Part shown: positions 1 through 57,037 of the stretch, piece after piece
How the letters are laid out: each line of letters starts with the position of its first letter
Numbering within the stretch: the stretch's first letter is position 1
Assembly: GCA_003152075.1 (NCBI GenBank)
Contig: PLZG01000050.1
Location: forward strand, 1 to 57,037
Direction of reading: 5' to 3'
Source: a candidate division FCPU426 bacterium
GTDB taxonomy: Bacteria; Oederibacteriota; Muellerivitia; Muellerivitales; Muellerivitaceae
DNA length: 57,037 bases
Position numbers and translations under genes: made by a program
Notes under the pieces: model-generated
What the model saw: only the letters and a program-made list of their open reading frames with translations
What the model was told of the DNA's origin: nothing
Database searches by the model: none

Positions 1-164
1 CAATTGGCAGGGCTTTTGCTTTAGTTCTAATGATTTTCTAATTTTGTGGAGGTTCTTGGGGGTAACTATACTAAGGCGGTTTTTCGATGGTTATCTTTGA
101 ACCAATTTTTGGGTGGGTTGGTGGTTGAGGGGCTTGTTAGAAGTTTGATGGAAGAACATAAAAC

Positions 165-170
165 AGGAGG
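165..170 (+). promoter_or_regulatory. Ribosome binding site deciding the glnA start
   Basis: A perfect AGGAGG lies 0 bases before ATG 171 and 6 bases before ATG 177. Only the second spacing is workable, so translation should start at 177. Confidence 0.8.
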
Positions 171-176
171 ATGCGA

Positions 177-1592
177 ATGACGGCTAAAGAAGTAATGGAT
201 CTTATCAAGCAGAAGGACGTGAAGTACGTTGATTTTCGTTTCATTGATATGCCCGGCATTTGGCAGCACACCACCTCGCCGGTGAAGTTCTTTGACGAGG
301 ATGTTTTCAAGGACGGGAAGGGCTTCGACGGTTCCTCCATCCGCGGGTTTCAGGCCATCAACGAATCCGACATGTTGCTCATTCCCGACCCGGCTTCCGC
401 CTTTATCGATCCCTTTTTCGAAGCCACAACCCTGGTCATGACCTGCAACGTTATTGATCCGGTCACCAGGGAATCCTATTCCCGCGATCCCCGCTACGTC
501 TGCCAAAAGGCAGAAAAGTACCTCACCACCACCGGTATCGCGGATACCTCCTATTGGGGCCCGGAAGCCGAGTTCTTCATTTTTAATGACATGAAATTTG
601 ACCAGACCATGAACAGCGGTTTTTACTCGGTGGATTCCACCGAGGGCTTGTGGAACACGGGCCGCGACGAGTATCCGAACCTGGCCTACAAGGTCCGCAA
701 CAAGGAAGGGTATTTCCCCGTTCCGCCGACCGACAGCCAGATGGATATCCGTTCCGAGATGACCACCATCATGCAGGAAATCGGCATCCAAATTGAAACT
801 CACCACCATGAGGTGGCCACCGCCGGCCAAGCCGAAATCGACATGGTGTTCGACAAGATGACGGCCATGGCCGACAAGCTCCTGAAATACAAGTACGTGG
901 TGAAGAACGTGGCGCGCCGCCATAACATGGTAGCCACTTTCATGCCCAAGCCCCTCTTCGGGGATAACGGATCGGGCATGCATGTTCATCAATCCATCTG
1001 GAAAGGCAACACCAACGTGATGTTCGACGAGAAGGGCTACGGCGGACTTTCGCAGGCCGCCTTGTGGTACATCGGCGGGTTATTGAAACACGCTCCGGCC
1101 CTTTGTGCCTTCATCACCCCCACGGTCAACAGCTACAAGCGCCTGACCCCGGGTTTCGAGGCCCCGGTCAACCTGGTCTACAGCCAGCGCAACCGCTCGG
1201 CTGCGTGCCGCATTCCGCTCTATTCCAAGAGCGCGAAGGCCAAACGCGTTGAGTTCCGTACCCCGGACCCATCCTGTAATCCTTACCTGGCCTTCCCGGC
1301 CATGTTGATGGCGGGGCTGGATGGAATCCAGAATAAGATCGATCCGGGCAAGCCGCATGACATGAACCTCTACGAGCTGGAAGGCCGCGAGTTGAAGAAG
1401 ATCAAGAGCGTTCCCGGTTCATTGGGTGAGGCCTTGGAAGCCTTGGAAGACGACCACGAGTTCCTGTTGAAGGGTGGGGTCTTCACGGAGGACTTGATCA
1501 ATGAATGGATCAGCTACAAGCGGACCAAGGAAATTGACGCCATCCGCTTGAGGCCCCATCCTTACGAGTTCGTGCTTTACCACGACATCTAA
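177..1592 (+). CDS. glnA: Glutamine synthetase type I (GlnA)
   Basis: Makes glutamine from glutamate, ammonia and ATP in the cytoplasm, the main entry of ammonium into metabolism. The 471-residue product has the usual GSI length. Visible signatures are the active-site stretch SEMTTIMQEIGI followed by the HHHEVA/GQAEID metal and glutamate-site region, the NGSGMHVHQS ATP-site motif, and NPYLAFPAMLMAGLDGI near residue 385. A Tyr in NLYEL (codon at 1371-1373) lies where adenylylated GSI enzymes are modified, so GlnE-type control is possible. An ATG at 171 is also in frame, but the AGGAGG at 165-170 abuts it and sits 6 bases from the ATG at 177, which gives the standard GSI start MTAKEV. The gene is monocistronic, with a strong terminator at 1611. 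Identification is secure; regulation is inferred. Confidence 0.97.
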   Translation: MTAKEVMDLIKQKDVKYVDFRFIDMPGIWQHTTSPVKFFDEDVFKDGKGFDGSSIRGFQAINESDMLLIPDPASAFIDPFFEATTLVMTCNVIDPVTRESYSRDPRYVCQKAEKYLTTTGIADTSYWGPEAEFFIFNDMKFDQTMNSGFYSVDSTEGLWNTGRDEYPNLAYKVRNKEGYFPVPPTDSQMDIRSEMTTIMQEIGIQIETHHHEVATAGQAEIDMVFDKMTAMADKLLKYKYVVKNVARRHNMVATFMPKPLFGDNGSGMHVHQSIWKGNTNVMFDEKGYGGLSQAALWYIGGLLKHAPALCAFITPTVNSYKRLTPGFEAPVNLVYSQRNRSAACRIPLYSKSAKAKRVEFRTPDPSCNPYLAFPAMLMAGLDGIQNKIDPGKPHDMNLYELEGRELKKIKSVPGSLGEALEALEDDHEFLLKGGVFTEDLINEWISYKRTKEIDAIRLRPHPYEFVLYHDI

Positions 1593-1610
1593 TCGGAAAT
1601 CGGCTGTTCC

Positions 1611-1660
1611 AAAGCCCCCTGTAGCAGAGTCCTAAGGGAACGCTACAGGGGCTTTTTGTT
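1611..1660 (+). terminator. Rho-independent terminator after glnA
   Basis: The left arm AAAGCCCCCTGTAGC (1611-1625) pairs with GCTACAGGGGCTTT (1642-1655), with one bulged C. The right arm runs into TTTTTGTTTTT. It closes the glnA unit and separates it from the surface-protein genes. Confidence 0.85.
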
Positions 1661-1824
1661 TTTGGGGACCGCAATATCCTTGAATTTATTGATGTTTTTG
1701 TATTAAAAAATATTCAATGAGAAAAAAATATTAGGCAAAAAGGGGAGTACAATTGGTTAGATTTGTTCACATTAAAACCTATAATTTTTTTCGGGAAACA
1801 CCAGTATGAAACAAGGGAAAAAAT

Positions 1825-3120
1825 ATGAAGCGACTTTTTGGTTGTGGTTTTAGGGGCAGCCTCAAAACCATCTTTTTGTCCAGTGCGGCTTTGATATTTT
1901 CAGCCACCTCTCCTGCTTTCTCGCTTAAAAACATGCTGATTTATGGGCCCACTTCTGGGTGCCATTCCGATACCGCGCCCGGTTACAACGTGACGGTTTG
2001 GAGTATCGCCCAATGGGCCGCCGCCACTACATCCCAGTTCGCCGCTTTCGATACCATTGTTTTTGAGGATTGCAACACCGGTAGCCCTTGCTTTGGCAGT
2101 GCTTCGGTTTGGGATACGGCTGTCGCTAACGAGGCGGCTTGGGTGCCCGCTGTTACGGGTAATATTTTTATCATTGGTTCAGATCCCGATTTTCACATTA
2201 ATACCTCAGGCGTGCCTGTATCCATGCTCTACCAATTCCTGGATTTTACCGCTAACGGCAGTGGCACGGGGCTTTACGTGGCCCTGAGCTGCGTCTTCGG
2301 TTCAGCTGCGGCGAATACGCCGGTTCCGCTTCTTTCGGGGTTTGGAACCTTTACGGTACAGGGGGCTACTTCCAACGCTGCCCATAAAATATCAAACCAT
2401 CCCTCGTTAAACGGAGTTACTGACGCCATCCTTTCCAATTGGAATGAATCCGTGCATGAGGGGTTTGATAGCTTTGACCCGTCATTCCAACCGCTAGCTA
2501 TCGCCACGAGCGCGGGCGTGATCAATTACACCGCGCCTGATGGAACCCAGGGCATCCCCTATATCCTGGCCCGGGGAGTTACTTTTATCCCGACTCCTTG
2601 CGGCTTGCCTGGCAACACCTGCACTCCCTTTCCCACACCTACCTCAACTCCCACCGACACCCCGACCGAAACACCCACCGTCACCCCTACTTTTACCGCG
2701 ACATTAACCCCCACGATCTCGCCCACAAACACGCCCACTAACTCACCGACTAATACATCCACCCTTTCCCCTACTGTAACCCCCACAAACTCCCCCACCC
2801 CGACTATCACTATGACTTTTACGCCTTCATGTGTCCCCAATGTTTGGCCCGATCCCTTTAATGCCCTTTACGCGGTGGGGAATGTCTTGAAGATCGGATG
2901 TGTGCCCTCTGGAGCGGCCGTCAACTTTTATACTCTTTCCGGCGAGAAGGTCAGGACGGTTTCTAACTCGGCTTTCATTTATGGAAGCCCATTCACGGCG
3001 ATTTGGGACGGAAAGAACGAAAACGGAATCCCGGTTTCCTCGGGGATCTACTTTTACGTGATCCAGAATGGCGATAAGGTCTTACAGAGGGGAAAGTTTG
3101 TCGTCATGAGTGGCAAATAG
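1825..3120 (+). CDS. Secreted protein with Thr/Pro linker and FlgD-like C-terminal domain
   Basis: The 431-residue product has a signal peptide (about residues 1-33, [15 protein letters not shown]) and an N-terminal region to about residue 262 that I do not recognise (aromatic, Ser/Thr-rich, probably beta). A Thr/Pro linker of about 70 residues follows ([15 protein letters not shown] type, about 2630-2830). The C-terminal domain (about 337-431) reads [37 protein letters not shown] and ends in a basic strand, as in FlgD Ig-like and type IX sorting domains. AAGGGA at 1813-1818 is 6 bases before the ATG. The same modular plan occurs in the next two genes, and a PorV-like gene closes the group. 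Extracellular or surface location is likely; the function of the N-terminal part is unknown. A PEP-CTERM type of sorting tail was considered but is absent. Confidence 0.85.
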
Positions 3121-3241
3121 TTAAAACGAACTAGGGCGGTCCCTTTGGGTTTTGAGAGAGTGCGTTAAGGGGAATATTCCCTGACGATACTGAAATGTCG
3201 GCTTTTTAATGGCTATTTAAGCGGATATTACAGCTCTGAGG

Positions 3242-3269
3242 TTACCTTTAAATTCTATCCTGGTATAAT
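3242..3269 (+). promoter_or_regulatory. Possible sigma70-like promoter
   Basis: TTACCT (3242-3247) and TATAAT (3264-3269) are separated by 16 bases, about 60 bases upstream of the ATG at 3331. A similar TATAAT at 1780-1785 precedes the preceding gene but lacks a convincing -35. Weak evidence from consensus match only. Confidence 0.4.
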
Positions 3270-3330
3270 TTTTCATCATCATTTTTAATCTTTTAAATTC
3301 CATCCACAGAGAAATATAAATGGTTATGTA

Positions 3331-4629
3331 ATGACTTCTCCCTTGATACCCAAACCACCAGGCCTCAAAGCCCTCTTACTTATAATTTTCGCGGCCTTCT
3401 CCCTCGGAAGCTTTGAATCCTGTTGGGCCTGGGTCAATCAAGGCTTTGAGACGGGCAATCTCACGGGATGGTTGGTGTCTTACGGCAATAGTGTACTCCC
3501 GCCTTCCACAGCAAGCGCGGTTCTTCAGGGGCCAGCTCCCAATACCAACGGTGGGCTTACCATGGTTCATAGCGGTACTTATGCGTGCCAGCTTTTCTCG
3601 AGTTCTGGGGACAGCAACCACCTGGATTTTGCCCAGATCGAGCAATCGGATATCGTGCCGCCCGCGACCCCTTGGATATCTTTTTGGTTCGCCGCAGTTT
3701 TGAGTGGGGCCCATTATAGCCAAAAACCCACACAGGCACCCTATGGTTCAGACTCTTTCGTTCTGGCGGAAATCCTGGGGCCAAGCGGGACAATTTATTC
3801 CCAGAGATATAGTTGGTACGACAACAAATCCCAGTTGGTGGATGACGGCCTTGCCAATTCCGCCGCTCCCTGGATGCACCTGCCCTGGACCCAATATTAT
3901 TTCGATTTGACCGCTTACATCGGCCAGCCGGTTACAATAGTTTACACAGCCTATGACTGCTGTTGCAGCGGCCATTATAGTTATGGTTATATAGATGACG
4001 CTCAGTGGCTCTCTACCTCCCAGGTGCCAACGAAGACCTTTACTCCCACGGACACTGCTACCAACAGTCCCACCTTAACCCCTACCCTTACCTTAACGGC
4101 TACTCTCACTCCAACCGACAGTCCCACGAACACCCCTACCGATACGCCCACTCCTTGTTATGTGAATGGAAACACTTGTACCCCCTCCAATACCTTCACC
4201 CCCACCGATACCCCCACCATCACCTACACTCCTACCATCACGTCTACGGCAACCAACAGCCCTTCCCTCACCCCAACCAACTCACCCACTTCAACCCTTA
4301 CCCCCACCTTTACTATTACCTATACTCCGACTTGCCAAACCCTGGTATGGCCCAATCCATTCAATCCGAGCTTCGCAGTAGGGAACGTCTTGAAAGTTGG
4401 CTGCGTTCCGGATGGGGCGAAGGTGACTATTTACACCCTATCGGGCGAAAAGGTCATTGATTTAAGTTCCCCCACCCGGATTTTCTCCATGGACCGTACC
4501 GAAACCTGGAACGGCCAGAACGAGAGGGGGTTGCCGGTTTCTTCCGGGATTTATTATTACGTGATCCAAAAAGATGATAAGGTTTTGTATCGGGGGAAAA
4601 TCCTCGTCGTGATAAGCGAAAAAAATTAG
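3331..4629 (+). CDS. Secreted protein: N-terminal beta domain, Thr/Pro linker, FlgD-like C-terminal domain
   Basis: The 432-residue product has a signal peptide (about 1-34, [18 protein letters not shown]). An N-terminal domain of about 195 residues begins [15 protein letters not shown] and contains paired acidic and aromatic strands ([40 protein letters not shown]). This is the pattern of galactose-binding or jellyroll modules that start with 'GFETG.l.GW'. A Thr/Pro linker spans about residues 231-335, interrupted by CYVNGNTC. The C-terminal domain ([37 protein letters not shown]) is closely related to that of the preceding gene, so the two are paralogues at this end. It is probably exported and surface-attached; carbohydrate binding is inferred from fold-like pattern only. 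No good Shine-Dalgarno site precedes the ATG. Confidence 0.82.
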
Positions 4630-4823
4630 AATAGTTTTACCCCTGCTTGAAAGCGTTCTTTTTCAAGGTATTCAAGGAAAATTAAAGTCCATTCATCACT
4701 AGTTTTCGACCAAGTTCATAAAAAATGATATATTTGATTAAAGCCTTAGGTTAAATTTAAGTCCTAATATAAAGGTTTTGTCGCTTTCACGGCTTTCACC
4801 GAGAAATCGTTTTAAGGTGATAC

Positions 4824-7331
4824 ATGTTCCACATCGAAAAAAAAATTAAATTCATCAGTTACGTTTTTATGTTTTTGTTTATTCCTGGTTTTTTGTTCGC
4901 TCAGTCCGTTTCATTCAGTAGTATTTCTGTGTCCAATGCAAACCCCGCGCCCGGTTCGGTCGTTGGGGTGACGGTTGTTTACTGCCAATTAAGCACGTTT
5001 AAAGTCCCTTATTTTTATGTAGGCCTAAATCCAAGTCAAACAACCCTTCAAGCTTGTCCCGCGGTCAATCAAACTCTTTTGGTCGATAAAAACACCTCTC
5101 CAACGGGCGTGAGCCCGGTGACTTCTTCGGCTAATGATGCCAACGATGGCGGTGGCGGCTGGGCTGGTGTGGGTTGGAACGGGACTGCTCTATGTCCAAC
5201 CACCCAAATTTGGAACGTGACTATTCCTTCCGCCATTTCTGCGGGGCCTTATAATTTAATTGTCCAGGAACATGATTATTACATCGGTTGTGACGGGGCG
5301 GCTTATCCCAATATTTCCACCGTGATCACACTCCCTTTGCCATCCGCGGCGTTTACGATAGCCAAAAGAGCGGAAGCGACCACGGCCGCGCCAAATGGCT
5401 TCATCCTCTATAGCATCGATTATTCTTTCGTGAACACGACCGGGTTCAACATTTGGGACACAGTTCCGCCAAATACGACTTTGGTTTCGGTGGGGCCCCA
5501 AAATATCGCGAGCGGGGTGACAAACGTCGGATCACCCGCGGGCAGCCCTATTACCTGGACCCCTGGCGCGGCGACCACCCAACAAACCGGAACGGTTTGG
5601 TTTTTGGTCAGCGTCAACCCCGGGACGGCTGACGGAACAATTATTAACAATACGGCTTCCGGCCAAACCAACGACGTGGGCCTGACCAATAGCAACACGG
5701 TACCGGTCACGGTTCAAATACCTAACCTTAACTTGACTAAAAGCGAGTCGGCGAATTCCTTGGCCGCGGGAAGCACTGTGACATACAACTTGGATTGGAC
5801 CGCTACCGGAAAAAATCTTCAGCTATACGATTCTTACGACAACATTGTGGCGGGGAACAGCACCAGCGGCAGCGCGGTGGCCTGGGGTTATGACGGAACG
5901 AATTACACCGTGGCACCGGCTGGGAGCCCTTCGGCCAACGGAACATGGACCGTGGAGGCCGATGCGCAAGGCAACCACTATATCCGCGCGCAGGTTGCGG
6001 CCAATTGCCCTGGAGGCCCGCCCAATCAACTTCCCGAGTTGATCCGAAGCGTTCCCGGGTTGGACATCTGCAGTGATTTCATTGTGGAAGGGGATATCGA
6101 GATTCCCCTTTCAACTTCCTGTCCGTCAGGCGCGGACGCCCATATAGTCCTGGCTTGCAACCCTTCTCAGGGGATTACCTTAAAAGCCGCGCTCTCGATT
6201 GACAACAATCCGGGTAATCTTTTCATCCAGAAAAATAATATTTACCCCCTTCCTGCAGGCGCCGCTATGGCCGTTAATTTTCCCGTTGGTTCCCCAACCA
6301 CGATCACTTTCGGTCTTTGGTACACCGTTAGTGCTGAAGTCAAATGTTCGGGGACAGGTACCATCACCTATATCGTGGCGCTTTGGCCCAAGGGCAATCC
6401 TGCCGCCGCAGTGACGCTTAATTACACGGACAATACCGCTATCCAACCCTTCTGCTCCGGGGGATGGACCCAAGGTTGGCAGGTAGACGCGACATCGGGA
6501 GAGGATTGGTACTCCAATCTGAAGATTTTCGGTCCGGGACCTATCGTGAGCGCCGCCGTGACGGACATCGTTCCGACCGGAGTTTCTTATTTGGGTAGCA
6601 GCACTGGGGCGGTTTACAACGCCGGAACTAGCACGATTTCCTGGAACTCCCCAGCCGCCTTTCCGGCCACCATGTTTTCCTTTGATACGGCAATCAATTG
6701 GTGGGGAAATGTGGCTTGCCCGGGCCCTATTAACAATAGTTTCACTATGGCCGCTTCCGGAATTCCGGTGACGACTTCCAACACGGTGAGCCTGACCTTA
6801 AGTTCCTGCATAACCCCCACCCCTACTCCGACCAATACCACGGGTCCCTCGCCCACCAATTCTCCAACTCCAAGCCCGACCAATTCACCCACATTAAGCC
6901 CAACTCAAAGCCCCACTAATACGCCTACTTTGAGCCCGACACTCACCATTACCAATACGTCAACTTTAACCCCCATTCCAACCAACACCAACACCCCCAC
7001 TATCACTTACACTCTCACTATATCACCCACTTCCAGCCCCACCCCCCCGGGGCTCCATGTTTGGCCCATTCCCTTCGATCCCAAGTACGCCTTTAAAAAT
7101 TTCTTCAAGGCCTATATGGTTCCCTCAAAATCGACCATGGACATTTATACCGTTTCGGGAGAATTAACCGTTCACCTGTCAGAGGGGAACAAAGGCACCC
7201 CAGGAGAGATTGATTGGGACGGGCACAATACTAATAATGTGATGGTTTCAACGGGGACTTACTATTACGTTATTCAAGGCAACGGTTCTACCTTATTAAA
7301 GGGGAAGGTTCTTGTCCTCATTGACCAATAA
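4824..7331 (+). CDS. Secreted DUF11-type protein with nested domain, Thr/Pro linker and FlgD-like C-terminal domain
   Basis: The 835-residue product has a signal peptide ending near FLFAQ (about residue 27). Next come an N-terminal beta domain (about 30-175), a DUF11-type repeat (from FTIAKRAE, with [15 protein letters not shown]), and a second DUF11 start (NLTKSESANSLAAGSTVTY). The second repeat is interrupted by about 230 residues resembling a concanavalin/LamG-like module (YDSYDN, VEGDIEIP, GADAHIVLA, WYSNLKIFGPGP) before it resumes with IVPTGVSYLGSS. The Thr/Pro linker covers about residues 662-743, and a FlgD-like domain (VWPIPFDPKY, IYTVSGEL, IDWDGHNTNN, YYYVIQGNG) ends the protein. AAGGTGA at 4814-4820 precedes the ATG by 3 bases. 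It is closely parallel to the giant proteins at 31.1 and 38.4 kb. Likely surface or adhesin-like; function unproven. Confidence 0.82.
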   Translation: MFHIEKKIKFISYVFMFLFIPGFLFAQSVSFSSISVSNANPAPGSVVGVTVVYCQLSTFKVPYFYVGLNPSQTTLQACPAVNQTLLVDKNTSPTGVSPVTSSANDANDGGGGWAGVGWNGTALCPTTQIWNVTIPSAISAGPYNLIVQEHDYYIGCDGAAYPNISTVITLPLPSAAFTIAKRAEATTAAPNGFILYSIDYSFVNTTGFNIWDTVPPNTTLVSVGPQNIASGVTNVGSPAGSPITWTPGAATTQQTGTVWFLVSVNPGTADGTIINNTASGQTNDVGLTNSNTVPVTVQIPNLNLTKSESANSLAAGSTVTYNLDWTATGKNLQLYDSYDNIVAGNSTSGSAVAWGYDGTNYTVAPAGSPSANGTWTVEADAQGNHYIRAQVAANCPGGPPNQLPELIRSVPGLDICSDFIVEGDIEIPLSTSCPSGADAHIVLACNPSQGITLKAALSIDNNPGNLFIQKNNIYPLPAGAAMAVNFPVGSPTTITFGLWYTVSAEVKCSGTGTITYIVALWPKGNPAAAVTLNYTDNTAIQPFCSGGWTQGWQVDATSGEDWYSNLKIFGPGPIVSAAVTDIVPTGVSYLGSSTGAVYNAGTSTISWNSPAAFPATMFSFDTAINWWGNVACPGPINNSFTMAASGIPVTTSNTVSLTLSSCITPTPTPTNTTGPSPTNSPTPSPTNSPTLSPTQSPTNTPTLSPTLTITNTSTLTPIPTNTNTPTITYTLTISPTSSPTPPGLHVWPIPFDPKYAFKNFFKAYMVPSKSTMDIYTVSGELTVHLSEGNKGTPGEIDWDGHNTNNVMVSTGTYYYVIQGNGSTLLKGKVLVLIDQ

Positions 7332-7453
7332 ATCCGCCTATTTTTCGTATAATCAATGCAGAATGAAGGTTGGGAGTTTTTGAGGTAAGGTAATATAATA
7401 TTTTGCGGTTGAAATTGATTTGGACCCTATCCCGAAAGAAAAGCCAAATTAAT

Positions 7454-9670
7454 ATGAAAAGAAATATATTGAAAAACCTTTTATCGCCCTCCATTTCCAT
7501 TATCCCCAAGACCCTCATCGCTTTATTTCTTCTCGTCCCATTACCCCTTTTGGCCCAAGTGAACGGTGCCGGAAGCACCAGTACCAACTTCCAAAAAATC
7601 GGTATGGGAGCACGCGCGTCCGCTATGGGGGAAGCTTTCTCGGCAGTTTCCGACGACGCGACAGCGGTTTTTTGGAACCCCGCCGGCCTTATCATGGCCA
7701 AGGGGACACAGTTCAACCTGACCCACGCCGAATGGCTCCAGGGAGTTACCAACGAGTTTTTCGCCTTTAGCCAGAACATTGAATCTGACGGGGCGTTTGG
7801 GGGAAGCTTAGGTTATTTAGGGACGGGATCATTTCCCGGGGCTTTGGAAACCCCTTCGGGAACCTATGGCGGGGTGGGAGACAACATCAGCGCCTCCAGC
7901 TATATCGGAAGCCTGGCTTACGCGCAAAGGCTTGGCAACTGGATCAACGGCGATTTTTTCAAGCACACCATGATGGGTATTAAAGCTACCGTGGTGGGCC
8001 AGAACGTAGTGAACGTGGGAAGCGCGGGTTTGGCCTTTGACGCCGGGCTTATGTATGAAGTAACCCGAAAAACTTTCTACCTTTCCGCTTTGGCCAGCAA
8101 TATCGGAACCCAATTCCAGGGCACAGTTATTTCAGCGGCGGGCGTGACGGCCACCCAGAACTACAGCCAGCCCATGATGTTCAAGGTCGGCGGGGCCTAC
8201 CATCTTCATAACCTTCTCATGAAAAGGGACCGCGACATCATCGCCCTGGAAACCGACGCCCAAATCGACACGGGGGTAAAATTCAACATTGGGGACGAGT
8301 ACCGGCTGGTGTTCGGCCGAAACGCCGTGGCCCTGAGGGTAGGTTACCGCACGGGCGGCGATCTGGGAACCTTGGCGGGTTTAACCAGCGGCGTCGGGAT
8401 TTCCCACCGGTTCGACGACTTTGAGGCGGGGTTGGACTACGCCTTCGTTCCCTACGGGGTTTTGGGTGACACGCACCGGATTTCGGTCAATGTGGTTATA
8501 GGGGGGCCTTTAATTCCGCCGGAAGCCTACGTTACCGCTTCCCCCGCATTTATTTTGGGCCAGCAAAGTTTGAAAGTTAATTTCGCCACCAAGAGCGAAG
8601 AACCCATTGACCACTACAAAATATCCATCCTCGATCCCTCGGGCATGCTGGTGAAGACTTTTGAAGGCAAGGGAAACCCGCCCTCCAATTATTTGTGGGA
8701 TGGCCGCAATCAGACGGGGTCGCTGGTGCCGCAAGGCAACTACACCATTAATCTGGAAGTCACGAACGACGAGGAACTGTCGGCCAAGGCCCGGCCGCGT
8801 GAGGCATTCGCCAAATGGGTTCCGAAGCGGGTTCCTTACCAATACACCTTCGGGGTTTCGGGCGATCTTTTGTTCGACTCAGGCAAGGACGAGCTGCTGA
8901 AGAAGGGTTACGACGCCATTCAAAAGACTGCCGACGCCATTCAACGTAAATATCCGGACAGCATGATCATCATCGCCGGTCACACAGACGATCAGCACCT
9001 CGCCAAGGGCGCTAAGTTCGCGGACAATAAAGCCCTCTCGCTGGCTCGGTCCCAGGCGGTCATGAATTATCTCGTGAAAAACGGGGTGAATCCCAACAAG
9101 CTAAGCGTCATTGGGTATGGGGAAACTAAGCCCATCGCCGATAATAAAACTCCGATTGGCCGGGCGAAGAACCGCCGGGTGGAGTTGGTTGTCTCAGGGG
9201 TCATGGACGCCTCCTCGAACGACTTGATCGCAGAGGGCCAAAGCATGATGAAGGAAAAGAGAACCCGTGAAGCGCTGGAAAGGTTCCTCAAGGCGGTCGA
9301 GGCCGATACCCGTAACCCAAGGGCTTATAAATTGGCGGGGGATTGTTACCTGTTGTTAGGCGGGAAAGACCAAGCTGCCGCCGCTTATCGGAAATCCCTG
9401 GAGTGGAATCCCCAAGACAGTAACTTGCGGAATTGGTTAAACACCTACGCTCCTTCAGCTCAACCTGCTCCATTATCACCCTTGCCCTCCCTGCCAGTGC
9501 CCGGCGCCGGCGCGCCCGCTCCAGCTCCCCAATCGAATACCGCCGCGCCAGCCCTGGCCGCTCCTGTCGCGGCGGCTCCAGTGGCCACGACTGTTCCTGT
9601 TACCGCTGCTCCCCCGGTGGCCGCTCCCGCTGCCCCCTCGGGCATGCCCCAGCCGGTCGAAGGCCAATAA
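7454..9670 (+). CDS. PorV/PorQ-like outer-membrane barrel fused to FlgD-like, OmpA and TPR domains
   Basis: The 738-residue product begins with a signal peptide (to about 35, LLVPLPLLAQ). Residues about 40-355 match the PorV/PorQ (UPF0164) pattern: FQKIGMGARASAMGEAFSAVSDDATAVFWNPAGL, given here in outline, then many amphipathic strands. A FlgD-like Ig module follows at about 373-440 (ILDPSGMLVKTF, YLWDGRNQTG), then an OmpA-like peptidoglycan-binding domain at about 465-582 (LFDSGKDEL, IAGHTDD, LARSQAVMNYL, GYGETKPIADN, NRRVEL). A TPR pair (about 608-662) and a Pro/Ala tail complete it. An in-frame TTG exists at 7403, but the ATG at 7454 starts a clean signal peptide. In type IX secretion PorV shuttles cargo carrying C-terminal signals, and this gene directly follows three such candidate cargo genes. 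The exact role is inferred. Confidence 0.85.
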   Translation: MKRNILKNLLSPSISIIPKTLIALFLLVPLPLLAQVNGAGSTSTNFQKIGMGARASAMGEAFSAVSDDATAVFWNPAGLIMAKGTQFNLTHAEWLQGVTNEFFAFSQNIESDGAFGGSLGYLGTGSFPGALETPSGTYGGVGDNISASSYIGSLAYAQRLGNWINGDFFKHTMMGIKATVVGQNVVNVGSAGLAFDAGLMYEVTRKTFYLSALASNIGTQFQGTVISAAGVTATQNYSQPMMFKVGGAYHLHNLLMKRDRDIIALETDAQIDTGVKFNIGDEYRLVFGRNAVALRVGYRTGGDLGTLAGLTSGVGISHRFDDFEAGLDYAFVPYGVLGDTHRISVNVVIGGPLIPPEAYVTASPAFILGQQSLKVNFATKSEEPIDHYKISILDPSGMLVKTFEGKGNPPSNYLWDGRNQTGSLVPQGNYTINLEVTNDEELSAKARPREAFAKWVPKRVPYQYTFGVSGDLLFDSGKDELLKKGYDAIQKTADAIQRKYPDSMIIIAGHTDDQHLAKGAKFADNKALSLARSQAVMNYLVKNGVNPNKLSVIGYGETKPIADNKTPIGRAKNRRVELVVSGVMDASSNDLIAEGQSMMKEKRTREALERFLKAVEADTRNPRAYKLAGDCYLLLGGKDQAAAAYRKSLEWNPQDSNLRNWLNTYAPSAQPAPLSPLPSLPVPGAGAPAPAPQSNTAAPALAAPVAAAPVATTVPVTAAPPVAAPAAPSGMPQPVEGQ

Positions 9671-9793
9671 GTTAAAATTTAAAGCGGTAAAACGCAGGTC
9701 TTATTAAACTTTACTGCCGATAAAAGGCCTGTTACCCTTTGTCCCGAAGCGGGTTCCCCGCAATTTGGAATTAAAATCCGAAAAGGTTTTACC

Positions 9794-10255
9794 ATGCTTC
9801 CGACCTCCGCCATATTCAGCCATCTTCGCCGGGTGCTTCAACAAGCCTATTTTTTGCAATACATGAGCCCCAAAGAGCTGGACAAACTGATGACCTGCCT
9901 TCGTGCTGTCCGGGTCTTTAAAGGCTATGAAATTATCCGACAGGGTGACCCTGACGACGCTTTTTACCTCATCGCTTCCGGCCGTGTTTCGGTTTGGTTG
10001 AACAAGGGTTCCCAACGGGTGAGGGTGGCAGGTCTTCGCTCCGATGAGTATTTCGGCGAAATGGCCCTGATTTCCAACGAGCCCCGGAACGCAACCGTGG
10101 TGGCGGAGATGCTCACCGAACTATTTATCCTGGAAAAGCATAACTTCGACAATCTTCTTATGAAAAATCCCTCCATTGCCCAGAAGCTCCGAATGGCCCA
10201 TGAACAACGAGGCCAGATGACCTCCAACATTTCAAATTCAGTCGTGCATAGTTGA
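9794..10255 (+). CDS. Stand-alone cyclic nucleotide-binding domain protein
   Basis: The 153-residue product is essentially one cNMP-binding domain (about residues 20-125). KGYEIIRQGDPDDAFYLI and GRVSVWL form the early strands, and YFGEMALISNEPRNATVVA is the phosphate-binding cassette with its conserved Gly-Glu and Arg. There is no C-terminal helix-turn-helix as in Crp/Fnr proteins, and no membrane segment, so it is more likely a regulatory adaptor than a DNA-binding regulator. The Arg in the cassette suggests true nucleotide binding, but no partner is visible. It lies 123 bases after the PorV-like gene and converges with the glycosyltransferase gene on the other strand. Family assignment is strong; function is unknown. 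Confidence 0.88.
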   Translation: MLPTSAIFSHLRRVLQQAYFLQYMSPKELDKLMTCLRAVRVFKGYEIIRQGDPDDAFYLIASGRVSVWLNKGSQRVRVAGLRSDEYFGEMALISNEPRNATVVAEMLTELFILEKHNFDNLLMKNPSIAQKLRMAHEQRGQMTSNISNSVVHS

Positions 10256-10304
10256 GGGACCTTAAACATTGGAAAAAGGGAAGCTTGAACGGGGCTACGC
10301 TTCA

Positions 10305-12431
10305 TTATTTTCTTGAGGGTGGAAGGTTTCGCAAATTCTCGGCGGCGTCGGTGAGGTTGAGCCTCAAGCGCAAGGCTTCTTCAAAAGCCTTTCGGGCCGC
10401 GGGCAGTTTATTTTCCTGATACAACAAACAACCCAGGTCATTGTAAAGATGGGCCATGGGCAGGCCCTTTTCGATACCTTGTTTCTCGTCTTCAATCGCC
10501 TCGTCCATTTTTCCCTCCGCCGCGTGGTGAATGGCCCTGATACGCCAATAACGGGCTTCCAATAGGGGATCACCCTTGAAAGAGGGATAGGCTTTGTCCA
10601 AAACAGCCAACATCCGGCTTTGGTCCGGGTCCACGTTGAACTCCATGACCAACCGTGTCAATTCCTTAAGCGATAGGTCCGCCTTTGCCCAACGGCTTAA
10701 AAGGGGTTTGTTGAATTGGCTCACCGGGACGATCTCAAGGATAAGACCGCCATCCCGCTTGTTCAAACCCTCCGAGAGCCAGAACCACTTTCCCTCCGGG
10801 AAAACTTTCTTGAAATAGGGTTCCTCGTGGATATTGGCCAGGACGCCGGTCCATTTCGCCCGGGTTGGATCCAGTTTCGGGTTTTCGGCCGCGTTGAAAG
10901 AATAACTCGCCACAAAAATGGTTTGGTCGTAGGGGTCAGGGTTGAAGTTAAGAAGAATCAAGCCTGGGCCCTGTTGATTGGCGAGGGGTTTCAACAGGGA
11001 ATAGGCCTTGTTAAATTCCGGCGACCGGGCCTTGTCAAAGTAGGAAGGGTTTCTTTCAAAATCCCTTGGGTAGACATAAACCAAATGGAATAGATCCAGG
11101 CAGGTTGAAGCCGTTAATACCACGAGAAAAACCAAGAGCCGCCCCTTGAGGGGGACGGGGTCCAGGAGAGTTTGGGCCCCCAGAGCGCAGATGAGCAAAA
11201 GTAGGGGGATCATGGGGGTCAGCCTCATGATTTCAAAGTCGTTGGTCAGGACCGTCGGGAGAAAGAGGACGAAAAAGGCCGTGAGGATCCATAGGCTCAA
11301 GGGTTCCCAATAACGCCGGAAAAGGCGGATCAAACCGAAAAAGAACAGGGAAGTCAGGAGGGGATTCAAAAATCCACCCCATAGGGGGCCGTAGTGGAAA
11401 AAATTAACGGGGGCGCCCCAAAAAAAATCCTTCAAACAGACGAGGGGCAGGCTGAACCTGTCCAGGAAGGGATGGGGAGCGCCGAAGGCCCAGAGATGAT
11501 TGATATATCCGTGGTATTCCCTGATGTAAGCGATCACCAAGGGAAGGATAACAAGGGAAACTCCTGCCAGGAATTTCAGGGCATCCTTCAGGCGCCCGCC
11601 CAGGGATTGGTTCCGGTTGCCGATAACCGTCAGACCAATCAATAAAGCAACGAAGGGCCACGCCAAATAGGTATAGAACCCAGTTCCCGTCAAAATAGCC
11701 AGCGCGTAAATCCAAGGATTTTTCCGGGAATTTTTCGATTCATCCAAGTAACCGCCCAAGGCGAACAACGCAAGGCATTCCCATAACACCAAAAGGATTT
11801 GTTGCATGGAAAACCAGCCTAGGTAAAGGGGCCAAAAACTGAAAACCATTAGGGAAAGCAGGAGGAAGGTCGTGCCGCGGGATAAGACTTTTCGGCTGGC
11901 CAGCCAGAGTGCCGGCACGCAGGTGAATGAACATAAGGCGGGGAAAAACCAAAAGGTCGTCAGGGAGTGGCCGAATAGTTTGAAAAAAAGGTAAAGCCCC
12001 CAGGAATAGAGCATGGGTTCCTGAGCCACAGAGTGCAGAATCTGCCAATCCCATTTTTCCTCCAGCAGGGTCGCGAAATAACCAAAGAGGCCCTCGTCCG
12101 AAAAGGGCCAGGGAGATAGGGTGAACAGGTGGTAAAAACGCAAAATAGCGCCCAAAAGCAGAAGGGTCATCCACATCCAGGAAGGGATCCGAGGAAAGGG
12201 TTCTTGCTTGTGAGTGGCCACTTTTTCCTCGAGGGAAAAGACCAGTGCCCCCGGGAGCAAAAAGCCGAAAAGGACAATCCACATTTTATAAATGAGGGAA
12301 GGGTGACCGTAAGAAAGAATAGCGTTGGAGACCGTTAGAGCGATAAAACATGTTCCCATGAGAAGAGGAGCGTTTTTCTTCAACGTAATTCCAACCGGGG
12401 ACGAGAGAATGGTTTTTGGTTTATTCGCCAA
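10305..12431 (-). CDS. GT39-like membrane glycosyltransferase (GT-C) with TPR tail, copy 1
   Basis: The 708-residue integral membrane protein has about 11-13 hydrophobic segments and a GT-C hallmark acidic pair in the first periplasmic loop (WPFSDEGLFGYFA, Asp112-Glu113). This resembles ArnT/PMT/GT39-type enzymes that move sugar from a lipid carrier on the outer face of the inner membrane. A soluble C-terminal part contains a globular region (about 480-600) and TPR-like helices (AIHHAAEGKMDEAIEDEKQGIEKG, LYNDLGCLLYQENKLPAARKAFEEAL, in two parts). The start is a TTG at 12429-12431. Its Shine-Dalgarno GAGGA lies inside the last codons of the upstream paralogue, with only 2 bases between the genes, which indicates translational coupling. 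Acceptor and sugar are unknown; protein or lipid A glycosylation are both possible. Confidence 0.8.
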   Translation of the reverse strand: MANKPKTILSSPVGITLKKNAPLLMGTCFIALTVSNAILSYGHPSLIYKMWIVLFGFLLPGALVFSLEEKVATHKQEPFPRIPSWMWMTLLLLGAILRFYHLFTLSPWPFSDEGLFGYFATLLEEKWDWQILHSVAQEPMLYSWGLYLFFKLFGHSLTTFWFFPALCSFTCVPALWLASRKVLSRGTTFLLLSLMVFSFWPLYLGWFSMQQILLVLWECLALFALGGYLDESKNSRKNPWIYALAILTGTGFYTYLAWPFVALLIGLTVIGNRNQSLGGRLKDALKFLAGVSLVILPLVIAYIREYHGYINHLWAFGAPHPFLDRFSLPLVCLKDFFWGAPVNFFHYGPLWGGFLNPLLTSLFFFGLIRLFRRYWEPLSLWILTAFFVLFLPTVLTNDFEIMRLTPMIPLLLLICALGAQTLLDPVPLKGRLLVFLVVLTASTCLDLFHLVYVYPRDFERNPSYFDKARSPEFNKAYSLLKPLANQQGPGLILLNFNPDPYDQTIFVASYSFNAAENPKLDPTRAKWTGVLANIHEEPYFKKVFPEGKWFWLSEGLNKRDGGLILEIVPVSQFNKPLLSRWAKADLSLKELTRLVMEFNVDPDQSRMLAVLDKAYPSFKGDPLLEARYWRIRAIHHAAEGKMDEAIEDEKQGIEKGLPMAHLYNDLGCLLYQENKLPAARKAFEEALRLRLNLTDAAENLRNLPPSRK

Positions 12432-12433
12432 GT

Positions 12434-14572
12434 TTATTTCCTCATTAACAGATTCAAGTTAGCCAAGTTAACTGAAGCGTCTGTGTAATTTTTTTTTTGA
12501 AGGACCGCCGATTGAAATGCCGCCAGGGCCTCCTTGGTTTGGTTTTGCTTGAATAAAAAACATCCCATTTCATTGTAAAGATGGGCCAGGGGGAGGCCTC
12601 TTTTTATCGCGTTTCCCTCGTCCGTGATGGCTTCCTCGGTTTTGCCCTCCGCCACATGATGAAGGGCTTTGATACGCCAGTATCGAGATTCCAAAAGGGG
12701 GTCACCCTCAAATTGGTGATAAGCCTTTTCCAAAACGTCCAGCATCGGGCCTTGGTCCGGATCCACGCCCCTCTCCATGACCAAACGGGTCAAGGCCTCC
12801 AGCGATTGGTCGGCCATACGCCATTTGTTTAAAATTATCTGGTTTGCCGGATTCACGGGGAGGATGCCTAAAAGGAAGCCGCCGTCACGCCGGTTTAAAC
12901 CTTCGGAAAGCCAAAACCACTTCCCCTCGGGAAAAAACTTTTCCAGGTAAGGCTGTTCGTGGACATTCGTCAATAAGGCGACCCACTTGGCCGAGGCGGG
13001 AACAAGCCCCGGGTTTTCCGCCGCGTTGAACCCGTAGGTGGCCACGAAGAGGGTTTGGTCATAGGGATCCGGGTTGAAGTTGAGCAATATCAATCCTGGG
13101 CCTTCCCGCTCGGCGATGGGTTTTAAATAGGTATAGGCCTTATAAAACTCCACCGATTTATGATCGTTATAGTAGGAAAGGTTCTTTTTCCAGTGGCCGG
13201 GATAAATGGCGAAGAGATGTATCGAATCCAGGGTAAGGGAAACAAAAAATATCATTAAAAGGATGGCAACTCTTTTATGGGCCGAGAATGATTGGAGGAA
13301 AAAATCGATACCAAGGGCTATGCCAATAGCAAGGACCGGTATCCATTGGACCATGCGCATTTCCTCGAAATCATTTGAAAGTACGGCTGGTAAGAGCAGG
13401 GCCGCGAAAGCTGTAATAAAGAGAAAGGCAACGGACTTCGCTTTTTTAATCGCGGCGATAAGACCCAGGAGAAAGAAGGAGCCGCAAAGGGGGTTCATGA
13501 AGCCGCCCCAAAGGGGACCGTAGCGGAATGTGCCATGACGAGCGCCCCAAAGGAGATCGGTAAAATAGCCGGTAAAAATTTGGAAACGCTCAGCCCAATG
13601 GTGATTGGATCCCATGGACCAGAGGTGATGAAAATAATCCGATCCCTGGCCCTTGTAGGAGAGGGCCAGGGGAAAAACTATCAAAGCGCAAACCGAAGAA
13701 AATGTAACGAGGAAGAAAATACGATTTCGAATCGGTTTGGATGAGTTTGCCAAAAGGGTCAGGACGGCCAGGCACGCCACGGCTGGCCAGGATAGGTAAG
13801 TATAAAAACCAACACCGGTCGCAATAGCGAGTAGTAATAATCGGGTAACTTTTTCTTCGCGCCGCGCGTTCAAAAAGGCCCCAAGGGCCAAAAATTCCAC
13901 CCATTCCCAAAAGACCATTAAAACGGCTTGGGTGGAAAAACGACCGATGAGAAGCGGCCAAAAACCGAAGGCCATTAACCCTAAAATTAAGACGCTTCGG
14001 GAGCGGGAAAAATATTTTCGGGAGGCGAACCAGGCCGCAGGAAGGGTGAGAAGGGACCAAAAGGCGGGATAAGACCAAAGGCTGAAGAGGGATGGTCCCA
14101 GGAGCCTGAAAAAAAGCGATTGGATCCAGGTGAACAGCGTCGGCAATTGGTTTAAGCCCTGCAGGAGGGCGCCGTTCCATTGTTCGCAGAGGCGTATCGC
14201 GAAATAACCGAAAATTCCCTCATCCTTGAAAGGCCATTGAAAAAGAGTGGTCAGCTTTACCAAACGGAGGACGACGGCCACCCCCCCCAGGGCCCACCAA
14301 AGCCACAGGGGGATGGCGGGAATGGATTCCTCCTGGAAAATAAGCTTGGGGTTTGATTTTTTGGGGATGAGCGTCAGATAGAGAATGAAAAGTGGCGCCG
14401 CGATTCCTAGGAGGAGAATCCAAAGCGTGAGTAAAAGGGGTGTGGGGAAATAGGAAAGAATAATATTGCCCGTGGTTAAAAGAGCGAGCGAGCCGAAGAA
14501 AATCCATGAAGGGGGTATAACTTTTTCAGTGGGTTTGGATAGAAAATTTTTAAGTTTGTGGATTGGGATCAT
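12434..14572 (-). CDS. GT39-like membrane glycosyltransferase (GT-C) with TPR tail, copy 2
   Basis: The 712-residue paralogue of the downstream gene can be aligned along its full length. Shared stretches include NPDPYDQT(I/L)FVA, the ExPYxxKxFPEGKWFWLSEGLN region and the TPR end. The GT-C acidic pair is in WPFKDEGIFGYFA (Asp117-Glu118). A longer reading from a TTG at 14612-14614 is open, but the ATG at 14570-14572 places both paralogues exactly in register (41 residues to the shared ILSY), so I chose it. About 12 membrane segments precede a soluble half ending in two TPR-like repeats. The gene is first in a two-gene minus-strand operon that diverges from aroQ. It probably transfers sugar from a polyprenyl-phosphate donor; the substrate is unknown. 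Confidence 0.8.
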   Translation of the reverse strand: MIPIHKLKNFLSKPTEKVIPPSWIFFGSLALLTTGNIILSYFPTPLLLTLWILLLGIAAPLFILYLTLIPKKSNPKLIFQEESIPAIPLWLWWALGGVAVVLRLVKLTTLFQWPFKDEGIFGYFAIRLCEQWNGALLQGLNQLPTLFTWIQSLFFRLLGPSLFSLWSYPAFWSLLTLPAAWFASRKYFSRSRSVLILGLMAFGFWPLLIGRFSTQAVLMVFWEWVEFLALGAFLNARREEKVTRLLLLAIATGVGFYTYLSWPAVACLAVLTLLANSSKPIRNRIFFLVTFSSVCALIVFPLALSYKGQGSDYFHHLWSMGSNHHWAERFQIFTGYFTDLLWGARHGTFRYGPLWGGFMNPLCGSFFLLGLIAAIKKAKSVAFLFITAFAALLLPAVLSNDFEEMRMVQWIPVLAIGIALGIDFFLQSFSAHKRVAILLMIFFVSLTLDSIHLFAIYPGHWKKNLSYYNDHKSVEFYKAYTYLKPIAEREGPGLILLNFNPDPYDQTLFVATYGFNAAENPGLVPASAKWVALLTNVHEQPYLEKFFPEGKWFWLSEGLNRRDGGFLLGILPVNPANQIILNKWRMADQSLEALTRLVMERGVDPDQGPMLDVLEKAYHQFEGDPLLESRYWRIKALHHVAEGKTEEAITDEGNAIKRGLPLAHLYNEMGCFLFKQNQTKEALAAFQSAVLQKKNYTDASVNLANLNLLMRK

Positions 14573-14736
14573 AGGAAGTGTTTTGTGAATTATAACGGTG
14601 TTCCCTGACCGCAACGACGGTAAATCCGTTTTTGCGGGCCTTTTTCGATGTTTTCCCTTGTCGATTGGGATTCATTCCGGGGAATATTGAGGAGTTGGGG
14701 ACTCGTTTTAAATTTTCCTTGAGGACGCTACGAGTT

Positions 14737-14761
14737 CCTCAAATTCCACTTGAATTTGAGG
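14737..14761. other. Perfect hairpin in the divergent GT39/aroQ intergenic region
   Basis: CCTCAAATTC (14737-14746) and GAATTTGAGG (14752-14761) are exact inverted repeats around a CACTT loop. No T-tract follows on either strand, so it is not an obvious terminator. It could be an operator or a leader structure for either divergent unit. The rest of the 282-base gap (14573-14854) holds nothing I recognise. Confidence 0.55.
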
Positions 14762-14854
14762 ATAACAGGCCGCACGAAGGATTTTTAATAGTTTTTTGGC
14801 GGCCTGCTAGTTAGCATAGGGTTCATTCAGGTGGTAAAAGAAACGGGGATTTTA

Positions 14855-15313
14855 ATGCGAAAAGTGCTGGTGATCCATGGTCCAAACCTGAACCTTTTAG
14901 GCGAGCGGGAACCCAATGTTTACGGCTCGGTAACCTTGGCGGAAATTGATAAGGCCCTCCAGGAACTGGCCGGGAAAAGCGATGTGGAATTAAGGACCGT
15001 CCAATCGAACCATGAGGGGGAGATTGTCGAAACGATCCAGAATTCCCGCCACTGGGCGGACGTCATCATTATCAACCCCGCGGCCTATACCCATACCTCG
15101 GTGGCTATTCGGGATGCCCTCTCCGCCATCTCGGTTCCCACGATCGAGGTGCACCTTTCCAACATCCACGCTCGTGAAGGCTTCCGCCAGGCTTCTCATG
15201 TCTCGCCGGTGGCTGTGGGAGTTATCGCGGGGTTCGGCAAAAACAGTTATCTCCTGGCTTTGCAGGCAGCTGCCACGATTTCCTTGCCTGATAAAAAAGA
15301 AAATAAGAAATAA
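14855..15313 (+). CDS. aroQ: 3-dehydroquinate dehydratase type II
   Basis: Catalyses the third step of the shikimate pathway, dehydrating 3-dehydroquinate, as a dodecameric cytoplasmic enzyme. The 152-residue length matches the family. Signatures in order are [17 protein letters not shown] with the catalytic Tyr, [24 protein letters not shown] and [21 protein letters not shown] with the catalytic His and substrate-binding Ser region. A GTG at 14831 is in frame, but the ATG at 14855 is preceded by a CGGGGA Shine-Dalgarno at a good distance and gives the family's usual [11 protein letters not shown] start. No other shikimate gene is present nearby. Downstream lies a repeat-rich gap, so it is probably monocistronic. 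Confidence 0.96.
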
Positions 15314-15318
15314 GTTTT

Positions 15319-15446
15319 ACCACCAAGGTCATCACCCGTCAGCCTTTGGCTGAGGGCGTAAACGAGTACACCAAGAACACCTTTGTGAAAAGTGGTTAAA
15401 ACAGTTTCGTTTTGCCATTCTTGGTGACCTTGGTGATCTTGGTGGT
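15319..15446. repeat. Nested inverted-repeat element with palindromic core
   Basis: An outer imperfect pair (ACCACCAAGGTCATCACC at 15319-15336 versus GGTGATCTTGGTGGT at 15432-15446) encloses an exact pair CACCAAGAA (15369-15377)/TTCTTGGTG (15418-15426). Inside is a 24-base palindromic unit (TCAGCC-TTT-GGCTGA core, about 15334-15357) that recurs identically at about 44466-44489. No ORF is present. This looks like a small non-coding mobile or REP-type repeat. Confidence 0.65.
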
Positions 15447-15477
15447 TCAATCCTGATGGTTCCTTTAAAATAACTAA

Positions 15478-18456
15478 ATGAAATCCTTCCTTAACGCCCC
15501 ATTGTCTTCGGATAACCTTTGGGAGTTTTCCTTCGTTCTCGTAGGGTTTTATCTTTTTTTTCATCCTGTCCTAGCCAATCCAACCTCTATGGCGGTAGCC
15601 ATGGGCGGGGGATTTCTCCTTCTACTACTGAGGACAATTCCTTCCGAAACTCTCCAAAGCATCAGTAAAGCCTGGTGCCTCTTGCTGGTTTACCTACTCG
15701 CCTCTTCCCTTTGGTCGGTCTCATCCGGCATCACCCTTCAATCAGCTGGATTGGTTTTTCTAGGCACGATCCTTTTCGCCATGGCCAGGATGAACAGTCT
15801 CGAATCCCAAAGCCGCTTGGAGAGGATCGGACTGCTCATGGCCTTCATTGCCTCGCTGATGGCAATTTACCAATGGTTGTATGGCTTCGAAAGACTGGCG
15901 CCATTTCTTCAGGGGTTGGGAGGGGAGGAGCATGAAATACTCGCGGCAGCTATCCATAACAAAAGGGCCACGGGGCCTTTTGTGACCCACGGGGCTTTGG
16001 CGGCCTTTTTGATTCTTTTCATCCCGATAGGGTTTGTTTCTTGGAAAACCCAAATGGGATTTAAAAAGCGGCTTTTTGGGGTGGTGACTTTAATTCTGAT
16101 AATCGGGCTTTTCACGACCCAAAGCGTAGGCGCTTATTTTTGCCTGACATTGGCGGTGTTGGCGGTCCTTTTAAAACGGAGGTCGAAAGCCGCCTGGGCA
16201 ATAGTGGCGGCGGGCGCGGTGGGAATTTTGGTTTTGATCTGGGTCAGGGGAATTCAAAGCTGGCTCCTTGCGGCTTTTGGAACCAGGCTCATTCTGTGGA
16301 AAGCCGCCTTGACCCTTTTTGGGAATCATCCGTTGTTGGGGTCGGGTTTGGGGACCTTTGGGGAAGTTTACCAGCAGGCCGGACTCCCCCTGGAAACTGG
16401 CGCGCGGTTCACTCATAACCTATTCCTGCAAGTCTTGGTTGAAGCCGGCATAACCGGATTTTTGATATTTTTAGCCGTCCTAGTGGATTTGGCGCGGCGG
16501 TTAAAAGTGCCAGCCCGCTGGGAGGGCTGGGGAGTTGGAACCGGGGTTCTGGCCTTTCTGTTGTTCTCGCTTTTAGACCTGCCCTTTCAGATGCCCGAGG
16601 TGGTTTGGATTTTCGCTGTGGTAGCGGGCAGGTTGGAACTGAGGCCGGAAAAGAAATTTTCCCTGCCCGAAATTTCGGTTCAATGGCTTGAATATGGTTT
16701 GTTGGGAGTTTTTTTGGTTTCGGGTTTCTGGCCCCCGCTTAGGAGTTGGAATTTCGCGCTTCTGGCTGGGGCCTTATGGATACTTGTCGCGCTCTTCCAG
16801 CAAAAGTTCGACAAGGTTCCGCTTTGGATTTTCCTAGGAGCCTTGCTCATCGCTCTTCGAGCTTTTTTCTCCCCTTCGGCCCTGGGTACGGTTTGGTTTT
16901 TTGAAATCGCGGGAATCCTGCTGGCTTTCTATTTGATCGTCCCTTGTTTTAAAAAAACCGAAAATTTCCTCAGGGTGCTTTGTGGATTGGGGCTGGTTTG
17001 GGCCTTAAAAGTCTGGTGGGAGCCTTTCCACTACTCCGCACCTGGATTAAGCGGTTGGATTCATTTTCAATATTCAGATGTGAAGGAATGGATAATATTT
17101 CCCAACCCAAAGCAGGTTGCCATCTTCTTAATTCCCTTTGTTTTTATTTTTTGGAAAAAACCAAAGAGTTTTATGAGTTTGATAGGCATTGGATTAGCTG
17201 TTCTAACCATGCTTCGCTTGAAGTCTTTTGGCGCCTTCCTTGGAATAGGCGCGGGGCTGTTATCCTTGATGAAATCGCGGAACCGATTATGGTTTGGTGG
17301 GGCCGCTTTAGTCCTGGTCGCCGGGTTACTTTTCCTTCGGTCCCTTGATCCCAGCCCCACCAAGTGGGAAAGGCTCGAGATTTGGGGATCGGCTTTTAAG
17401 GTTTGGGAACGCAGCCCCCTCGTCGGGGTGGGACCCGGAGTCTTCGCGGGGCTCTATCATCAGGTGAAATCACCCAGGATGTCAGGGGTTAGTCACTACT
17501 TGATGGATGCCCAATATACCCACAATGAATTCCTGGAATTACTGACCGCTTTTGGATTGATGGGACTGGGATTTGGCCTTTTGCTTTTATTTAAAGCTTG
17601 GCGAAAAATTCAAGATCCTGGATGGCAATCGGCCGCTGCCGGGTTAGGCGCGGCCTCGTTATTCGACTTTTGCCTTCACACGCCTCTGATAGCACTTCAA
17701 GGGGTGGGACTTTTAACCACCGACGAAAACAAAAAACCAAAATTGTCATATATGGGTGGTTTTTTAACCCTGGGGTTAGTTATGGGTTTGTTTGTGCCAC
17801 CGATTTTTTCCGGTGTGTTGAAAAGCCAGGCTGAAATCCACCTGTCCCAAAACCTATTTCTTCCTAGTGATTTACGTTATTTGGAGATAGCTGAACAAAT
17901 GAATGCTTGGGATGCCCGTTATGTCGCCGCTAAGGCTGACTATCTTGAGAGACTTTATCTTTCAACAAAAGACCCCGTCTGGGCCAAAAGGTCGGATGAG
18001 GCTTTTGAAAGAGTAATTGATTTGGAAAAGGTAGAAGGCCAGTGGTGTTTGAAAAAAGCCGAAAGGCTTACCACTCGATTGTCGGTTGATTCTACGCCTG
18101 AGGCTCATCAAAAAGTGGCTCTGGCATGGACGGAAAATTATAAATTATTGCCATTCAATGCCTTCGGTTGGTTCGAGGCGGGTTTATTTTTTATGAAAGA
18201 AGGGAAAAGGGAAGAGGCGCTTTATTATTTTATTAGAGCCGCCCAGATTGAGCGATATTTCCCTGCGGCGGAAGTAAACGCTGGGATTATTTGCAGGGAA
18301 AAGGGCCAAGAAGTTAAGGCTCGAGAATTTTTTAAAGACGCTTTGGAGGTCTACAGTCAATGGAAAGATGCCGACCGGATTGACCCTTTGGAAAAACAAT
18401 TGGTGTATCTTTCTCCCGAAACGGTTGAGTTTTTGAAAAAAGAGCTAGCCAAATGA
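15478..18456 (+). CDS. Protein with two O-antigen-ligase (Wzy_C-like) modules and a TPR-like tail
   Basis: The 992-residue polytopic protein contains two membrane halves, each shaped like an O-antigen ligase/polymerase. Module 1 has RATGPFVTHGALAAFLI, then ILWKAALTLFGNHPLLGSGLGTF (about 272-294) and THNLFLQVLVEAGITGF (about 312-328). Module 2 has FPNPKQVAIFLI, then IWGSAFKVWERSPLVGVGPGVF (about 636-657) and YTHNEFLELLTAFGLMGLG (about 680-698). About 200 soluble TPR-like residues follow. A single module normally makes up the whole enzyme that joins or polymerises undecaprenyl-linked glycans in the periplasm, so the duplication within one chain is unusual. The stop overlaps the ATG of the next gene by 4 bases, so it heads a three-gene operon. 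Substrate unknown. Confidence 0.82.
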   Translation: MKSFLNAPLSSDNLWEFSFVLVGFYLFFHPVLANPTSMAVAMGGGFLLLLLRTIPSETLQSISKAWCLLLVYLLASSLWSVSSGITLQSAGLVFLGTILFAMARMNSLESQSRLERIGLLMAFIASLMAIYQWLYGFERLAPFLQGLGGEEHEILAAAIHNKRATGPFVTHGALAAFLILFIPIGFVSWKTQMGFKKRLFGVVTLILIIGLFTTQSVGAYFCLTLAVLAVLLKRRSKAAWAIVAAGAVGILVLIWVRGIQSWLLAAFGTRLILWKAALTLFGNHPLLGSGLGTFGEVYQQAGLPLETGARFTHNLFLQVLVEAGITGFLIFLAVLVDLARRLKVPARWEGWGVGTGVLAFLLFSLLDLPFQMPEVVWIFAVVAGRLELRPEKKFSLPEISVQWLEYGLLGVFLVSGFWPPLRSWNFALLAGALWILVALFQQKFDKVPLWIFLGALLIALRAFFSPSALGTVWFFEIAGILLAFYLIVPCFKKTENFLRVLCGLGLVWALKVWWEPFHYSAPGLSGWIHFQYSDVKEWIIFPNPKQVAIFLIPFVFIFWKKPKSFMSLIGIGLAVLTMLRLKSFGAFLGIGAGLLSLMKSRNRLWFGGAALVLVAGLLFLRSLDPSPTKWERLEIWGSAFKVWERSPLVGVGPGVFAGLYHQVKSPRMSGVSHYLMDAQYTHNEFLELLTAFGLMGLGFGLLLLFKAWRKIQDPGWQSAAAGLGAASLFDFCLHTPLIALQGVGLLTTDENKKPKLSYMGGFLTLGLVMGLFVPPIFSGVLKSQAEIHLSQNLFLPSDLRYLEIAEQMNAWDARYVAAKADYLERLYLSTKDPVWAKRSDEAFERVIDLEKVEGQWCLKKAERLTTRLSVDSTPEAHQKVALAWTENYKLLPFNAFGWFEAGLFFMKEGKREEALYYFIRAAQIERYFPAAEVNAGIICREKGQEVKAREFFKDALEVYSQWKDADRIDPLEKQLVYLSPETVEFLKKELAK

Positions 18457-20651
18457 AAAATCCTGCTCTGGGGGTTTTGGAAAAACGGCAGAATCTAACT
18501 GCGGTTTTGCTTTTATCCTTTCTGATTCTTCTTTTTTATCACCAGGTCATCTTTGGAAATTCAATTTTTGTTTTCGTGGACGCCTCCCGATTTTTTTACC
18601 CCATGTGGAAATGGGGGGCCGATGTTTTAAACCAAGGATTCATTCCCCTTTGGAATCCTGACGCCCAGTTCGGTACGCCCTATTTCGCCGATCCCCAAAT
18701 GGCTTACGCCTATCCTCTGGTCCCATTCCTTTATTCCTTCTTAAACCCCACCAACGCTTTCGCCTGGCTCATTATTCTTCATCATTTATGGGCTCTTGTA
18801 GGCTTTTGGTTTTTCGCGCGTAGCCAGGGTTTTTCCTCTAAGGATTCTTTGCTTGGGTGTCTCACATTTGGTTTTTCCCTTCATGTGGTTTGTTCTTCCT
18901 GGACTCCCGTGGCCATGATGACCATCAGCTGGATACCCTGGGTTTTTCTGGCGGTGGAGAAAATCCTTCAAAATCAAAAGGGTGGGTTGCTTTACCTATC
19001 TTTCGCTTGGGCCATGCAGTTGGCGGCGGGCTATCCGGTCCTGACTTACTTAACTGGATTGGCTGTGTTCTTTCATTTGATTTGGAGGGCTTTCAAGCAA
19101 CCAAAAGACCGTTTGAAATGGTTTGGAAATCACCTGGTGTGGCTTGCCATTTCTGGGTTAATTGCCGTGGGCTACAACCTAGTTTGGGGATTGCCTTTTG
19201 CCGAGCTTTTTACGAGGAGCAATTATCAAAATGGCGCCACCAAATTTCATGACCTGAATGGGTTGGATTTAGCCACGATATTGAGTCCCTTTGCGCAGGG
19301 GCATCCGCTGAGGGAGAACTATCACGGGCCTCATTACTGGGTTTCCACTTATTTTTTTGGTCGGCCAGCCTTGTGTCTCCTGTTGTGGGGAATGGCTATG
19401 CGGATTTACCGGAAAACTTCCTGGGGTATTTTGCTTCTCCTGGTTGTTTTAAGCTTGGGGGCGAACCTGGGCTTAGGGAGCATTTTAAAAGCGATATTAC
19501 CGGGCTATGCCCTAGTGATTCATTCCGGCTATTGGATTTCCTTATTGATTATGTGGACGGCTTGGATGGCCGTTGAGGCGGCGGAGTCTTTTCTCAAAGT
19601 CAAAAGTTCTCCGGGCCAAATTTGGCTTTGGGTGGGGATTGTCGTGGCGATCTTTGGGGTTTCGTTTCTCATTAAGAGTCCGCTGCCACAGGCGGCCTTT
19701 TGGCTTTCCTTTTTTATCCTGGCGTTGGTCATCATGATTCCATCCATCGCGGGGCGTTGGGGTTTATTGGTCCTGGCTACGGGACTTTCGTTAGGCACCG
19801 CCGCTTACAGCTTGAATATATTGCTCGACCGTTCTTATTACGACACCCCACCGAACACATTGACCCAATTGCCGAAAGAAGGGAGATTATTTTTCTCTCC
19901 CCTCATGATGAAGGAAGCTGTCTTGCTCAAAGGCGAAAACATGCCAGCGGCCTATGACATGGCGAAGCAGAAAATGTATCCCGATTGGCCCCTGACTTTT
20001 GGCAAAGAGCAGGCTCCCATTTACAATACCCTCCGTTTAAGTGATTCTTTCGCTTGGACTTTCGATGCTTTCAAACATTCTCCGGAACAATCCCGGAGGA
20101 TATTGGATTTTTTGGGGGTGCGTTATGTTTTCGGCAAATGTGACTTTAAGGATTTTAAAAAGGTGAACGGTTCCAATGATCTGGTTGAGATTTTTGAAAA
20201 TCCAACTCCTTTACCCAAGTGGTTTACGGTTCAGGAGGCGGTGGCCGCCAACCCTACCCTCGAGGACGATTTCTTGAAAGCGGATAAGGAATCAATGAAT
20301 TTTAGTAAGAAATGTTTCATCGGTGACCCTTTAAAGGCCAGTTCCTACCAACCCCGCCAAGTAACGGTGCAGACCCATTGGCCCAACCGGCTGGCTTTCA
20401 CCGCTGCCGGAAAGGGAAGGGCTTTGGTAGTTTCTTCGGAGACCGCTTATCCGGGATGGAAAGCTTTAGTGGAAGGAAAAGAAAAGCCTATCGAGCAAAT
20501 CAACCACGCCTTCCGGGGAGTTCTCCTGGAAGAGGGGGAAAATAGGGTAGTTTTGAATTTTGAACCCATCAGTTTTCGTCTCGGACTTTTTTGTTCGCTG
20601 CTGGTTTGTGGGTTATGGACGGGTCTTTTAATTCGAAAGGGTAGAGCGTGA
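18453..20651 (+). CDS. YfhO-type membrane protein (GT-C like), copy 1
   Basis: The 732-residue protein has about 12 membrane segments. The first outer loop has FVDASRFFYPMWKWG with Asp43, followed by IPLWNPDAQFGTPYFADPQ, the typical YfhO 'W NP' motif. A C-terminal periplasmic beta domain (about 620-710) contains SSETAYPGWKALVEGKEKPI and NHAFRGVLLEEGENRVVLNFEP, matching the family's 'YPGWkayvDG' end. YfhO proteins are known in Firmicutes for glycosylating lipoteichoic acid, but in Gram-negative-like genomes their substrates are mostly unknown. The gene overlaps both its neighbours by 4 bases (ATGA and GTGA), showing one operon. Family call is firm; reaction is inferred. Confidence 0.83.
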   Translation: MKNPALGVLEKRQNLTAVLLLSFLILLFYHQVIFGNSIFVFVDASRFFYPMWKWGADVLNQGFIPLWNPDAQFGTPYFADPQMAYAYPLVPFLYSFLNPTNAFAWLIILHHLWALVGFWFFARSQGFSSKDSLLGCLTFGFSLHVVCSSWTPVAMMTISWIPWVFLAVEKILQNQKGGLLYLSFAWAMQLAAGYPVLTYLTGLAVFFHLIWRAFKQPKDRLKWFGNHLVWLAISGLIAVGYNLVWGLPFAELFTRSNYQNGATKFHDLNGLDLATILSPFAQGHPLRENYHGPHYWVSTYFFGRPALCLLLWGMAMRIYRKTSWGILLLLVVLSLGANLGLGSILKAILPGYALVIHSGYWISLLIMWTAWMAVEAAESFLKVKSSPGQIWLWVGIVVAIFGVSFLIKSPLPQAAFWLSFFILALVIMIPSIAGRWGLLVLATGLSLGTAAYSLNILLDRSYYDTPPNTLTQLPKEGRLFFSPLMMKEAVLLKGENMPAAYDMAKQKMYPDWPLTFGKEQAPIYNTLRLSDSFAWTFDAFKHSPEQSRRILDFLGVRYVFGKCDFKDFKKVNGSNDLVEIFENPTPLPKWFTVQEAVAANPTLEDDFLKADKESMNFSKKCFIGDPLKASSYQPRQVTVQTHWPNRLAFTAAGKGRALVVSSETAYPGWKALVEGKEKPIEQINHAFRGVLLEEGENRVVLNFEPISFRLGLFCSLLVCGLWTGLLIRKGRA

Positions 20652-22771
20652 ACGCGAAAAATATTTTTAAACTTCTCTGGGCCGCTTTTATTCTTTCAAC
20701 ACTCTATTGGATAGTCCGGTTTTGGGGTCATTTCCCGGCCTTTATGGACACGCTGGAGTACGTGTTTCCCGAGAAATGGTTCAATGTGGAATCCTATCAA
20801 AATGGGCGGATTCCCCTTTGGAATCCTTACCTAGCCTGCGGCACTCCTCATGTGGCTTCCCTCCAGCCGGCGGCTTTTTATCCCATCTTCTGGCTTTGGA
20901 ATTTTACGGGCCTTTCGGATTGGTTTTTCGTGTTGGGCCTTTTACACGGGATTTTGGCGGCGGTGGGGTTTTATCTTTGGCTGCGTTCCTTAAACGTCTC
21001 GCCCATTCCCGCAACCCTATGCGGCTTAAGTTTTGGCGGTTCGGCTTTAATGGTGAATTATTGGGGTTTTCCCACCCATTTGGCCTCGGTGGCTTGGGTG
21101 CCCTGGGTCTTTTGGGGTACGGTCGAGTTAACCCGCAAGCCTTCCTTCTATCGCTGGAGTTTATCCGTGCTTTTTTGGTCCCTTCAAATCCTGGCGGGTT
21201 ATCCCTTTTTTACTTTTTATTCAGCCCTTTTCCTCGGGTTCTGGATGTGGGCAAGAAACACCCGGGAATTGAAAATACATTTCATCCATGGAAGCGCATT
21301 CCTGGCGGCCCTGGCCTTGACCGCATGCCAATGGCTGCCCTTCGTGGATTTCATGGGCTACTTGCACCGGGATGGTTGGGGGGAGAATCTTTTCAGCCTT
21401 CGGTGGGTGAATTACCTCACCCTTCTCCAGCCGGATTTATTGGGGATACCCGGCACAACGGATTACAAGGGGGATTATCCCAATTTTATTTTCAATAATA
21501 TTTACTTGGGGGTGGTTCCGTCGTTGTTTCTCATTTGGAGCTTCTTCTTGCCGGTCTCCCGGGAAAATTTTTGGAAAGGGGCGGCGCTCTTTTGGTTTTT
21601 CTGGCTGGCAGGCATCAACTTTTGGCCTTGGAGGATTTTGCCGGCTTCCTTGTTGGACAAGATGGAACCCTCGAAAGCTTCTTTCTTGTTTCTCTTTTGC
21701 GCTTTCACGGCCCTGGGCGTAAGCCTTCAAGAAAAAATCAATGCAACTTCCAAAAAGAATAAAATTTGGAAATGGGCTGGGGTCCTTGTTGCCCTCTGGA
21801 TGGTGGATCTTTTGGGGATTCCGGGCCGCTTGATCCATGTGGTTTCCGATCCCTACCGCAACCAGGCCGTCAAGGATGCGGCCCTCAAGGCAAAACAAAT
21901 GGCTGGCGGTGAAAGAATTGTCAGCCTGAGAGATCCCAACCAATATTATTCCCAGGACGTCCAGGGGCTAGACGGTTCCTTCATGGAAACGGCCCTGGAT
22001 CTTATTCCCAATACCAACGTCATCTGGGGTTTAAGATCGGCCCGGGGCTATCTCACCATCTTCACGGATGGTTACCAGAACATTCATCATTACCTCCGCC
22101 AAGGTTACCCTTACGATGGGCGGGTGCTAGACGCGGCGGGGGTGGGGTTAATTCTTTTTCCAAAGGTTCTGCCTCCGTTTAAATACCAATCCTTCGAGCC
22201 CGTGGGTCGGACTATCTTCACCAAAAACGCGGGGGCCATGCCCAACGCATGGCAGACGTCAAGGGTTCATGAGTTTGTGGACCGTCCGGCGGTGTTCGAT
22301 GCGCTTTTGGATCCCAAATCTTTCCTGGAAGACGAGGTCTATACGGAGAAGGGACCGGGCGGTAAGGCGGTTTGCCTGGCTCCGTCCCGTCGTGTGATTT
22401 CGGGAGCGGGCCCCGGGCTAGGGGATCGCTTTGGGGGATTTTTAACTAGTTTCTTGGGAAACCCAACGGCCATCCAGGGCCTCCGCCCCTCGCCTTGTGA
22501 AGCCCAATTTCAGGTCCAAACTTCCCATCCGGGCTTCATGGTTTTCGACGAAAGTTTTTCACCGGGCTGGCACGCTTGGGTGGATGGGGAACCCAAGGCT
22601 ATCTTCCGGTCCTACGGTTTATGGATGAGTCTCTCCCTGCCGGACTCAGGTGCCCATCAGGTTCTCTTCCGTTACGAACCCACATCTTTCCGGTTAGGCC
22701 TTTTCATAACCCTTCTTTCACTGGCTGCTTGGGGGATGGTTCTTTGCCGTAGAAGGGCCTTTTGCCGCTAA
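20648..22771 (+). CDS. YfhO-type membrane protein (GT-C like), copy 2
   Basis: The 707-residue relative of the preceding gene starts at a GTG overlapping the previous stop (GTGA). Its first loop carries FMDTLEYVFPEKWFN, and RIPLWNPYLACGTPHVASLQP follows in the same place as in copy 1. About 12 membrane segments lead to a C-terminal beta domain (MVFDESFSPGWHAWVDGEPK, HQVLFRYEPTSFRLG). The acidic residue in the first loop is conserved between copies, consistent with GT-C catalysis. It is the last gene of the operon. A perfect 8-bp hairpin follows the stop. The two copies are diverged rather than recent duplicates, so they may act on different sugars or steps. Confidence 0.82.
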   Translation: MNAKNIFKLLWAAFILSTLYWIVRFWGHFPAFMDTLEYVFPEKWFNVESYQNGRIPLWNPYLACGTPHVASLQPAAFYPIFWLWNFTGLSDWFFVLGLLHGILAAVGFYLWLRSLNVSPIPATLCGLSFGGSALMVNYWGFPTHLASVAWVPWVFWGTVELTRKPSFYRWSLSVLFWSLQILAGYPFFTFYSALFLGFWMWARNTRELKIHFIHGSAFLAALALTACQWLPFVDFMGYLHRDGWGENLFSLRWVNYLTLLQPDLLGIPGTTDYKGDYPNFIFNNIYLGVVPSLFLIWSFFLPVSRENFWKGAALFWFFWLAGINFWPWRILPASLLDKMEPSKASFLFLFCAFTALGVSLQEKINATSKKNKIWKWAGVLVALWMVDLLGIPGRLIHVVSDPYRNQAVKDAALKAKQMAGGERIVSLRDPNQYYSQDVQGLDGSFMETALDLIPNTNVIWGLRSARGYLTIFTDGYQNIHHYLRQGYPYDGRVLDAAGVGLILFPKVLPPFKYQSFEPVGRTIFTKNAGAMPNAWQTSRVHEFVDRPAVFDALLDPKSFLEDEVYTEKGPGGKAVCLAPSRRVISGAGPGLGDRFGGFLTSFLGNPTAIQGLRPSPCEAQFQVQTSHPGFMVFDESFSPGWHAWVDGEPKAIFRSYGLWMSLSLPDSGAHQVLFRYEPTSFRLGLFITLLSLAAWGMVLCRRRAFCR

Positions 22772-22794
22772 TTTTCCCTGTAAATAAGGGAAAA
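22772..22794 (+). terminator. Possible terminator after the glycan operon
   Basis: TTTTCCCT (22772-22779) and AGGGAAAA (22787-22794) form a perfect 8-bp stem directly after the stop codon. There is no following T-tract, so Rho-independent termination is uncertain. Confidence 0.4.
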
Positions 22795-22928
22795 CAGAGC
22801 CTCGAATTTCATCAGGTTTTACACTAAGTTCGTTCATTTTTTCGGTAAAATGCCCCCACTTCACCAGCTGTTCCCACCGGGATAGCGCCACGCATTGAAT
22901 AAAAATTCTAAACAAGAGCCGCCCTCGC

Positions 22929-25900
22929 ATGACGCGATTTAAAAAAAATATCTTGGCAGGGTTGTTTCTTTTCCTGCCTTTGGCTGGCCTCCTTGCTTTC
23001 GTAGGCTGTAACAGCCGTGCGGGGTTGCCGGTGGCTCCGGTCAGGGTCGCGAACCTAACCGTTTCCGTTCCCATTCCATCCTCCGCCCGCGCTTCCTTGC
23101 TGAGCGCTTCCTCAAATGAGATCCTCTATAACCTCTCGCCCACCGTGGCCGGTTCGGCGCCCGTCACGGGTAAATTCGGGCCCTTTTCCACCAGTGGTGT
23201 TTCAGGTACCGTCGACTTCACCATTCAGCTGACCACCGGACTTGCCGGGAGCCAAATTCTCGCCCTCCAACTCAACGATGCCACCACCCACAGTCCGTTA
23301 GCCATCGGGGCCTCGGCCTTGACCATTACTAGCGGTGGAGCAAATACCACCGTTGAATTAGGCTCGGTGATCCGGAACTGTTATTTCGTTTCCAACATGC
23401 CCGTTTCAGGGACCACCTACTCTTTCGACACCAATACCCAAGGCCCAGTTACCACGGGTGACGTCTCGTTTGGCCCGGGAGCTACCGGGTTTGAAATTTC
23501 CGACGTCTCCGTCCAGAACAATATCGCCTATATGGGAAACGGGAACTTGGTGAACTATGCCTATGTCCCTCCCGTCACCCAGTTTTGGACTACCTCTTTG
23601 GGTGCTAAAGGCGTCCTCGACATTGCCGCGGGCGATGTCTTTTGTATTCATTTGTCCTCGGGGGCCCATGTCTGGTTGCAGGTAGTTAATCCGGGTGTTT
23701 ACAACTCTATTGCTCCGACATTTCGGTTCAGGTTGAATCGCAACCTGAACTACTACGCCTATGATCCCACAACCTGCGATTGGAACGGCCGCACCCCGAC
23801 TCCAACCTTCACTCCAACCAATACCGCAACCCCCACAATTTCCTCCACTGCGACCAATAGCCCCACCATCACCCCATCTAATAGTCCCACGAACACGCCG
23901 ACTATTACGGTAACAAGCAGTTTCACCAACACTACTACTAATAGTCCGACAGCCACCAATTCCAATACGGCTACCAACACGCCAACTTCCACCGTTACCA
24001 ATACTTCAACTAATACGCCAACCGCCACAGCCACGGGCACGATCACCGCGGGAATAGCGAACATCACCGCTAACATCGACGGTGCCCCCGTGATCGGGAA
24101 TACCACCGGAGGCACGGACAATTACACTGAGCCCATTTCAATATTCAATTCGGTCAGTCTCGGTAGTAGTTTCCACCCACTTGCGCCCGCTTTGACAGTT
24201 GGCTCCTACACGGTTTACAACTACGGAATTGGAGCGCCGGACATGGCCTATCAATTCACTCTCAGTTCCCCCAAAAGCTTATTTGTCAGCCTTTGCGGAG
24301 CCTCGTTCGACACCCTTCTTTATATTCGCACCAACCCCACGGATCCGAATACAACGGTGGCCTTTAACGACGATTCCAACTTCTGCGGAAATGGCGGAAC
24401 TTCCTCCAGCCTGGTGACGGGAATCCTGCAACCGGGCACCTATTACGTGATCGTGGACGGATACCAGAGCGGCGAAGAGGGAACCTATAGCCTGAGTCTT
24501 TCCACCTTCAACCCGATTTGCGGTCTGTCGCCTGTCTCAGCTCCCGTACCGGAGGTGGAACCCAACAACGATGATTCGAATTTCTCAAACGCCACGGACT
24601 TGGGCACGGTTTCAGCCAACGCCGATCTGGTTGGAAAGGGCCATGCTTCCTTCTTCCTGGATTCGGCCGACGTCTGGCATTTCCACACGAGTGCGGATGG
24701 CGCGGCGCATACTGTTGCCTTGGATTGTTTTGATAACGGGACAGGCAAGGCCATCGTCGGTTTCGATCTGTACTCTTTCGACGGGACCTATTACACCTTG
24801 ATTGATTCTTCCAACGACAATGGTGAACCCAATCAAGTGACCGATACCCTAATGGCGGGTGATTATTACGTGGCGGTATATGCCATGGACTCGGGGGCTT
24901 CGGAAGCCGACTATCACCTAGTTGTTCAAACCGGACCCATGCCAACCCTGACGGTTACGGACACCCCCACCGTTACTGAAACCCCGGCCGGGACGGACAC
25001 CTATACGCCCACTTTGTCGGAAACTCCAACCGCGACGAACAGTCCCACCATTACGCTAACTCCGACGGTGACCTCCATACCTTCCGACATCACCGCCAAT
25101 ATTGATGGACTGCCGGTCACCGGTGATACAACCGGGTTGCCGGATAGTTACAACGATAACGGTTTTGGAAACGGGTCCTCGGATATCGCCTATTCCTTCA
25201 CCTTGGCCTCGCCCAAAAGCCTTTTCATCAGCCTTTGCGGTTCCACCAACATCTATACTTCGCTTTATGTCCGGACCAATCCTAGCGACCCCAATACGGA
25301 TATCGCCTTTGACGAATCTTCGGCTTGCGGTTATCCATCCCAACTGGTGACGGGAACCCTACAGGCAGGGGTCACTTATTACGTGATCGTCGATGGCTAT
25401 GGTTATGGCAACTATTACGGTCCATTCACCTTGAGTCTGGCGACTTTCAACATCACTTGTTCCTTGTTACCAGTTTCGGCACCGGTCACGGAAGTTGAAC
25501 CCAACAACGATGATTCCACCTTTACCAACGCCACCAACCTTGGGACGGTGTCCAACGGCACGGACGCCGTTGGGGTCGGAAGAGTAAATGAATTTGGGGA
25601 CATTGTGGACGTCTGGCATTTCACTGCGGCGACCGACATGGGCGTCGACACTATCTCGTTGGATTGTTTTGACGATGGAACGGGCAAGGCCCGGGTCGGT
25701 TTTGATATTTATGATCCCTCCGGCAACCTGGTGGCTGTTTCCCCCGACGGCGACCCGTTGGATCAGGTGATCCAAGTCCTGCCGGCGGGGGAATATTACG
25801 TCGCGGTGTATTCCTGGGATACGACTATTCCAAACGCCAGCTACCGCTTGGTCGTCCAGGGCGGCCCTGCTTCCACCAGTCCGACGCCCACACCCACGAT

Positions 25901-27686
25901 TACTTCAACAGTGACCGATACCCCAACCCTTACGCCGACTCTAACTATCACCCCCACGCCGCCTGCTCCCGCCGACATTACTTCTTCTATCGATGGGGCA
26001 CCGGTTACGGGGGACACAACCGGGCTGGCGGATAAATACAACCAGTTTATCTTCGCCGATTCCCACGATTACGGGAGCGGGTCGCCGGACGTGGCCTACA
26101 AGTTCACCTTAAGCGCGCCGAAAAATCTTTACATCGTGGCGAACACTTCCTTCAGCGGCTCGCTTTACCTTCGAACCAACCCTGCGGACCCCTCCACCAC
26201 CTTTGCTTTTGACCAATATTTCAATTACATCGACAGTTATCCGGCCCTAGTCACGGGAACCCTCCCCGCTGGAACCTACTACGTGATCGTGGACGGTTAC
26301 GGGAGCGGAAACTTCGGGACCTTCAGCCTTTCCCTTTCCACATTCACTCCCGCGTGCTCCCTCAGCCCCCTGTCCGCCCCGGTGACGGCGGTGGAACCCA
26401 ATAATGACCCGAGTTTCCTGAAGACCAATTTCCTAGGGACTGTTTCCAATGGCACGGACGCGGTGGGCAAGGGCAACGTTTATTATTATTTTGACAAAGT
26501 GGATAACTGGCATTTTAAGACGGGAACCAACGGGGGAACCTATGTGATTTCCCTGGACTGTTTCGACGACGGAAACGGCAAATTCGCGCCTCAGTTCCAG
26601 GTCTTTAATTCCCATCGCCAGTCCATCGGGTCTTCCTCGGGTGGCGCCACCCTTGTCCAATACAACGGGTTCCTTCCCACAGGGGATTATTACGTGCAAG
26701 TCACCGCGAACAACTACGGGGCCCCCAGCGGCGGTTACCGCTTGGTTATCCAGGGTTTCCCGCCACCCACGGCCACTTTCACCGCGACGGCGACGAATAC
26801 CCCAACCATCACGCCCACTCCCCTTACCCCGTTGACTTTTTTTGGCTCTCAGGGAACGGGTCTGGGTTATCTGGCCAATCCTTTCGGCCTCGCGGTTAAC
26901 TCAGCGGGAACGACTGTTTATGTTTCGGATTACAATAATAATTATGTCCAGGTATTCACAGGGGGAGGAAGCTCTTATGCGGCCACTTCCCAATGGGGTA
27001 GCTACGGGACCGGGCAATTTAATTTCTATAATCCCCACGGCTTGGCCCTTGATTCCGCCGGAAATATTTATGTGGTCGATACCAACAATAGCCGGGTCCA
27101 GGAATATAATTCCGCCGGCACGACTTTCCTACAACAGTTCGGCTTTTTCATCTCGAGTCCGACTAATGGGGACCTGATTGCGCCGGCGAACGTGGCGGTG
27201 GACGGGGCGGGCAACGTTTATGTGTCAAATGACAACACGAATAGTTTGAACCAGCCTGTGGCCAAGTACAATTCTAATGGGTCCTGGAACAGCTATTGGA
27301 ACATGAGCGCCAACTTTAACGGCATTGCCGTCAATTCGGCGGGCACCACTGTTTACGTGACGGACAGCTATACCTTGGTTAAATCCTATAGTAGCGATGG
27401 AACGACTCTTTACAACCAATGGAATGGAAGCGCGAGCGGGACGCCGTTTAACGGCCCTTATGGCATCACGCTGGGGCCCGACGGTTATTTATATGTGGCT
27501 GATATTGGTAATGACCGCATTGTAAAGTTCGATGCCAGTGGAAATTACTTGTCCCAGTTAGGCGGGAGCATGGGTTCCTTGCCGGGCCAATTTAACGGTC
27601 CAACGGCCGTTGCGGTCGACGGATCATATAACGTTTACGTGTTGGATACCTACAACTACCGCGTTCAGAAATTCGCGCCCTTCTAA
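22929..27686 (+). CDS. Secreted protein with three PPC-domain units, Thr/Pro spacers and a C-terminal NHL-type propeller
   Basis: The 1585-residue product starts with a signal peptide; FVGC near residue 29 could be a poor lipobox. Residues to about 285 are a beta-rich region. A Thr/Pro spacer (about 290-370) precedes three related units of about 260-300 residues (starting near 24046, 25082 and 25972), separated by shorter Thr/Pro spacers. Each unit has DIT..IDG.PV.G(D/N)TTG, SPK(S/N)L, LYVRTNP, YYVIVDGY, then APV.EVEPNND and a second half ending YRLVVQ, consistent with two PPC-like (pre-peptidase C-terminal) domains. The last 285 residues are NHL-type propeller repeats (GLAVNSAGTTVYVSDYNNNYVQVF, NIYVVDTNNSRVQEYNSAG, in outline). 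It lacks a FlgD-like end, unlike the other linker proteins. Likely extracellular binding or scaffolding; no catalytic domain is seen. Confidence 0.8.
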   Translation: MTRFKKNILAGLFLFLPLAGLLAFVGCNSRAGLPVAPVRVANLTVSVPIPSSARASLLSASSNEILYNLSPTVAGSAPVTGKFGPFSTSGVSGTVDFTIQLTTGLAGSQILALQLNDATTHSPLAIGASALTITSGGANTTVELGSVIRNCYFVSNMPVSGTTYSFDTNTQGPVTTGDVSFGPGATGFEISDVSVQNNIAYMGNGNLVNYAYVPPVTQFWTTSLGAKGVLDIAAGDVFCIHLSSGAHVWLQVVNPGVYNSIAPTFRFRLNRNLNYYAYDPTTCDWNGRTPTPTFTPTNTATPTISSTATNSPTITPSNSPTNTPTITVTSSFTNTTTNSPTATNSNTATNTPTSTVTNTSTNTPTATATGTITAGIANITANIDGAPVIGNTTGGTDNYTEPISIFNSVSLGSSFHPLAPALTVGSYTVYNYGIGAPDMAYQFTLSSPKSLFVSLCGASFDTLLYIRTNPTDPNTTVAFNDDSNFCGNGGTSSSLVTGILQPGTYYVIVDGYQSGEEGTYSLSLSTFNPICGLSPVSAPVPEVEPNNDDSNFSNATDLGTVSANADLVGKGHASFFLDSADVWHFHTSADGAAHTVALDCFDNGTGKAIVGFDLYSFDGTYYTLIDSSNDNGEPNQVTDTLMAGDYYVAVYAMDSGASEADYHLVVQTGPMPTLTVTDTPTVTETPAGTDTYTPTLSETPTATNSPTITLTPTVTSIPSDITANIDGLPVTGDTTGLPDSYNDNGFGNGSSDIAYSFTLASPKSLFISLCGSTNIYTSLYVRTNPSDPNTDIAFDESSACGYPSQLVTGTLQAGVTYYVIVDGYGYGNYYGPFTLSLATFNITCSLLPVSAPVTEVEPNNDDSTFTNATNLGTVSNGTDAVGVGRVNEFGDIVDVWHFTAATDMGVDTISLDCFDDGTGKARVGFDIYDPSGNLVAVSPDGDPLDQVIQVLPAGEYYVAVYSWDTTIPNASYRLVVQGGPASTSPTPTPTITSTVTDTPTLTPTLTITPTPPAPADITSSIDGAPVTGDTTGLADKYNQFIFADSHDYGSGSPDVAYKFTLSAPKNLYIVANTSFSGSLYLRTNPADPSTTFAFDQYFNYIDSYPALVTGTLPAGTYYVIVDGYGSGNFGTFSLSLSTFTPACSLSPLSAPVTAVEPNNDPSFLKTNFLGTVSNGTDAVGKGNVYYYFDKVDNWHFKTGTNGGTYVISLDCFDDGNGKFAPQFQVFNSHRQSIGSSSGGATLVQYNGFLPTGDYYVQVTANNYGAPSGGYRLVIQGFPPPTATFTATATNTPTITPTPLTPLTFFGSQGTGLGYLANPFGLAVNSAGTTVYVSDYNNNYVQVFTGGGSSYAATSQWGSYGTGQFNFYNPHGLALDSAGNIYVVDTNNSRVQEYNSAGTTFLQQFGFFISSPTNGDLIAPANVAVDGAGNVYVSNDNTNSLNQPVAKYNSNGSWNSYWNMSANFNGIAVNSAGTTVYVTDSYTLVKSYSSDGTTLYNQWNGSASGTPFNGPYGITLGPDGYLYVADIGNDRIVKFDASGNYLSQLGGSMGSLPGQFNGPTAVAVDGSYNVYVLDTYNYRVQKFAPF

Positions 27687-27742
27687 GTCCTTTCCCCTAT
27701 TTACCGGGAGTCTGCTTACTTCATTGAGCTCCTAAAAGTTAC

Positions 27743-27783
27743 AAACCTTATTGAATTTTTAAATTCAACAAGGTTTTATTTTC
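27743..27783 (+). terminator. Rho-independent terminator
   Basis: AAACCTTATTGAATTT (27743-27758) pairs with AAATTCAACAAGGTTT (27761-27776), with one A/C mismatch and a 2-base loop, followed by TATTTT. It ends the PPC/propeller gene. Confidence 0.75.
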
Positions 27784-27895
27784 CCTGAAGGTTTCAATTG
27801 CCGGTGGTTGTGGTAATATCTCCAGCGTAAATGGTGTATATGCAAGGGACGCCTTTCGCCAGTTTTATTTCAGGCTGAAAAGGGAGCGAACGGAA

Positions 27896-28357
27896 GTGAA
27901 TAACCGTAAAAACCTTTGGCTTCTCTTTTTAATTATGACAACCGCTTGTTTCCATTGGTCCTGCGAAAAAGACGCCGTCACCCCTGCCTTTATCACTGCG
28001 GCGAAAACTACGGGTCCCGGAATTCCTTCGAATTTATTTTCCTTGGTTGTTAACTACCATTGCGCGAATTGCCATAATCCGTCCGCTGCCCCCACTTTTG
28101 TGGGTATCACGATGGATTTGAGGACCCGTCAAAGCTGTTATGACGGTTGGGTGGGTGTTACTGCCCAGGTGCCCGATTGCCCTGTTTCCACACCGGTGAC
28201 TTTACGGGTAAATCCGGGGGACGCGGCGAATAGCGTGTTGATTCATCGACTGGATGGGACCTGCATACAAATGCCTTTTGATGGACCGCCATTTATGAGC
28301 GCCAGTGAAGTTCAACAATTCAAGGATTGGATCAACCAAGGGGCCAATCCTCAATAA
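27896..28357 (+). CDS. Monoheme c-type cytochrome, exported (possible lipoprotein)
   Basis: The 153-residue product has an N-terminal hydrophobic export signal ending at WSCEKD, a poor but possible lipobox. One haem-c site CANCH (about residue 56-60) lies in VVNYHCANCHNPSAAPTF. A candidate distal Met is in CIQMPFDGPPFMSASEVQQFKDWINQGA. This spacing (CxxCH, then 'MP' and a terminal 'I..WI..GA' helix) is the pattern of planctomycete-type single-domain cytochromes. The start is GTG with GGGAG about 12 bases upstream. Only 16 bases separate it from the cytochrome-porin gene, so the two probably form an electron-transfer unit across the periplasm and outer membrane. Partner and redox role are inferred. 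Confidence 0.8.
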   Translation: MNNRKNLWLLFLIMTTACFHWSCEKDAVTPAFITAAKTTGPGIPSNLFSLVVNYHCANCHNPSAAPTFVGITMDLRTRQSCYDGWVGVTAQVPDCPVSTPVTLRVNPGDAANSVLIHRLDGTCIQMPFDGPPFMSASEVQQFKDWINQGANPQ

Positions 28358-28373
28358 AGCCTAAGGAGAAGGT

Positions 28374-29444
28374 GTGAAATTTTTCATCGCTATTGCCTTG
28401 TGCTTTGGGGTTCTCATCGCGTCCAACGCCTGGGCCGAGCCTTATTTCGCCGCTCGAAAGGGCGTTAGCTGTAACGCCTGCCACATGAATGAAACGGGTG
28501 GGTTCGCCCGAAATGATTTCGGACGCAACTACGGCGAAAGTCTCCAAACCTTCGATTGGCCGGGACTGTCCGAAGACGCTCCCGTTAAGAATTTCCCCTC
28601 CCGCAGGCTGGCGATCGCGGGGGATCTGCACATGGGCTATATCCTCAACGACAGCACCCAAACCAGCACCTTTGATCTGGGACGACAGAATTTTTATCTC
28701 ATGGCTTACCTGAATGAAGCGGTCAAGGGCGTGGTTTCTTACAGTCCGGTAGGGGCTAAAGAGGTTTATGGACTCGTTTCCGGCCTTCCGGAAGGCTCCT
28801 ACATCAAGTTTGGGTCTTTCAGCATTCCTTACGGCTTGATGCTTCCTGACGACAATAGCTACATCCGCGGTGGCCTTGGCTTTACTTTCACCAGGACTGA
28901 GGTTGGTATTGAGGCGGGGATTTATCCCGATCCGGTTTTCCTAAAGCTAGCCGCCTTCAACGGAAACGGAAACGCCGCAATGGGGATTGACCGGCAAAAG
29001 GCTTTCTCAGGTTGGGGCGGCCTTAATTTCACCGATTTCACCATCGGTGGTTCGGTCTATTACCAAACTCCCTCTTTCACACTGGGTCAGGGATACCAGC
29101 TGCGGTTTGGAAGCTTTGGCTGGGCCAGGATATGGCGATTCGTGGTGTTGGGTGAGTATGACCTTGGCTATAACGCCATGGATTACGCAGCCGTCAATGT
29201 CGACCGGATGATCGCCATCCACGGAAGCATGGAATTCGATTGCGGCAATAACATTTACATCCGCCTACAAAGGGAATTCCTAAACCCTTCCCTGGCGGCG
29301 GGGGACGAAAGCGTCCGAAGCGTCGCCGGGATTCGGTTCTTTCCGGTTCAAAATTTGCAAGTCTCCCTGGATTATCAGCTAATCGAGCCTGTGGCGGGGA
29401 ACAGCGCGGGTGGTTTTGTCGCCGATACCCACGTTTTCTTTTAA
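28374..29444 (+). CDS. Cyc2-like fused monoheme cytochrome-porin
   Basis: The 356-residue protein has a signal peptide cleaved near AWA/EP (residue 21). A single haem-c motif CNACH (Cys33, Cys36, His37) sits in the context FAARKGVSCNACHMNETGGFARNDFGRNYG. The rest (about 70-356) is a series of amphipathic strands ending in aromatic FF, as in outer-membrane beta barrels (for example YIKFGSFSIPYGLMLP, AGIRFFPVQNLQVSLDYQL). Cyc2 iron oxidases share this order: an 'R-(Q)TG..C..CH....(N).FGR.F' N-terminus plugged into a porin. The barrel here is somewhat short for Cyc2. It follows a soluble cytochrome gene by 16 bases. Outer-membrane electron transfer is likely; iron oxidation itself cannot be claimed from sequence. 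Confidence 0.72.
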   Translation: MKFFIAIALCFGVLIASNAWAEPYFAARKGVSCNACHMNETGGFARNDFGRNYGESLQTFDWPGLSEDAPVKNFPSRRLAIAGDLHMGYILNDSTQTSTFDLGRQNFYLMAYLNEAVKGVVSYSPVGAKEVYGLVSGLPEGSYIKFGSFSIPYGLMLPDDNSYIRGGLGFTFTRTEVGIEAGIYPDPVFLKLAAFNGNGNAAMGIDRQKAFSGWGGLNFTDFTIGGSVYYQTPSFTLGQGYQLRFGSFGWARIWRFVVLGEYDLGYNAMDYAAVNVDRMIAIHGSMEFDCGNNIYIRLQREFLNPSLAAGDESVRSVAGIRFFPVQNLQVSLDYQLIEPVAGNSAGGFVADTHVFF

Positions 29445-29498
29445 ACACTAACCCAGAAAACTAAGTGTCTTTCCCGGGGTTCCAATTAAAATAGCTTC

Positions 29499-30929
29499 AT
29501 GTTTTTTCCCATGCAAAACCTGCGTCCCTTTTTTTCACGAAAAATGGCGGTTTATTTTCTCGCCGCATTTTTTTTCTTTGGGTCCAAGCGAGTTAGCGCT
29601 TATTTTGGCGACCAAGGAGCCTTGGAACTTGGTTTAAAGACCAGGACGGACATCATTTTTTTTAGCGGGTTCGAGTCCGATCCCTGGACATCGAATTGGG
29701 GTTTGGCCTGGGGACCCGAACCGCCCAGCCAGGGAACCCTTATCACTGGCAAGGATGCTTTCGAGAGGCATTCCCTCCGAGTGAAATATCCGAAGGGCAC
29801 CTTCAGCAGTGGCGGCGGATTGCAATCACTCACCGATTTTTCAAAGTTTCCCCTCAGGCCCCAACAATCCCTTTATTTTCGTTACTACGTCCGGTTTGAG
29901 CCAGGTTTTGATTTCGTGAAGGGCGGGAAACTTCCGGGGTTGGCGGGCGGCAAGGGAAATACGGGTGGGCATAAGCCCAATGGAACTGACGGCTGGAGCG
30001 CCCGGGTCATGTGGAGGGCGGACGGGAAGATTGTCCAATACGTCTATCATCCGGACCAGCCTGGCGAATATGGAGAGGACTTCGACTGGAATTATGGTGG
30101 ATGTCCTCGCTTTTTTGTGCCGGGGAAATGGTACTGCCTGGAGACCTTTGTCCATTTGAATAGTCCGGGGAAGAAAGATGGCATCATCCGTTCCTGGCTT
30201 GACGGCGATAAAGCGTTGGAAATCACGAACCTCCGCTTTCGGGACAACAATAGCTTGCAAATCGACAAGTTGTATTTTGAGACTTTCTTTGGCGGAGGCG
30301 ACCCCAGCTGGGGCACGCCGAAGGACCAATACGCCGAGTTCGATAATTTCGTGATGGCGACGAATTATATCGGGCCCGTGGTTGGAAAGACAGTAATACA
30401 AAGCGAAGGGGATGTGGTCCCGGCTTCCGTTATGACCCGAGCGAGGAAATCCATTCTGGTGTTTCGGGGAGGCTGGGAAAAAAATTGGTCCGTGAGCCAC
30501 TGGAGTGATGGGATCTACGACTTAGACGCGAAGGTTCCGAACCGCGATTCAAATGGATCTGGCGGTGAGAGCAGCTTTGGAAATCACAGCGTTCTAATTC
30601 AGTTCCCTGATGGAAAATGGGGCGGAGTCCAATTTGGCGGCAACGCCCTTTTGGCAAAAGAATTTAAACTCATCCGAATGGCTATTTTCCCCACTGGTTG
30701 TGACGTGGAATATCGGGTGCGATTTGAGCTCAATGGAGCCCAAGTGGGAGTGGAGAGGGCAGTAACACCGGGCCCCCGGCATGGGTGGAAAGTAAACAGA
30801 TGGGACCAAGTGGAATTATCCCTGATGGATTTTCAAATCCCTGATTCTTTCGACCGAATAGTGATCAACTCCAACAGCTCCAAGGCGGTCTCACCCTTCT
30901 ATTTGGATGATGTCCATTTGGAAAAGTAA
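29499..30929 (+). CDS. Secreted PL14-like polysaccharide lyase with C-terminal beta domain
   Basis: The 476-residue product has an export signal (about 1-37, AVYFLAAFFFFGSKRVSA). Residues about 54-290 resemble the polysaccharide lyase 14 / concanavalin-type fold: YFRYYVRFEPGFDFVKGGK, LPGLAGGKGNTGG, the aromatic strand AR(V)MWRADGKIVQYVYHPDQPG, GKWYCLETFVHLN and LYFETFFGGGDPSWGTP with DNFV close behind. The C-terminal 160 residues form another beta domain (FRGGWEKNWSVSHWSDG, FYLDDVHLEK) that looks like a carbohydrate-binding module. It may act on uronic-acid polymers outside the cell. No linker or FlgD-like end is present. It is 54 bases after the cytochrome-porin gene. A pure binding protein of the same fold is an alternative. 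Confidence 0.68.
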   Translation: MFFPMQNLRPFFSRKMAVYFLAAFFFFGSKRVSAYFGDQGALELGLKTRTDIIFFSGFESDPWTSNWGLAWGPEPPSQGTLITGKDAFERHSLRVKYPKGTFSSGGGLQSLTDFSKFPLRPQQSLYFRYYVRFEPGFDFVKGGKLPGLAGGKGNTGGHKPNGTDGWSARVMWRADGKIVQYVYHPDQPGEYGEDFDWNYGGCPRFFVPGKWYCLETFVHLNSPGKKDGIIRSWLDGDKALEITNLRFRDNNSLQIDKLYFETFFGGGDPSWGTPKDQYAEFDNFVMATNYIGPVVGKTVIQSEGDVVPASVMTRARKSILVFRGGWEKNWSVSHWSDGIYDLDAKVPNRDSNGSGGESSFGNHSVLIQFPDGKWGGVQFGGNALLAKEFKLIRMAIFPTGCDVEYRVRFELNGAQVGVERAVTPGPRHGWKVNRWDQVELSLMDFQIPDSFDRIVINSNSSKAVSPFYLDDVHLEK

Positions 30930-31140
30930 GGATTTTCTACCATCCTCGATTTGTCAGTAATCCTCCCTAGTTAGTCATAAATCGAACTTAAACTTCCTTA
31001 AACTCTTCCGAGAAATTTCAGGAAAAGCCTTTTTTTATAGGTTTTTTTAACCGTTTAAAGGCTCGGAAATTGCAATTTAAATGATAAAATTGTTTTGTTT
31101 AGTGGTTTCCTGAAGATTCTTTAACTCTCTGGGGGTGCTC

Positions 31141-34100
31141 ATGCACCGATTTCTCAGGGAAAAGAACCCCTCCTTTCTGAAAAAAGGCCCCACAAAAGTT
31201 CTTTCTCTCTTTTTTTACAATAAACTTGTCCGGTGTTTGGGAATGGCCTGCGGGCTTTTTCTTTTCGCTTCTTTTGGTTACGCTCAACAACAGTTCAACG
31301 GCGTATTTCTGAGCGATTATAACCCCCAGGTAGGGGAAACAGTCGCGGTGACGGTGAACTGGTGCGATTACACCATGTTCAACACGCCCTTCTTTCTTGG
31401 GGCTTTGAGCGAATCCACCACCCTTCAAAACTGCCCTGCTACTTTCCAAAATTATTTTGCCGATGCCAATGGCGTTACTAATATCAACGATACTGGGTTT
31501 AGCGGAGCCATCAACGGTTTTCAATACCCGACAGCCAGCGCCGCCGGAGTCACTGATTGCGCGGGTACCGGCAACCGCCAAGTCGTCTGGTATTTAACCA
31601 TCCCCGCCTCCCTGTATGGCCCCTATCCAGGCAACCAAGTGCTTCCGGGCGACGTTTTTTATGTCGATATCGGCGCAAAGCGCGATTCATTAAGCTGCGC
31701 CAGCGATTCAGGGATCACCCAAATATCCATTCCCATCACCATTTTCACCGGAACACCCCGCTTCACGCTTTTAAAGACCGCCGAGGACAATTCCGCGGCC
31801 CCGAATGACCTGATCCTCTACAAAGTCAACTACACTTTCACTAACACGAACAATTTCACCATCACCGATACCGTGCCGGCCAATACCACCCTGGTTTCGG
31901 TGGGGCCTCCCGGAGTGGCTAGTGGGGCGGTATCGGGGGCAGTGGCAGGTAGCGGTATCACTTGGACATTGGGAAGCACGGTTTCGCAAAAAGTCGGCCA
32001 GGTTTGGATGCTGGTAAGGGTGAACGCGGGGACGTCAGCCGGAACCAATATTCCCAATGCCGCGGTGGGACAAAGCACCGAAGTGGCAGCCACCAACAGC
32101 AACACGGCCACTTCCACAGTGGGGGGCGGCGGACAGATAGTAAAAAGCGAAAACGTTCCCAGCGCCTCCTCAGGACAAGTGGTGACCTACAGCTTGGCAT
32201 GGAACATCAGCGGGGAAAGCCTGCAACTTTATGATTCCTACGACAATAACACGGTAGGAACGGCCGATAGTTCCATCACTGGTTTTGATGGAACGGGTTA
32301 TACCGCCTCCGCCTCGGGGTTTACTATCGTCGCGGGGTCCGACGGGAACAATTACATCCAAGCGACCATCGCGTCAGGCTTCCCAACCCTTTTGCGGAAC
32401 AGTCCTCCCGTAAGCTTGTGCAGTAACTACATGGTGGAAGGGGACATGATGATTCCCGCCAGCGCCAGCGTTGGCTCAGATGCCCACATGGTCATTGCCT
32501 TGAATACGACCACCTGTGACAACTACATGGTGGCTATTTCCAAAGACACCAATCCCGCCAATTTTTTCCTCCAGAAAAAGGTAGGCTGTGGCGGGGGAGG
32601 ACCCTCTTATCCGGCCGCGCTTAATAATGGAAACGCGGCTTTGCAGGGAGTGAGTATTGTTGAAAACCAGTGGTATACGATTAAAACGCTGGTGACCCAA
32701 TCGGGAGCCAATCTCATCATCAGCTCAAAGGTTTGGGTTCGGGGCACACCCGAACCGGCGAGTTGGACTTTCACTTACACCGACACCTCGCCCTTGCCTT
32801 GCACCCCGGGTGGGGGTGGCCAGTATCAAATCGGCTGGCAGGGGGATTCGACGGCGGCACAGGACGCCTATAGTAATCTGAGACTTTTCACGGCCGATCC
32901 CGCCACCAATACCCTTATTTATGACACGGTTCCCACAAACTTGACCTATGGTGGATCGGACAATGGCGGAGCTTTAAGCGCCGGACAAGTGCAATGGAGT
33001 TTACCCGGCACCATTTTTCAAGCCAACGGGACTTACAATTGGTGGGCCACGGTGGGGGGCAGTTGCGCCCCGATTACGAACATTGCATCCTTGCACACTG
33101 CCCAGATGCTTTCGGGGGCCATTAATTCAAACGCGGTGACCCTCAGTATTAGCGGCTGTTCCACGGCCACCAACACCCCCACGAACAGCCCCACTAACAC
33201 GCCTACCAAGACCCCAACGAACAGCCCCACGAATAGCCCCACCAACAGTCCCACCAATAGCCCGACCAACAGCCCAACTAATTCGCCCACCAACACCCCC
33301 ACAATCAGCCCGACTAGCAGCCCTACCAATTCACCGACCAACACCCCAACGAATACGCCCACTAAAACACCCACTAATTCCCCCACCAACACCCCCACCG
33401 TCACCCCCACCGTCACCCCAACCAATAGCCCTACCAATACGCCGACCAATACCCCTACCCGCACACCGACCGTTACCCCGACGAATACCCCCACCAATAC
33501 CCCGACCAATACGTTCGTTAACACGCCGACCAATACCCCTACCAATAGCCCCACGAATACGCCGACCAACACGACCACGATCACGCCCACCAATAGCCCC
33601 ACCAACAGCCCGACCCGTACTCCCACCAACAGTCCCACGAATACCCCGACGATCACCCCGACGAACAGCCCCACGAATACGCCCACGATCACGCCAACGA
33701 ATTCACCCACGAACAGCCCCACCAATACCCCCACGCTTACCTTTACGGTGAGCCCAACCAATTCGCCAACCAACAGTCCTACCAATACCTTTATTAACAC
33801 GCCAACGTTAACCCCGACTAACACCCCAACGAACAGTGCCACCCAGACACCGACTAGCACTCCAAGTAATACGCCCCCCAACACACCCACTCCCACATGG
33901 ACTGTAAGCCCCACCAATTCACCAACTAACAGCCCGACTAATACCCCGACCAATAGTCCTACCCAGTCCCCGACCAACAGCCCCACCAATACACCCACCA
34001 GCAGCCCTACACCCACGCAGACCATGAGTCCCACCAACACCCCCACCAACACCCCCACCAATAGCCCAACCTGGACCTCGACCGTTACTCCGACGACTAC

Positions 34101-36417
34101 CCCTACCAACACTCCGACTAATACTTTTATCAACACACCGACGTTAAGCCCGACCAACACCCCGACGAATAGCCCTACCCCATCCCCAACCAATACGCCT
34201 ACCAACAGTCCTACTGCTACGCTGACCATTTCCCCCACCAATAGTCCAACCAATATCCCTACGGCCACGCCAACGGTAACCCCCACCAATACCCTCACCA
34301 ACACGCCGACGGATACATTTGTTAACACACCGACGTTAAGCCCCACCAGTACCCCGACCAATAGTGCCACTGAAACAACCACTAACACTTCCAGCACCAC
34401 GCCCACCAACAGTCCTACTCTTACATTGACCGTGAGCCCCACCAATTCGCCAACCAACAGCCCGACCAATACTTCCACGAACAGTCCCACTCAGACTCCG
34501 ACGAATACCCCAACGGACACATTCGTCAACACGCCCACGAATAGTCCCACGGATACCCCCACGAACAGCGCCACGACCACCCCTTCCGACACTCCCATTA
34601 ACACGCTTACTGACACACCCACGCCCACGTTAACCATGAGCCCCGCCAACAGCCCTACCAACACAAGTACACCAACGCCAACCAACAGCGCTACTGTTAC
34701 CCCAACGGACACTCCAACCCCTACTCCCACGTACACCCCCACCCTGACATTTTCGATCTCGCCCACGAACAGCCCGACAAGCACTCCGACCCCTAGCTCC
34801 ACCAACAGCTTCACCAACACGGCTACCCTTACTCCCTCTAATACGGCTACCGTTACGCCTACCCAAACACCCACCAACACTTTCACGAACACGGCCACGA
34901 ATACCCAAACCAAAACCTTCACCAATACGGCCACCAACAGCCCCACGCCCACCCTCACCAATACCGCCACCAACAGTCCCACCCCTACCCTCACCAACAC
35001 GGCCACCAACTCACCCACCAAGACTCCGACCCACACCGCCACCAACAGCCCGACCAATACCAATACCCCAACCTCCACTCCTACCCTCACTTTCACGCCC
35101 ACTCCCACGCCCTACCTGACATTGATCAAGACTTCCTCCGAATACTCGGCCAAGGCCGGGGACATCGTCACTTACACCCTGACTTATTCCAACCCTACTT
35201 CCTCCCCCGTTACCAACGCGGTGGTAACGGACAACCTGCCCCCCTCCGAGGCGGTGAGCTATTTGCCCGGTTCAGCCAGCGGCGGGGGAACTTACAACAG
35301 TGCGGCCAACACGCTCTCTTGGACCATCCCTTCCGTCCCGCCGGGAACGAGCGTTCAGTTAACCTACCAACTCCAGGTGTTGGTATTGGCAGGGGCCTAT
35401 AACCCCATCACTAATAAAGCCCAGATGACCTACGAGGGAGGGGCTGTCACCGCCACCAACGCCATTTCCGTGACAGGGAATTACACAATAAGGGTTAGCG
35501 TCTATAACAGCGTTGGGGAGGTGATCAAGACCTTGAAGGTTTTTGAGACTTCAGGGGCGATTTCCAGCTTTGATATGGGGGGCAACCCCATTACCTCCAA
35601 CCAGGGAGCGGTGATCATCTTCTATAACGGGATGCCCGTCGTAGTCTGGGACGCCACCAATTCAAGTGGCAAAAAGGTCAGCAATGGGACATACCTGATC
35701 AAGATCGACAGCATCGACAACTTTGGAGACGTTAGTTCGGTGACCCAAAACGTTGCGGTGGCGATCGTAGAAAACCAACTGGAGATAGCGGTATTCAACA
35801 GCGCGGGGGAGATTGTGAAGCATTTCACCCAGCAGGATATCCAGAATTTACTGGCCGCGACGGGAGGATTGCAATCAAAGGATTTTGAGGTTGGGTTGGT
35901 CAAGCTCTCGGCGGGCGTTTTTGCTCCTTCCTATTCCACTACCTCCAACGGTTATGTGTTGATCACGCTGGGGTCGGGCCAAAACGTGACTTGGGACGGC
36001 AGGAACGACTCTGGGGCGATTGTCACCAGCGGGACCTACTTTATCGAGATCAAGGCCACGATCCAGGGCCAGACTTCACAGGAATTGACACAGACAGTGA
36101 AGGTGGTGAACGACGGGCAAAAGCCGCTTTCGGGGATCGTGCTGGCTCCCAATCCCATCAGCCTGAGGTTATATAACCAAGCTCAATTTCTCCTGAACGG
36201 GTTAAGCCCTGAGGTATCGGCTACGCAAGTGAAGATTTACACGGTGGCGGGAGAACTGATTAAAACTCTTACCAACGACCCCGGAATGCCGGGCACCATC
36301 ACCTGGGATTTGAGCGGGGGATTGGCCAGCGGCACCTACATCGCGGTGGTGGAGATGGTCGGTCCCGGGGGAAGACTCATCGGTAGGCAAATTCTCAAAG
36401 TCGCTGTCTTTCATTGA
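31141..36417 (+). CDS. Giant secreted DUF11/FlgD-type surface protein with a 650-residue Thr/Pro linker
   Basis: The 1758-residue product has a long signal region (to about 42, FASFGYAQ). It then shows an N-terminal beta domain, a DUF11-type repeat ([34 protein letters not shown]), and a second DUF11 start interrupted by about 220 residues (YDSYDNN to [11 protein letters not shown]). The Thr/Pro/Asn/Ser linker covers about residues 675-1323. A third DUF11 repeat follows ([21 protein letters not shown]), then three FlgD-like units ([24 protein letters not shown] with [23 protein letters not shown]) ending in [12 protein letters not shown] at 31135 is in frame, but the GGGGGTG overlapping it serves the ATG at 31141 at a normal distance. 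Likely a long fibrous surface or adhesion protein; function is unproven. Confidence 0.82.
33163..35112 (+). repeat. Coding Thr/Pro/Asn/Ser tandem linker, about 1.95 kb
   Basis: Short degenerate units encoding [18 protein letters not shown] and similar are repeated about 100 times. Codons for the same residues vary constantly (acc/acg/act/aca, ccc/ccg/cca/cct), so DNA identity between units is limited. The sense strand is strongly C-rich and G-poor. The antisense strand is open over long stretches because of this composition, not because of a gene. Confidence 0.95.
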
Positions 36418-36450
36418 TTTGTCCATCTTTTTGACGGGAGGAAAGGGAAA

Positions 36451-36816
36451 ATGCCCGAAGCCAACATATTTTCCGAAAAACGGATTTATCCAAGAGTCCC
36501 AGTCAAGATACCCGTCAAGTACCGGGTCATCGAAGACGAGCTGGAAGTCAAAAGCATCCTGGAACGCCGAAAAAAAGACCAAAGTGCTCAGACTGTTGAT
36601 ATAAGCCTGGGGGGCTTGTATGTCGTGACGGATCAAGCCTTGGCCCTGGGTAAAATACTGAGGCTTGATATTACGCTTGGGGACAACCAAAATCCGTTGA
36701 CCGCTTTCGCCGAAGTGGTTTGGGCTAACGAGTCCGGTGGAGGCCTTCGCTTTTTGACCATGAAGGATGACGACATGGTTTTGCTGAGGGCTTATTTGGA
36801 GAAGGTTTCTCTTTGA
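36451..36816 (+). CDS. PilZ-domain protein (c-di-GMP receptor)
   Basis: The 121-residue product is a single PilZ domain. The N-terminal RIYPRVPV gives the RxxxR motif (about residues 9-13), and TVDISLGGLYV gives the (D/N)xSxxG motif; both are required for cyclic-di-GMP binding in the family. An acidic and basic insert (EDELEVKSILERRKKDQ) lies between them. Such proteins usually act as adaptors in motility, secretion or exopolysaccharide control. It is 33 bases after the giant surface-protein gene and could be co-transcribed, suggesting that display or glycan production is under c-di-GMP control. That link is inference. No membrane segment or second domain. Confidence 0.88.
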   Translation: MPEANIFSEKRIYPRVPVKIPVKYRVIEDELEVKSILERRKKDQSAQTVDISLGGLYVVTDQALALGKILRLDITLGDNQNPLTAFAEVVWANESGGGLRFLTMKDDDMVLLRAYLEKVSL

Positions 36817-37254
36817 CGGTTCCCCGGCGATGGTTCGCCCAAACGGCTTTTTCGTCTTTGACCATTTCATTTTTTGACGGTTTCCATACAGTTGCCACCC
36901 TGATTCCCCCTTTTTGAAAATATGAAATTTTTTCAAATAGTTTCAGTGAAACATGATTTTTTCAGAAGAAACATGGTTTGAGACTGTCGCCGTAAAAAAG
37001 CGCAAGTTAAACCCAACGAGCTAAAGAATTTCAAAACCCCGATACTTCGACAATTCCTTATTTTAAGCGGCAAGATTGGCACGAAAGCGCTTTTTGACTT
37101 TTGCTTTTTTGGATTTGCCTGCCAGCAAAATTTTCGCATGACCAAATAATTCATATGCGTCCATAATTTTCGAAGCGAGAACTGAAATAACCGTAAGCTA
37201 CTCGAAAAAGCATGTTTTTGAGGATTTTCTCAACATACTATTAAGGAATATTAG
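36817..37254. other. Gene-free AT-rich gap between the PilZ gene and the broken surface-protein gene
   Basis: No convincing gene is seen. A minus-strand open stretch (36933-37154) has no Shine-Dalgarno and no family features. An A/T-rich inverted pair (TTTTGAAAA near 36914 and TTTTTTCAAA near 36928) could be a hairpin. The end of the gap carries the AAGGA Shine-Dalgarno (37243-37247) of the following broken gene. Confidence 0.6.
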
Positions 37255-38015
37255 GTGAGTTCAAGAGGTTTAGTTTTAACTAAAAATTTTTTTGGTTTCT
37301 GCTGCCGTTATTAGCGGTAATCATATTTCTGTTTCCTGGTTTGGCTGTATCCCAATGCAGGCCCCGCAGCGCGAAGATGATCGTCGGCCAGGATGCCATT
37401 GGAAGTTACTGGATCAATGGTACTCCCGTTTCTATCGGCAATCCGGGCAACACTTCCCCCGTTACCTTTTCCGTGCCCGTGTCCCTTTTAAACCCCTTAG
37501 GCAGCAATGAAATAGCCGTATCCATCTATAACTCGAACACCGGTTATGTCTGGGCCTCGTGGGACCTTAAGATCGTCTGCGCCGAAGGTACGACCTTTGA
37601 TCAAGCGAGCGTGAGTGGTGGGGTCCAAATGTACAACTATCAATTGCCTGGCGCACATCCGACCCCCTATCCCTCCAATGTGGTTTCCAGCCTTCCGCCC
37701 GTCGCGTGCGCGGTGACATGGTTTACCCCGGGCTACTGCCCAGGGGCTTGATGGGTTCCGCCAGCCGATATCACGAGTACGGATTACACCCACTGGGTTT
37801 TTTACGCGCCGGTATCCGTGGGGTGGCTTTCTATCGCACTAGGAGCGGATTTTTGCGCCGAGTCGGGAAAGGCGGGCGCCCTCGCGCCAGGAACCTGCCC
37901 AAACAACTCATCAGGAGTTACCTTTACCAATGACAAGGTCGCGGTGTTGGAGATGGCCGGTCCGAATGGGAGGCTCTTTGCGTGTCAGATTCTCAAAGTC
38001 GTAGTTTTCCATTAA
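37255..38015 (+). pseudogene. Broken secreted-protein gene sharing the C-terminal tail of the giant surface proteins
   Basis: A GTG start (37255) with AAGGA 7 bases upstream opens MSSRGLVLTKNFF. Adding one T to the T7 run (37287-37293) would continue into a clean signal peptide (WFLLPLLAVIIFLFPGLAVSQ). The reading then runs open to 38015 except for one in-frame TGA at 37749-37751. The encoded region has a galactose-binding-like pattern (YWINGTPVSIGNPG, SNEIAVSIYNSNTGYVWASWDLKIVC). Its last residues VAVLEMAGPNGRLFACQILKVVVFH, in outline, closely match the end of the 1758-residue protein, also at DNA level. It lacks the FlgD body that normally precedes this tail, so an internal deletion is likely. 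About 253 residues if restored. Decay, sequencing error at the T run, or readthrough remain possible; decay is favoured. Confidence 0.7.
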
Positions 38016-38408
38016 GTAATATTTCCCGCCTAGGTCAAATAATCTTTAAAGAATTTTTTTCTCCCAAACAATTTTTCATGAAATTCCGCCTATGTTAATC
38101 AGAATTTCGACATCTAAAATTTAAATCGATTTTTGATGAGCGCTTTTTGTAACCGGTTCCAATTTTAGTTTAAAGTTCCATGTTCAGTGTGAAACGTAAA
38201 ATCATTTTCTCCTCGATTTCAAACCTCAAGGTCCAAAAACGAAATCCATTTTTCTCCGCTGGCTTTTTTTAAACTTAATAAGACTTTTTTCATTTAGTTT
38301 GTTAAAACGATTTGCGGTTTAGGTGGGAATTTGAAATTTTCCCAATCCAGTTTATGCAAGTGAAATCCAGGCCAGGTCGATGATGCTTGGTAAAAAAGAA
38401 ACAGTAAA
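38016..38408. other. AT-rich gene-free leader region before the 1435-residue surface protein
   Basis: No ORF or RNA gene is recognised. A short palindrome AACCGGTT lies near 38151, and GGGAATTTGAAATTTTCCC at about 38326-38344 can form a weak hairpin. It probably holds the promoter and a long 5' leader, but no confident -35/-10 pair was found. Confidence 0.5.
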
Positions 38409-41400
38409 ATGAAATTTTACCAAATCTTTATTAGAGCTTTTCCTCTGGTTAGAGTGGCCCTTTGGGCCCTTATCCCTTTAGGTATGGTAACGCTTTCAGC
38501 GAACGCCCAGACTTGCAGCACGAACTCTTCTGCCGTCTCAAACCTTTGCGTCACCGTTTCTCCGACCAATCCCATTCCCGGTTCTTCCGTCACGGTTACC
38601 GCCAATTATTGCAGCACGGTGAACGGGGGAAGCGGAACGGAGTTCGATGTCCTATTGAACAGCAATGCCACCACGATCCAGGCCTGCCCCACCTCTGGGC
38701 AGATATTCTTGGTGGACGCGGCGGGACAAAACCGAAACGACCTGGACCCCTGCGCTGCGGCGGGACAAGGCCCGGGCTGTGATATTGGCTGGTATGACGG
38801 CCTCTTAAATCCGGGGGCGACTTGCACCAACCATTCGGTGACTTGGGTTCTCGCCATTCCGAATAATGTGGCAGTGGGAGGGGTCTATAACGTGATTGTG
38901 GCCGCAGGAGGCTACGGCAGTTTAAGATGCGGTTCAGCTGTGTTGAACTCAGCCTCCATCCCCGTCACAATCCCCCTGCCCCCGCCCAATATTTACAATA
39001 TCTCCAAGGCCGTGGAAGAAAACGGAACATCGGTCAATCCAGGAGACCTTTTGTTGTTCAAGATCGATTACACCTTCGTTAACACAAATAACCTCATCAT
39101 TACCGACGCTGTCCCGCCCAATACCACCCTTGTGGAAACCGGGCCTGTTTCGATTGAAAGCGGGGCGGTTTCGGGTTCGGGCCCCGGAAGCCCCGTGACC
39201 TGGTCTCCTGGAAGTGCCACAACCGCCATTTCGGGCGAGGTGTGGATGCTGGTGCGGGTAAATTCGGGGGCCTCGGCGCCGGTTTCGGGAACGGTTATTT
39301 CCAACACGGCGACGCTTTCCTCGGCCCAAATATCCGCTACCACAACTAATACGGCCTCCGTGAACGTAGGGCCAGGTTTTCAGATTACGAAAAGCGAACT
39401 TTCCGCGTCGATCCTACCCGGGCAAAACATCACCTATACCCTCAATTACAATCATAACGGCCAGAGTCTTCTTTTTTACGATTCCTACGACAACGACGTG
39501 GTGGGCACGGCTGGCAACAGTATCCAGAGTTATGACGGCACCGGTTACACCATGGGCAACGCCAGCGCCACATTTGGTGTCGCCTCGGACTCACAGAACA
39601 ACCATTACATCGTGGCCAACGCCTGCCCTGCCTCCGCCCAAGGGGTTACCTGCACTAACTTCACCGCGCTTTTGAGGAACAGTCCTCCTGTTAGCCTTTG
39701 CAGCAATTTCACCGTGGAAGGGGATGTCTATATCCCCGCCGGTGACCCGTCAGGAGCCGACGCCCATATGGTGATCGCGGCTAATCCTTCCGCTGGCGGG
39801 GTGGGGGATTCCTACATGCTTGGCATATCCCTGGACAATTATCCCGGCAACTTTTTTCTTCAAAAAAACATATCGGCTACCGCGTCGGTTACCAATCCAG
39901 TGACGATGCTCAACAATTCCATTGGCACGACGATCACCGCTGGAATTTGGTACACATTGAAGTCTCAAGTGACCTACGTCGGGGGAAACCTGACGATCTG
40001 CGGTAAGGTTTGGCCCAAGGGCTCCGCTGAGCCCGCCGCGAACGCTTTTTGTTACCTTGACCCCAGCCCCCTGCCTTGCACGCCCGCAGGCGGTGGAAAG
40101 TACCAGGTTGGGTGGCAGGCTGACGGGTCGGCCAACATGGATTATTACTCGAACCTCAAGTTGTTCGGCCCGGACCCGGCTATCAACACGGTTATTTGGG
40201 ACACCCTTCCCACCGGTGTTTCCTATGTGGGAAATAGCACCGCCGGAGCGGGGGCCGCAACGGTTAATTTCGTCCTGGGACCGCCTCTCAGTTGGAGTTT
40301 CCCGGGGACAATCCTCAATGGCCCGTCCGGTGTTGTCACCTGGTGGGGCTCGGTTAGTTGCGGATCCTCAGGGTTAATCATTAACAGCGCGGATCTCCAG
40401 GCCAGCGGGGTAAGCGCAGTCTATTCCAAAGCGGTCACCGCGACTGTGGCGACCTGTACTTTCACCCCCACCGCGACCAATACCCCTACCAACACTCCTA
40501 CCATTACACCGACTAATAGCCCGACCAACAGCCCCACCCGAACCCCAACCAATACACCTACCAATACACCGACAATAACCCCCACCAATACGCCCACCAA
40601 CACCCTCACCATTACCCCCACCAATAGCCCGACTAACAGTCCGACTGTTACGCCAACGAAAAGTCCCACCAATAGCCCAACCAACACCCCAACTATTACG
40701 CCAACCCTCACGCCCACCAACACGCGCACTCCAACGCCGACCAACACCTTTATCAATACGCCGACCCCCACCAACACTCCCACACTAACTCCCACGAATA
40801 CTCCCACAAACACCGCCACCCATACGCCAACGAACACCCCGACCGCCACCAATACTCCTACCAATACACCCACAAACACTCCAACCGTTACCCCTACGGA
40901 TACCCCCACCAATAGCCCCACGAACACCTTCACGGCCACCAATACCCCGACGAACACTCCCACACCGACTCCAACCGACACTCCCACAAATACTTTTACT
41001 CCAACCGATACTTTTACTCCAACTCCAACCGATACCCCAACCGATACCTTTACGCCTACCCTCACCAATACTCCAACCTTCACTCCAACGCCCACCGATA
41101 CTCCCACCAACACAAATACCTTTACCCCCACGGATACTCCAACTTATACCTTTACACCTACCGACACTTTTACCCCGACAGATACCCCAACCCCCACTTT
41201 CACTTTTACGCCTACCGACACACCCACTTGGACTTTCACCTTTACCCCAACCTTTACCCCCACACCTACCTATACCTTCACACCGACGCCAACCTGGACA
41301 TTCACCTTTACCCCGACTAACACCCCCACTGCCACCAACAGTCCCACGAATAGCCCGACCCACACGCCCACAAATACACCAACCCTTACCCCGACCCATA

Positions 41401-42716
41401 CCCCAACATCCACGCCAACCAACACTCCAACCGCTACCCCTACGCCGCCCGCGGTCATTGGAATTCAAAAGCAAGCCTCCGTGGCCAACGCCTCTTCCGG
41501 TGACACGGTGACTTACGACATCACCCTCAATGTCACCGGGACCACAGCGCAAAGTGTGGTAGTGAACGACACACTTCCAGCCAACGTCACTTTCAATGGT
41601 TTCGGGGTCGAGCCGGCGGGGACCACCCAACAGCAAAATGGATCACTTCTGACCTGGAATCTTCCGCCTTTGCCGGTTGGGACCTATAGTCTTTTTTATA
41701 CCGTGAAGGTTAACAATTTCGTCCAGGCTGGGACCCTTTTGGAAAACCAGGCCTGGGCCAGCAACCCGGGGAGTGCCCCCGTCACGGCTAAAGCCGACGT
41801 GACTGTGATAGGGGATTACACCATCAAAATTGGGGTATATAACGAGGCAGGTGAATTGGTAAAGATCATCAAAATCATGCACCTGTCCCAACCCGTAAAC
41901 AACATCCAATTGGTATCCAACGTCATCACCAGCCTCAACGGGGACAACCACGAGGTCGACATTTATTACCTGGGACTTTTAATAGGGGCTTGGGACGGAA
42001 GCAATGCCAATGGCGACCCGGTCACTAATGGGAAATACCACATCAAGGTGGATAGCAGCGACAATTATGGGGTGGTGACCAGCGTCACCCAACAGGTCAT
42101 GGTGAGCCGGGTTTTATTCAAGTCCACTATCAACATTTATAACCAGGCCGGGGAGATCGTCAGACACCTTTACGCCTACGCGGATGATCCAGGCAAGACC
42201 AATGTCACCAGCGTCCGGTTGTCCTCAAGTACTATTGATCCAAGTTACGTCCCGGGAGGGGTACTTTCCCATTTATCAGTGATCCTGAGCAACGGGACAA
42301 TCGCCATTTGGGACGGAAAAAATGACAACGGAAATTTGGTGACCAACGGCCACTATTTCGTTGAGGTACATACGGTGGATGGGCAGGGAGGCGAGACGGT
42401 GGTTACGGAAGAGGTGACGGTTTTCGCGGTGGGGTCTGATGGTGTTGGGACGGTCATGGCCCAACCTAATGTACTTAAGGGAGTGACCCAAACCACCTTT
42501 ACTTCTGACTCGGTCCTGGGATTAATCCTCCAGGTGAGGCTCTATTCCATAGCCGGGGAAAAGGTGAGTTATAACCTTGAAAATAGTGGAATCAATCAAA
42601 CTACAATCGATGTCTCGGGACTTGCCAGCGGCCTTTACCTAGCGGTGGTGGATGCAATTGATTCACATGGCTGGAAGATAGGCCAAAAAATCGTCAAACT
42701 TGCGATTGTTCACTAA
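38409..42716 (+). CDS. Giant secreted DUF11/FlgD-type surface protein with a 330-residue Thr/Pro linker
   Basis: The 1435-residue product has the same plan as the 31.1-kb gene. A signal peptide ends at SANAQ (about 34), followed by an N-terminal beta domain, a DUF11-type repeat ([35 protein letters not shown]), and a second DUF11 start split by about 230 residues ([45 protein letters not shown]) before [13 protein letters not shown]. The linker spans about residues 683-1014 and includes [11 protein letters not shown] variants. A third DUF11 repeat ([20 protein letters not shown]) and three FlgD-like units follow ([24 protein letters not shown] with [20 protein letters not shown]), ending IVKLAIVH. 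A promoter is not clear. Probably a surface fibre or adhesin. Confidence 0.82.
40458..41450 (+). repeat. Coding Thr/Pro tandem linker, about 1 kb
   Basis: Degenerate units encoding [12 protein letters not shown] and, in the second half, FTPTDT and WTFTFTPT occupy about 331 codons. The two halves differ in composition (Asn/Ser-rich, then Asp/Phe-rich), suggesting separate rounds of expansion. Codon choice varies between units. Confidence 0.93.
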
Positions 42717-42739
42717 AGGGAAAATAAGATTCATTTAGA

Positions 42740-42762
42740 CCCTCGCCCCTTGCGGGAGAGGG
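42740..42762. repeat. Interspersed short repeat (CCCTCGCCCCTTGCGGGAGAGGG type), copy 1
   Basis: A C-rich to G-rich partly palindromic unit lies between the giant surface gene and the terminator. A closely matching copy with two changes lies at about 45664-45686. It belongs to the set of small non-coding repeats in this window. Confidence 0.6.
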
Positions 42763-42797
42763 AGGACACCAGTTATCAAAATTTCCACAGCCAAAAT

Positions 42798-42836
42798 AAA
42801 AAAGCCCTTGAGGCCATAAGGCTTCAAGGGCTTTTT
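42798..42836. terminator. Bidirectional Rho-independent terminator
   Basis: AAAGCCCTTGA (42801-42811) pairs exactly with TCAAGGGCTTT (42824-42834) around a smaller GCC/GGC stem, with A's before and T's after. It serves both the 1435-residue gene (plus) and the aldolase gene (minus), which converge here. Confidence 0.88.
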
Positions 42837-42861
42837 GTCTTAATGCGGTTAAGGGCTGGTT

Positions 42862-43929
42862 TTAAGCGATCGTGACATCCTTTGACAAGTAAACGTCCTG
42901 GATGGTTTGGAGAAGCTTGGCGCCCTCGGCCATAGGCCTCTGGAAAGCCTTCCGGCCCGAGATCAATCCCATGCCGCCCGCGCGTTTGTTGATGACCGCC
43001 GTCTTGACGGCCTCGGCGAAGTCGTTCTCGCCCGAAGCGCCGCCCGAATTGATCAACCCCGCTCGACCCATATAGCAATTGGCCACCTGCCAGCGAGTGT
43101 ACTCGATGGGGTGGTCGGGGATAAGGGTTTCATACATGCGCTTGTCGAACTTGCCGTAGTTGGATTCCTGGTTCAAGAAAAGGAACCCGCCGTTATTCTC
43201 CGGCAGTTTCTGCTTGATGATGTCCGCCTCGATGGTCACACCCAGGTGGTTAGCCTGGCCGGTCAAGTCGGCGGAAAGGTGAAAATCTTTGTCTTTGGTC
43301 TTGAAGGCCTTGTTACGGATGTAGCACCAGAGAACGGTGAACATGCCTAACTCGTGGGCTTCCCGGAAAGCTTTGGTGGTTTCCTCAATTTCCCTTTGGG
43401 CCGTGTCGCTACCGAAGTAAACCGTGGCGCCAATGCCCGCCGCGCCCATCTCATAGGCTTGTTTGGCGGTACCGAAGTAAAACTCGGTGGCCTTGTTGGG
43501 GTAGGTCAGCAATTCGTTGTGGTTCAACTTTACGATGAAGGGAATTTTGTGGGCGTATTTACGGGACGTCATGCCCAGGACTCCCAAGGTGGAAGCTACG
43601 GCGTTACAGCCGCCCTCAATGGCCAGCTTCACAATATTTTCAGCGTCGAAATAAATCGGGTTCTTGGCGAAGGAAGCACCCGCGCTATGCTCGATGCCCT
43701 GGTCCACGGGAAGAATGGAAACGTAGCCGGTGCCGGTCAGGCGGCCGGTGGAATAAAGCCATTGGAGGTTGTTCAAAACCCTTTGATTGCGGTCTGTCGA
43801 GGCGAAAATGCGATCGACCCAATCCGAGCCAGGGATATGAAGGGAGTCCTTGGCAATTCCCTTGCATTTGTAGCCCAAGAGATCCTTGGCGTCTTTGCCC
43901 AAATGCTTTTCGAGATCGGATAAGTTCAT
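42862..43929 (-). CDS. fbaB: Class I fructose-bisphosphate aldolase (DhnA/FbaB family)
   Basis: Cleaves fructose 1,6-bisphosphate to triose phosphates, or the reverse, through a Lys Schiff base and without metal, in the cytoplasm. The 355-residue sequence has the family's landmarks: [70 protein letters not shown] and the phosphate site [15 protein letters not shown] then [24 protein letters not shown] lies 9 bases before the ATG. It shares a bidirectional terminator with the surface gene on the other strand. Together with the PPi-dependent phosphofructokinase at 51.2 kb it indicates a reversible glycolytic core. The gene is monocistronic. Confidence 0.93.
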
Positions 43930-44069
43930 TTTCGAGTCCTTAGCTGTGGATTTAGGCCCTAAAAGGGGCCAAACAAGGCTTTAGTAATACAAAATATAGA
44001 AGCAATAAGCAAGCGCATAAAGACCGCAGCCATCCATTCCGTATTAAGTTTTAAATAAAGGGAATTGGG

Positions 44070-44423
44070 CTATTTCCAAGTCTTGTTAAATTCTTCTTCC
44101 TTAAATCCGATAGTCGCTTTGGTGTCCTCGAACACCAGGGGTCTTTTAATCAACCGTCCATTTTTCGAAAGCATTTCCAACAGTTGATCTTCCCTCAGCG
44201 TTTTTACTTTTTCTTTCATGTTCAGTTCACGGTACTGGACCCCGCTGGTATTGAGCAGGTCGGTCACCTTTTTCCCGCTGTCCTTTAAAATTTTCTTGAG
44301 TTCGGTTTTGGTGGGGGGGTGGGTGGTGATATCCACCGAATCTAATTGATTCTTGTGGGATTCCAGCCACTTTTGGGCTTTGCGGCAGGTGGAGCAGTTG
44401 GCATAATGATAAAACTTTGGCAT
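44070..44423 (-). CDS. ArsC/Spx/YffB-family thioredoxin-fold protein
   Basis: The 117-residue product matches the ArsC-like reductase family: FYHYANCSTCRKAQKWLE with the Cys10-x-x-Cys13 motif, a middle stretch GKKVTDLLNTSGVQYREL, and RLIKRPLVFEDTKATIGFKEEEF, where the Arg-Pro (cis-Pro) segment is typical. The CxxC form is closest to Spx/MgsR or YffB-type members rather than plasmid arsenate reductases (single Cys), so arsenate reduction should not be assumed. No other arsenic gene is near. It diverges from the FecR-domain gene across a repeat-containing gap. Family firm, role unknown. Confidence 0.88.
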   Translation of the reverse strand: MPKFYHYANCSTCRKAQKWLESHKNQLDSVDITTHPPTKTELKKILKDSGKKVTDLLNTSGVQYRELNMKEKVKTLREDQLLEMLSKNGRLIKRPLVFEDTKATIGFKEEEFNKTWK

Positions 44424-44450
44424 GAATTTGTACTCTTTATGGCGGATTGA

Positions 44451-44530
44451 GTAGGGGCGACATTTACCCGTCAGCCTTTGGCTGAGGGCTCTTCAGTGAC
44501 GCCCTGGGACGTGATAAATCACGCCCCTAC
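44451..44530. repeat. Inverted-repeat-bounded small element with two palindromic units
   Basis: GTAGGGGCG (44451-44459) and CGCCCCTAC (44522-44530) are exact inverted ends about 80 bases apart. Inside are the same 24-base palindrome found at about 15334-15357 (here about 44466-44489) and a second motif ending GTGATAAATCACGCCCCTAC that is related to the element at 54724-54772. This is a REP/MITE-like composite without coding capacity, in the divergent gap between the ArsC-like and FecR-like genes. Confidence 0.75.
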
Positions 44531-44555
44531 ATAAGTATCATTAAGGAAGGCTGAC

Positions 44556-45593
44556 GTGGTCAAGCGCATTGCGCAATTGAGTTTGATTTTCGCTTTTCTC
44601 GTTTCGGGATTATTTCTGGTTCCGAACCAGGCGGTTCGGGCCGACAACTCGGTAACCCCGACTCCTGCGGCAAATTCTTCGAAATCCAACACTCATCACA
44701 AGACTAAAAAGAAATCTTCTTCCAAGGAAAAAGCGAAACTAACGGCTACTCCGACCGCTGGAAAGAAAAAGCTGATCCCGACCAAGACCTCCCCACCGAC
44801 TAAAACAGCCACACCTAAAAAGACTTTTACCCCTACTAAGACGGCAACCCCGAAAAGGACGCCTACCCCTACCCGCACCGCCACCCGTACTCCCACTCCC
44901 AAGCCGGAAGCGAAAAAAGTAGATTTGCCCCCGCTTTTCCTGGCCGAAGTTAAAGGAGAGGTATACCTGATTCACGATGGCGACAAGAAAAAAGCTGATC
45001 CGCCCCAAAAAGTGGAAGCTAATGACCGTATTGTCACTGGTAAGGACAGCAAGGCTTACCTGGAGTTCCAGGCCGGGGGAACCATTGAGGTCGGCCCCGA
45101 CAGCGACATGAAAATTAGCCAATTGGAAGTTAACCCCAATAGTTTCAAGGCCCGGTTCATGATGGCCTTCGGCAAAATGAAAACCGTGATTCACAAGCTA
45201 ACCACCTCTTCCTCGGTATTTGAGGTGGAAGCGGGCGGGGTGGTGTCGGGTGTCCGGGGAACGACCTTTGAGGTGGGCTACGACCAGGACAAAAGAGAAG
45301 CGGCTACCAAGACTTACGACGGAACCGTATACACCAGGGTGAACGGAAAGGAACAGCTCGTCCAAAAGGGTTTCTCCATGGTAGTGGGTAGGGGTGGCGC
45401 GCCCGTGCTGGGGCCTTTGAGCGGTTCGGATGTCGCGGATTTCGTCAGCTTTCTCGACGCTTCCGATAAGCTGGAAGCGGCGAAGCAAATCCTCCTGAAG
45501 AAATTGGAGCAACGGCTGTTGGATGAAGTCGCCAAAAAGCTTTTGGGTAACGCGGGAAAGGGTGTTGGGAATATCCTTCAGTTCCATTTTTAA
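44556..45593 (+). CDS. Exported FecR-domain protein with a basic Thr/Pro linker
   Basis: The 345-residue product starts at a GTG with AAGGAAGG 4 bases upstream. The signal peptide ends near AVRA (about 29). A linker of about 90 residues (to about 125) alternates KTATPKKTFTPTKTATPKRT units, rich in Lys/Arg as well as Thr/Pro, unlike the neutral linkers of the surface proteins. The FecR-type domain (about 130-280) includes GEVYLIHDG, NDRIVTGKDSKAYLEF, GGTIEVGPDSDMKI, GVVSGVRGTTFEVGYD and GTVYTRV. A helical tail ends the protein. FecR domains usually bind cell-wall or glycan or form signalling modules; here no sigma factor or transmembrane anchor is present. Periplasmic; partner unknown. Confidence 0.83.
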   Translation: MVKRIAQLSLIFAFLVSGLFLVPNQAVRADNSVTPTPAANSSKSNTHHKTKKKSSSKEKAKLTATPTAGKKKLIPTKTSPPTKTATPKKTFTPTKTATPKRTPTPTRTATRTPTPKPEAKKVDLPPLFLAEVKGEVYLIHDGDKKKADPPQKVEANDRIVTGKDSKAYLEFQAGGTIEVGPDSDMKISQLEVNPNSFKARFMMAFGKMKTVIHKLTTSSSVFEVEAGGVVSGVRGTTFEVGYDQDKREAATKTYDGTVYTRVNGKEQLVQKGFSMVVGRGGAPVLGPLSGSDVADFVSFLDASDKLEAAKQILLKKLEQRLLDEVAKKLLGNAGKGVGNILQFHF

Positions 45594-45663
45594 CCCTAAA
45601 CCAACGCCTGACACGAAGTCACGAAGAAAGTCTATTAAGAGTACTTCTAAAAATTCGTAAAGA

Positions 45664-45698
45664 CCCTCGTCCCTTGCGGAAGAGGGTAGGGTGAGGGG
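45664..45698. repeat. Interspersed short repeat, copy 2
   Basis: A second copy of the CCCTCG(C/T)CCCTTGCGG(G/A)AGAGGG unit seen at 42740, extended here by TAGGGTGAGGGG. The same gap (45594-45765) also has CACGAAGTCACGAAG near 45613, another simple repeat. No gene is present. Confidence 0.6.
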
Positions 45699-45765
45699 TG
45701 GTTAAACCCAATGATTTTTATAATTCCTTTGAGTCTTTGTGGTTTTGTATCAGAAGTGGGTTTTT

Positions 45766-46701
45766 ATGAATAGTTCTTTCCGTGTGGTTTGTCTGGGGAA
45801 CGTGCTGGTGGATGTGTTGGTTAAGCCCGTGAACAAACTGCCGCCCAAAGGCGGGCTCTTGGCAGTGGACCAGGTCGAGGTGGCACTGGGCGGATGCGCC
45901 TCCAACACCGCCCTTGCCTTAAGCCGCCTGGGTGTTCCTACCTCGCTCTGGGGCAAAGTCGGCCAGGATCATTTCAGCGATTTCGCCCTGAAGCAATTAA
46001 AAGATGGCGACGTGGAAACCTCCGGGATGCGAGTCGATCCCAAGGTATCCACCTCGGCCACTTTGGTGCTGGTAGATTCCAAGGCCCGCCGGTCCTTCCT
46101 CCATTCGGTGGCCGCCAACGACGATATCCATCTCAGTGACTTGAAACTTTCGCACTTTCATACCTTCAAACATTTACACGTGGGCGGGTATTTTTTATTC
46201 CCTAAACTCGATGGAATACCGATGGCTCAAATTTTGCGGGAAGCCCAGCGACAAGGATTGACCACATCTTTAGACACAGCTTGGGATTTGAAGAATCGCT
46301 GGATGAAAGCCCTGAAGCCCTGCCTGTCCTTCCTGGATTACTTCATGCCAAGTGAGAGGGAAGTGAAAAAGCTCCTAGGCCATATCCAAACCCGCAAAGC
46401 GGCCCTGGCATTCCTGAAGCTGGGTGCCAAGTGTGTAATCATCAAGCGAGGCGAAAAAGGGTCTTACCTGTTGCACCAAAACGGCAGGGAATATCAGGCT
46501 CCACCCCCGAGGACTAAGGTCGTGGATACGACGGGAGCCGGGGATTGTTTTTGCGCAGGATTTATCAAGGGCTTATCCCTCCGCTGGAGTTATAGGGATT
46601 GCTTGCGGTTGGGTAACGCGGCGGGCGCTTGCGCTGTTTCCCAATTGGGGGCTACCACGGGGTTAAAATCATTCCGGCAAGTTGTTTCCTTACTCAAATA
46701 A
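45766..46701 (+). CDS. PfkB-family carbohydrate kinase
   Basis: Phosphorylates a sugar or nucleoside with ATP in the cytoplasm. The 311-residue length fits the family. Signatures are VVCLGNVLVDVLVKP and the N-terminal GGCASNTALALSRLG substrate region, then the C-terminal DTTGAGDCFCAGF with catalytic Asp260 and the anion hole Gly-Ala-Gly. An in-frame ATG at 45739 lacks a Shine-Dalgarno; AGTGGG sits 5 bases before the ATG at 45766, chosen here. Only 27 bases separate it from the aldolase/SDR gene, so the pair probably acts in one sugar-catabolic route: kinase, then aldol cleavage of the phosphorylated sugar. The exact sugar cannot be read from sequence. Confidence 0.9.
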   Translation: MNSSFRVVCLGNVLVDVLVKPVNKLPPKGGLLAVDQVEVALGGCASNTALALSRLGVPTSLWGKVGQDHFSDFALKQLKDGDVETSGMRVDPKVSTSATLVLVDSKARRSFLHSVAANDDIHLSDLKLSHFHTFKHLHVGGYFLFPKLDGIPMAQILREAQRQGLTTSLDTAWDLKNRWMKALKPCLSFLDYFMPSEREVKKLLGHIQTRKAALAFLKLGAKCVIIKRGEKGSYLLHQNGREYQAPPPRTKVVDTTGAGDCFCAGFIKGLSLRWSYRDCLRLGNAAGACAVSQLGATTGLKSFRQVVSLLK

Positions 46702-46728
46702 AAACCGTCAGGTTATAGTATTACCCCT

Positions 46729-48786
46729 ATGAAAAACCTCTGGTCAGATAAAGACTCCAAAAAACTATCGGGCGTGGAAATGCTCGCCTACACCAGCCGC
46801 TTGATCGGGGCCAATCCGGATTTGGTGGTTTGGGGTGGGGGCAATAGCTCCATCAAGTGCCTCGAGCCAGACCATAAGGGCCAGGAAACCCAGGTCATGT
46901 ACATCAAGGGGTCTGGGTCGGACATGCGAACCATTGAAAAGAAGCATTTCACCCGGCTTCGCCTGGAGGAACTCCAATTGTTGGAGGAGCGGGAGGCCAT
47001 GACCGACGAGGAAATGGTGGAATACCTGGGGCACACCATGATGGGCGGCAACCAGCCCCGGCCTTCCATTGAGACCCTGCTTCACGCTTTTGTGCCCCAT
47101 GATCATGTCTATCACACCCATGCGGACGCTATTACCTCCCTCACAGATACCCCTGGGAGCCAGGCCCTGATCCGCAAGCTGTTCGGGAAAGAATTAGGTT
47201 TCGTTCCATATACAAGGCCGGGTTTTACCCTTTCCAAGTGGGTAGGGAAGATCGCTAAGGTGGACTTGAACTTGAAAGGCGTGATCCTGGACAAGCATGG
47301 CTTAATCACCTGGGGCAGGACCGCCAAGGAAGCCTATGACCGGACCATTAGTTTTTGCTCAAAGGCGGAGAAGTTCATTCAGGCCGCCAAACGTAAAAGG
47401 CCCGCCTCTCTTGGTCGGGTGACGGTTAAGCCTGGCTCTTTGGTGGAGGGCCTAAAGCGGAGGGTAGACCTGCTACCGGTTATCCGTGGAACTGTCAGTG
47501 AAAGCCAGAGGATGATCCTGCTTTTCGACGACTCACCAGAGGTTTTGGATTTTATCGGCCGTCCAGGCGCGGCAAGGGCTTCCCAGTTGGGGCCCATGAC
47601 GCCGGACCATATCATGCACATCAAACCCAAGCCCCTTTTTATCCAAAACCCCTCAAAAGACCCTGCTAAGTTGGCTCAACAGTTAAAGGCCGGGCTTCTG
47701 CTATATAAGAAAAACTATCTAAGTTATTTCAACCGCTATAAGGACCCGAAGCTTACTCAGCTTGACCCCTATCCTCGGATCATCCTGATTCCTGGCTTGG
47801 GTATGGTTACCACCGGCAAGAATTGGCAGGCGGCGAAAATCGTTCAGGACCTTTACCACCATAACCTGCGGGTTATCCAGAACTCTTCCGCCATCAGCCG
47901 GTTCCAAGCGATCAACGAGAAGGAAATACACCGTTTCGAGTATTGGCCCTTGGAAAACTACAAGCTGACCCTCCTCCCCAAGGAAAAGGAATTCTCCCGC
48001 CAGGTCGTTTTGGTGACGGGCGGGGCCAGCGGAATCGGCCGGGCCACTGCCTTTGCTTTCGCGCGGGAGGGCGCCCAGGTATTCGTGACGGACTTGAACG
48101 TCCAGGGAACGACTGAAACGGTCGAGGCTATTTGCCAAAAATATGGAGCCCACGCAGCGGAAGGCTGTGTCTTGAATGTGGGGGATGAGAAGGGTGTCCA
48201 AACCGCCTTTGAAAAATGCGTCTTGGCTTTCGGGGGATTGGACATTGTTTTTTCAAACGCCGGTGTGGCCAAGAGCTCGTCGATCAAGAATTTAACCCTG
48301 CCCGAATGGGAGCAAAACCTGAAGGTGAACGCCACGGGCCATTTTCTGGTAGCCCGGGAAGCGGTGCGGATACTCCAGAAGCAAGGCTTGGGCGGGAATT
48401 TCGTGTTGAACGCCACCAAAAACGTCACCGCCCCGGGCAAGGATTTCGCCGCTTACAGTTCATCCAAGGCCGCCTCGGTCCAATTGGCCCGTATCCTGGC
48501 TATTGAACATGGGGAAGACGGCATCCGGGTGAATATCGTGAACCCCGACGCGGTTTTTGAAGGTTCCAAACTGTGGGAACAAATGAGCCGCCAAAGGGCC
48601 AAGGCCCACGGTGTTTCGATTGAGAAACTTAAAGAGTTTTATGTCCAGAGGAACCTACTGAAAGTCCAGGTCCGGGCTGAGGATGTGGCAGAGGCCGTCC
48701 TGTTTCTAGCTTCTTCCCGGGCCGCCAAAACAACAGGGGCCATGTTGCCCGTTGATGGTGGGGTCAAGGAAGCTTTTCTGAGGTAA
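46729..48786 (+). CDS. Bifunctional class II aldolase / short-chain dehydrogenase (RhaD-like fusion)
   Basis: The 685-residue protein fuses two enzymes. Residues about 1-400 are a class II (adducin-like) aldolase with Zn ligands in HVYHTHADA (His129, His131) and a later DKHGLITWG. Residues about 420-685 are an SDR: TGGASGIG (from Thr430) for NAD(P), NAG in IVFSNAGVAKSS, and the catalytic YSSSK (Tyr576, Lys580). Such fusions include the rhamnulose-1-phosphate aldolase/lactaldehyde dehydrogenase of some rhamnose pathways, in which the aldehyde product is handled by the second domain. An upstream PfkB kinase, rather than the usual FGGY rhamnulokinase, makes the substrate uncertain. Both active sites look intact. 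Confidence 0.9.
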   Translation: MKNLWSDKDSKKLSGVEMLAYTSRLIGANPDLVVWGGGNSSIKCLEPDHKGQETQVMYIKGSGSDMRTIEKKHFTRLRLEELQLLEEREAMTDEEMVEYLGHTMMGGNQPRPSIETLLHAFVPHDHVYHTHADAITSLTDTPGSQALIRKLFGKELGFVPYTRPGFTLSKWVGKIAKVDLNLKGVILDKHGLITWGRTAKEAYDRTISFCSKAEKFIQAAKRKRPASLGRVTVKPGSLVEGLKRRVDLLPVIRGTVSESQRMILLFDDSPEVLDFIGRPGAARASQLGPMTPDHIMHIKPKPLFIQNPSKDPAKLAQQLKAGLLLYKKNYLSYFNRYKDPKLTQLDPYPRIILIPGLGMVTTGKNWQAAKIVQDLYHHNLRVIQNSSAISRFQAINEKEIHRFEYWPLENYKLTLLPKEKEFSRQVVLVTGGASGIGRATAFAFAREGAQVFVTDLNVQGTTETVEAICQKYGAHAAEGCVLNVGDEKGVQTAFEKCVLAFGGLDIVFSNAGVAKSSSIKNLTLPEWEQNLKVNATGHFLVAREAVRILQKQGLGGNFVLNATKNVTAPGKDFAAYSSSKAASVQLARILAIEHGEDGIRVNIVNPDAVFEGSKLWEQMSRQRAKAHGVSIEKLKEFYVQRNLLKVQVRAEDVAEAVLFLASSRAAKTTGAMLPVDGGVKEAFLR

Positions 48787-48790
48787 TCCA

Positions 48791-49039
48791 TTGAGTCCGC
48801 GGTCAAAAAAACCATTCCTCGACATTTACCCGTTGGCGCGAAAGATCATTGTTGCTGCCATCGGTGGCACGGTTTTTCTTTTCGGGGTCGCGCTCATTTT
48901 TCTTCCAGGCCCCTCGATTCTTGTCATCCCAGTGGGTTTGGGAATTTTGGCCACGGAGTTTATTTGGGCACGCCGGTTATTGAAGCGCCTAAAGGACAAA
49001 ATCAATGAACTCAGGGGAAAGCCGGGTTCAAAACGTTAA
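48791..49039 (+). CDS. Small PGPGW-family transmembrane protein
   Basis: The 82-residue product has two hydrophobic segments (IIVAAIGGTVFLFGVALIFL and ILVIPVGLGILATEFIWA) linked by PGPS, then a basic helix (RRLLKRLKDKINELRGK). This resembles the 'PGPGW' putative transmembrane family, in which a two-helix hairpin carries a conserved PGPG-type turn. The start is TTG at 48791, 4 bases after the previous stop, suggesting co-transcription with the aldolase/SDR gene. Its stop overlaps the stop of the minus-strand phosphotransferase gene. Function unknown. Confidence 0.72.
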   Translation: MSPRSKKPFLDIYPLARKIIVAAIGGTVFLFGVALIFLPGPSILVIPVGLGILATEFIWARRLLKRLKDKINELRGKPGSKR

Positions 49040-50946
49040 TAAACCACAAAATGCTCGTCGGCCTGGCTTCGCATCTGTTTGAGGATTATCCGGTCAAATC
49101 CTTTGATTAAATCATTTTTCTCTTCCGGGTCACTGGCCAAGTCAAATACCCGTTCCATTCTTGGCTGATTACCTTCCGCGGCAAGAAGGCGGGAATATTT
49201 TAATATCCTTCCTTGGTCGTAATAAACTACAGCGCCTCGGTTTCCCTGCCGGGCCGAAGGACTCAAGTGATAACTCCAGAATTTTGTCCTTTTCCGTAAT
49301 AGGGATTGTCCCTGCCAGGTAGTGGGAATATCCAGGCCCGCTAAGTCCACCAGGGTGGGGGCCACGTCCCACAAGGTCGCGAAATTGGTATCCGGGAAAG
49401 AGGGCAGGGGTTTAGACCCGAAAAAGAGAAGGGGAACCCTGAGGATAGGCTCGGAAACAAAACGCCCATGGCCAAATTGCCCATCCTCGCCCAACCTTTG
49501 TCCGTGGTCGGCGGTGAAAGCCCCCACATAGTCCGCCAAGTAACCCTTCCGCCGGAGCTTTTCCATGATTTGCCCAATGATGGCGTCCCCCTGAAGTATC
49601 CGGTCGTCATACATATTGATAGCCCCTTGTTTTTCCTCCAAAAAGTCGGGGGAATCCGGATGAAAAAAATAACTCGCCAGATTGATGACCGGTTTGTATT
49701 GGAGATAACTGTCCTGTAAGTAGCCTGCCTCGTGAACGGACATTAAATGATAGCAAAGAAAATGGCGCCCACCATCGTCCGGCGCTAGGCCGTCCGTCAG
49801 TTCCAAAAGCATCCGGTCGTCATTGACGCCATTGGGACCGGGATGGATTTTGCCGTCGATAAACACATCTATCTTTTTACCAAAAGACTTGTTGAAATTG
49901 CACCAGATACTATCTCCGGAATAAAAGTGAATCGCTTTAAAGCCATTATCGGAAAGATTGTCTGACAGGGAATAAATCAAATTGCTGATATCCTTTGTTT
50001 CTTTCGAGCTCATGATGGACATCTGGCCGGTGGCTGATTCGGAACCGTTGGAAAGGACCCAGTCGATTTTTCGCGATAAGGGAGGGTGGTCAAGGGTTGA
50101 AAGGTAGGGATTGACGGGCCTGGGATAGCCGTAAAAGGTGAGGTGGTCGGCCCGAAGGGCGTCCACCACGAAAAGAATGACGTTCCTGGCGCGGGGGGTC
50201 AGGTGGCGGAGGGACGCGGCCGCCGCCCGGTCTTTCTCTGCCGCCAGCAGCCTTTCCTTGTTCAAGGAAAACTGAAAATCGGAATTCTTGAAAAAACCAA
50301 CCACGGGATCATGCCTAAAGTGCCCGAAAAACTTCAGATGAGGATTAAGGGAGAAGAGCGATAGGGCGATAATAACCCAGACGGATGATCCCGCCAGGAA
50401 AAAGATTCTTCTTCGCCGTGGGCTATGACGTCGAAACCTGTCCGTCAGCGCTTCTATTCCCCGATGGAATTCAGAGCCCTTCCACTGGAAGTATGAGATG
50501 AGACCAGTCATCGGGATAACCAATGCCGCGACGGGAACTAACAATGGAATCCCAGTTTCCCGGCCCAGGTTGAAGATATCCCCCAGAAACAACCAGGCGG
50601 CGTCATAAGTCACGACTGAACCGATTTTGAAATTTCCGATCAGGGCGCAAAGGTAGATGAAGAACAAGAAAGAATAACTCAAGGCGGGAACCAGCATCGA
50701 CAACCGGACAGCCGTTTTGGGGCCGAGGGGACGCGCGCTCCAGCGGGCCACCAAAGAAAGCAAACCCGTATTCACGATCCAAAATCCAAGGGCGATGAAG
50801 TGCTCACCCACAAAATGGATGTCCCTCAAGTAGCCGAAAAAAAAGAAAAGGACATAAAAAAATCCCATAAAAAGGGGAATGCCGGCCAAGAGTCGAATAA
50901 AGGATTTAATTTCCGGTGAAAGGTTTAGTTTGGGAATCGAGGTCAT
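49036..50946 (-). CDS. Membrane alkaline-phosphatase-superfamily enzyme (sulfatase/phosphoethanolamine-transferase fold)
   Basis: The 636-residue protein has an N-terminal membrane domain of about five helices (to about 200) and a soluble C-terminal domain. That domain contains VILFVVDALRADHLTFYGY (metal-binding Asp262), SESATGQMS (Thr306 where sulfatases carry the modified Cys/Ser) and TADHGQRLGEDGQFGHGR with the second metal site. The CxPxR sulfatase signature is missing and a Thr replaces the nucleophile, as in EptA and LtaS phosphotransferases. So addition or removal of a phosphoryl-alcohol group on an envelope glycan or lipid is more likely than sulfatase activity. Its 3' end overlaps the PGPGW gene by 4 bases on the opposite strand. 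Substrate not known. Confidence 0.8.
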   Translation of the reverse strand: MTSIPKLNLSPEIKSFIRLLAGIPLFMGFFYVLFFFFGYLRDIHFVGEHFIALGFWIVNTGLLSLVARWSARPLGPKTAVRLSMLVPALSYSFLFFIYLCALIGNFKIGSVVTYDAAWLFLGDIFNLGRETGIPLLVPVAALVIPMTGLISYFQWKGSEFHRGIEALTDRFRRHSPRRRRIFFLAGSSVWVIIALSLFSLNPHLKFFGHFRHDPVVGFFKNSDFQFSLNKERLLAAEKDRAAAASLRHLTPRARNVILFVVDALRADHLTFYGYPRPVNPYLSTLDHPPLSRKIDWVLSNGSESATGQMSIMSSKETKDISNLIYSLSDNLSDNGFKAIHFYSGDSIWCNFNKSFGKKIDVFIDGKIHPGPNGVNDDRMLLELTDGLAPDDGGRHFLCYHLMSVHEAGYLQDSYLQYKPVINLASYFFHPDSPDFLEEKQGAINMYDDRILQGDAIIGQIMEKLRRKGYLADYVGAFTADHGQRLGEDGQFGHGRFVSEPILRVPLLFFGSKPLPSFPDTNFATLWDVAPTLVDLAGLDIPTTWQGQSLLRKRTKFWSYHLSPSARQGNRGAVVYYDQGRILKYSRLLAAEGNQPRMERVFDLASDPEEKNDLIKGFDRIILKQMRSQADEHFVVY

Positions 50947-51120
50947 TTTTCAAGCCGTGGTGGTTTTTAGTTTTCGGTCAATCTCTTGCTTAGCATATTT
51001 GGATTAAGACGTTTGAATCCAGCTAAAAGAGCTGATTTTGAGCCTCATCGAAATCAATTCCTGAAAAAACCAGGCTGATAAATCTCCTTAATTTTTCCAT
51101 TTCAGGGAAGCGAAGCGGTT

Positions 51121-51126
51121 TATAAT
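51121..51126 (+). promoter_or_regulatory. Possible -10 element for pfp
   Basis: TATAAT lies 24 bases before the ATG at 51151. The best upstream -35 candidates (TTTCAG at 51100, 15-base spacing) are poor, so this rests on the -10 alone. It would give a very short leader. Confidence 0.35.
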
Positions 51127-51150
51127 ACGGCCCATTTCCCGGAGGTATTC

Positions 51151-52824
51151 ATGAACCCAATGAAATCCAACATTTCCGCCTTGCAGGCCGTCCGCACGGC
51201 CTATAAGCCTAAGCTCCCCAAAGTTCTTGCCGGCAATCCTTCCAAGGTAGCGGTCAAGAAAGGAAAGGCCACTCGAGCCATTGCGGATGGCCAGGAAATT
51301 CAACGGATTTTCCAGCAAACTTATGGCCAGCAAGAAGTTTCTTTCGGGCAGGGGAAAGCGCCCGCTTCCTTTAAGAAGCCGATCAACGTTGCCTTGGTCC
51401 TTTCCGGCGGCCAAGCCCCGGGGGGGCATAACGTGGTGGCGGGACTTTTTGATGGGCTCAGGAAACTTAACAAGAAGAACAGGCTTATTGGTTATCTTGG
51501 CGGGCCTTCCGGTCTTCTCGAAAATAAGAAAATAGAAATCACCGACAAACTATTGATGAAATACCGCAATACGGGCGGGTTCGACATCATCGGTTCGGGC
51601 CGCACCAAGCTGGAAACCCATGAACAATTCGAAATGGTGCGTAAAAACCTGATGGAAGAGGGAATCACGGCCCTCGTAGTGGTCGGCGGGGATGATTCGA
51701 ATACCAACGCGGCGGTATTGGCCGAGCATTTTAAGCACCATAACACCCCTATCCGGGTGATTGGTTGTCCCAAGACTATCGACGGCGATCTGAAGAACGA
51801 GCAAATCGAGGTGAGCTTCGGTTTCGATACCGCCACCAAGGTTTATGCCGAGCTGGCGGGCAACGTGGGCCGGGACTGCCTTTCGGCCAAGAAGTACTGG
51901 CATTTCATTAAGGTTATGGGACGTTCGGCCAGCCACATCGCCCTGGAAGTGGCGCTGAAGGCGCACCCCAATATCTGCCTGATCTCCGAGGAAGTGGCGG
52001 CCAACCAATCGACCCTGGATCAGATCATCGAACAGGTAGCCCAAGTGGTGGCCGATCGCGCCGCGAAGAAGATGAATTATGGCGTGGCCATCATTCCTGA
52101 GGGTCTTTTGGAATTCATTCCCGAAATCAAGTTACTTATCAGTGAACTGAACGACTTGATGGCTCATCACCCGGACGTCGATAAAATGGAAACGGCTGAG
52201 GAAAAAATATCTTTCGTGAAGCAAAAATTGAGCGCGGAGTCCAAGAACGCTTTTCAAACCCTGCCCCATTCCATCCAGGTCCAACTTTTGGCCGACCGGG
52301 ACCCCCATGGCAACGTACAGGTTTCTAAGATTGAGACCGAGAAGCTTTTGATCGAGGCGGTGGATCAAAAGCTGAAGCATTGGAAACGGGAAGGCAAATT
52401 CCATGGTAAGTTCTCTGGCCAGGGTCATTTCTTCGGTTATGAGGGCCGTTGCGCGGATCCCTCCAATTTTGACGCCGATTATTGTTACTCGCTGGGGTTC
52501 ACGGCTTCTTACCTGGTGGCCGCCGGGTTGACGGGTTACCTTTCCAGCGTGCGGGACCTTTTGAAGCCGGCTGCCCAATGGAAGGCTGGGGGTGTGCCCT
52601 TGACCATGATGATGAACCTGGAGCGCCGCCACGGGAAGGACAAGGCCGTCATTCGAAAAGCTTTGGTGGAGCTCAAGGGAAAGCCTTTCAAGGCTTTCGC
52701 CGCCTTACGAAAAAAATGGGCAGGCGAGGATGATTTCACTAGTCCCGGACCTATCCAATTCTGGGGCCCTTCGGAAGTGGCCGATTCGGTGCCGGAAACC
52801 TTAAGACTTGAGCGTGGGAAGTAA
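51151..52824 (+). CDS. pfp: Pyrophosphate-dependent 6-phosphofructokinase
   Basis: Interconverts fructose 6-phosphate and fructose 1,6-bisphosphate using pyrophosphate, so it can serve glycolysis and gluconeogenesis. The 557-residue length fits the long PFP class (plant beta-subunit/Borrelia/Bacteroides-like). VLSGGQAPGGHNVV is the pyrophosphate/phosphate loop. VVVGGDDSNTNA has the Gly-Gly-Asp-Asp signature (181-182) whose second Asp excludes ATP. PKTIDGDL (207-214) holds the catalytic Asp, and KVMGRSASHIALE the sugar-phosphate site. GGAGG is 5 bases before the ATG. Together with class I aldolase it defines a PPi-based glycolytic step. It precedes the frameshifted RDD gene. Confidence 0.95.
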   Translation: MNPMKSNISALQAVRTAYKPKLPKVLAGNPSKVAVKKGKATRAIADGQEIQRIFQQTYGQQEVSFGQGKAPASFKKPINVALVLSGGQAPGGHNVVAGLFDGLRKLNKKNRLIGYLGGPSGLLENKKIEITDKLLMKYRNTGGFDIIGSGRTKLETHEQFEMVRKNLMEEGITALVVVGGDDSNTNAAVLAEHFKHHNTPIRVIGCPKTIDGDLKNEQIEVSFGFDTATKVYAELAGNVGRDCLSAKKYWHFIKVMGRSASHIALEVALKAHPNICLISEEVAANQSTLDQIIEQVAQVVADRAAKKMNYGVAIIPEGLLEFIPEIKLLISELNDLMAHHPDVDKMETAEEKISFVKQKLSAESKNAFQTLPHSIQVQLLADRDPHGNVQVSKIETEKLLIEAVDQKLKHWKREGKFHGKFSGQGHFFGYEGRCADPSNFDADYCYSLGFTASYLVAAGLTGYLSSVRDLLKPAAQWKAGGVPLTMMMNLERRHGKDKAVIRKALVELKGKPFKAFAALRKKWAGEDDFTSPGPIQFWGPSEVADSVPETLRLERGK

Positions 52825-52833
52825 GTAATAAAT

Positions 52834-53401
52834 ATGGAAGCCCGGATTTTTTCCGATGCGGGCGAATGGACCTGCCCCAAATGCGGGGAAAAAGCGATGG
52901 GGCCCAATTGCGGCCGTTGCAAGTTCTGTATCTACGCCGGTATTCTGCCCCGAGTCTTTTCCTCTATCATTGATAAGCTTTTTATCGTATCCGCCGGCCC
53001 AACTCTTCCTTCTTACACGCAATTATTCACTCACTCATTTTTTGGTAGTAACCCTGGTGGGGTTTCTCTTTTATCGGTTTTATCACATCGGCTGTGTGGC
53101 CCTGTGGGGCCAGACACCCGGCAAGATGGCGGCCAAGATTAAAGTGATGAAAGTGGATGGTTCCCCCGCTACTTGGCTCAACGCCCTGTTGCGGAATTCT
53201 GTGGAAACCCTTTTGGCCTTTCTGGCTTTATACCTGGAAATGAGGGCGCTTTCCCTGGTTTCGCCCGCGACATTCGCCGCGACAGATATCTCAAAGAGAC
53301 TCGATTTGATCAATACCCTAGTTCCCGAATGGGCCGGTGGGATTGGCTTGGCCACCCAAGCTTTTGTATTGAGCGAGTTTGTGGTTTTATTCCTGAATTA
53401 A
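52834..53401 (+). pseudogene. Frameshifted zinc-ribbon/RDD-family membrane protein
   Basis: The first frame (from ATG 52834) encodes a zinc ribbon (CPKCGEKAMGPNCGRCKFC, four to six Cys) and then ILPRVFSSIIDKLFI, the start of an RDD domain. From the T6 run at 53038-53043 the continuation lies in the next frame: FLVVTLVGFLFYRFYHIGC and TPGKMAAKIKVMKVDGSPATW, the conserved second half of RDD, to a stop at 53401. Removing one T (T5) restores one protein of about 188 residues. Both halves look conserved, so the indel is recent or a consensus error at a homopolymer. RDD proteins are small membrane proteins of mostly unknown role, some suggested as Na+/H+ antiporters. It follows pfp by 9 bases. Confidence 0.75.
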
Positions 53402-53533
53402 AGAAGAAGCGGGCCATCCGTGATTTCATCGCTGGCACGGTAGTTATTCACGACCCCCCGTTTGCCCCTTTTGCCATTGCGCCGGGTCGAAATTCCTCCC
53501 CAATAACCAGTTTAAAAGGCCCTTTTTTCATAT

Positions 53534-53563
53534 TGCATTCAAAAGGCCTGGGGCCCTATACTT
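53534..53563 (+). promoter_or_regulatory. Promoter for the rpsF operon
   Basis: TTGCAT (53534-53539) and TATACT (53558-53563) are 18 bases apart, giving a start near 53570 and a leader of about 128 bases before rpsF. Consensus-based and untested. Confidence 0.5.
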
Positions 53564-53569
53564 CACCTC

Positions 53570-53697
53570 CCCTGGGGCTTACCCCGGGGTTTGTTCCCGC
53601 CTCAAGCCGCAAGGCTTACCGCAGGAACCTTGTTCCTCCGAGCAATACAAGAGGAACTATCCTCATCCCCGATGAGGAATCCAAAGGGAGGTAGTTC
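53570..53697 (+). promoter_or_regulatory. Structured rpsF leader, possible autoregulatory site
   Basis: CCCCTGGGG/CCCCGGGG arms (about 53573-53593), a CAAGG/CCTTG stem (53611-53633), and a compound hairpin before the start codon: GAACTA (53654-53659) pairs with TAGTTC (53692-53697), with CCTCATC-CCC-GATGAGG (53661-53677) inside and the Shine-Dalgarno GGGAGG (53686-53691) in the internal loop. Many bacteria regulate this operon by S6:S18 binding to the rpsF leader; I cannot confirm that motif here. The region from 53402 to 53570 otherwise holds no gene. Confidence 0.5.
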
Positions 53698-54255
53698 ATG
53701 TCGACTCTATTGAAATACGACGTCATTTACATTTTGGATCCCAACGCGACAACCGAGGAAGCGGCCGTCGTTTCCACGAAGATTGAGCAGATCGTCGCCG
53801 ACGCCAAGGGAACGGTACTCAAGAAAGACGATTGGGGCAAGCGCCGTTTGGCCTACATGGTGAAGAAAAACCGGGAAGGCCATTATATCTTCTTCCACCT
53901 TTCCATCTCGACCGAGACCATCGCAGAAGTCACGCGTAACCTTCGGCTCTTGGAAAAAGTCATCAAGTTCTCCGTTGTGAAAGACACCATCAGCCACCTG
54001 AAAGCCAAGGTCAAGCCGGTCCGCGTCGGAAAGAGCGCCGATACCTCAGGCGCCCATTCGACCCATTCCCGCTCTGGCCCCCGTTCCTCAAGCTCTGGCC
54101 CGAGCCGCTCTAGCGCCCCGATGAACCCGGGTTCTTCAAGCCCTTCGAGCGCCCCTGTACAGGCAAGCGCGCCCCAGGCTGCCTCAGCACCAGCCGCTCC
54201 GGCAGAGGCTCCAACCCCTTCGGCAACTCCCGCGACTCCCAGCACTAACCCCTAA
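53698..54255 (+). CDS. rpsF: 30S ribosomal protein S6 with long low-complexity tail
   Basis: S6 binds 16S rRNA with S18 in the small-subunit platform. Residues about 1-100 are a normal S6 (YDVIYILDPNATTEEAAVV, DDWGKRRLAYMVKKNREGHYIFFHLS in outline, TRNLRLLEKVIKFSVVK). The remaining 80 residues are a Ser/Pro/Ala-rich, Arg-poor tail (SRSGPRSSSSGPSRSSAPMN, then APAAPAEAPTPSATPATPS), much longer than the usual short acidic or basic extensions. GGGAGG is 6 bases before the ATG. It is the first gene of rpsF-ssb-rpsR-DUF2232-rplI, a widely conserved order. The tail is probably disordered; its role is unknown. Confidence 0.95.
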   Translation: MSTLLKYDVIYILDPNATTEEAAVVSTKIEQIVADAKGTVLKKDDWGKRRLAYMVKKNREGHYIFFHLSISTETIAEVTRNLRLLEKVIKFSVVKDTISHLKAKVKPVRVGKSADTSGAHSTHSRSGPRSSSSGPSRSSAPMNPGSSSPSSAPVQASAPQAASAPAAPAEAPTPSATPATPSTNP

Positions 54256-54284
54256 CGCTTTTTATTTAGTAAGAGGGAGAAACC

Positions 54285-54713
54285 ATGCCGAATTTTAATA
54301 AAGTCTTCTTGATGGGCAATTTGACGAAAGATCCTGAGCTTCGTTATACGGCCGGGGGAGCCCCGGTTGCCAATCTTCGCATGGCCATTAACCGCAAGTA
54401 CAAGGGCAAGGATGGCGGCGAAAAAGAGGACGTCTGTTTCGTGACCGTGGTGGTTTGGAACAAGTCGGCGGAAGCGGCTGGGCAGTACCTCAAAAAGGGC
54501 GACCCGCTCTTTGTTGAGGGGCGCCTCCAAAGCCGGACTTGGGAAACCGACGATAAGCAAAAACGTAGCATCATGGAAGTGGTGGCGGAACGCATCCAGT
54601 TCCTTAACCGCGGCAAGGGTGGCGGAAGTGAAACGCCCCATGACGCCGTGGAAGAGGAAGGCGCCCCGCAGGGACCGGCCGCTTCGGGCAGTGAAGAGGA
54701 TATTCCTTTTTAA
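54285..54713 (+). CDS. ssb: Single-stranded DNA-binding protein
   Basis: Binds ssDNA as a tetramer in replication and repair. The 142-residue product has one OB fold (MPNFNKVFLMGNLTKDPELR, TAGGAPVANLRMAINRK, FVTVVVWNKSAEAAGQYLKKGDPLFVEGRLQSRTW in outline) and a short acidic tail ending EEDIPF, the conserved protein-interaction tip. The linker between them is brief and Gly/Glu-rich. GAGGGAGA precedes the ATG by about 6 bases. It lies 29 bases after rpsF. Between ssb and rpsR sits a palindromic repeat, which may attenuate downstream expression. Confidence 0.97.
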   Translation: MPNFNKVFLMGNLTKDPELRYTAGGAPVANLRMAINRKYKGKDGGEKEDVCFVTVVVWNKSAEAAGQYLKKGDPLFVEGRLQSRTWETDDKQKRSIMEVVAERIQFLNRGKGGGSETPHDAVEEEGAPQGPAASGSEEDIPF

Positions 54714-54723
54714 TTAACCAATT

Positions 54724-54772
54724 GTAGGTGCGGCAGTTATGACGCCCCGGGCGCGATAAATCGCGCCCCTAC
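54724..54772. repeat. REP-like palindromic element within the ribosomal operon
   Basis: GTAGGTGCG (54724-54732) and CGCCCCTAC (54764-54772) are near-inverted ends. Inside, GGGCGCGAT-AA-ATCGCGCCC (54749-54768) is a perfect 9-bp stem. The right end matches the element at 44451-44530 (GATAAATC.CGCCCCTAC). It lies between ssb and rpsR and would form a strong hairpin in the operon mRNA. Confidence 0.8.
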
Positions 54773-54796
54773 CAATGAAAATCAAGGAGATAGAAA

Positions 54797-55102
54797 ATGG
54801 ACGAGCCAAAGAGAGAATTCAAACCCCGCGGCGAAGGCCGTGGAGATGGACCCCGTGGAGAAGGCCGTGAGGGTGGGGGCGGAAGGTTCCGCAGGCCGCG
54901 CCGCAAATCCTGCCGTTTCTGCCAGGAAAAAGTGGTCGCAATCGACTATAAGGACTTCAACCGCATCCGTTCATTCGTGAGCGAACGCGGAAAGATCGTT
55001 CCCAGCCGTATGACGGGAACCTGCGCCAGCCATCAGCGCGAGCTGACAACGGCCATTAAGCGCGCCCGCAATATCGCCTTATTGCCCTTCGCTAACGCTT
55101 AA
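54797..55102 (+). CDS. rpsR: 30S ribosomal protein S18
   Basis: Partner of S6 on the 30S platform. The 101-residue product has a Gly/Arg-rich N-terminal extension ([21 protein letters not shown] in outline) before the conserved core: [39 protein letters not shown], and [20 protein letters not shown]. The two Cys pairs (CxxC and a later Cys) resemble the zinc-binding C+ form. AAGGAGA at 54784-54790 precedes the ATG by 6 bases. The RGG-like N-terminus is longer than in most S18 proteins (about 75 residues). Its place after ssb is the standard order. Confidence 0.96.
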
Positions 55103-55151
55103 CAGGGTGTTGCCTATTGTTTTAATATCCTGTTAGCCAGAGGAGTCTCCC

Positions 55152-55910
55152 TTGGATTTGGCGCTGGACCTCTTCATTAAGCTGGCAGTGATCATTGTTT
55201 TTATTGGAATGACCAGCTTGGCCGCCGCATGGGCGCTTCTGCGGGGCTTTAAGCCCGGTGCGGTCGTTTTGACCGCTTCGCTTGGGCTGGCTTTGTTTTT
55301 TGGGGCCCTGTTCTTCTTGGTTCAGTCCAACTTGAAGCAAGATACCCTCCCTCAGTTCCAACAATATTTTAACGACGGCTGGAAGGCTGACGTTCAAATA
55401 CTCAACCAACGAGGATTTTCTAAGGAGGAAATCGACCAGTACCATAAAGATTTCTACCAAAAGTTTGTTTACTATTCATTTCCTGCTTGGCTTGCGCTGA
55501 CTTGTCTGTCCTTGGGGTTGCTGGCCTATTATCTTTCTTCCGCCATCCTTTCGCGTGTGACGCCACGGGTTTCCAAACCCATCACTTTCAAGGAATGGAT
55601 TGTGCCTGACCCCTTGGTTTTCGGTCTAATCTTGGGAGGGCTTCTTAAGATAGTTTTCCCGGAGAACAGCCCCGTGGATATCGTGGGCGACAACCTGCTT
55701 GTTTTTTTCCTGGTGTTTTATTCTTTATCGGGGTTGAGCATTGTTTCCTTCTTTTTTCAGAAATGGCATTTTTCAGTTTTTATGCGGATTGTTACCTATG
55801 CAATTCTTTTTCTAAGTCCAGCTTCAGGGTCAATCTGTTGTCTTAGCATTTTGGACATATGGTTTGATTTTAGGAAGCTAAAGCCCGCCCCCAAGGAGCC
55901 GGTCGTATAA
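55152..55910 (+). CDS. DUF2232/YybS-like polytopic membrane protein
   Basis: The 252-residue product has about seven hydrophobic segments and a short charged loop (QFQQYFNDGWKADVQILNQR, GFSKEEIDQYHKDFYQKF) between helices 2 and 3. A membrane protein of this type is often encoded between rpsR and rplI in diverse bacteria (DUF2232, YybS in Bacillus). The ECF-transporter S-component-like fold of that family suggests a transport role, but none is established. The start is TTG at 55152, with GAGGAG 7 bases upstream (AGAGGAGTCTCCC). The family call rests on both sequence pattern and gene position. Confidence 0.72.
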   Translation: MDLALDLFIKLAVIIVFIGMTSLAAAWALLRGFKPGAVVLTASLGLALFFGALFFLVQSNLKQDTLPQFQQYFNDGWKADVQILNQRGFSKEEIDQYHKDFYQKFVYYSFPAWLALTCLSLGLLAYYLSSAILSRVTPRVSKPITFKEWIVPDPLVFGLILGGLLKIVFPENSPVDIVGDNLLVFFLVFYSLSGLSIVSFFFQKWHFSVFMRIVTYAILFLSPASGSICCLSILDIWFDFRKLKPAPKEPVV

Positions 55911-55971
55911 CAACAATTTTGAATTCTAAATTTTGAATTTTTAATTAAAAGAAAAAGGATTTACAGCCAAA

Positions 55972-56415
55972 ATGAAAGTACTTCTGAAAAGCGATGTTCC
56001 AAAGATCGGCAAAAAGGGCGAGTTGTTGGAAGTGAAAGAGGGTTATGCCCGCAATTTTCTCTTCCCCAACGGCTTGGCCATCGAGGCGAATAGCGGAACC
56101 ATGAAACAATTCGAGGAAGGCAAGAAGGCTCAGGATCGTAAGAAGGAACGGGAAAAGGAAGAGTCCCAAGCTTTGGCCGACAAAATCAAGGGCTTGACCA
56201 TTACGCTTCGCCATAAGGCTGGGGAAGAAGGCCGTTTATTCGGCTCCATTACCGCCGCCGAAGTCGCCGAAGCCTTGAAGCAAAAGGGCTTTGATATTGA
56301 TAAGAAGAAGATCGTCCTGGATGACCCCATCCGCTTGGTGGGGGATTACACGGTGAAGGTTAAGTTGCACCACGAAGTTACCGCTGAACTGCCAGTGAAT
56401 GTCCTGAAACTGTAG
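55972..56415 (+). CDS. rplI: 50S ribosomal protein L9
   Basis: A two-domain, elongated ribosomal protein near the L1 stalk. The 147-residue length is normal. The N-terminal domain (MKVLLKSDVPKIGKKGELLEVK, EGYARNFLFPNGLAIEA) contains the family's GKKGE and YARNFL motifs. The central helix is highly charged (KQFEEGKKAQDRKKEREKEE). The C-terminal domain has GRLFGSITAAEVAEAL and ends VKLHHEVTAELPVNVLKL. It is the last ribosomal gene in the run and precedes a 362-base gap before dnaB. The upstream AAGGA lies about 10-14 bases before the ATG. Confidence 0.97.
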   Translation: MKVLLKSDVPKIGKKGELLEVKEGYARNFLFPNGLAIEANSGTMKQFEEGKKAQDRKKEREKEESQALADKIKGLTITLRHKAGEEGRLFGSITAAEVAEALKQKGFDIDKKKIVLDDPIRLVGDYTVKVKLHHEVTAELPVNVLKL

Positions 56416-56777
56416 CTATCATTTCCACAAGCCATCGTATTCCCCTAAGTTGAAAATTTTGTAAAATCCTGGTAGTATACTTGTGTATTCTTTTTCCGGG
56501 AATAAGCTAAAAAAGAACCGAAACTGAGGATTTTGAACCACCGAAAACGTATCTTTTTTTTAAATTTTTTCCTGCATCAGGCGAGGAGAGCCGCCGTTGG
56601 GGATAACAGGCGGGCCTAATTGCGCATGGCGAGAATGGGTGGTGGATAATTCCATTCACATGTGGGTAGCTTGTGCATAAGTCGGCATTCTTGGATTTTT
56701 GAAAAAAAGTTTTGTTGGAAAAAGTTACGCTATCGTTACAATGCCCACCTGACAAAATCCCCGTTTGGAGTTTTTAA
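56416..56777. other. Intergenic region before dnaB
   Basis: No gene is recognised here. Open stretches on both strands lack Shine-Dalgarno sites or family features. The distal part holds the dnaB promoter candidate described separately, and its central part (about 56560-56660) is of ordinary composition. No clear terminator follows rplI. Confidence 0.6.
56715..56742 (+). promoter_or_regulatory. Possible promoter for dnaB
   Basis: TTGGAA (56715-56720) and TACAAT (56737-56742) with a 16-base spacer lie 35 bases before the dnaB ATG. The -35 has four of six and the -10 five of six consensus bases. Confidence 0.45.
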
Positions 56778-57037
56778 ATGGAAGTCGCCCGTAAAAGTAA
56801 TCCGCCGTCACCCTTTCCCAACCAATCCGAGTTCCGCGTACCGCCCCAGGATTTAGAGGCCGAACAGTCCGTCTTGGGAGCCATGATGCTCTCCTCCGAG
56901 GCCACCCGTACCGTTATCCCCATCTGCAAGGAAGAGGACTTCTACCGGGAAGCCCACCGCAAGCTCTACAAGGCCGTTGTAACGTTGGATGACCGCAAGG
57001 AACCCATTGACATCATCACCATGACCAACGAGCTCAA
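56778..57037 (+). CDS. dnaB: Replicative DNA helicase DnaB, N-terminal part (cut by the window end)
   Basis: Hexameric helicase that unwinds DNA at the replication fork. Only about 86 residues are present. They include VPPQDLEAEQSVLGAMMLSSEA, in outline, and YREAHRKLYKAVVTLDDRKEPIDIITMTNEL, the canonical DnaB N-terminal domain that binds primase and loader. The ATG at 56778 has no obvious Shine-Dalgarno (TTTGGAGTTTTTAA, GGAG 8 bases away, is acceptable). The rplI-dnaB order is widely conserved. The ATPase domain is beyond the window, so completeness cannot be judged. Confidence 0.95.
   Translation, partial: MEVARKSNPPSPFPNQSEFRVPPQDLEAEQSVLGAMMLSSEATRTVIPICKEEDFYREAHRKLYKAVVTLDDRKEPIDIITMTNEL

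What the first reader, a model, noticed from the sequence alone, without database searches (positions are those of the whole stretch)
1825..9670. Type IX-like surface-display cluster: three FlgD-tailed cargo candidates followed by a PorV-like gene
Seen: three consecutive secreted proteins share a Thr/Pro linker and a conserved C-terminal FlgD-like domain ending (SG)IY(F/Y)YVIQ..(K)(V)L.(R)GK, and the next gene is a PorV/PorQ-like barrel. Known: in type IX secretion, PorV escorts proteins bearing C-terminal sorting domains to the surface. Inference: these three, plus the giant proteins at 31.1 and 38.4 kb, are cargo of a related system outside Bacteroidota. No PorU, SprA, GldK-N or signal peptidase gene is in the window, so the core machine must be elsewhere if it exists.
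Basis: partly seen in the sequence, partly recalled or inferred. Interest (0 to 1): 0.7.

Follow-up and report, generated by a model that had tools for sequence, protein, structure and literature searches.

The report
Type 9-like secretion outside Bacteroidota
This uncultured bacterium (candidate phylum FCPU426) carries the outer-membrane gate, the carrier proteins and about a hundred tagged cargo proteins of a type 9-like secretion system, a machine thought confined to Bacteroidota and relatives, but the usual motor and sorting enzyme were not detected, so the core of the machine may be older than, or separable from, its motor.

Summary
Three consecutive secreted proteins (1825-7331) end in type-A-like sorting domains (CTDs). 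The next gene (7403-9670) is a PorV-family barrel (NF033709, 121.8 bits, cut-off 90) fused to FlgD_ig, OmpA and TPR domains. The giants at 31.1 and 38.4 kb also end in CTDs.

The inference holds for the translocon. A 1988-aa SprA lies elsewhere in the genome (TIGR04189, 203.3 bits, cut-off 200), and SprA was found in 40 of 45 genomes of the phylum (fragments in 3 more). The genome has about 25 PorV-family genes and about 97 CTD cargo proteins; 86 of 100 CTD matches end within 5 residues of the C-terminus. By profile the CTDs are nearest to PorZ and PorU CTDs, ahead of FlgD. PorV and CTD genes are linked to each other and, in other phyla, to SprA.

The inference fails for the rest of the machine as far as tested. 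GldM and GldN were not detected in 45 genomes; PorU-type C25 peptidase was absent here and present in only 4 of 45. GldK and GldL were not searched, and no positive-control genome was available.

Verdict: a T9SS-like SprA-PorV-CTD system outside the FCB phyla, with expanded, tail-fused carriers and an unidentified energy source; not a canonical T9SS.

The parts
1825..3120 (+). Cargo 1, 431 aa: N-terminal signal-like segment, passenger, Thr/Pro linker (aa 283-335), type-A-like CTD
2839..3108 (+). CTD of cargo 1 (ends 3 aa before the C-terminus)
3331..4629 (+). Cargo 2, 432 aa: signal-like segment, passenger, Thr/Pro linker (aa 284-334), CTD passing TIGR04183
4342..4611 (+). CTD of cargo 2; AlphaFold model with mean pLDDT 85; nearest PDB folds PorU and PorZ CTDs
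4824..7331 (+). Cargo 3, 835 aa: passenger paralogous to the giants at 31.1 and 38.4 kb, linker (aa 675-742), CTD of the YVIQ..GK class
7056..7319 (+). CTD of cargo 3 (ends 3 aa before the C-terminus)
7403..9670 (+). PorV-family carrier fused to periplasmic-type domains, 755 aa (likely start ATG 7454)
7577..8494 (+). PorV beta-barrel domain (best fold match: F. johnsoniae PorV 8gl6_F / 6h3i_F)
8567..8770 (+). FlgD_ig-like domain directly after the barrel (internal, not a sorting CTD)
8870..9175 (+). OmpA-type peptidoglycan-binding domain
9248..9430 (+). TPR domain
31135..36417 (+). Giant cargo, 1760 aa: same passenger family as cargo 3, very long T/P linker, FlgD_ig repeats, terminal CTD of another class
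36142..36414 (+). CTD of the giant cargo (exactly at the C-terminus)
38409..42716 (+). Second giant cargo, 1435 aa, same architecture
42456..42713 (+). CTD of the second giant cargo (exactly at the C-terminus)

Best explanation
The locus is a cargo-carrier cassette of a T9SS-like outer-membrane export pathway. Proposed mechanism: (1) the three proteins cross the inner membrane by Sec (inferred); (2) the folded C-terminal Ig-like CTD enters the SprA barrel encoded at G000:C39:25307-31273 and is caught by the loops of a PorV-family barrel docked at SprA's lateral gate (inferred by homology to F. johnsoniae SprA-PorV-substrate structures, PMC10994853); (3) the carrier-cargo complex leaves sideways and the cargo is displayed on a Thr/Pro stalk. 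Because no C25 sortase gene was found, the CTD probably stays on the carrier, as type B substrates do in Bacteroidota (inference). The carrier's OmpA and TPR tail, expected in the periplasm, would anchor it to the cell wall (inference). Shown by sequence: SprA, about 25 PorV-family genes, about 97 C-terminal CTDs, and their linkage. Not shown: transport itself, CTD-carrier pairing, and the energy source for the release step.
For: SprA: TIGR04189 203.3 bits over cut-off 200, E 4.4e-60; profile of 21 homologues hits PDB 6h3i SprA, E 1.2e-47; C-terminal Phe invariant in 21; in 40 of 45 genomes of the phylum, C-terminal fragments in 3 more. PorV; profile hits 6h3i_F PorV, E 6e-43; Foldseek top hits 8gl6_F and 6h3i_F. 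CTD: 100 proteins, 86 within 5 aa and 97 within 20 aa of the C-terminus; PDB profile order PorZ 3.4e-8, PorU 3.8e-8, then FlgD 6.8e-7, with translocon-bound CTD 8glk_D at 5e-5; 39 of 56 CTDs hit TIGR04183 and 39 hit the PorZ model, against 26 for the commonest FlgD model; fold hits PorU and PorZ; the near-C-terminal Lys stressed in PMC10994853 is K in 70% and R in 14%, and the pattern is in 84 of 97 cargo against 39 of 403 other ORFs. Linkage: 9 of 25 PorV genes have a same-strand CTD gene within 200 bp, rough p 4e-6; SprA-CTD-PorV contiguous in L107, and PorV/CTD genes within 10 kb of SprA in Elusimicrobia, Firestonebacteria and Aerophobetes records.
Against: GldM and GldN not detected in 45 genomes and no C25 peptidase here, although energy is needed to extract substrate in the characterised system (PMC10994853). 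No experiment is known to me in this phylum. SprA similarity to Bacteroidota SprA is low (only about 3 bits above the family cut-off; no single-sequence PDB hit). Many CTDs match FlgD-type models too. 16 of 25 carriers have no CTD gene within 200 bp on the same strand.
Confidence: 0.8

Rival explanations
1. A complete canonical T9SS is present, with GldK-N and sortase components too divergent for the Bacteroidota-trained profiles to detect.
For: The SprA model itself only just passes its cut-off here, so smaller components could fall below detection. No positive-control genome with GldM or GldN could be searched. GldK and GldL were not searched. Sub-threshold GldM hits occur in G009 and G010.
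Against: SprA and PorV are found with models of the same origin (PorV in this genome; SprA in nearly every genome), while GldM and GldN give nothing significant in 45 genomes. C25 is detectable by the same pipeline in 4 relatives but not here. None of the 25 carriers has the Cys-X-Cys tail that couples SprF to GldK (PMC12635249).
Confidence: 0.3
2. The C-terminal domains are ordinary FlgD_ig/Ig-like structural domains of surface proteins exported by another route, and SprA serves something else.
For: FlgD_ig is among the best Pfam hits for several proteins, and 26 of 56 CTDs hit one FlgD model. Internal FlgD_ig repeats occur in the giants and in the carrier.
Against: 97 of 100 matches end within 20 aa of the C-terminus. 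PorZ and PorU CTDs outrank FlgD in profile and fold searches. The near-terminal Lys is conserved. The genes are linked to PorV and to SprA.
Confidence: 0.08
3. A decayed or recently transferred T9SS fragment without function.
For: Missing motor and sortase profiles.
Against: SprA is full-length and conserved in most of the phylum. Its LptF/G and ComF neighbours are shared with Elusimicrobia, which suggests old vertical inheritance. The cargo set is large, with several CTD sub-classes.
Confidence: 0.03

Closest known systems
Type IX secretion system (SprA/Sov translocon, PorV carrier, type A CTD, TIGR04183) of Flavobacterium johnsoniae and Porphyromonas gingivalis
   Same: SprA-family translocon, PorV-family carrier, Sec-type N-termini, C-terminal Ig-like CTD with conserved near-terminal Lys, many cargo proteins
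   Different: GldM and GldN not detected in 45 genomes; no C25/PorU sortase in this genome; about 25 PorV-family genes instead of one general type A carrier; carriers fused to OmpA, TPR or Fn3 tails; SprA carries an Fn3-like segment near its N-terminus
Type B (SprF/PorP) carrier-substrate pairs of Bacteroidota
   Same: Carrier gene directly downstream of its cargo genes, suggesting dedicated carriers and lasting anchoring (PMC12618676, PMC9143113)
   Different: Carrier is PorV-family, not PorP/SprF; CTDs are type-A-like (1 of 56 gives a weak type B hit); no Cys-X-Cys tail for track coupling
PorE (TPR, WD40/TolB-like, CPE and OmpA lipoprotein of T9SS)
   Same: OmpA peptidoglycan-binding and TPR modules associated with a T9SS component (PMC12204202)
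   Different: Here these modules are fused to the PorV barrel itself; no WD40 domain found
FlgD hook-cap Ig domain (PF13860)
   Same: Related Ig-like fold and detectable sequence similarity
   Different: C-terminal in about 97 proteins, with sorting-type Lys and closer PorU/PorZ similarity

Membership tests
Type IX secretion system | SprA/Sov translocon | tested here: met
   TIGR04189 203.3 bits, cut-off 200; profile to 6h3i E 1.2e-47; 40 of 45 genomes
Type IX secretion system | PorV-family carrier barrel | tested here: met
   NF033709 121.8 bits, cut-off 90; genome census; fold match 8gl6_F. Cut-offs of the PorQ and PorV2 equivalog models are not reached
Type IX secretion system | C-terminal type A sorting domain on many secreted proteins | tested here: met
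   only one of the three window cargo passes the TIGR04183 cut-off as a whole protein
Type IX secretion system | Sec signal peptide on cargo | tested here: inconclusive
   hydrophobic N-termini by simple heuristic and by eye; no dedicated predictor available
Type IX secretion system | GldLM motor and GldKN ring (energy chain) | tested here: not met
   GldM 0 of 45 significant, GldN 0 of 45; no positive control, GldK and GldL not searched
Type IX secretion system | PorU-type C25 sortase | tested here: not met
   none in this genome; 4 of 45 genomes of the phylum have a C25 peptidase
Type IX secretion system | PorW/SprE, PPI, Skp, PorQ, PorZ, PorP accessory proteins | not tested
Type IX secretion system | SprA-dependent secretion of CTD proteins | not testable with these tools
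   needs experiment
Type B SprF-type carrier | Cys-X-Cys periplasmic tail coupling the carrier to GldK | tested here: not met
   0 of 25 PorV-family proteins
FlgD hook-cap protein | C-terminal domains more similar to FlgD than to T9SS CTDs | tested here: not met
   PorZ and PorU rank above FlgD by profile and fold

The most novel reading that the evidence does not exclude
A SprA-PorV-CTD export core that works without the GldKLMN motor and without PorU, inherited vertically in FCPU426/Goldiibacteriota/Firestonebacteria and Elusimicrobiota, in which many dedicated PorV carriers with OmpA or TPR tails fix cargo to the cell wall. It would be either the ancestral state from which the gliding-powered T9SS arose or a lineage with a different energiser.
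Probability: 0.4. Interest if true: 0.85.

Novelty: new variant of a known kind. Interest (0 to 1): 0.72.

Why it matters
[quoted passage not shown] A conserved SprA, PorV and CTD set in FCPU426 and Elusimicrobiota, sitting in a shared LptFG-SprA-ComF neighbourhood, challenges the distribution claim and makes the origin claim testable. The undetected motor asks directly what extracts cargo from SprA. About a hundred proteins of an uncultured phylum also gain a predicted surface location.

Tried and rejected
Single-sequence SprA searches of the PDB and of genome contigs found nothing; alignments of the family were needed. The SprA_N Pfam model failed on the same ORF that TIGR04189 recognises. 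PF01364 and TIGR03523 gave no hit in the own genome and no control genome rang; TIGR03517 gave none and only two sub-cut-off control hits, so absence is reported as 'not detected'. Neighbourhood clustering around SprA showed no motor candidate among the families examined; it recovered LptF/G, ComF, PorV and CTD proteins. A LytTR regulator and a histidine kinase lie upstream of SprA in this family; their architecture does not match PorX/PorY as I recall it, and they were not pursued. Fn3-only hits to the SprA alignment in G012 and G026 were not counted as SprA. Coupling of CTD sub-class to carrier sub-family was seen but not tested statistically. Literature searches for this system in these phyla returned nothing relevant; the library lacks most subscription papers.
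Full report
OBSERVATION. Cargo 1-3 (1825-3120, 3331-4629, 4824-7331) have hydrophobic N-termini, Thr/Pro/Ser linkers and a shared domain ending 3-5 residues before the stop. The fourth ORF passes the NCBIfam PorV/PorQ family and continues past the barrel into FlgD_ig, OmpA and TPR domains. AlphaFold (mean pLDDT 75, pTM 0.50) gives a barrel followed by these domains; Foldseek's best matches are the PorV chains 8gl6_F and 6h3i_F, with FadL-type barrels and OmpA-type peptidoglycan-binding domains next. The giant proteins at 31.1 and 38.4 kb also end in a CTD at their last residue.

TRANSLOCON. TIGR04189 matches six co-linear segments of one 1988-aa ORF at G000:C39:25307-31273, minus strand. As a whole protein it scores 203.3 bits against a cut-off of 200. 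A profile of 21 homologues recognises the solved F. johnsoniae SprA at E 1.2e-47. The last residue is an invariant Phe in all 21, as expected of an outer-membrane barrel (established knowledge). SprA is found in 40 of 45 genomes of the phylum; the SprA profile finds C-terminal fragments in three of the other five. Immediately downstream in this genome is a 1557-aa Fn3 protein that itself ends in a CTD. This pairing recurs in several other families of the phylum.

TAXONOMY AND SPREAD. Named relatives place the organism with candidate division FCPU426; the same phylum in this collection holds Goldiibacteriota and Firestonebacteria. A scan with the SprA alignment returned 257 relatives, the best 80 including many Elusimicrobia and records labelled Aerophobetes, Sumerlaeota and Coatesbacteria (record labels of MAGs can be wrong). 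LptF/G and ComF genes flank SprA in both FCPU426-phylum and Elusimicrobia records, which suggests old vertical inheritance (inference).

CARGO. A CTD profile from 19 sequences gives 111 matches in this genome. On retrieved ORFs, 100 proteins carry the domain: 86 end within 5 residues and 97 within 20 residues of the C-terminus, and the PorV fusion itself is one of the three exceptions. The profile included CTDs of this genome chosen because they were terminal, so there is some circularity; but an earlier profile of six sequences, all from this genome, also found terminal domains in other phyla. Against the PDB the order is PorZ, PorU, FlgD, then CTDs trapped in the SprA-PorV translocon. The single-domain fold model (pLDDT 85) has PorU and PorZ as best matches, at modest significance (E 0.002-0.004). 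The near-terminal Lys that contacts PorV in the F. johnsoniae structures (PMC10994853) is K in 70% and R in 14% here. The CTDs fall into at least seven sub-classes by their last 30 residues. Cargo 3 shares its passenger with both giants (38% identity to one over about 700 residues; the giants share 45%) but has a different CTD class, so passenger and CTD behave as separable modules.

CARRIERS. About 25 PorV-family genes occur. Nine have a same-strand CTD gene within 200 bp, against about 1.3 expected if the genome has about 3600 genes (assumed), p about 4e-6. In other records PorV, CTD and SprA genes sit together, for example SprA-CTD-PorV in L107. Tails differ: OmpA (window, L163, L165, L177), TPR (window, L166, L168, L169, L171, L178) and Fn3 (L162, L164). 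None has the Cys-X-Cys motif that ties SprF to the GldK track in F. johnsoniae (PMC12635249).

WHAT IS MISSING. GldM (0 of 45 significant; two hits at E 0.01-0.06) and GldN (0 of 45; two hits at E 0.05 and 0.28) were not detected. C25 peptidases occur in 4 of 45 genomes, not in this one, which also shows that the search can find that family. I therefore say 'not detected', not 'absent'.

MECHANISM. In F. johnsoniae the CTD binds PorV inside SprA without energy, and the motor is needed to pull the carrier-cargo complex out (PMC10994853). By homology the loading step is the part best supported here. The release step is open: a divergent GldKLMN, another transducer, or pull by the carriers' periplasmic tails. 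Since no C25 sortase gene was found, lasting anchoring on a wall-bound carrier, resembling type B pairs (PMC12618676), is my preferred fate for the cargo; this is inference.

MEMBERSHIP AND NOVELTY. Three defining T9SS parts are met; the energy chain (GldM, GldN) and the sortase were tested and not met. I therefore do not file it as a canonical T9SS, but as a T9SS-like variant that probably works the same way at the outer membrane. One paper states that T9SS genes are absent outside FCB phyla (PMC11285876) and one survey found T9SS only in Bacteroidetes (PMC4793230). No description in these phyla was found in the held library; subscription papers are mostly not covered.

Noticed in passing
G000:C39:20524-25197 (L030:5525-10198, minus strand): A 1557-aa Fn3-repeat protein with a terminal CTD follows SprA; related Fn3-CTD proteins sit next to SprA in several families of the phylum, perhaps a dedicated SprA partner or first substrate.
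   Followed up: partly
L083-L160 and L030: SprA is flanked by LptF/LptG and a ComF-family phosphoribosyltransferase in both the FCPU426 phylum and Elusimicrobia, a deep conserved neighbourhood whose meaning is unclear.
   Followed up: partly
window 4824-7331, 31135-36417, 38409-42716: Three paralogous passengers (38-45% identity) carry two different CTD classes and linkers from 68 to over 170 residues, suggesting exchange of CTD modules.
   Followed up: partly
L166, L168, L171, L172, L173, L176: Small (206-316 aa) proteins with an atypical terminal domain (PG.Y.I.V.SG) sit within about 3.5 kb of PorV-TPR fusions; possible separate carrier-cargo class.
   Followed up: no
G016, G043, G044, G013 (L211-L214): C25 peptidases occur in four relatives only; whether they are PorU-like sortases or cargo was not examined.
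   Followed up: no
window 22929-27686: 1585-aa NHL-repeat protein with a lipobox-like N-terminus and T/P linkers but no CTD, possibly a surface lipoprotein outside the CTD pathway.
   Followed up: no
window 10305-22771: A run of large membrane proteins (by sequence look, glycosyltransferase, O-antigen ligase and YfhO-like) follows the cassette; a link to surface polysaccharide anchoring of cargo is possible but untested.
   Followed up: no
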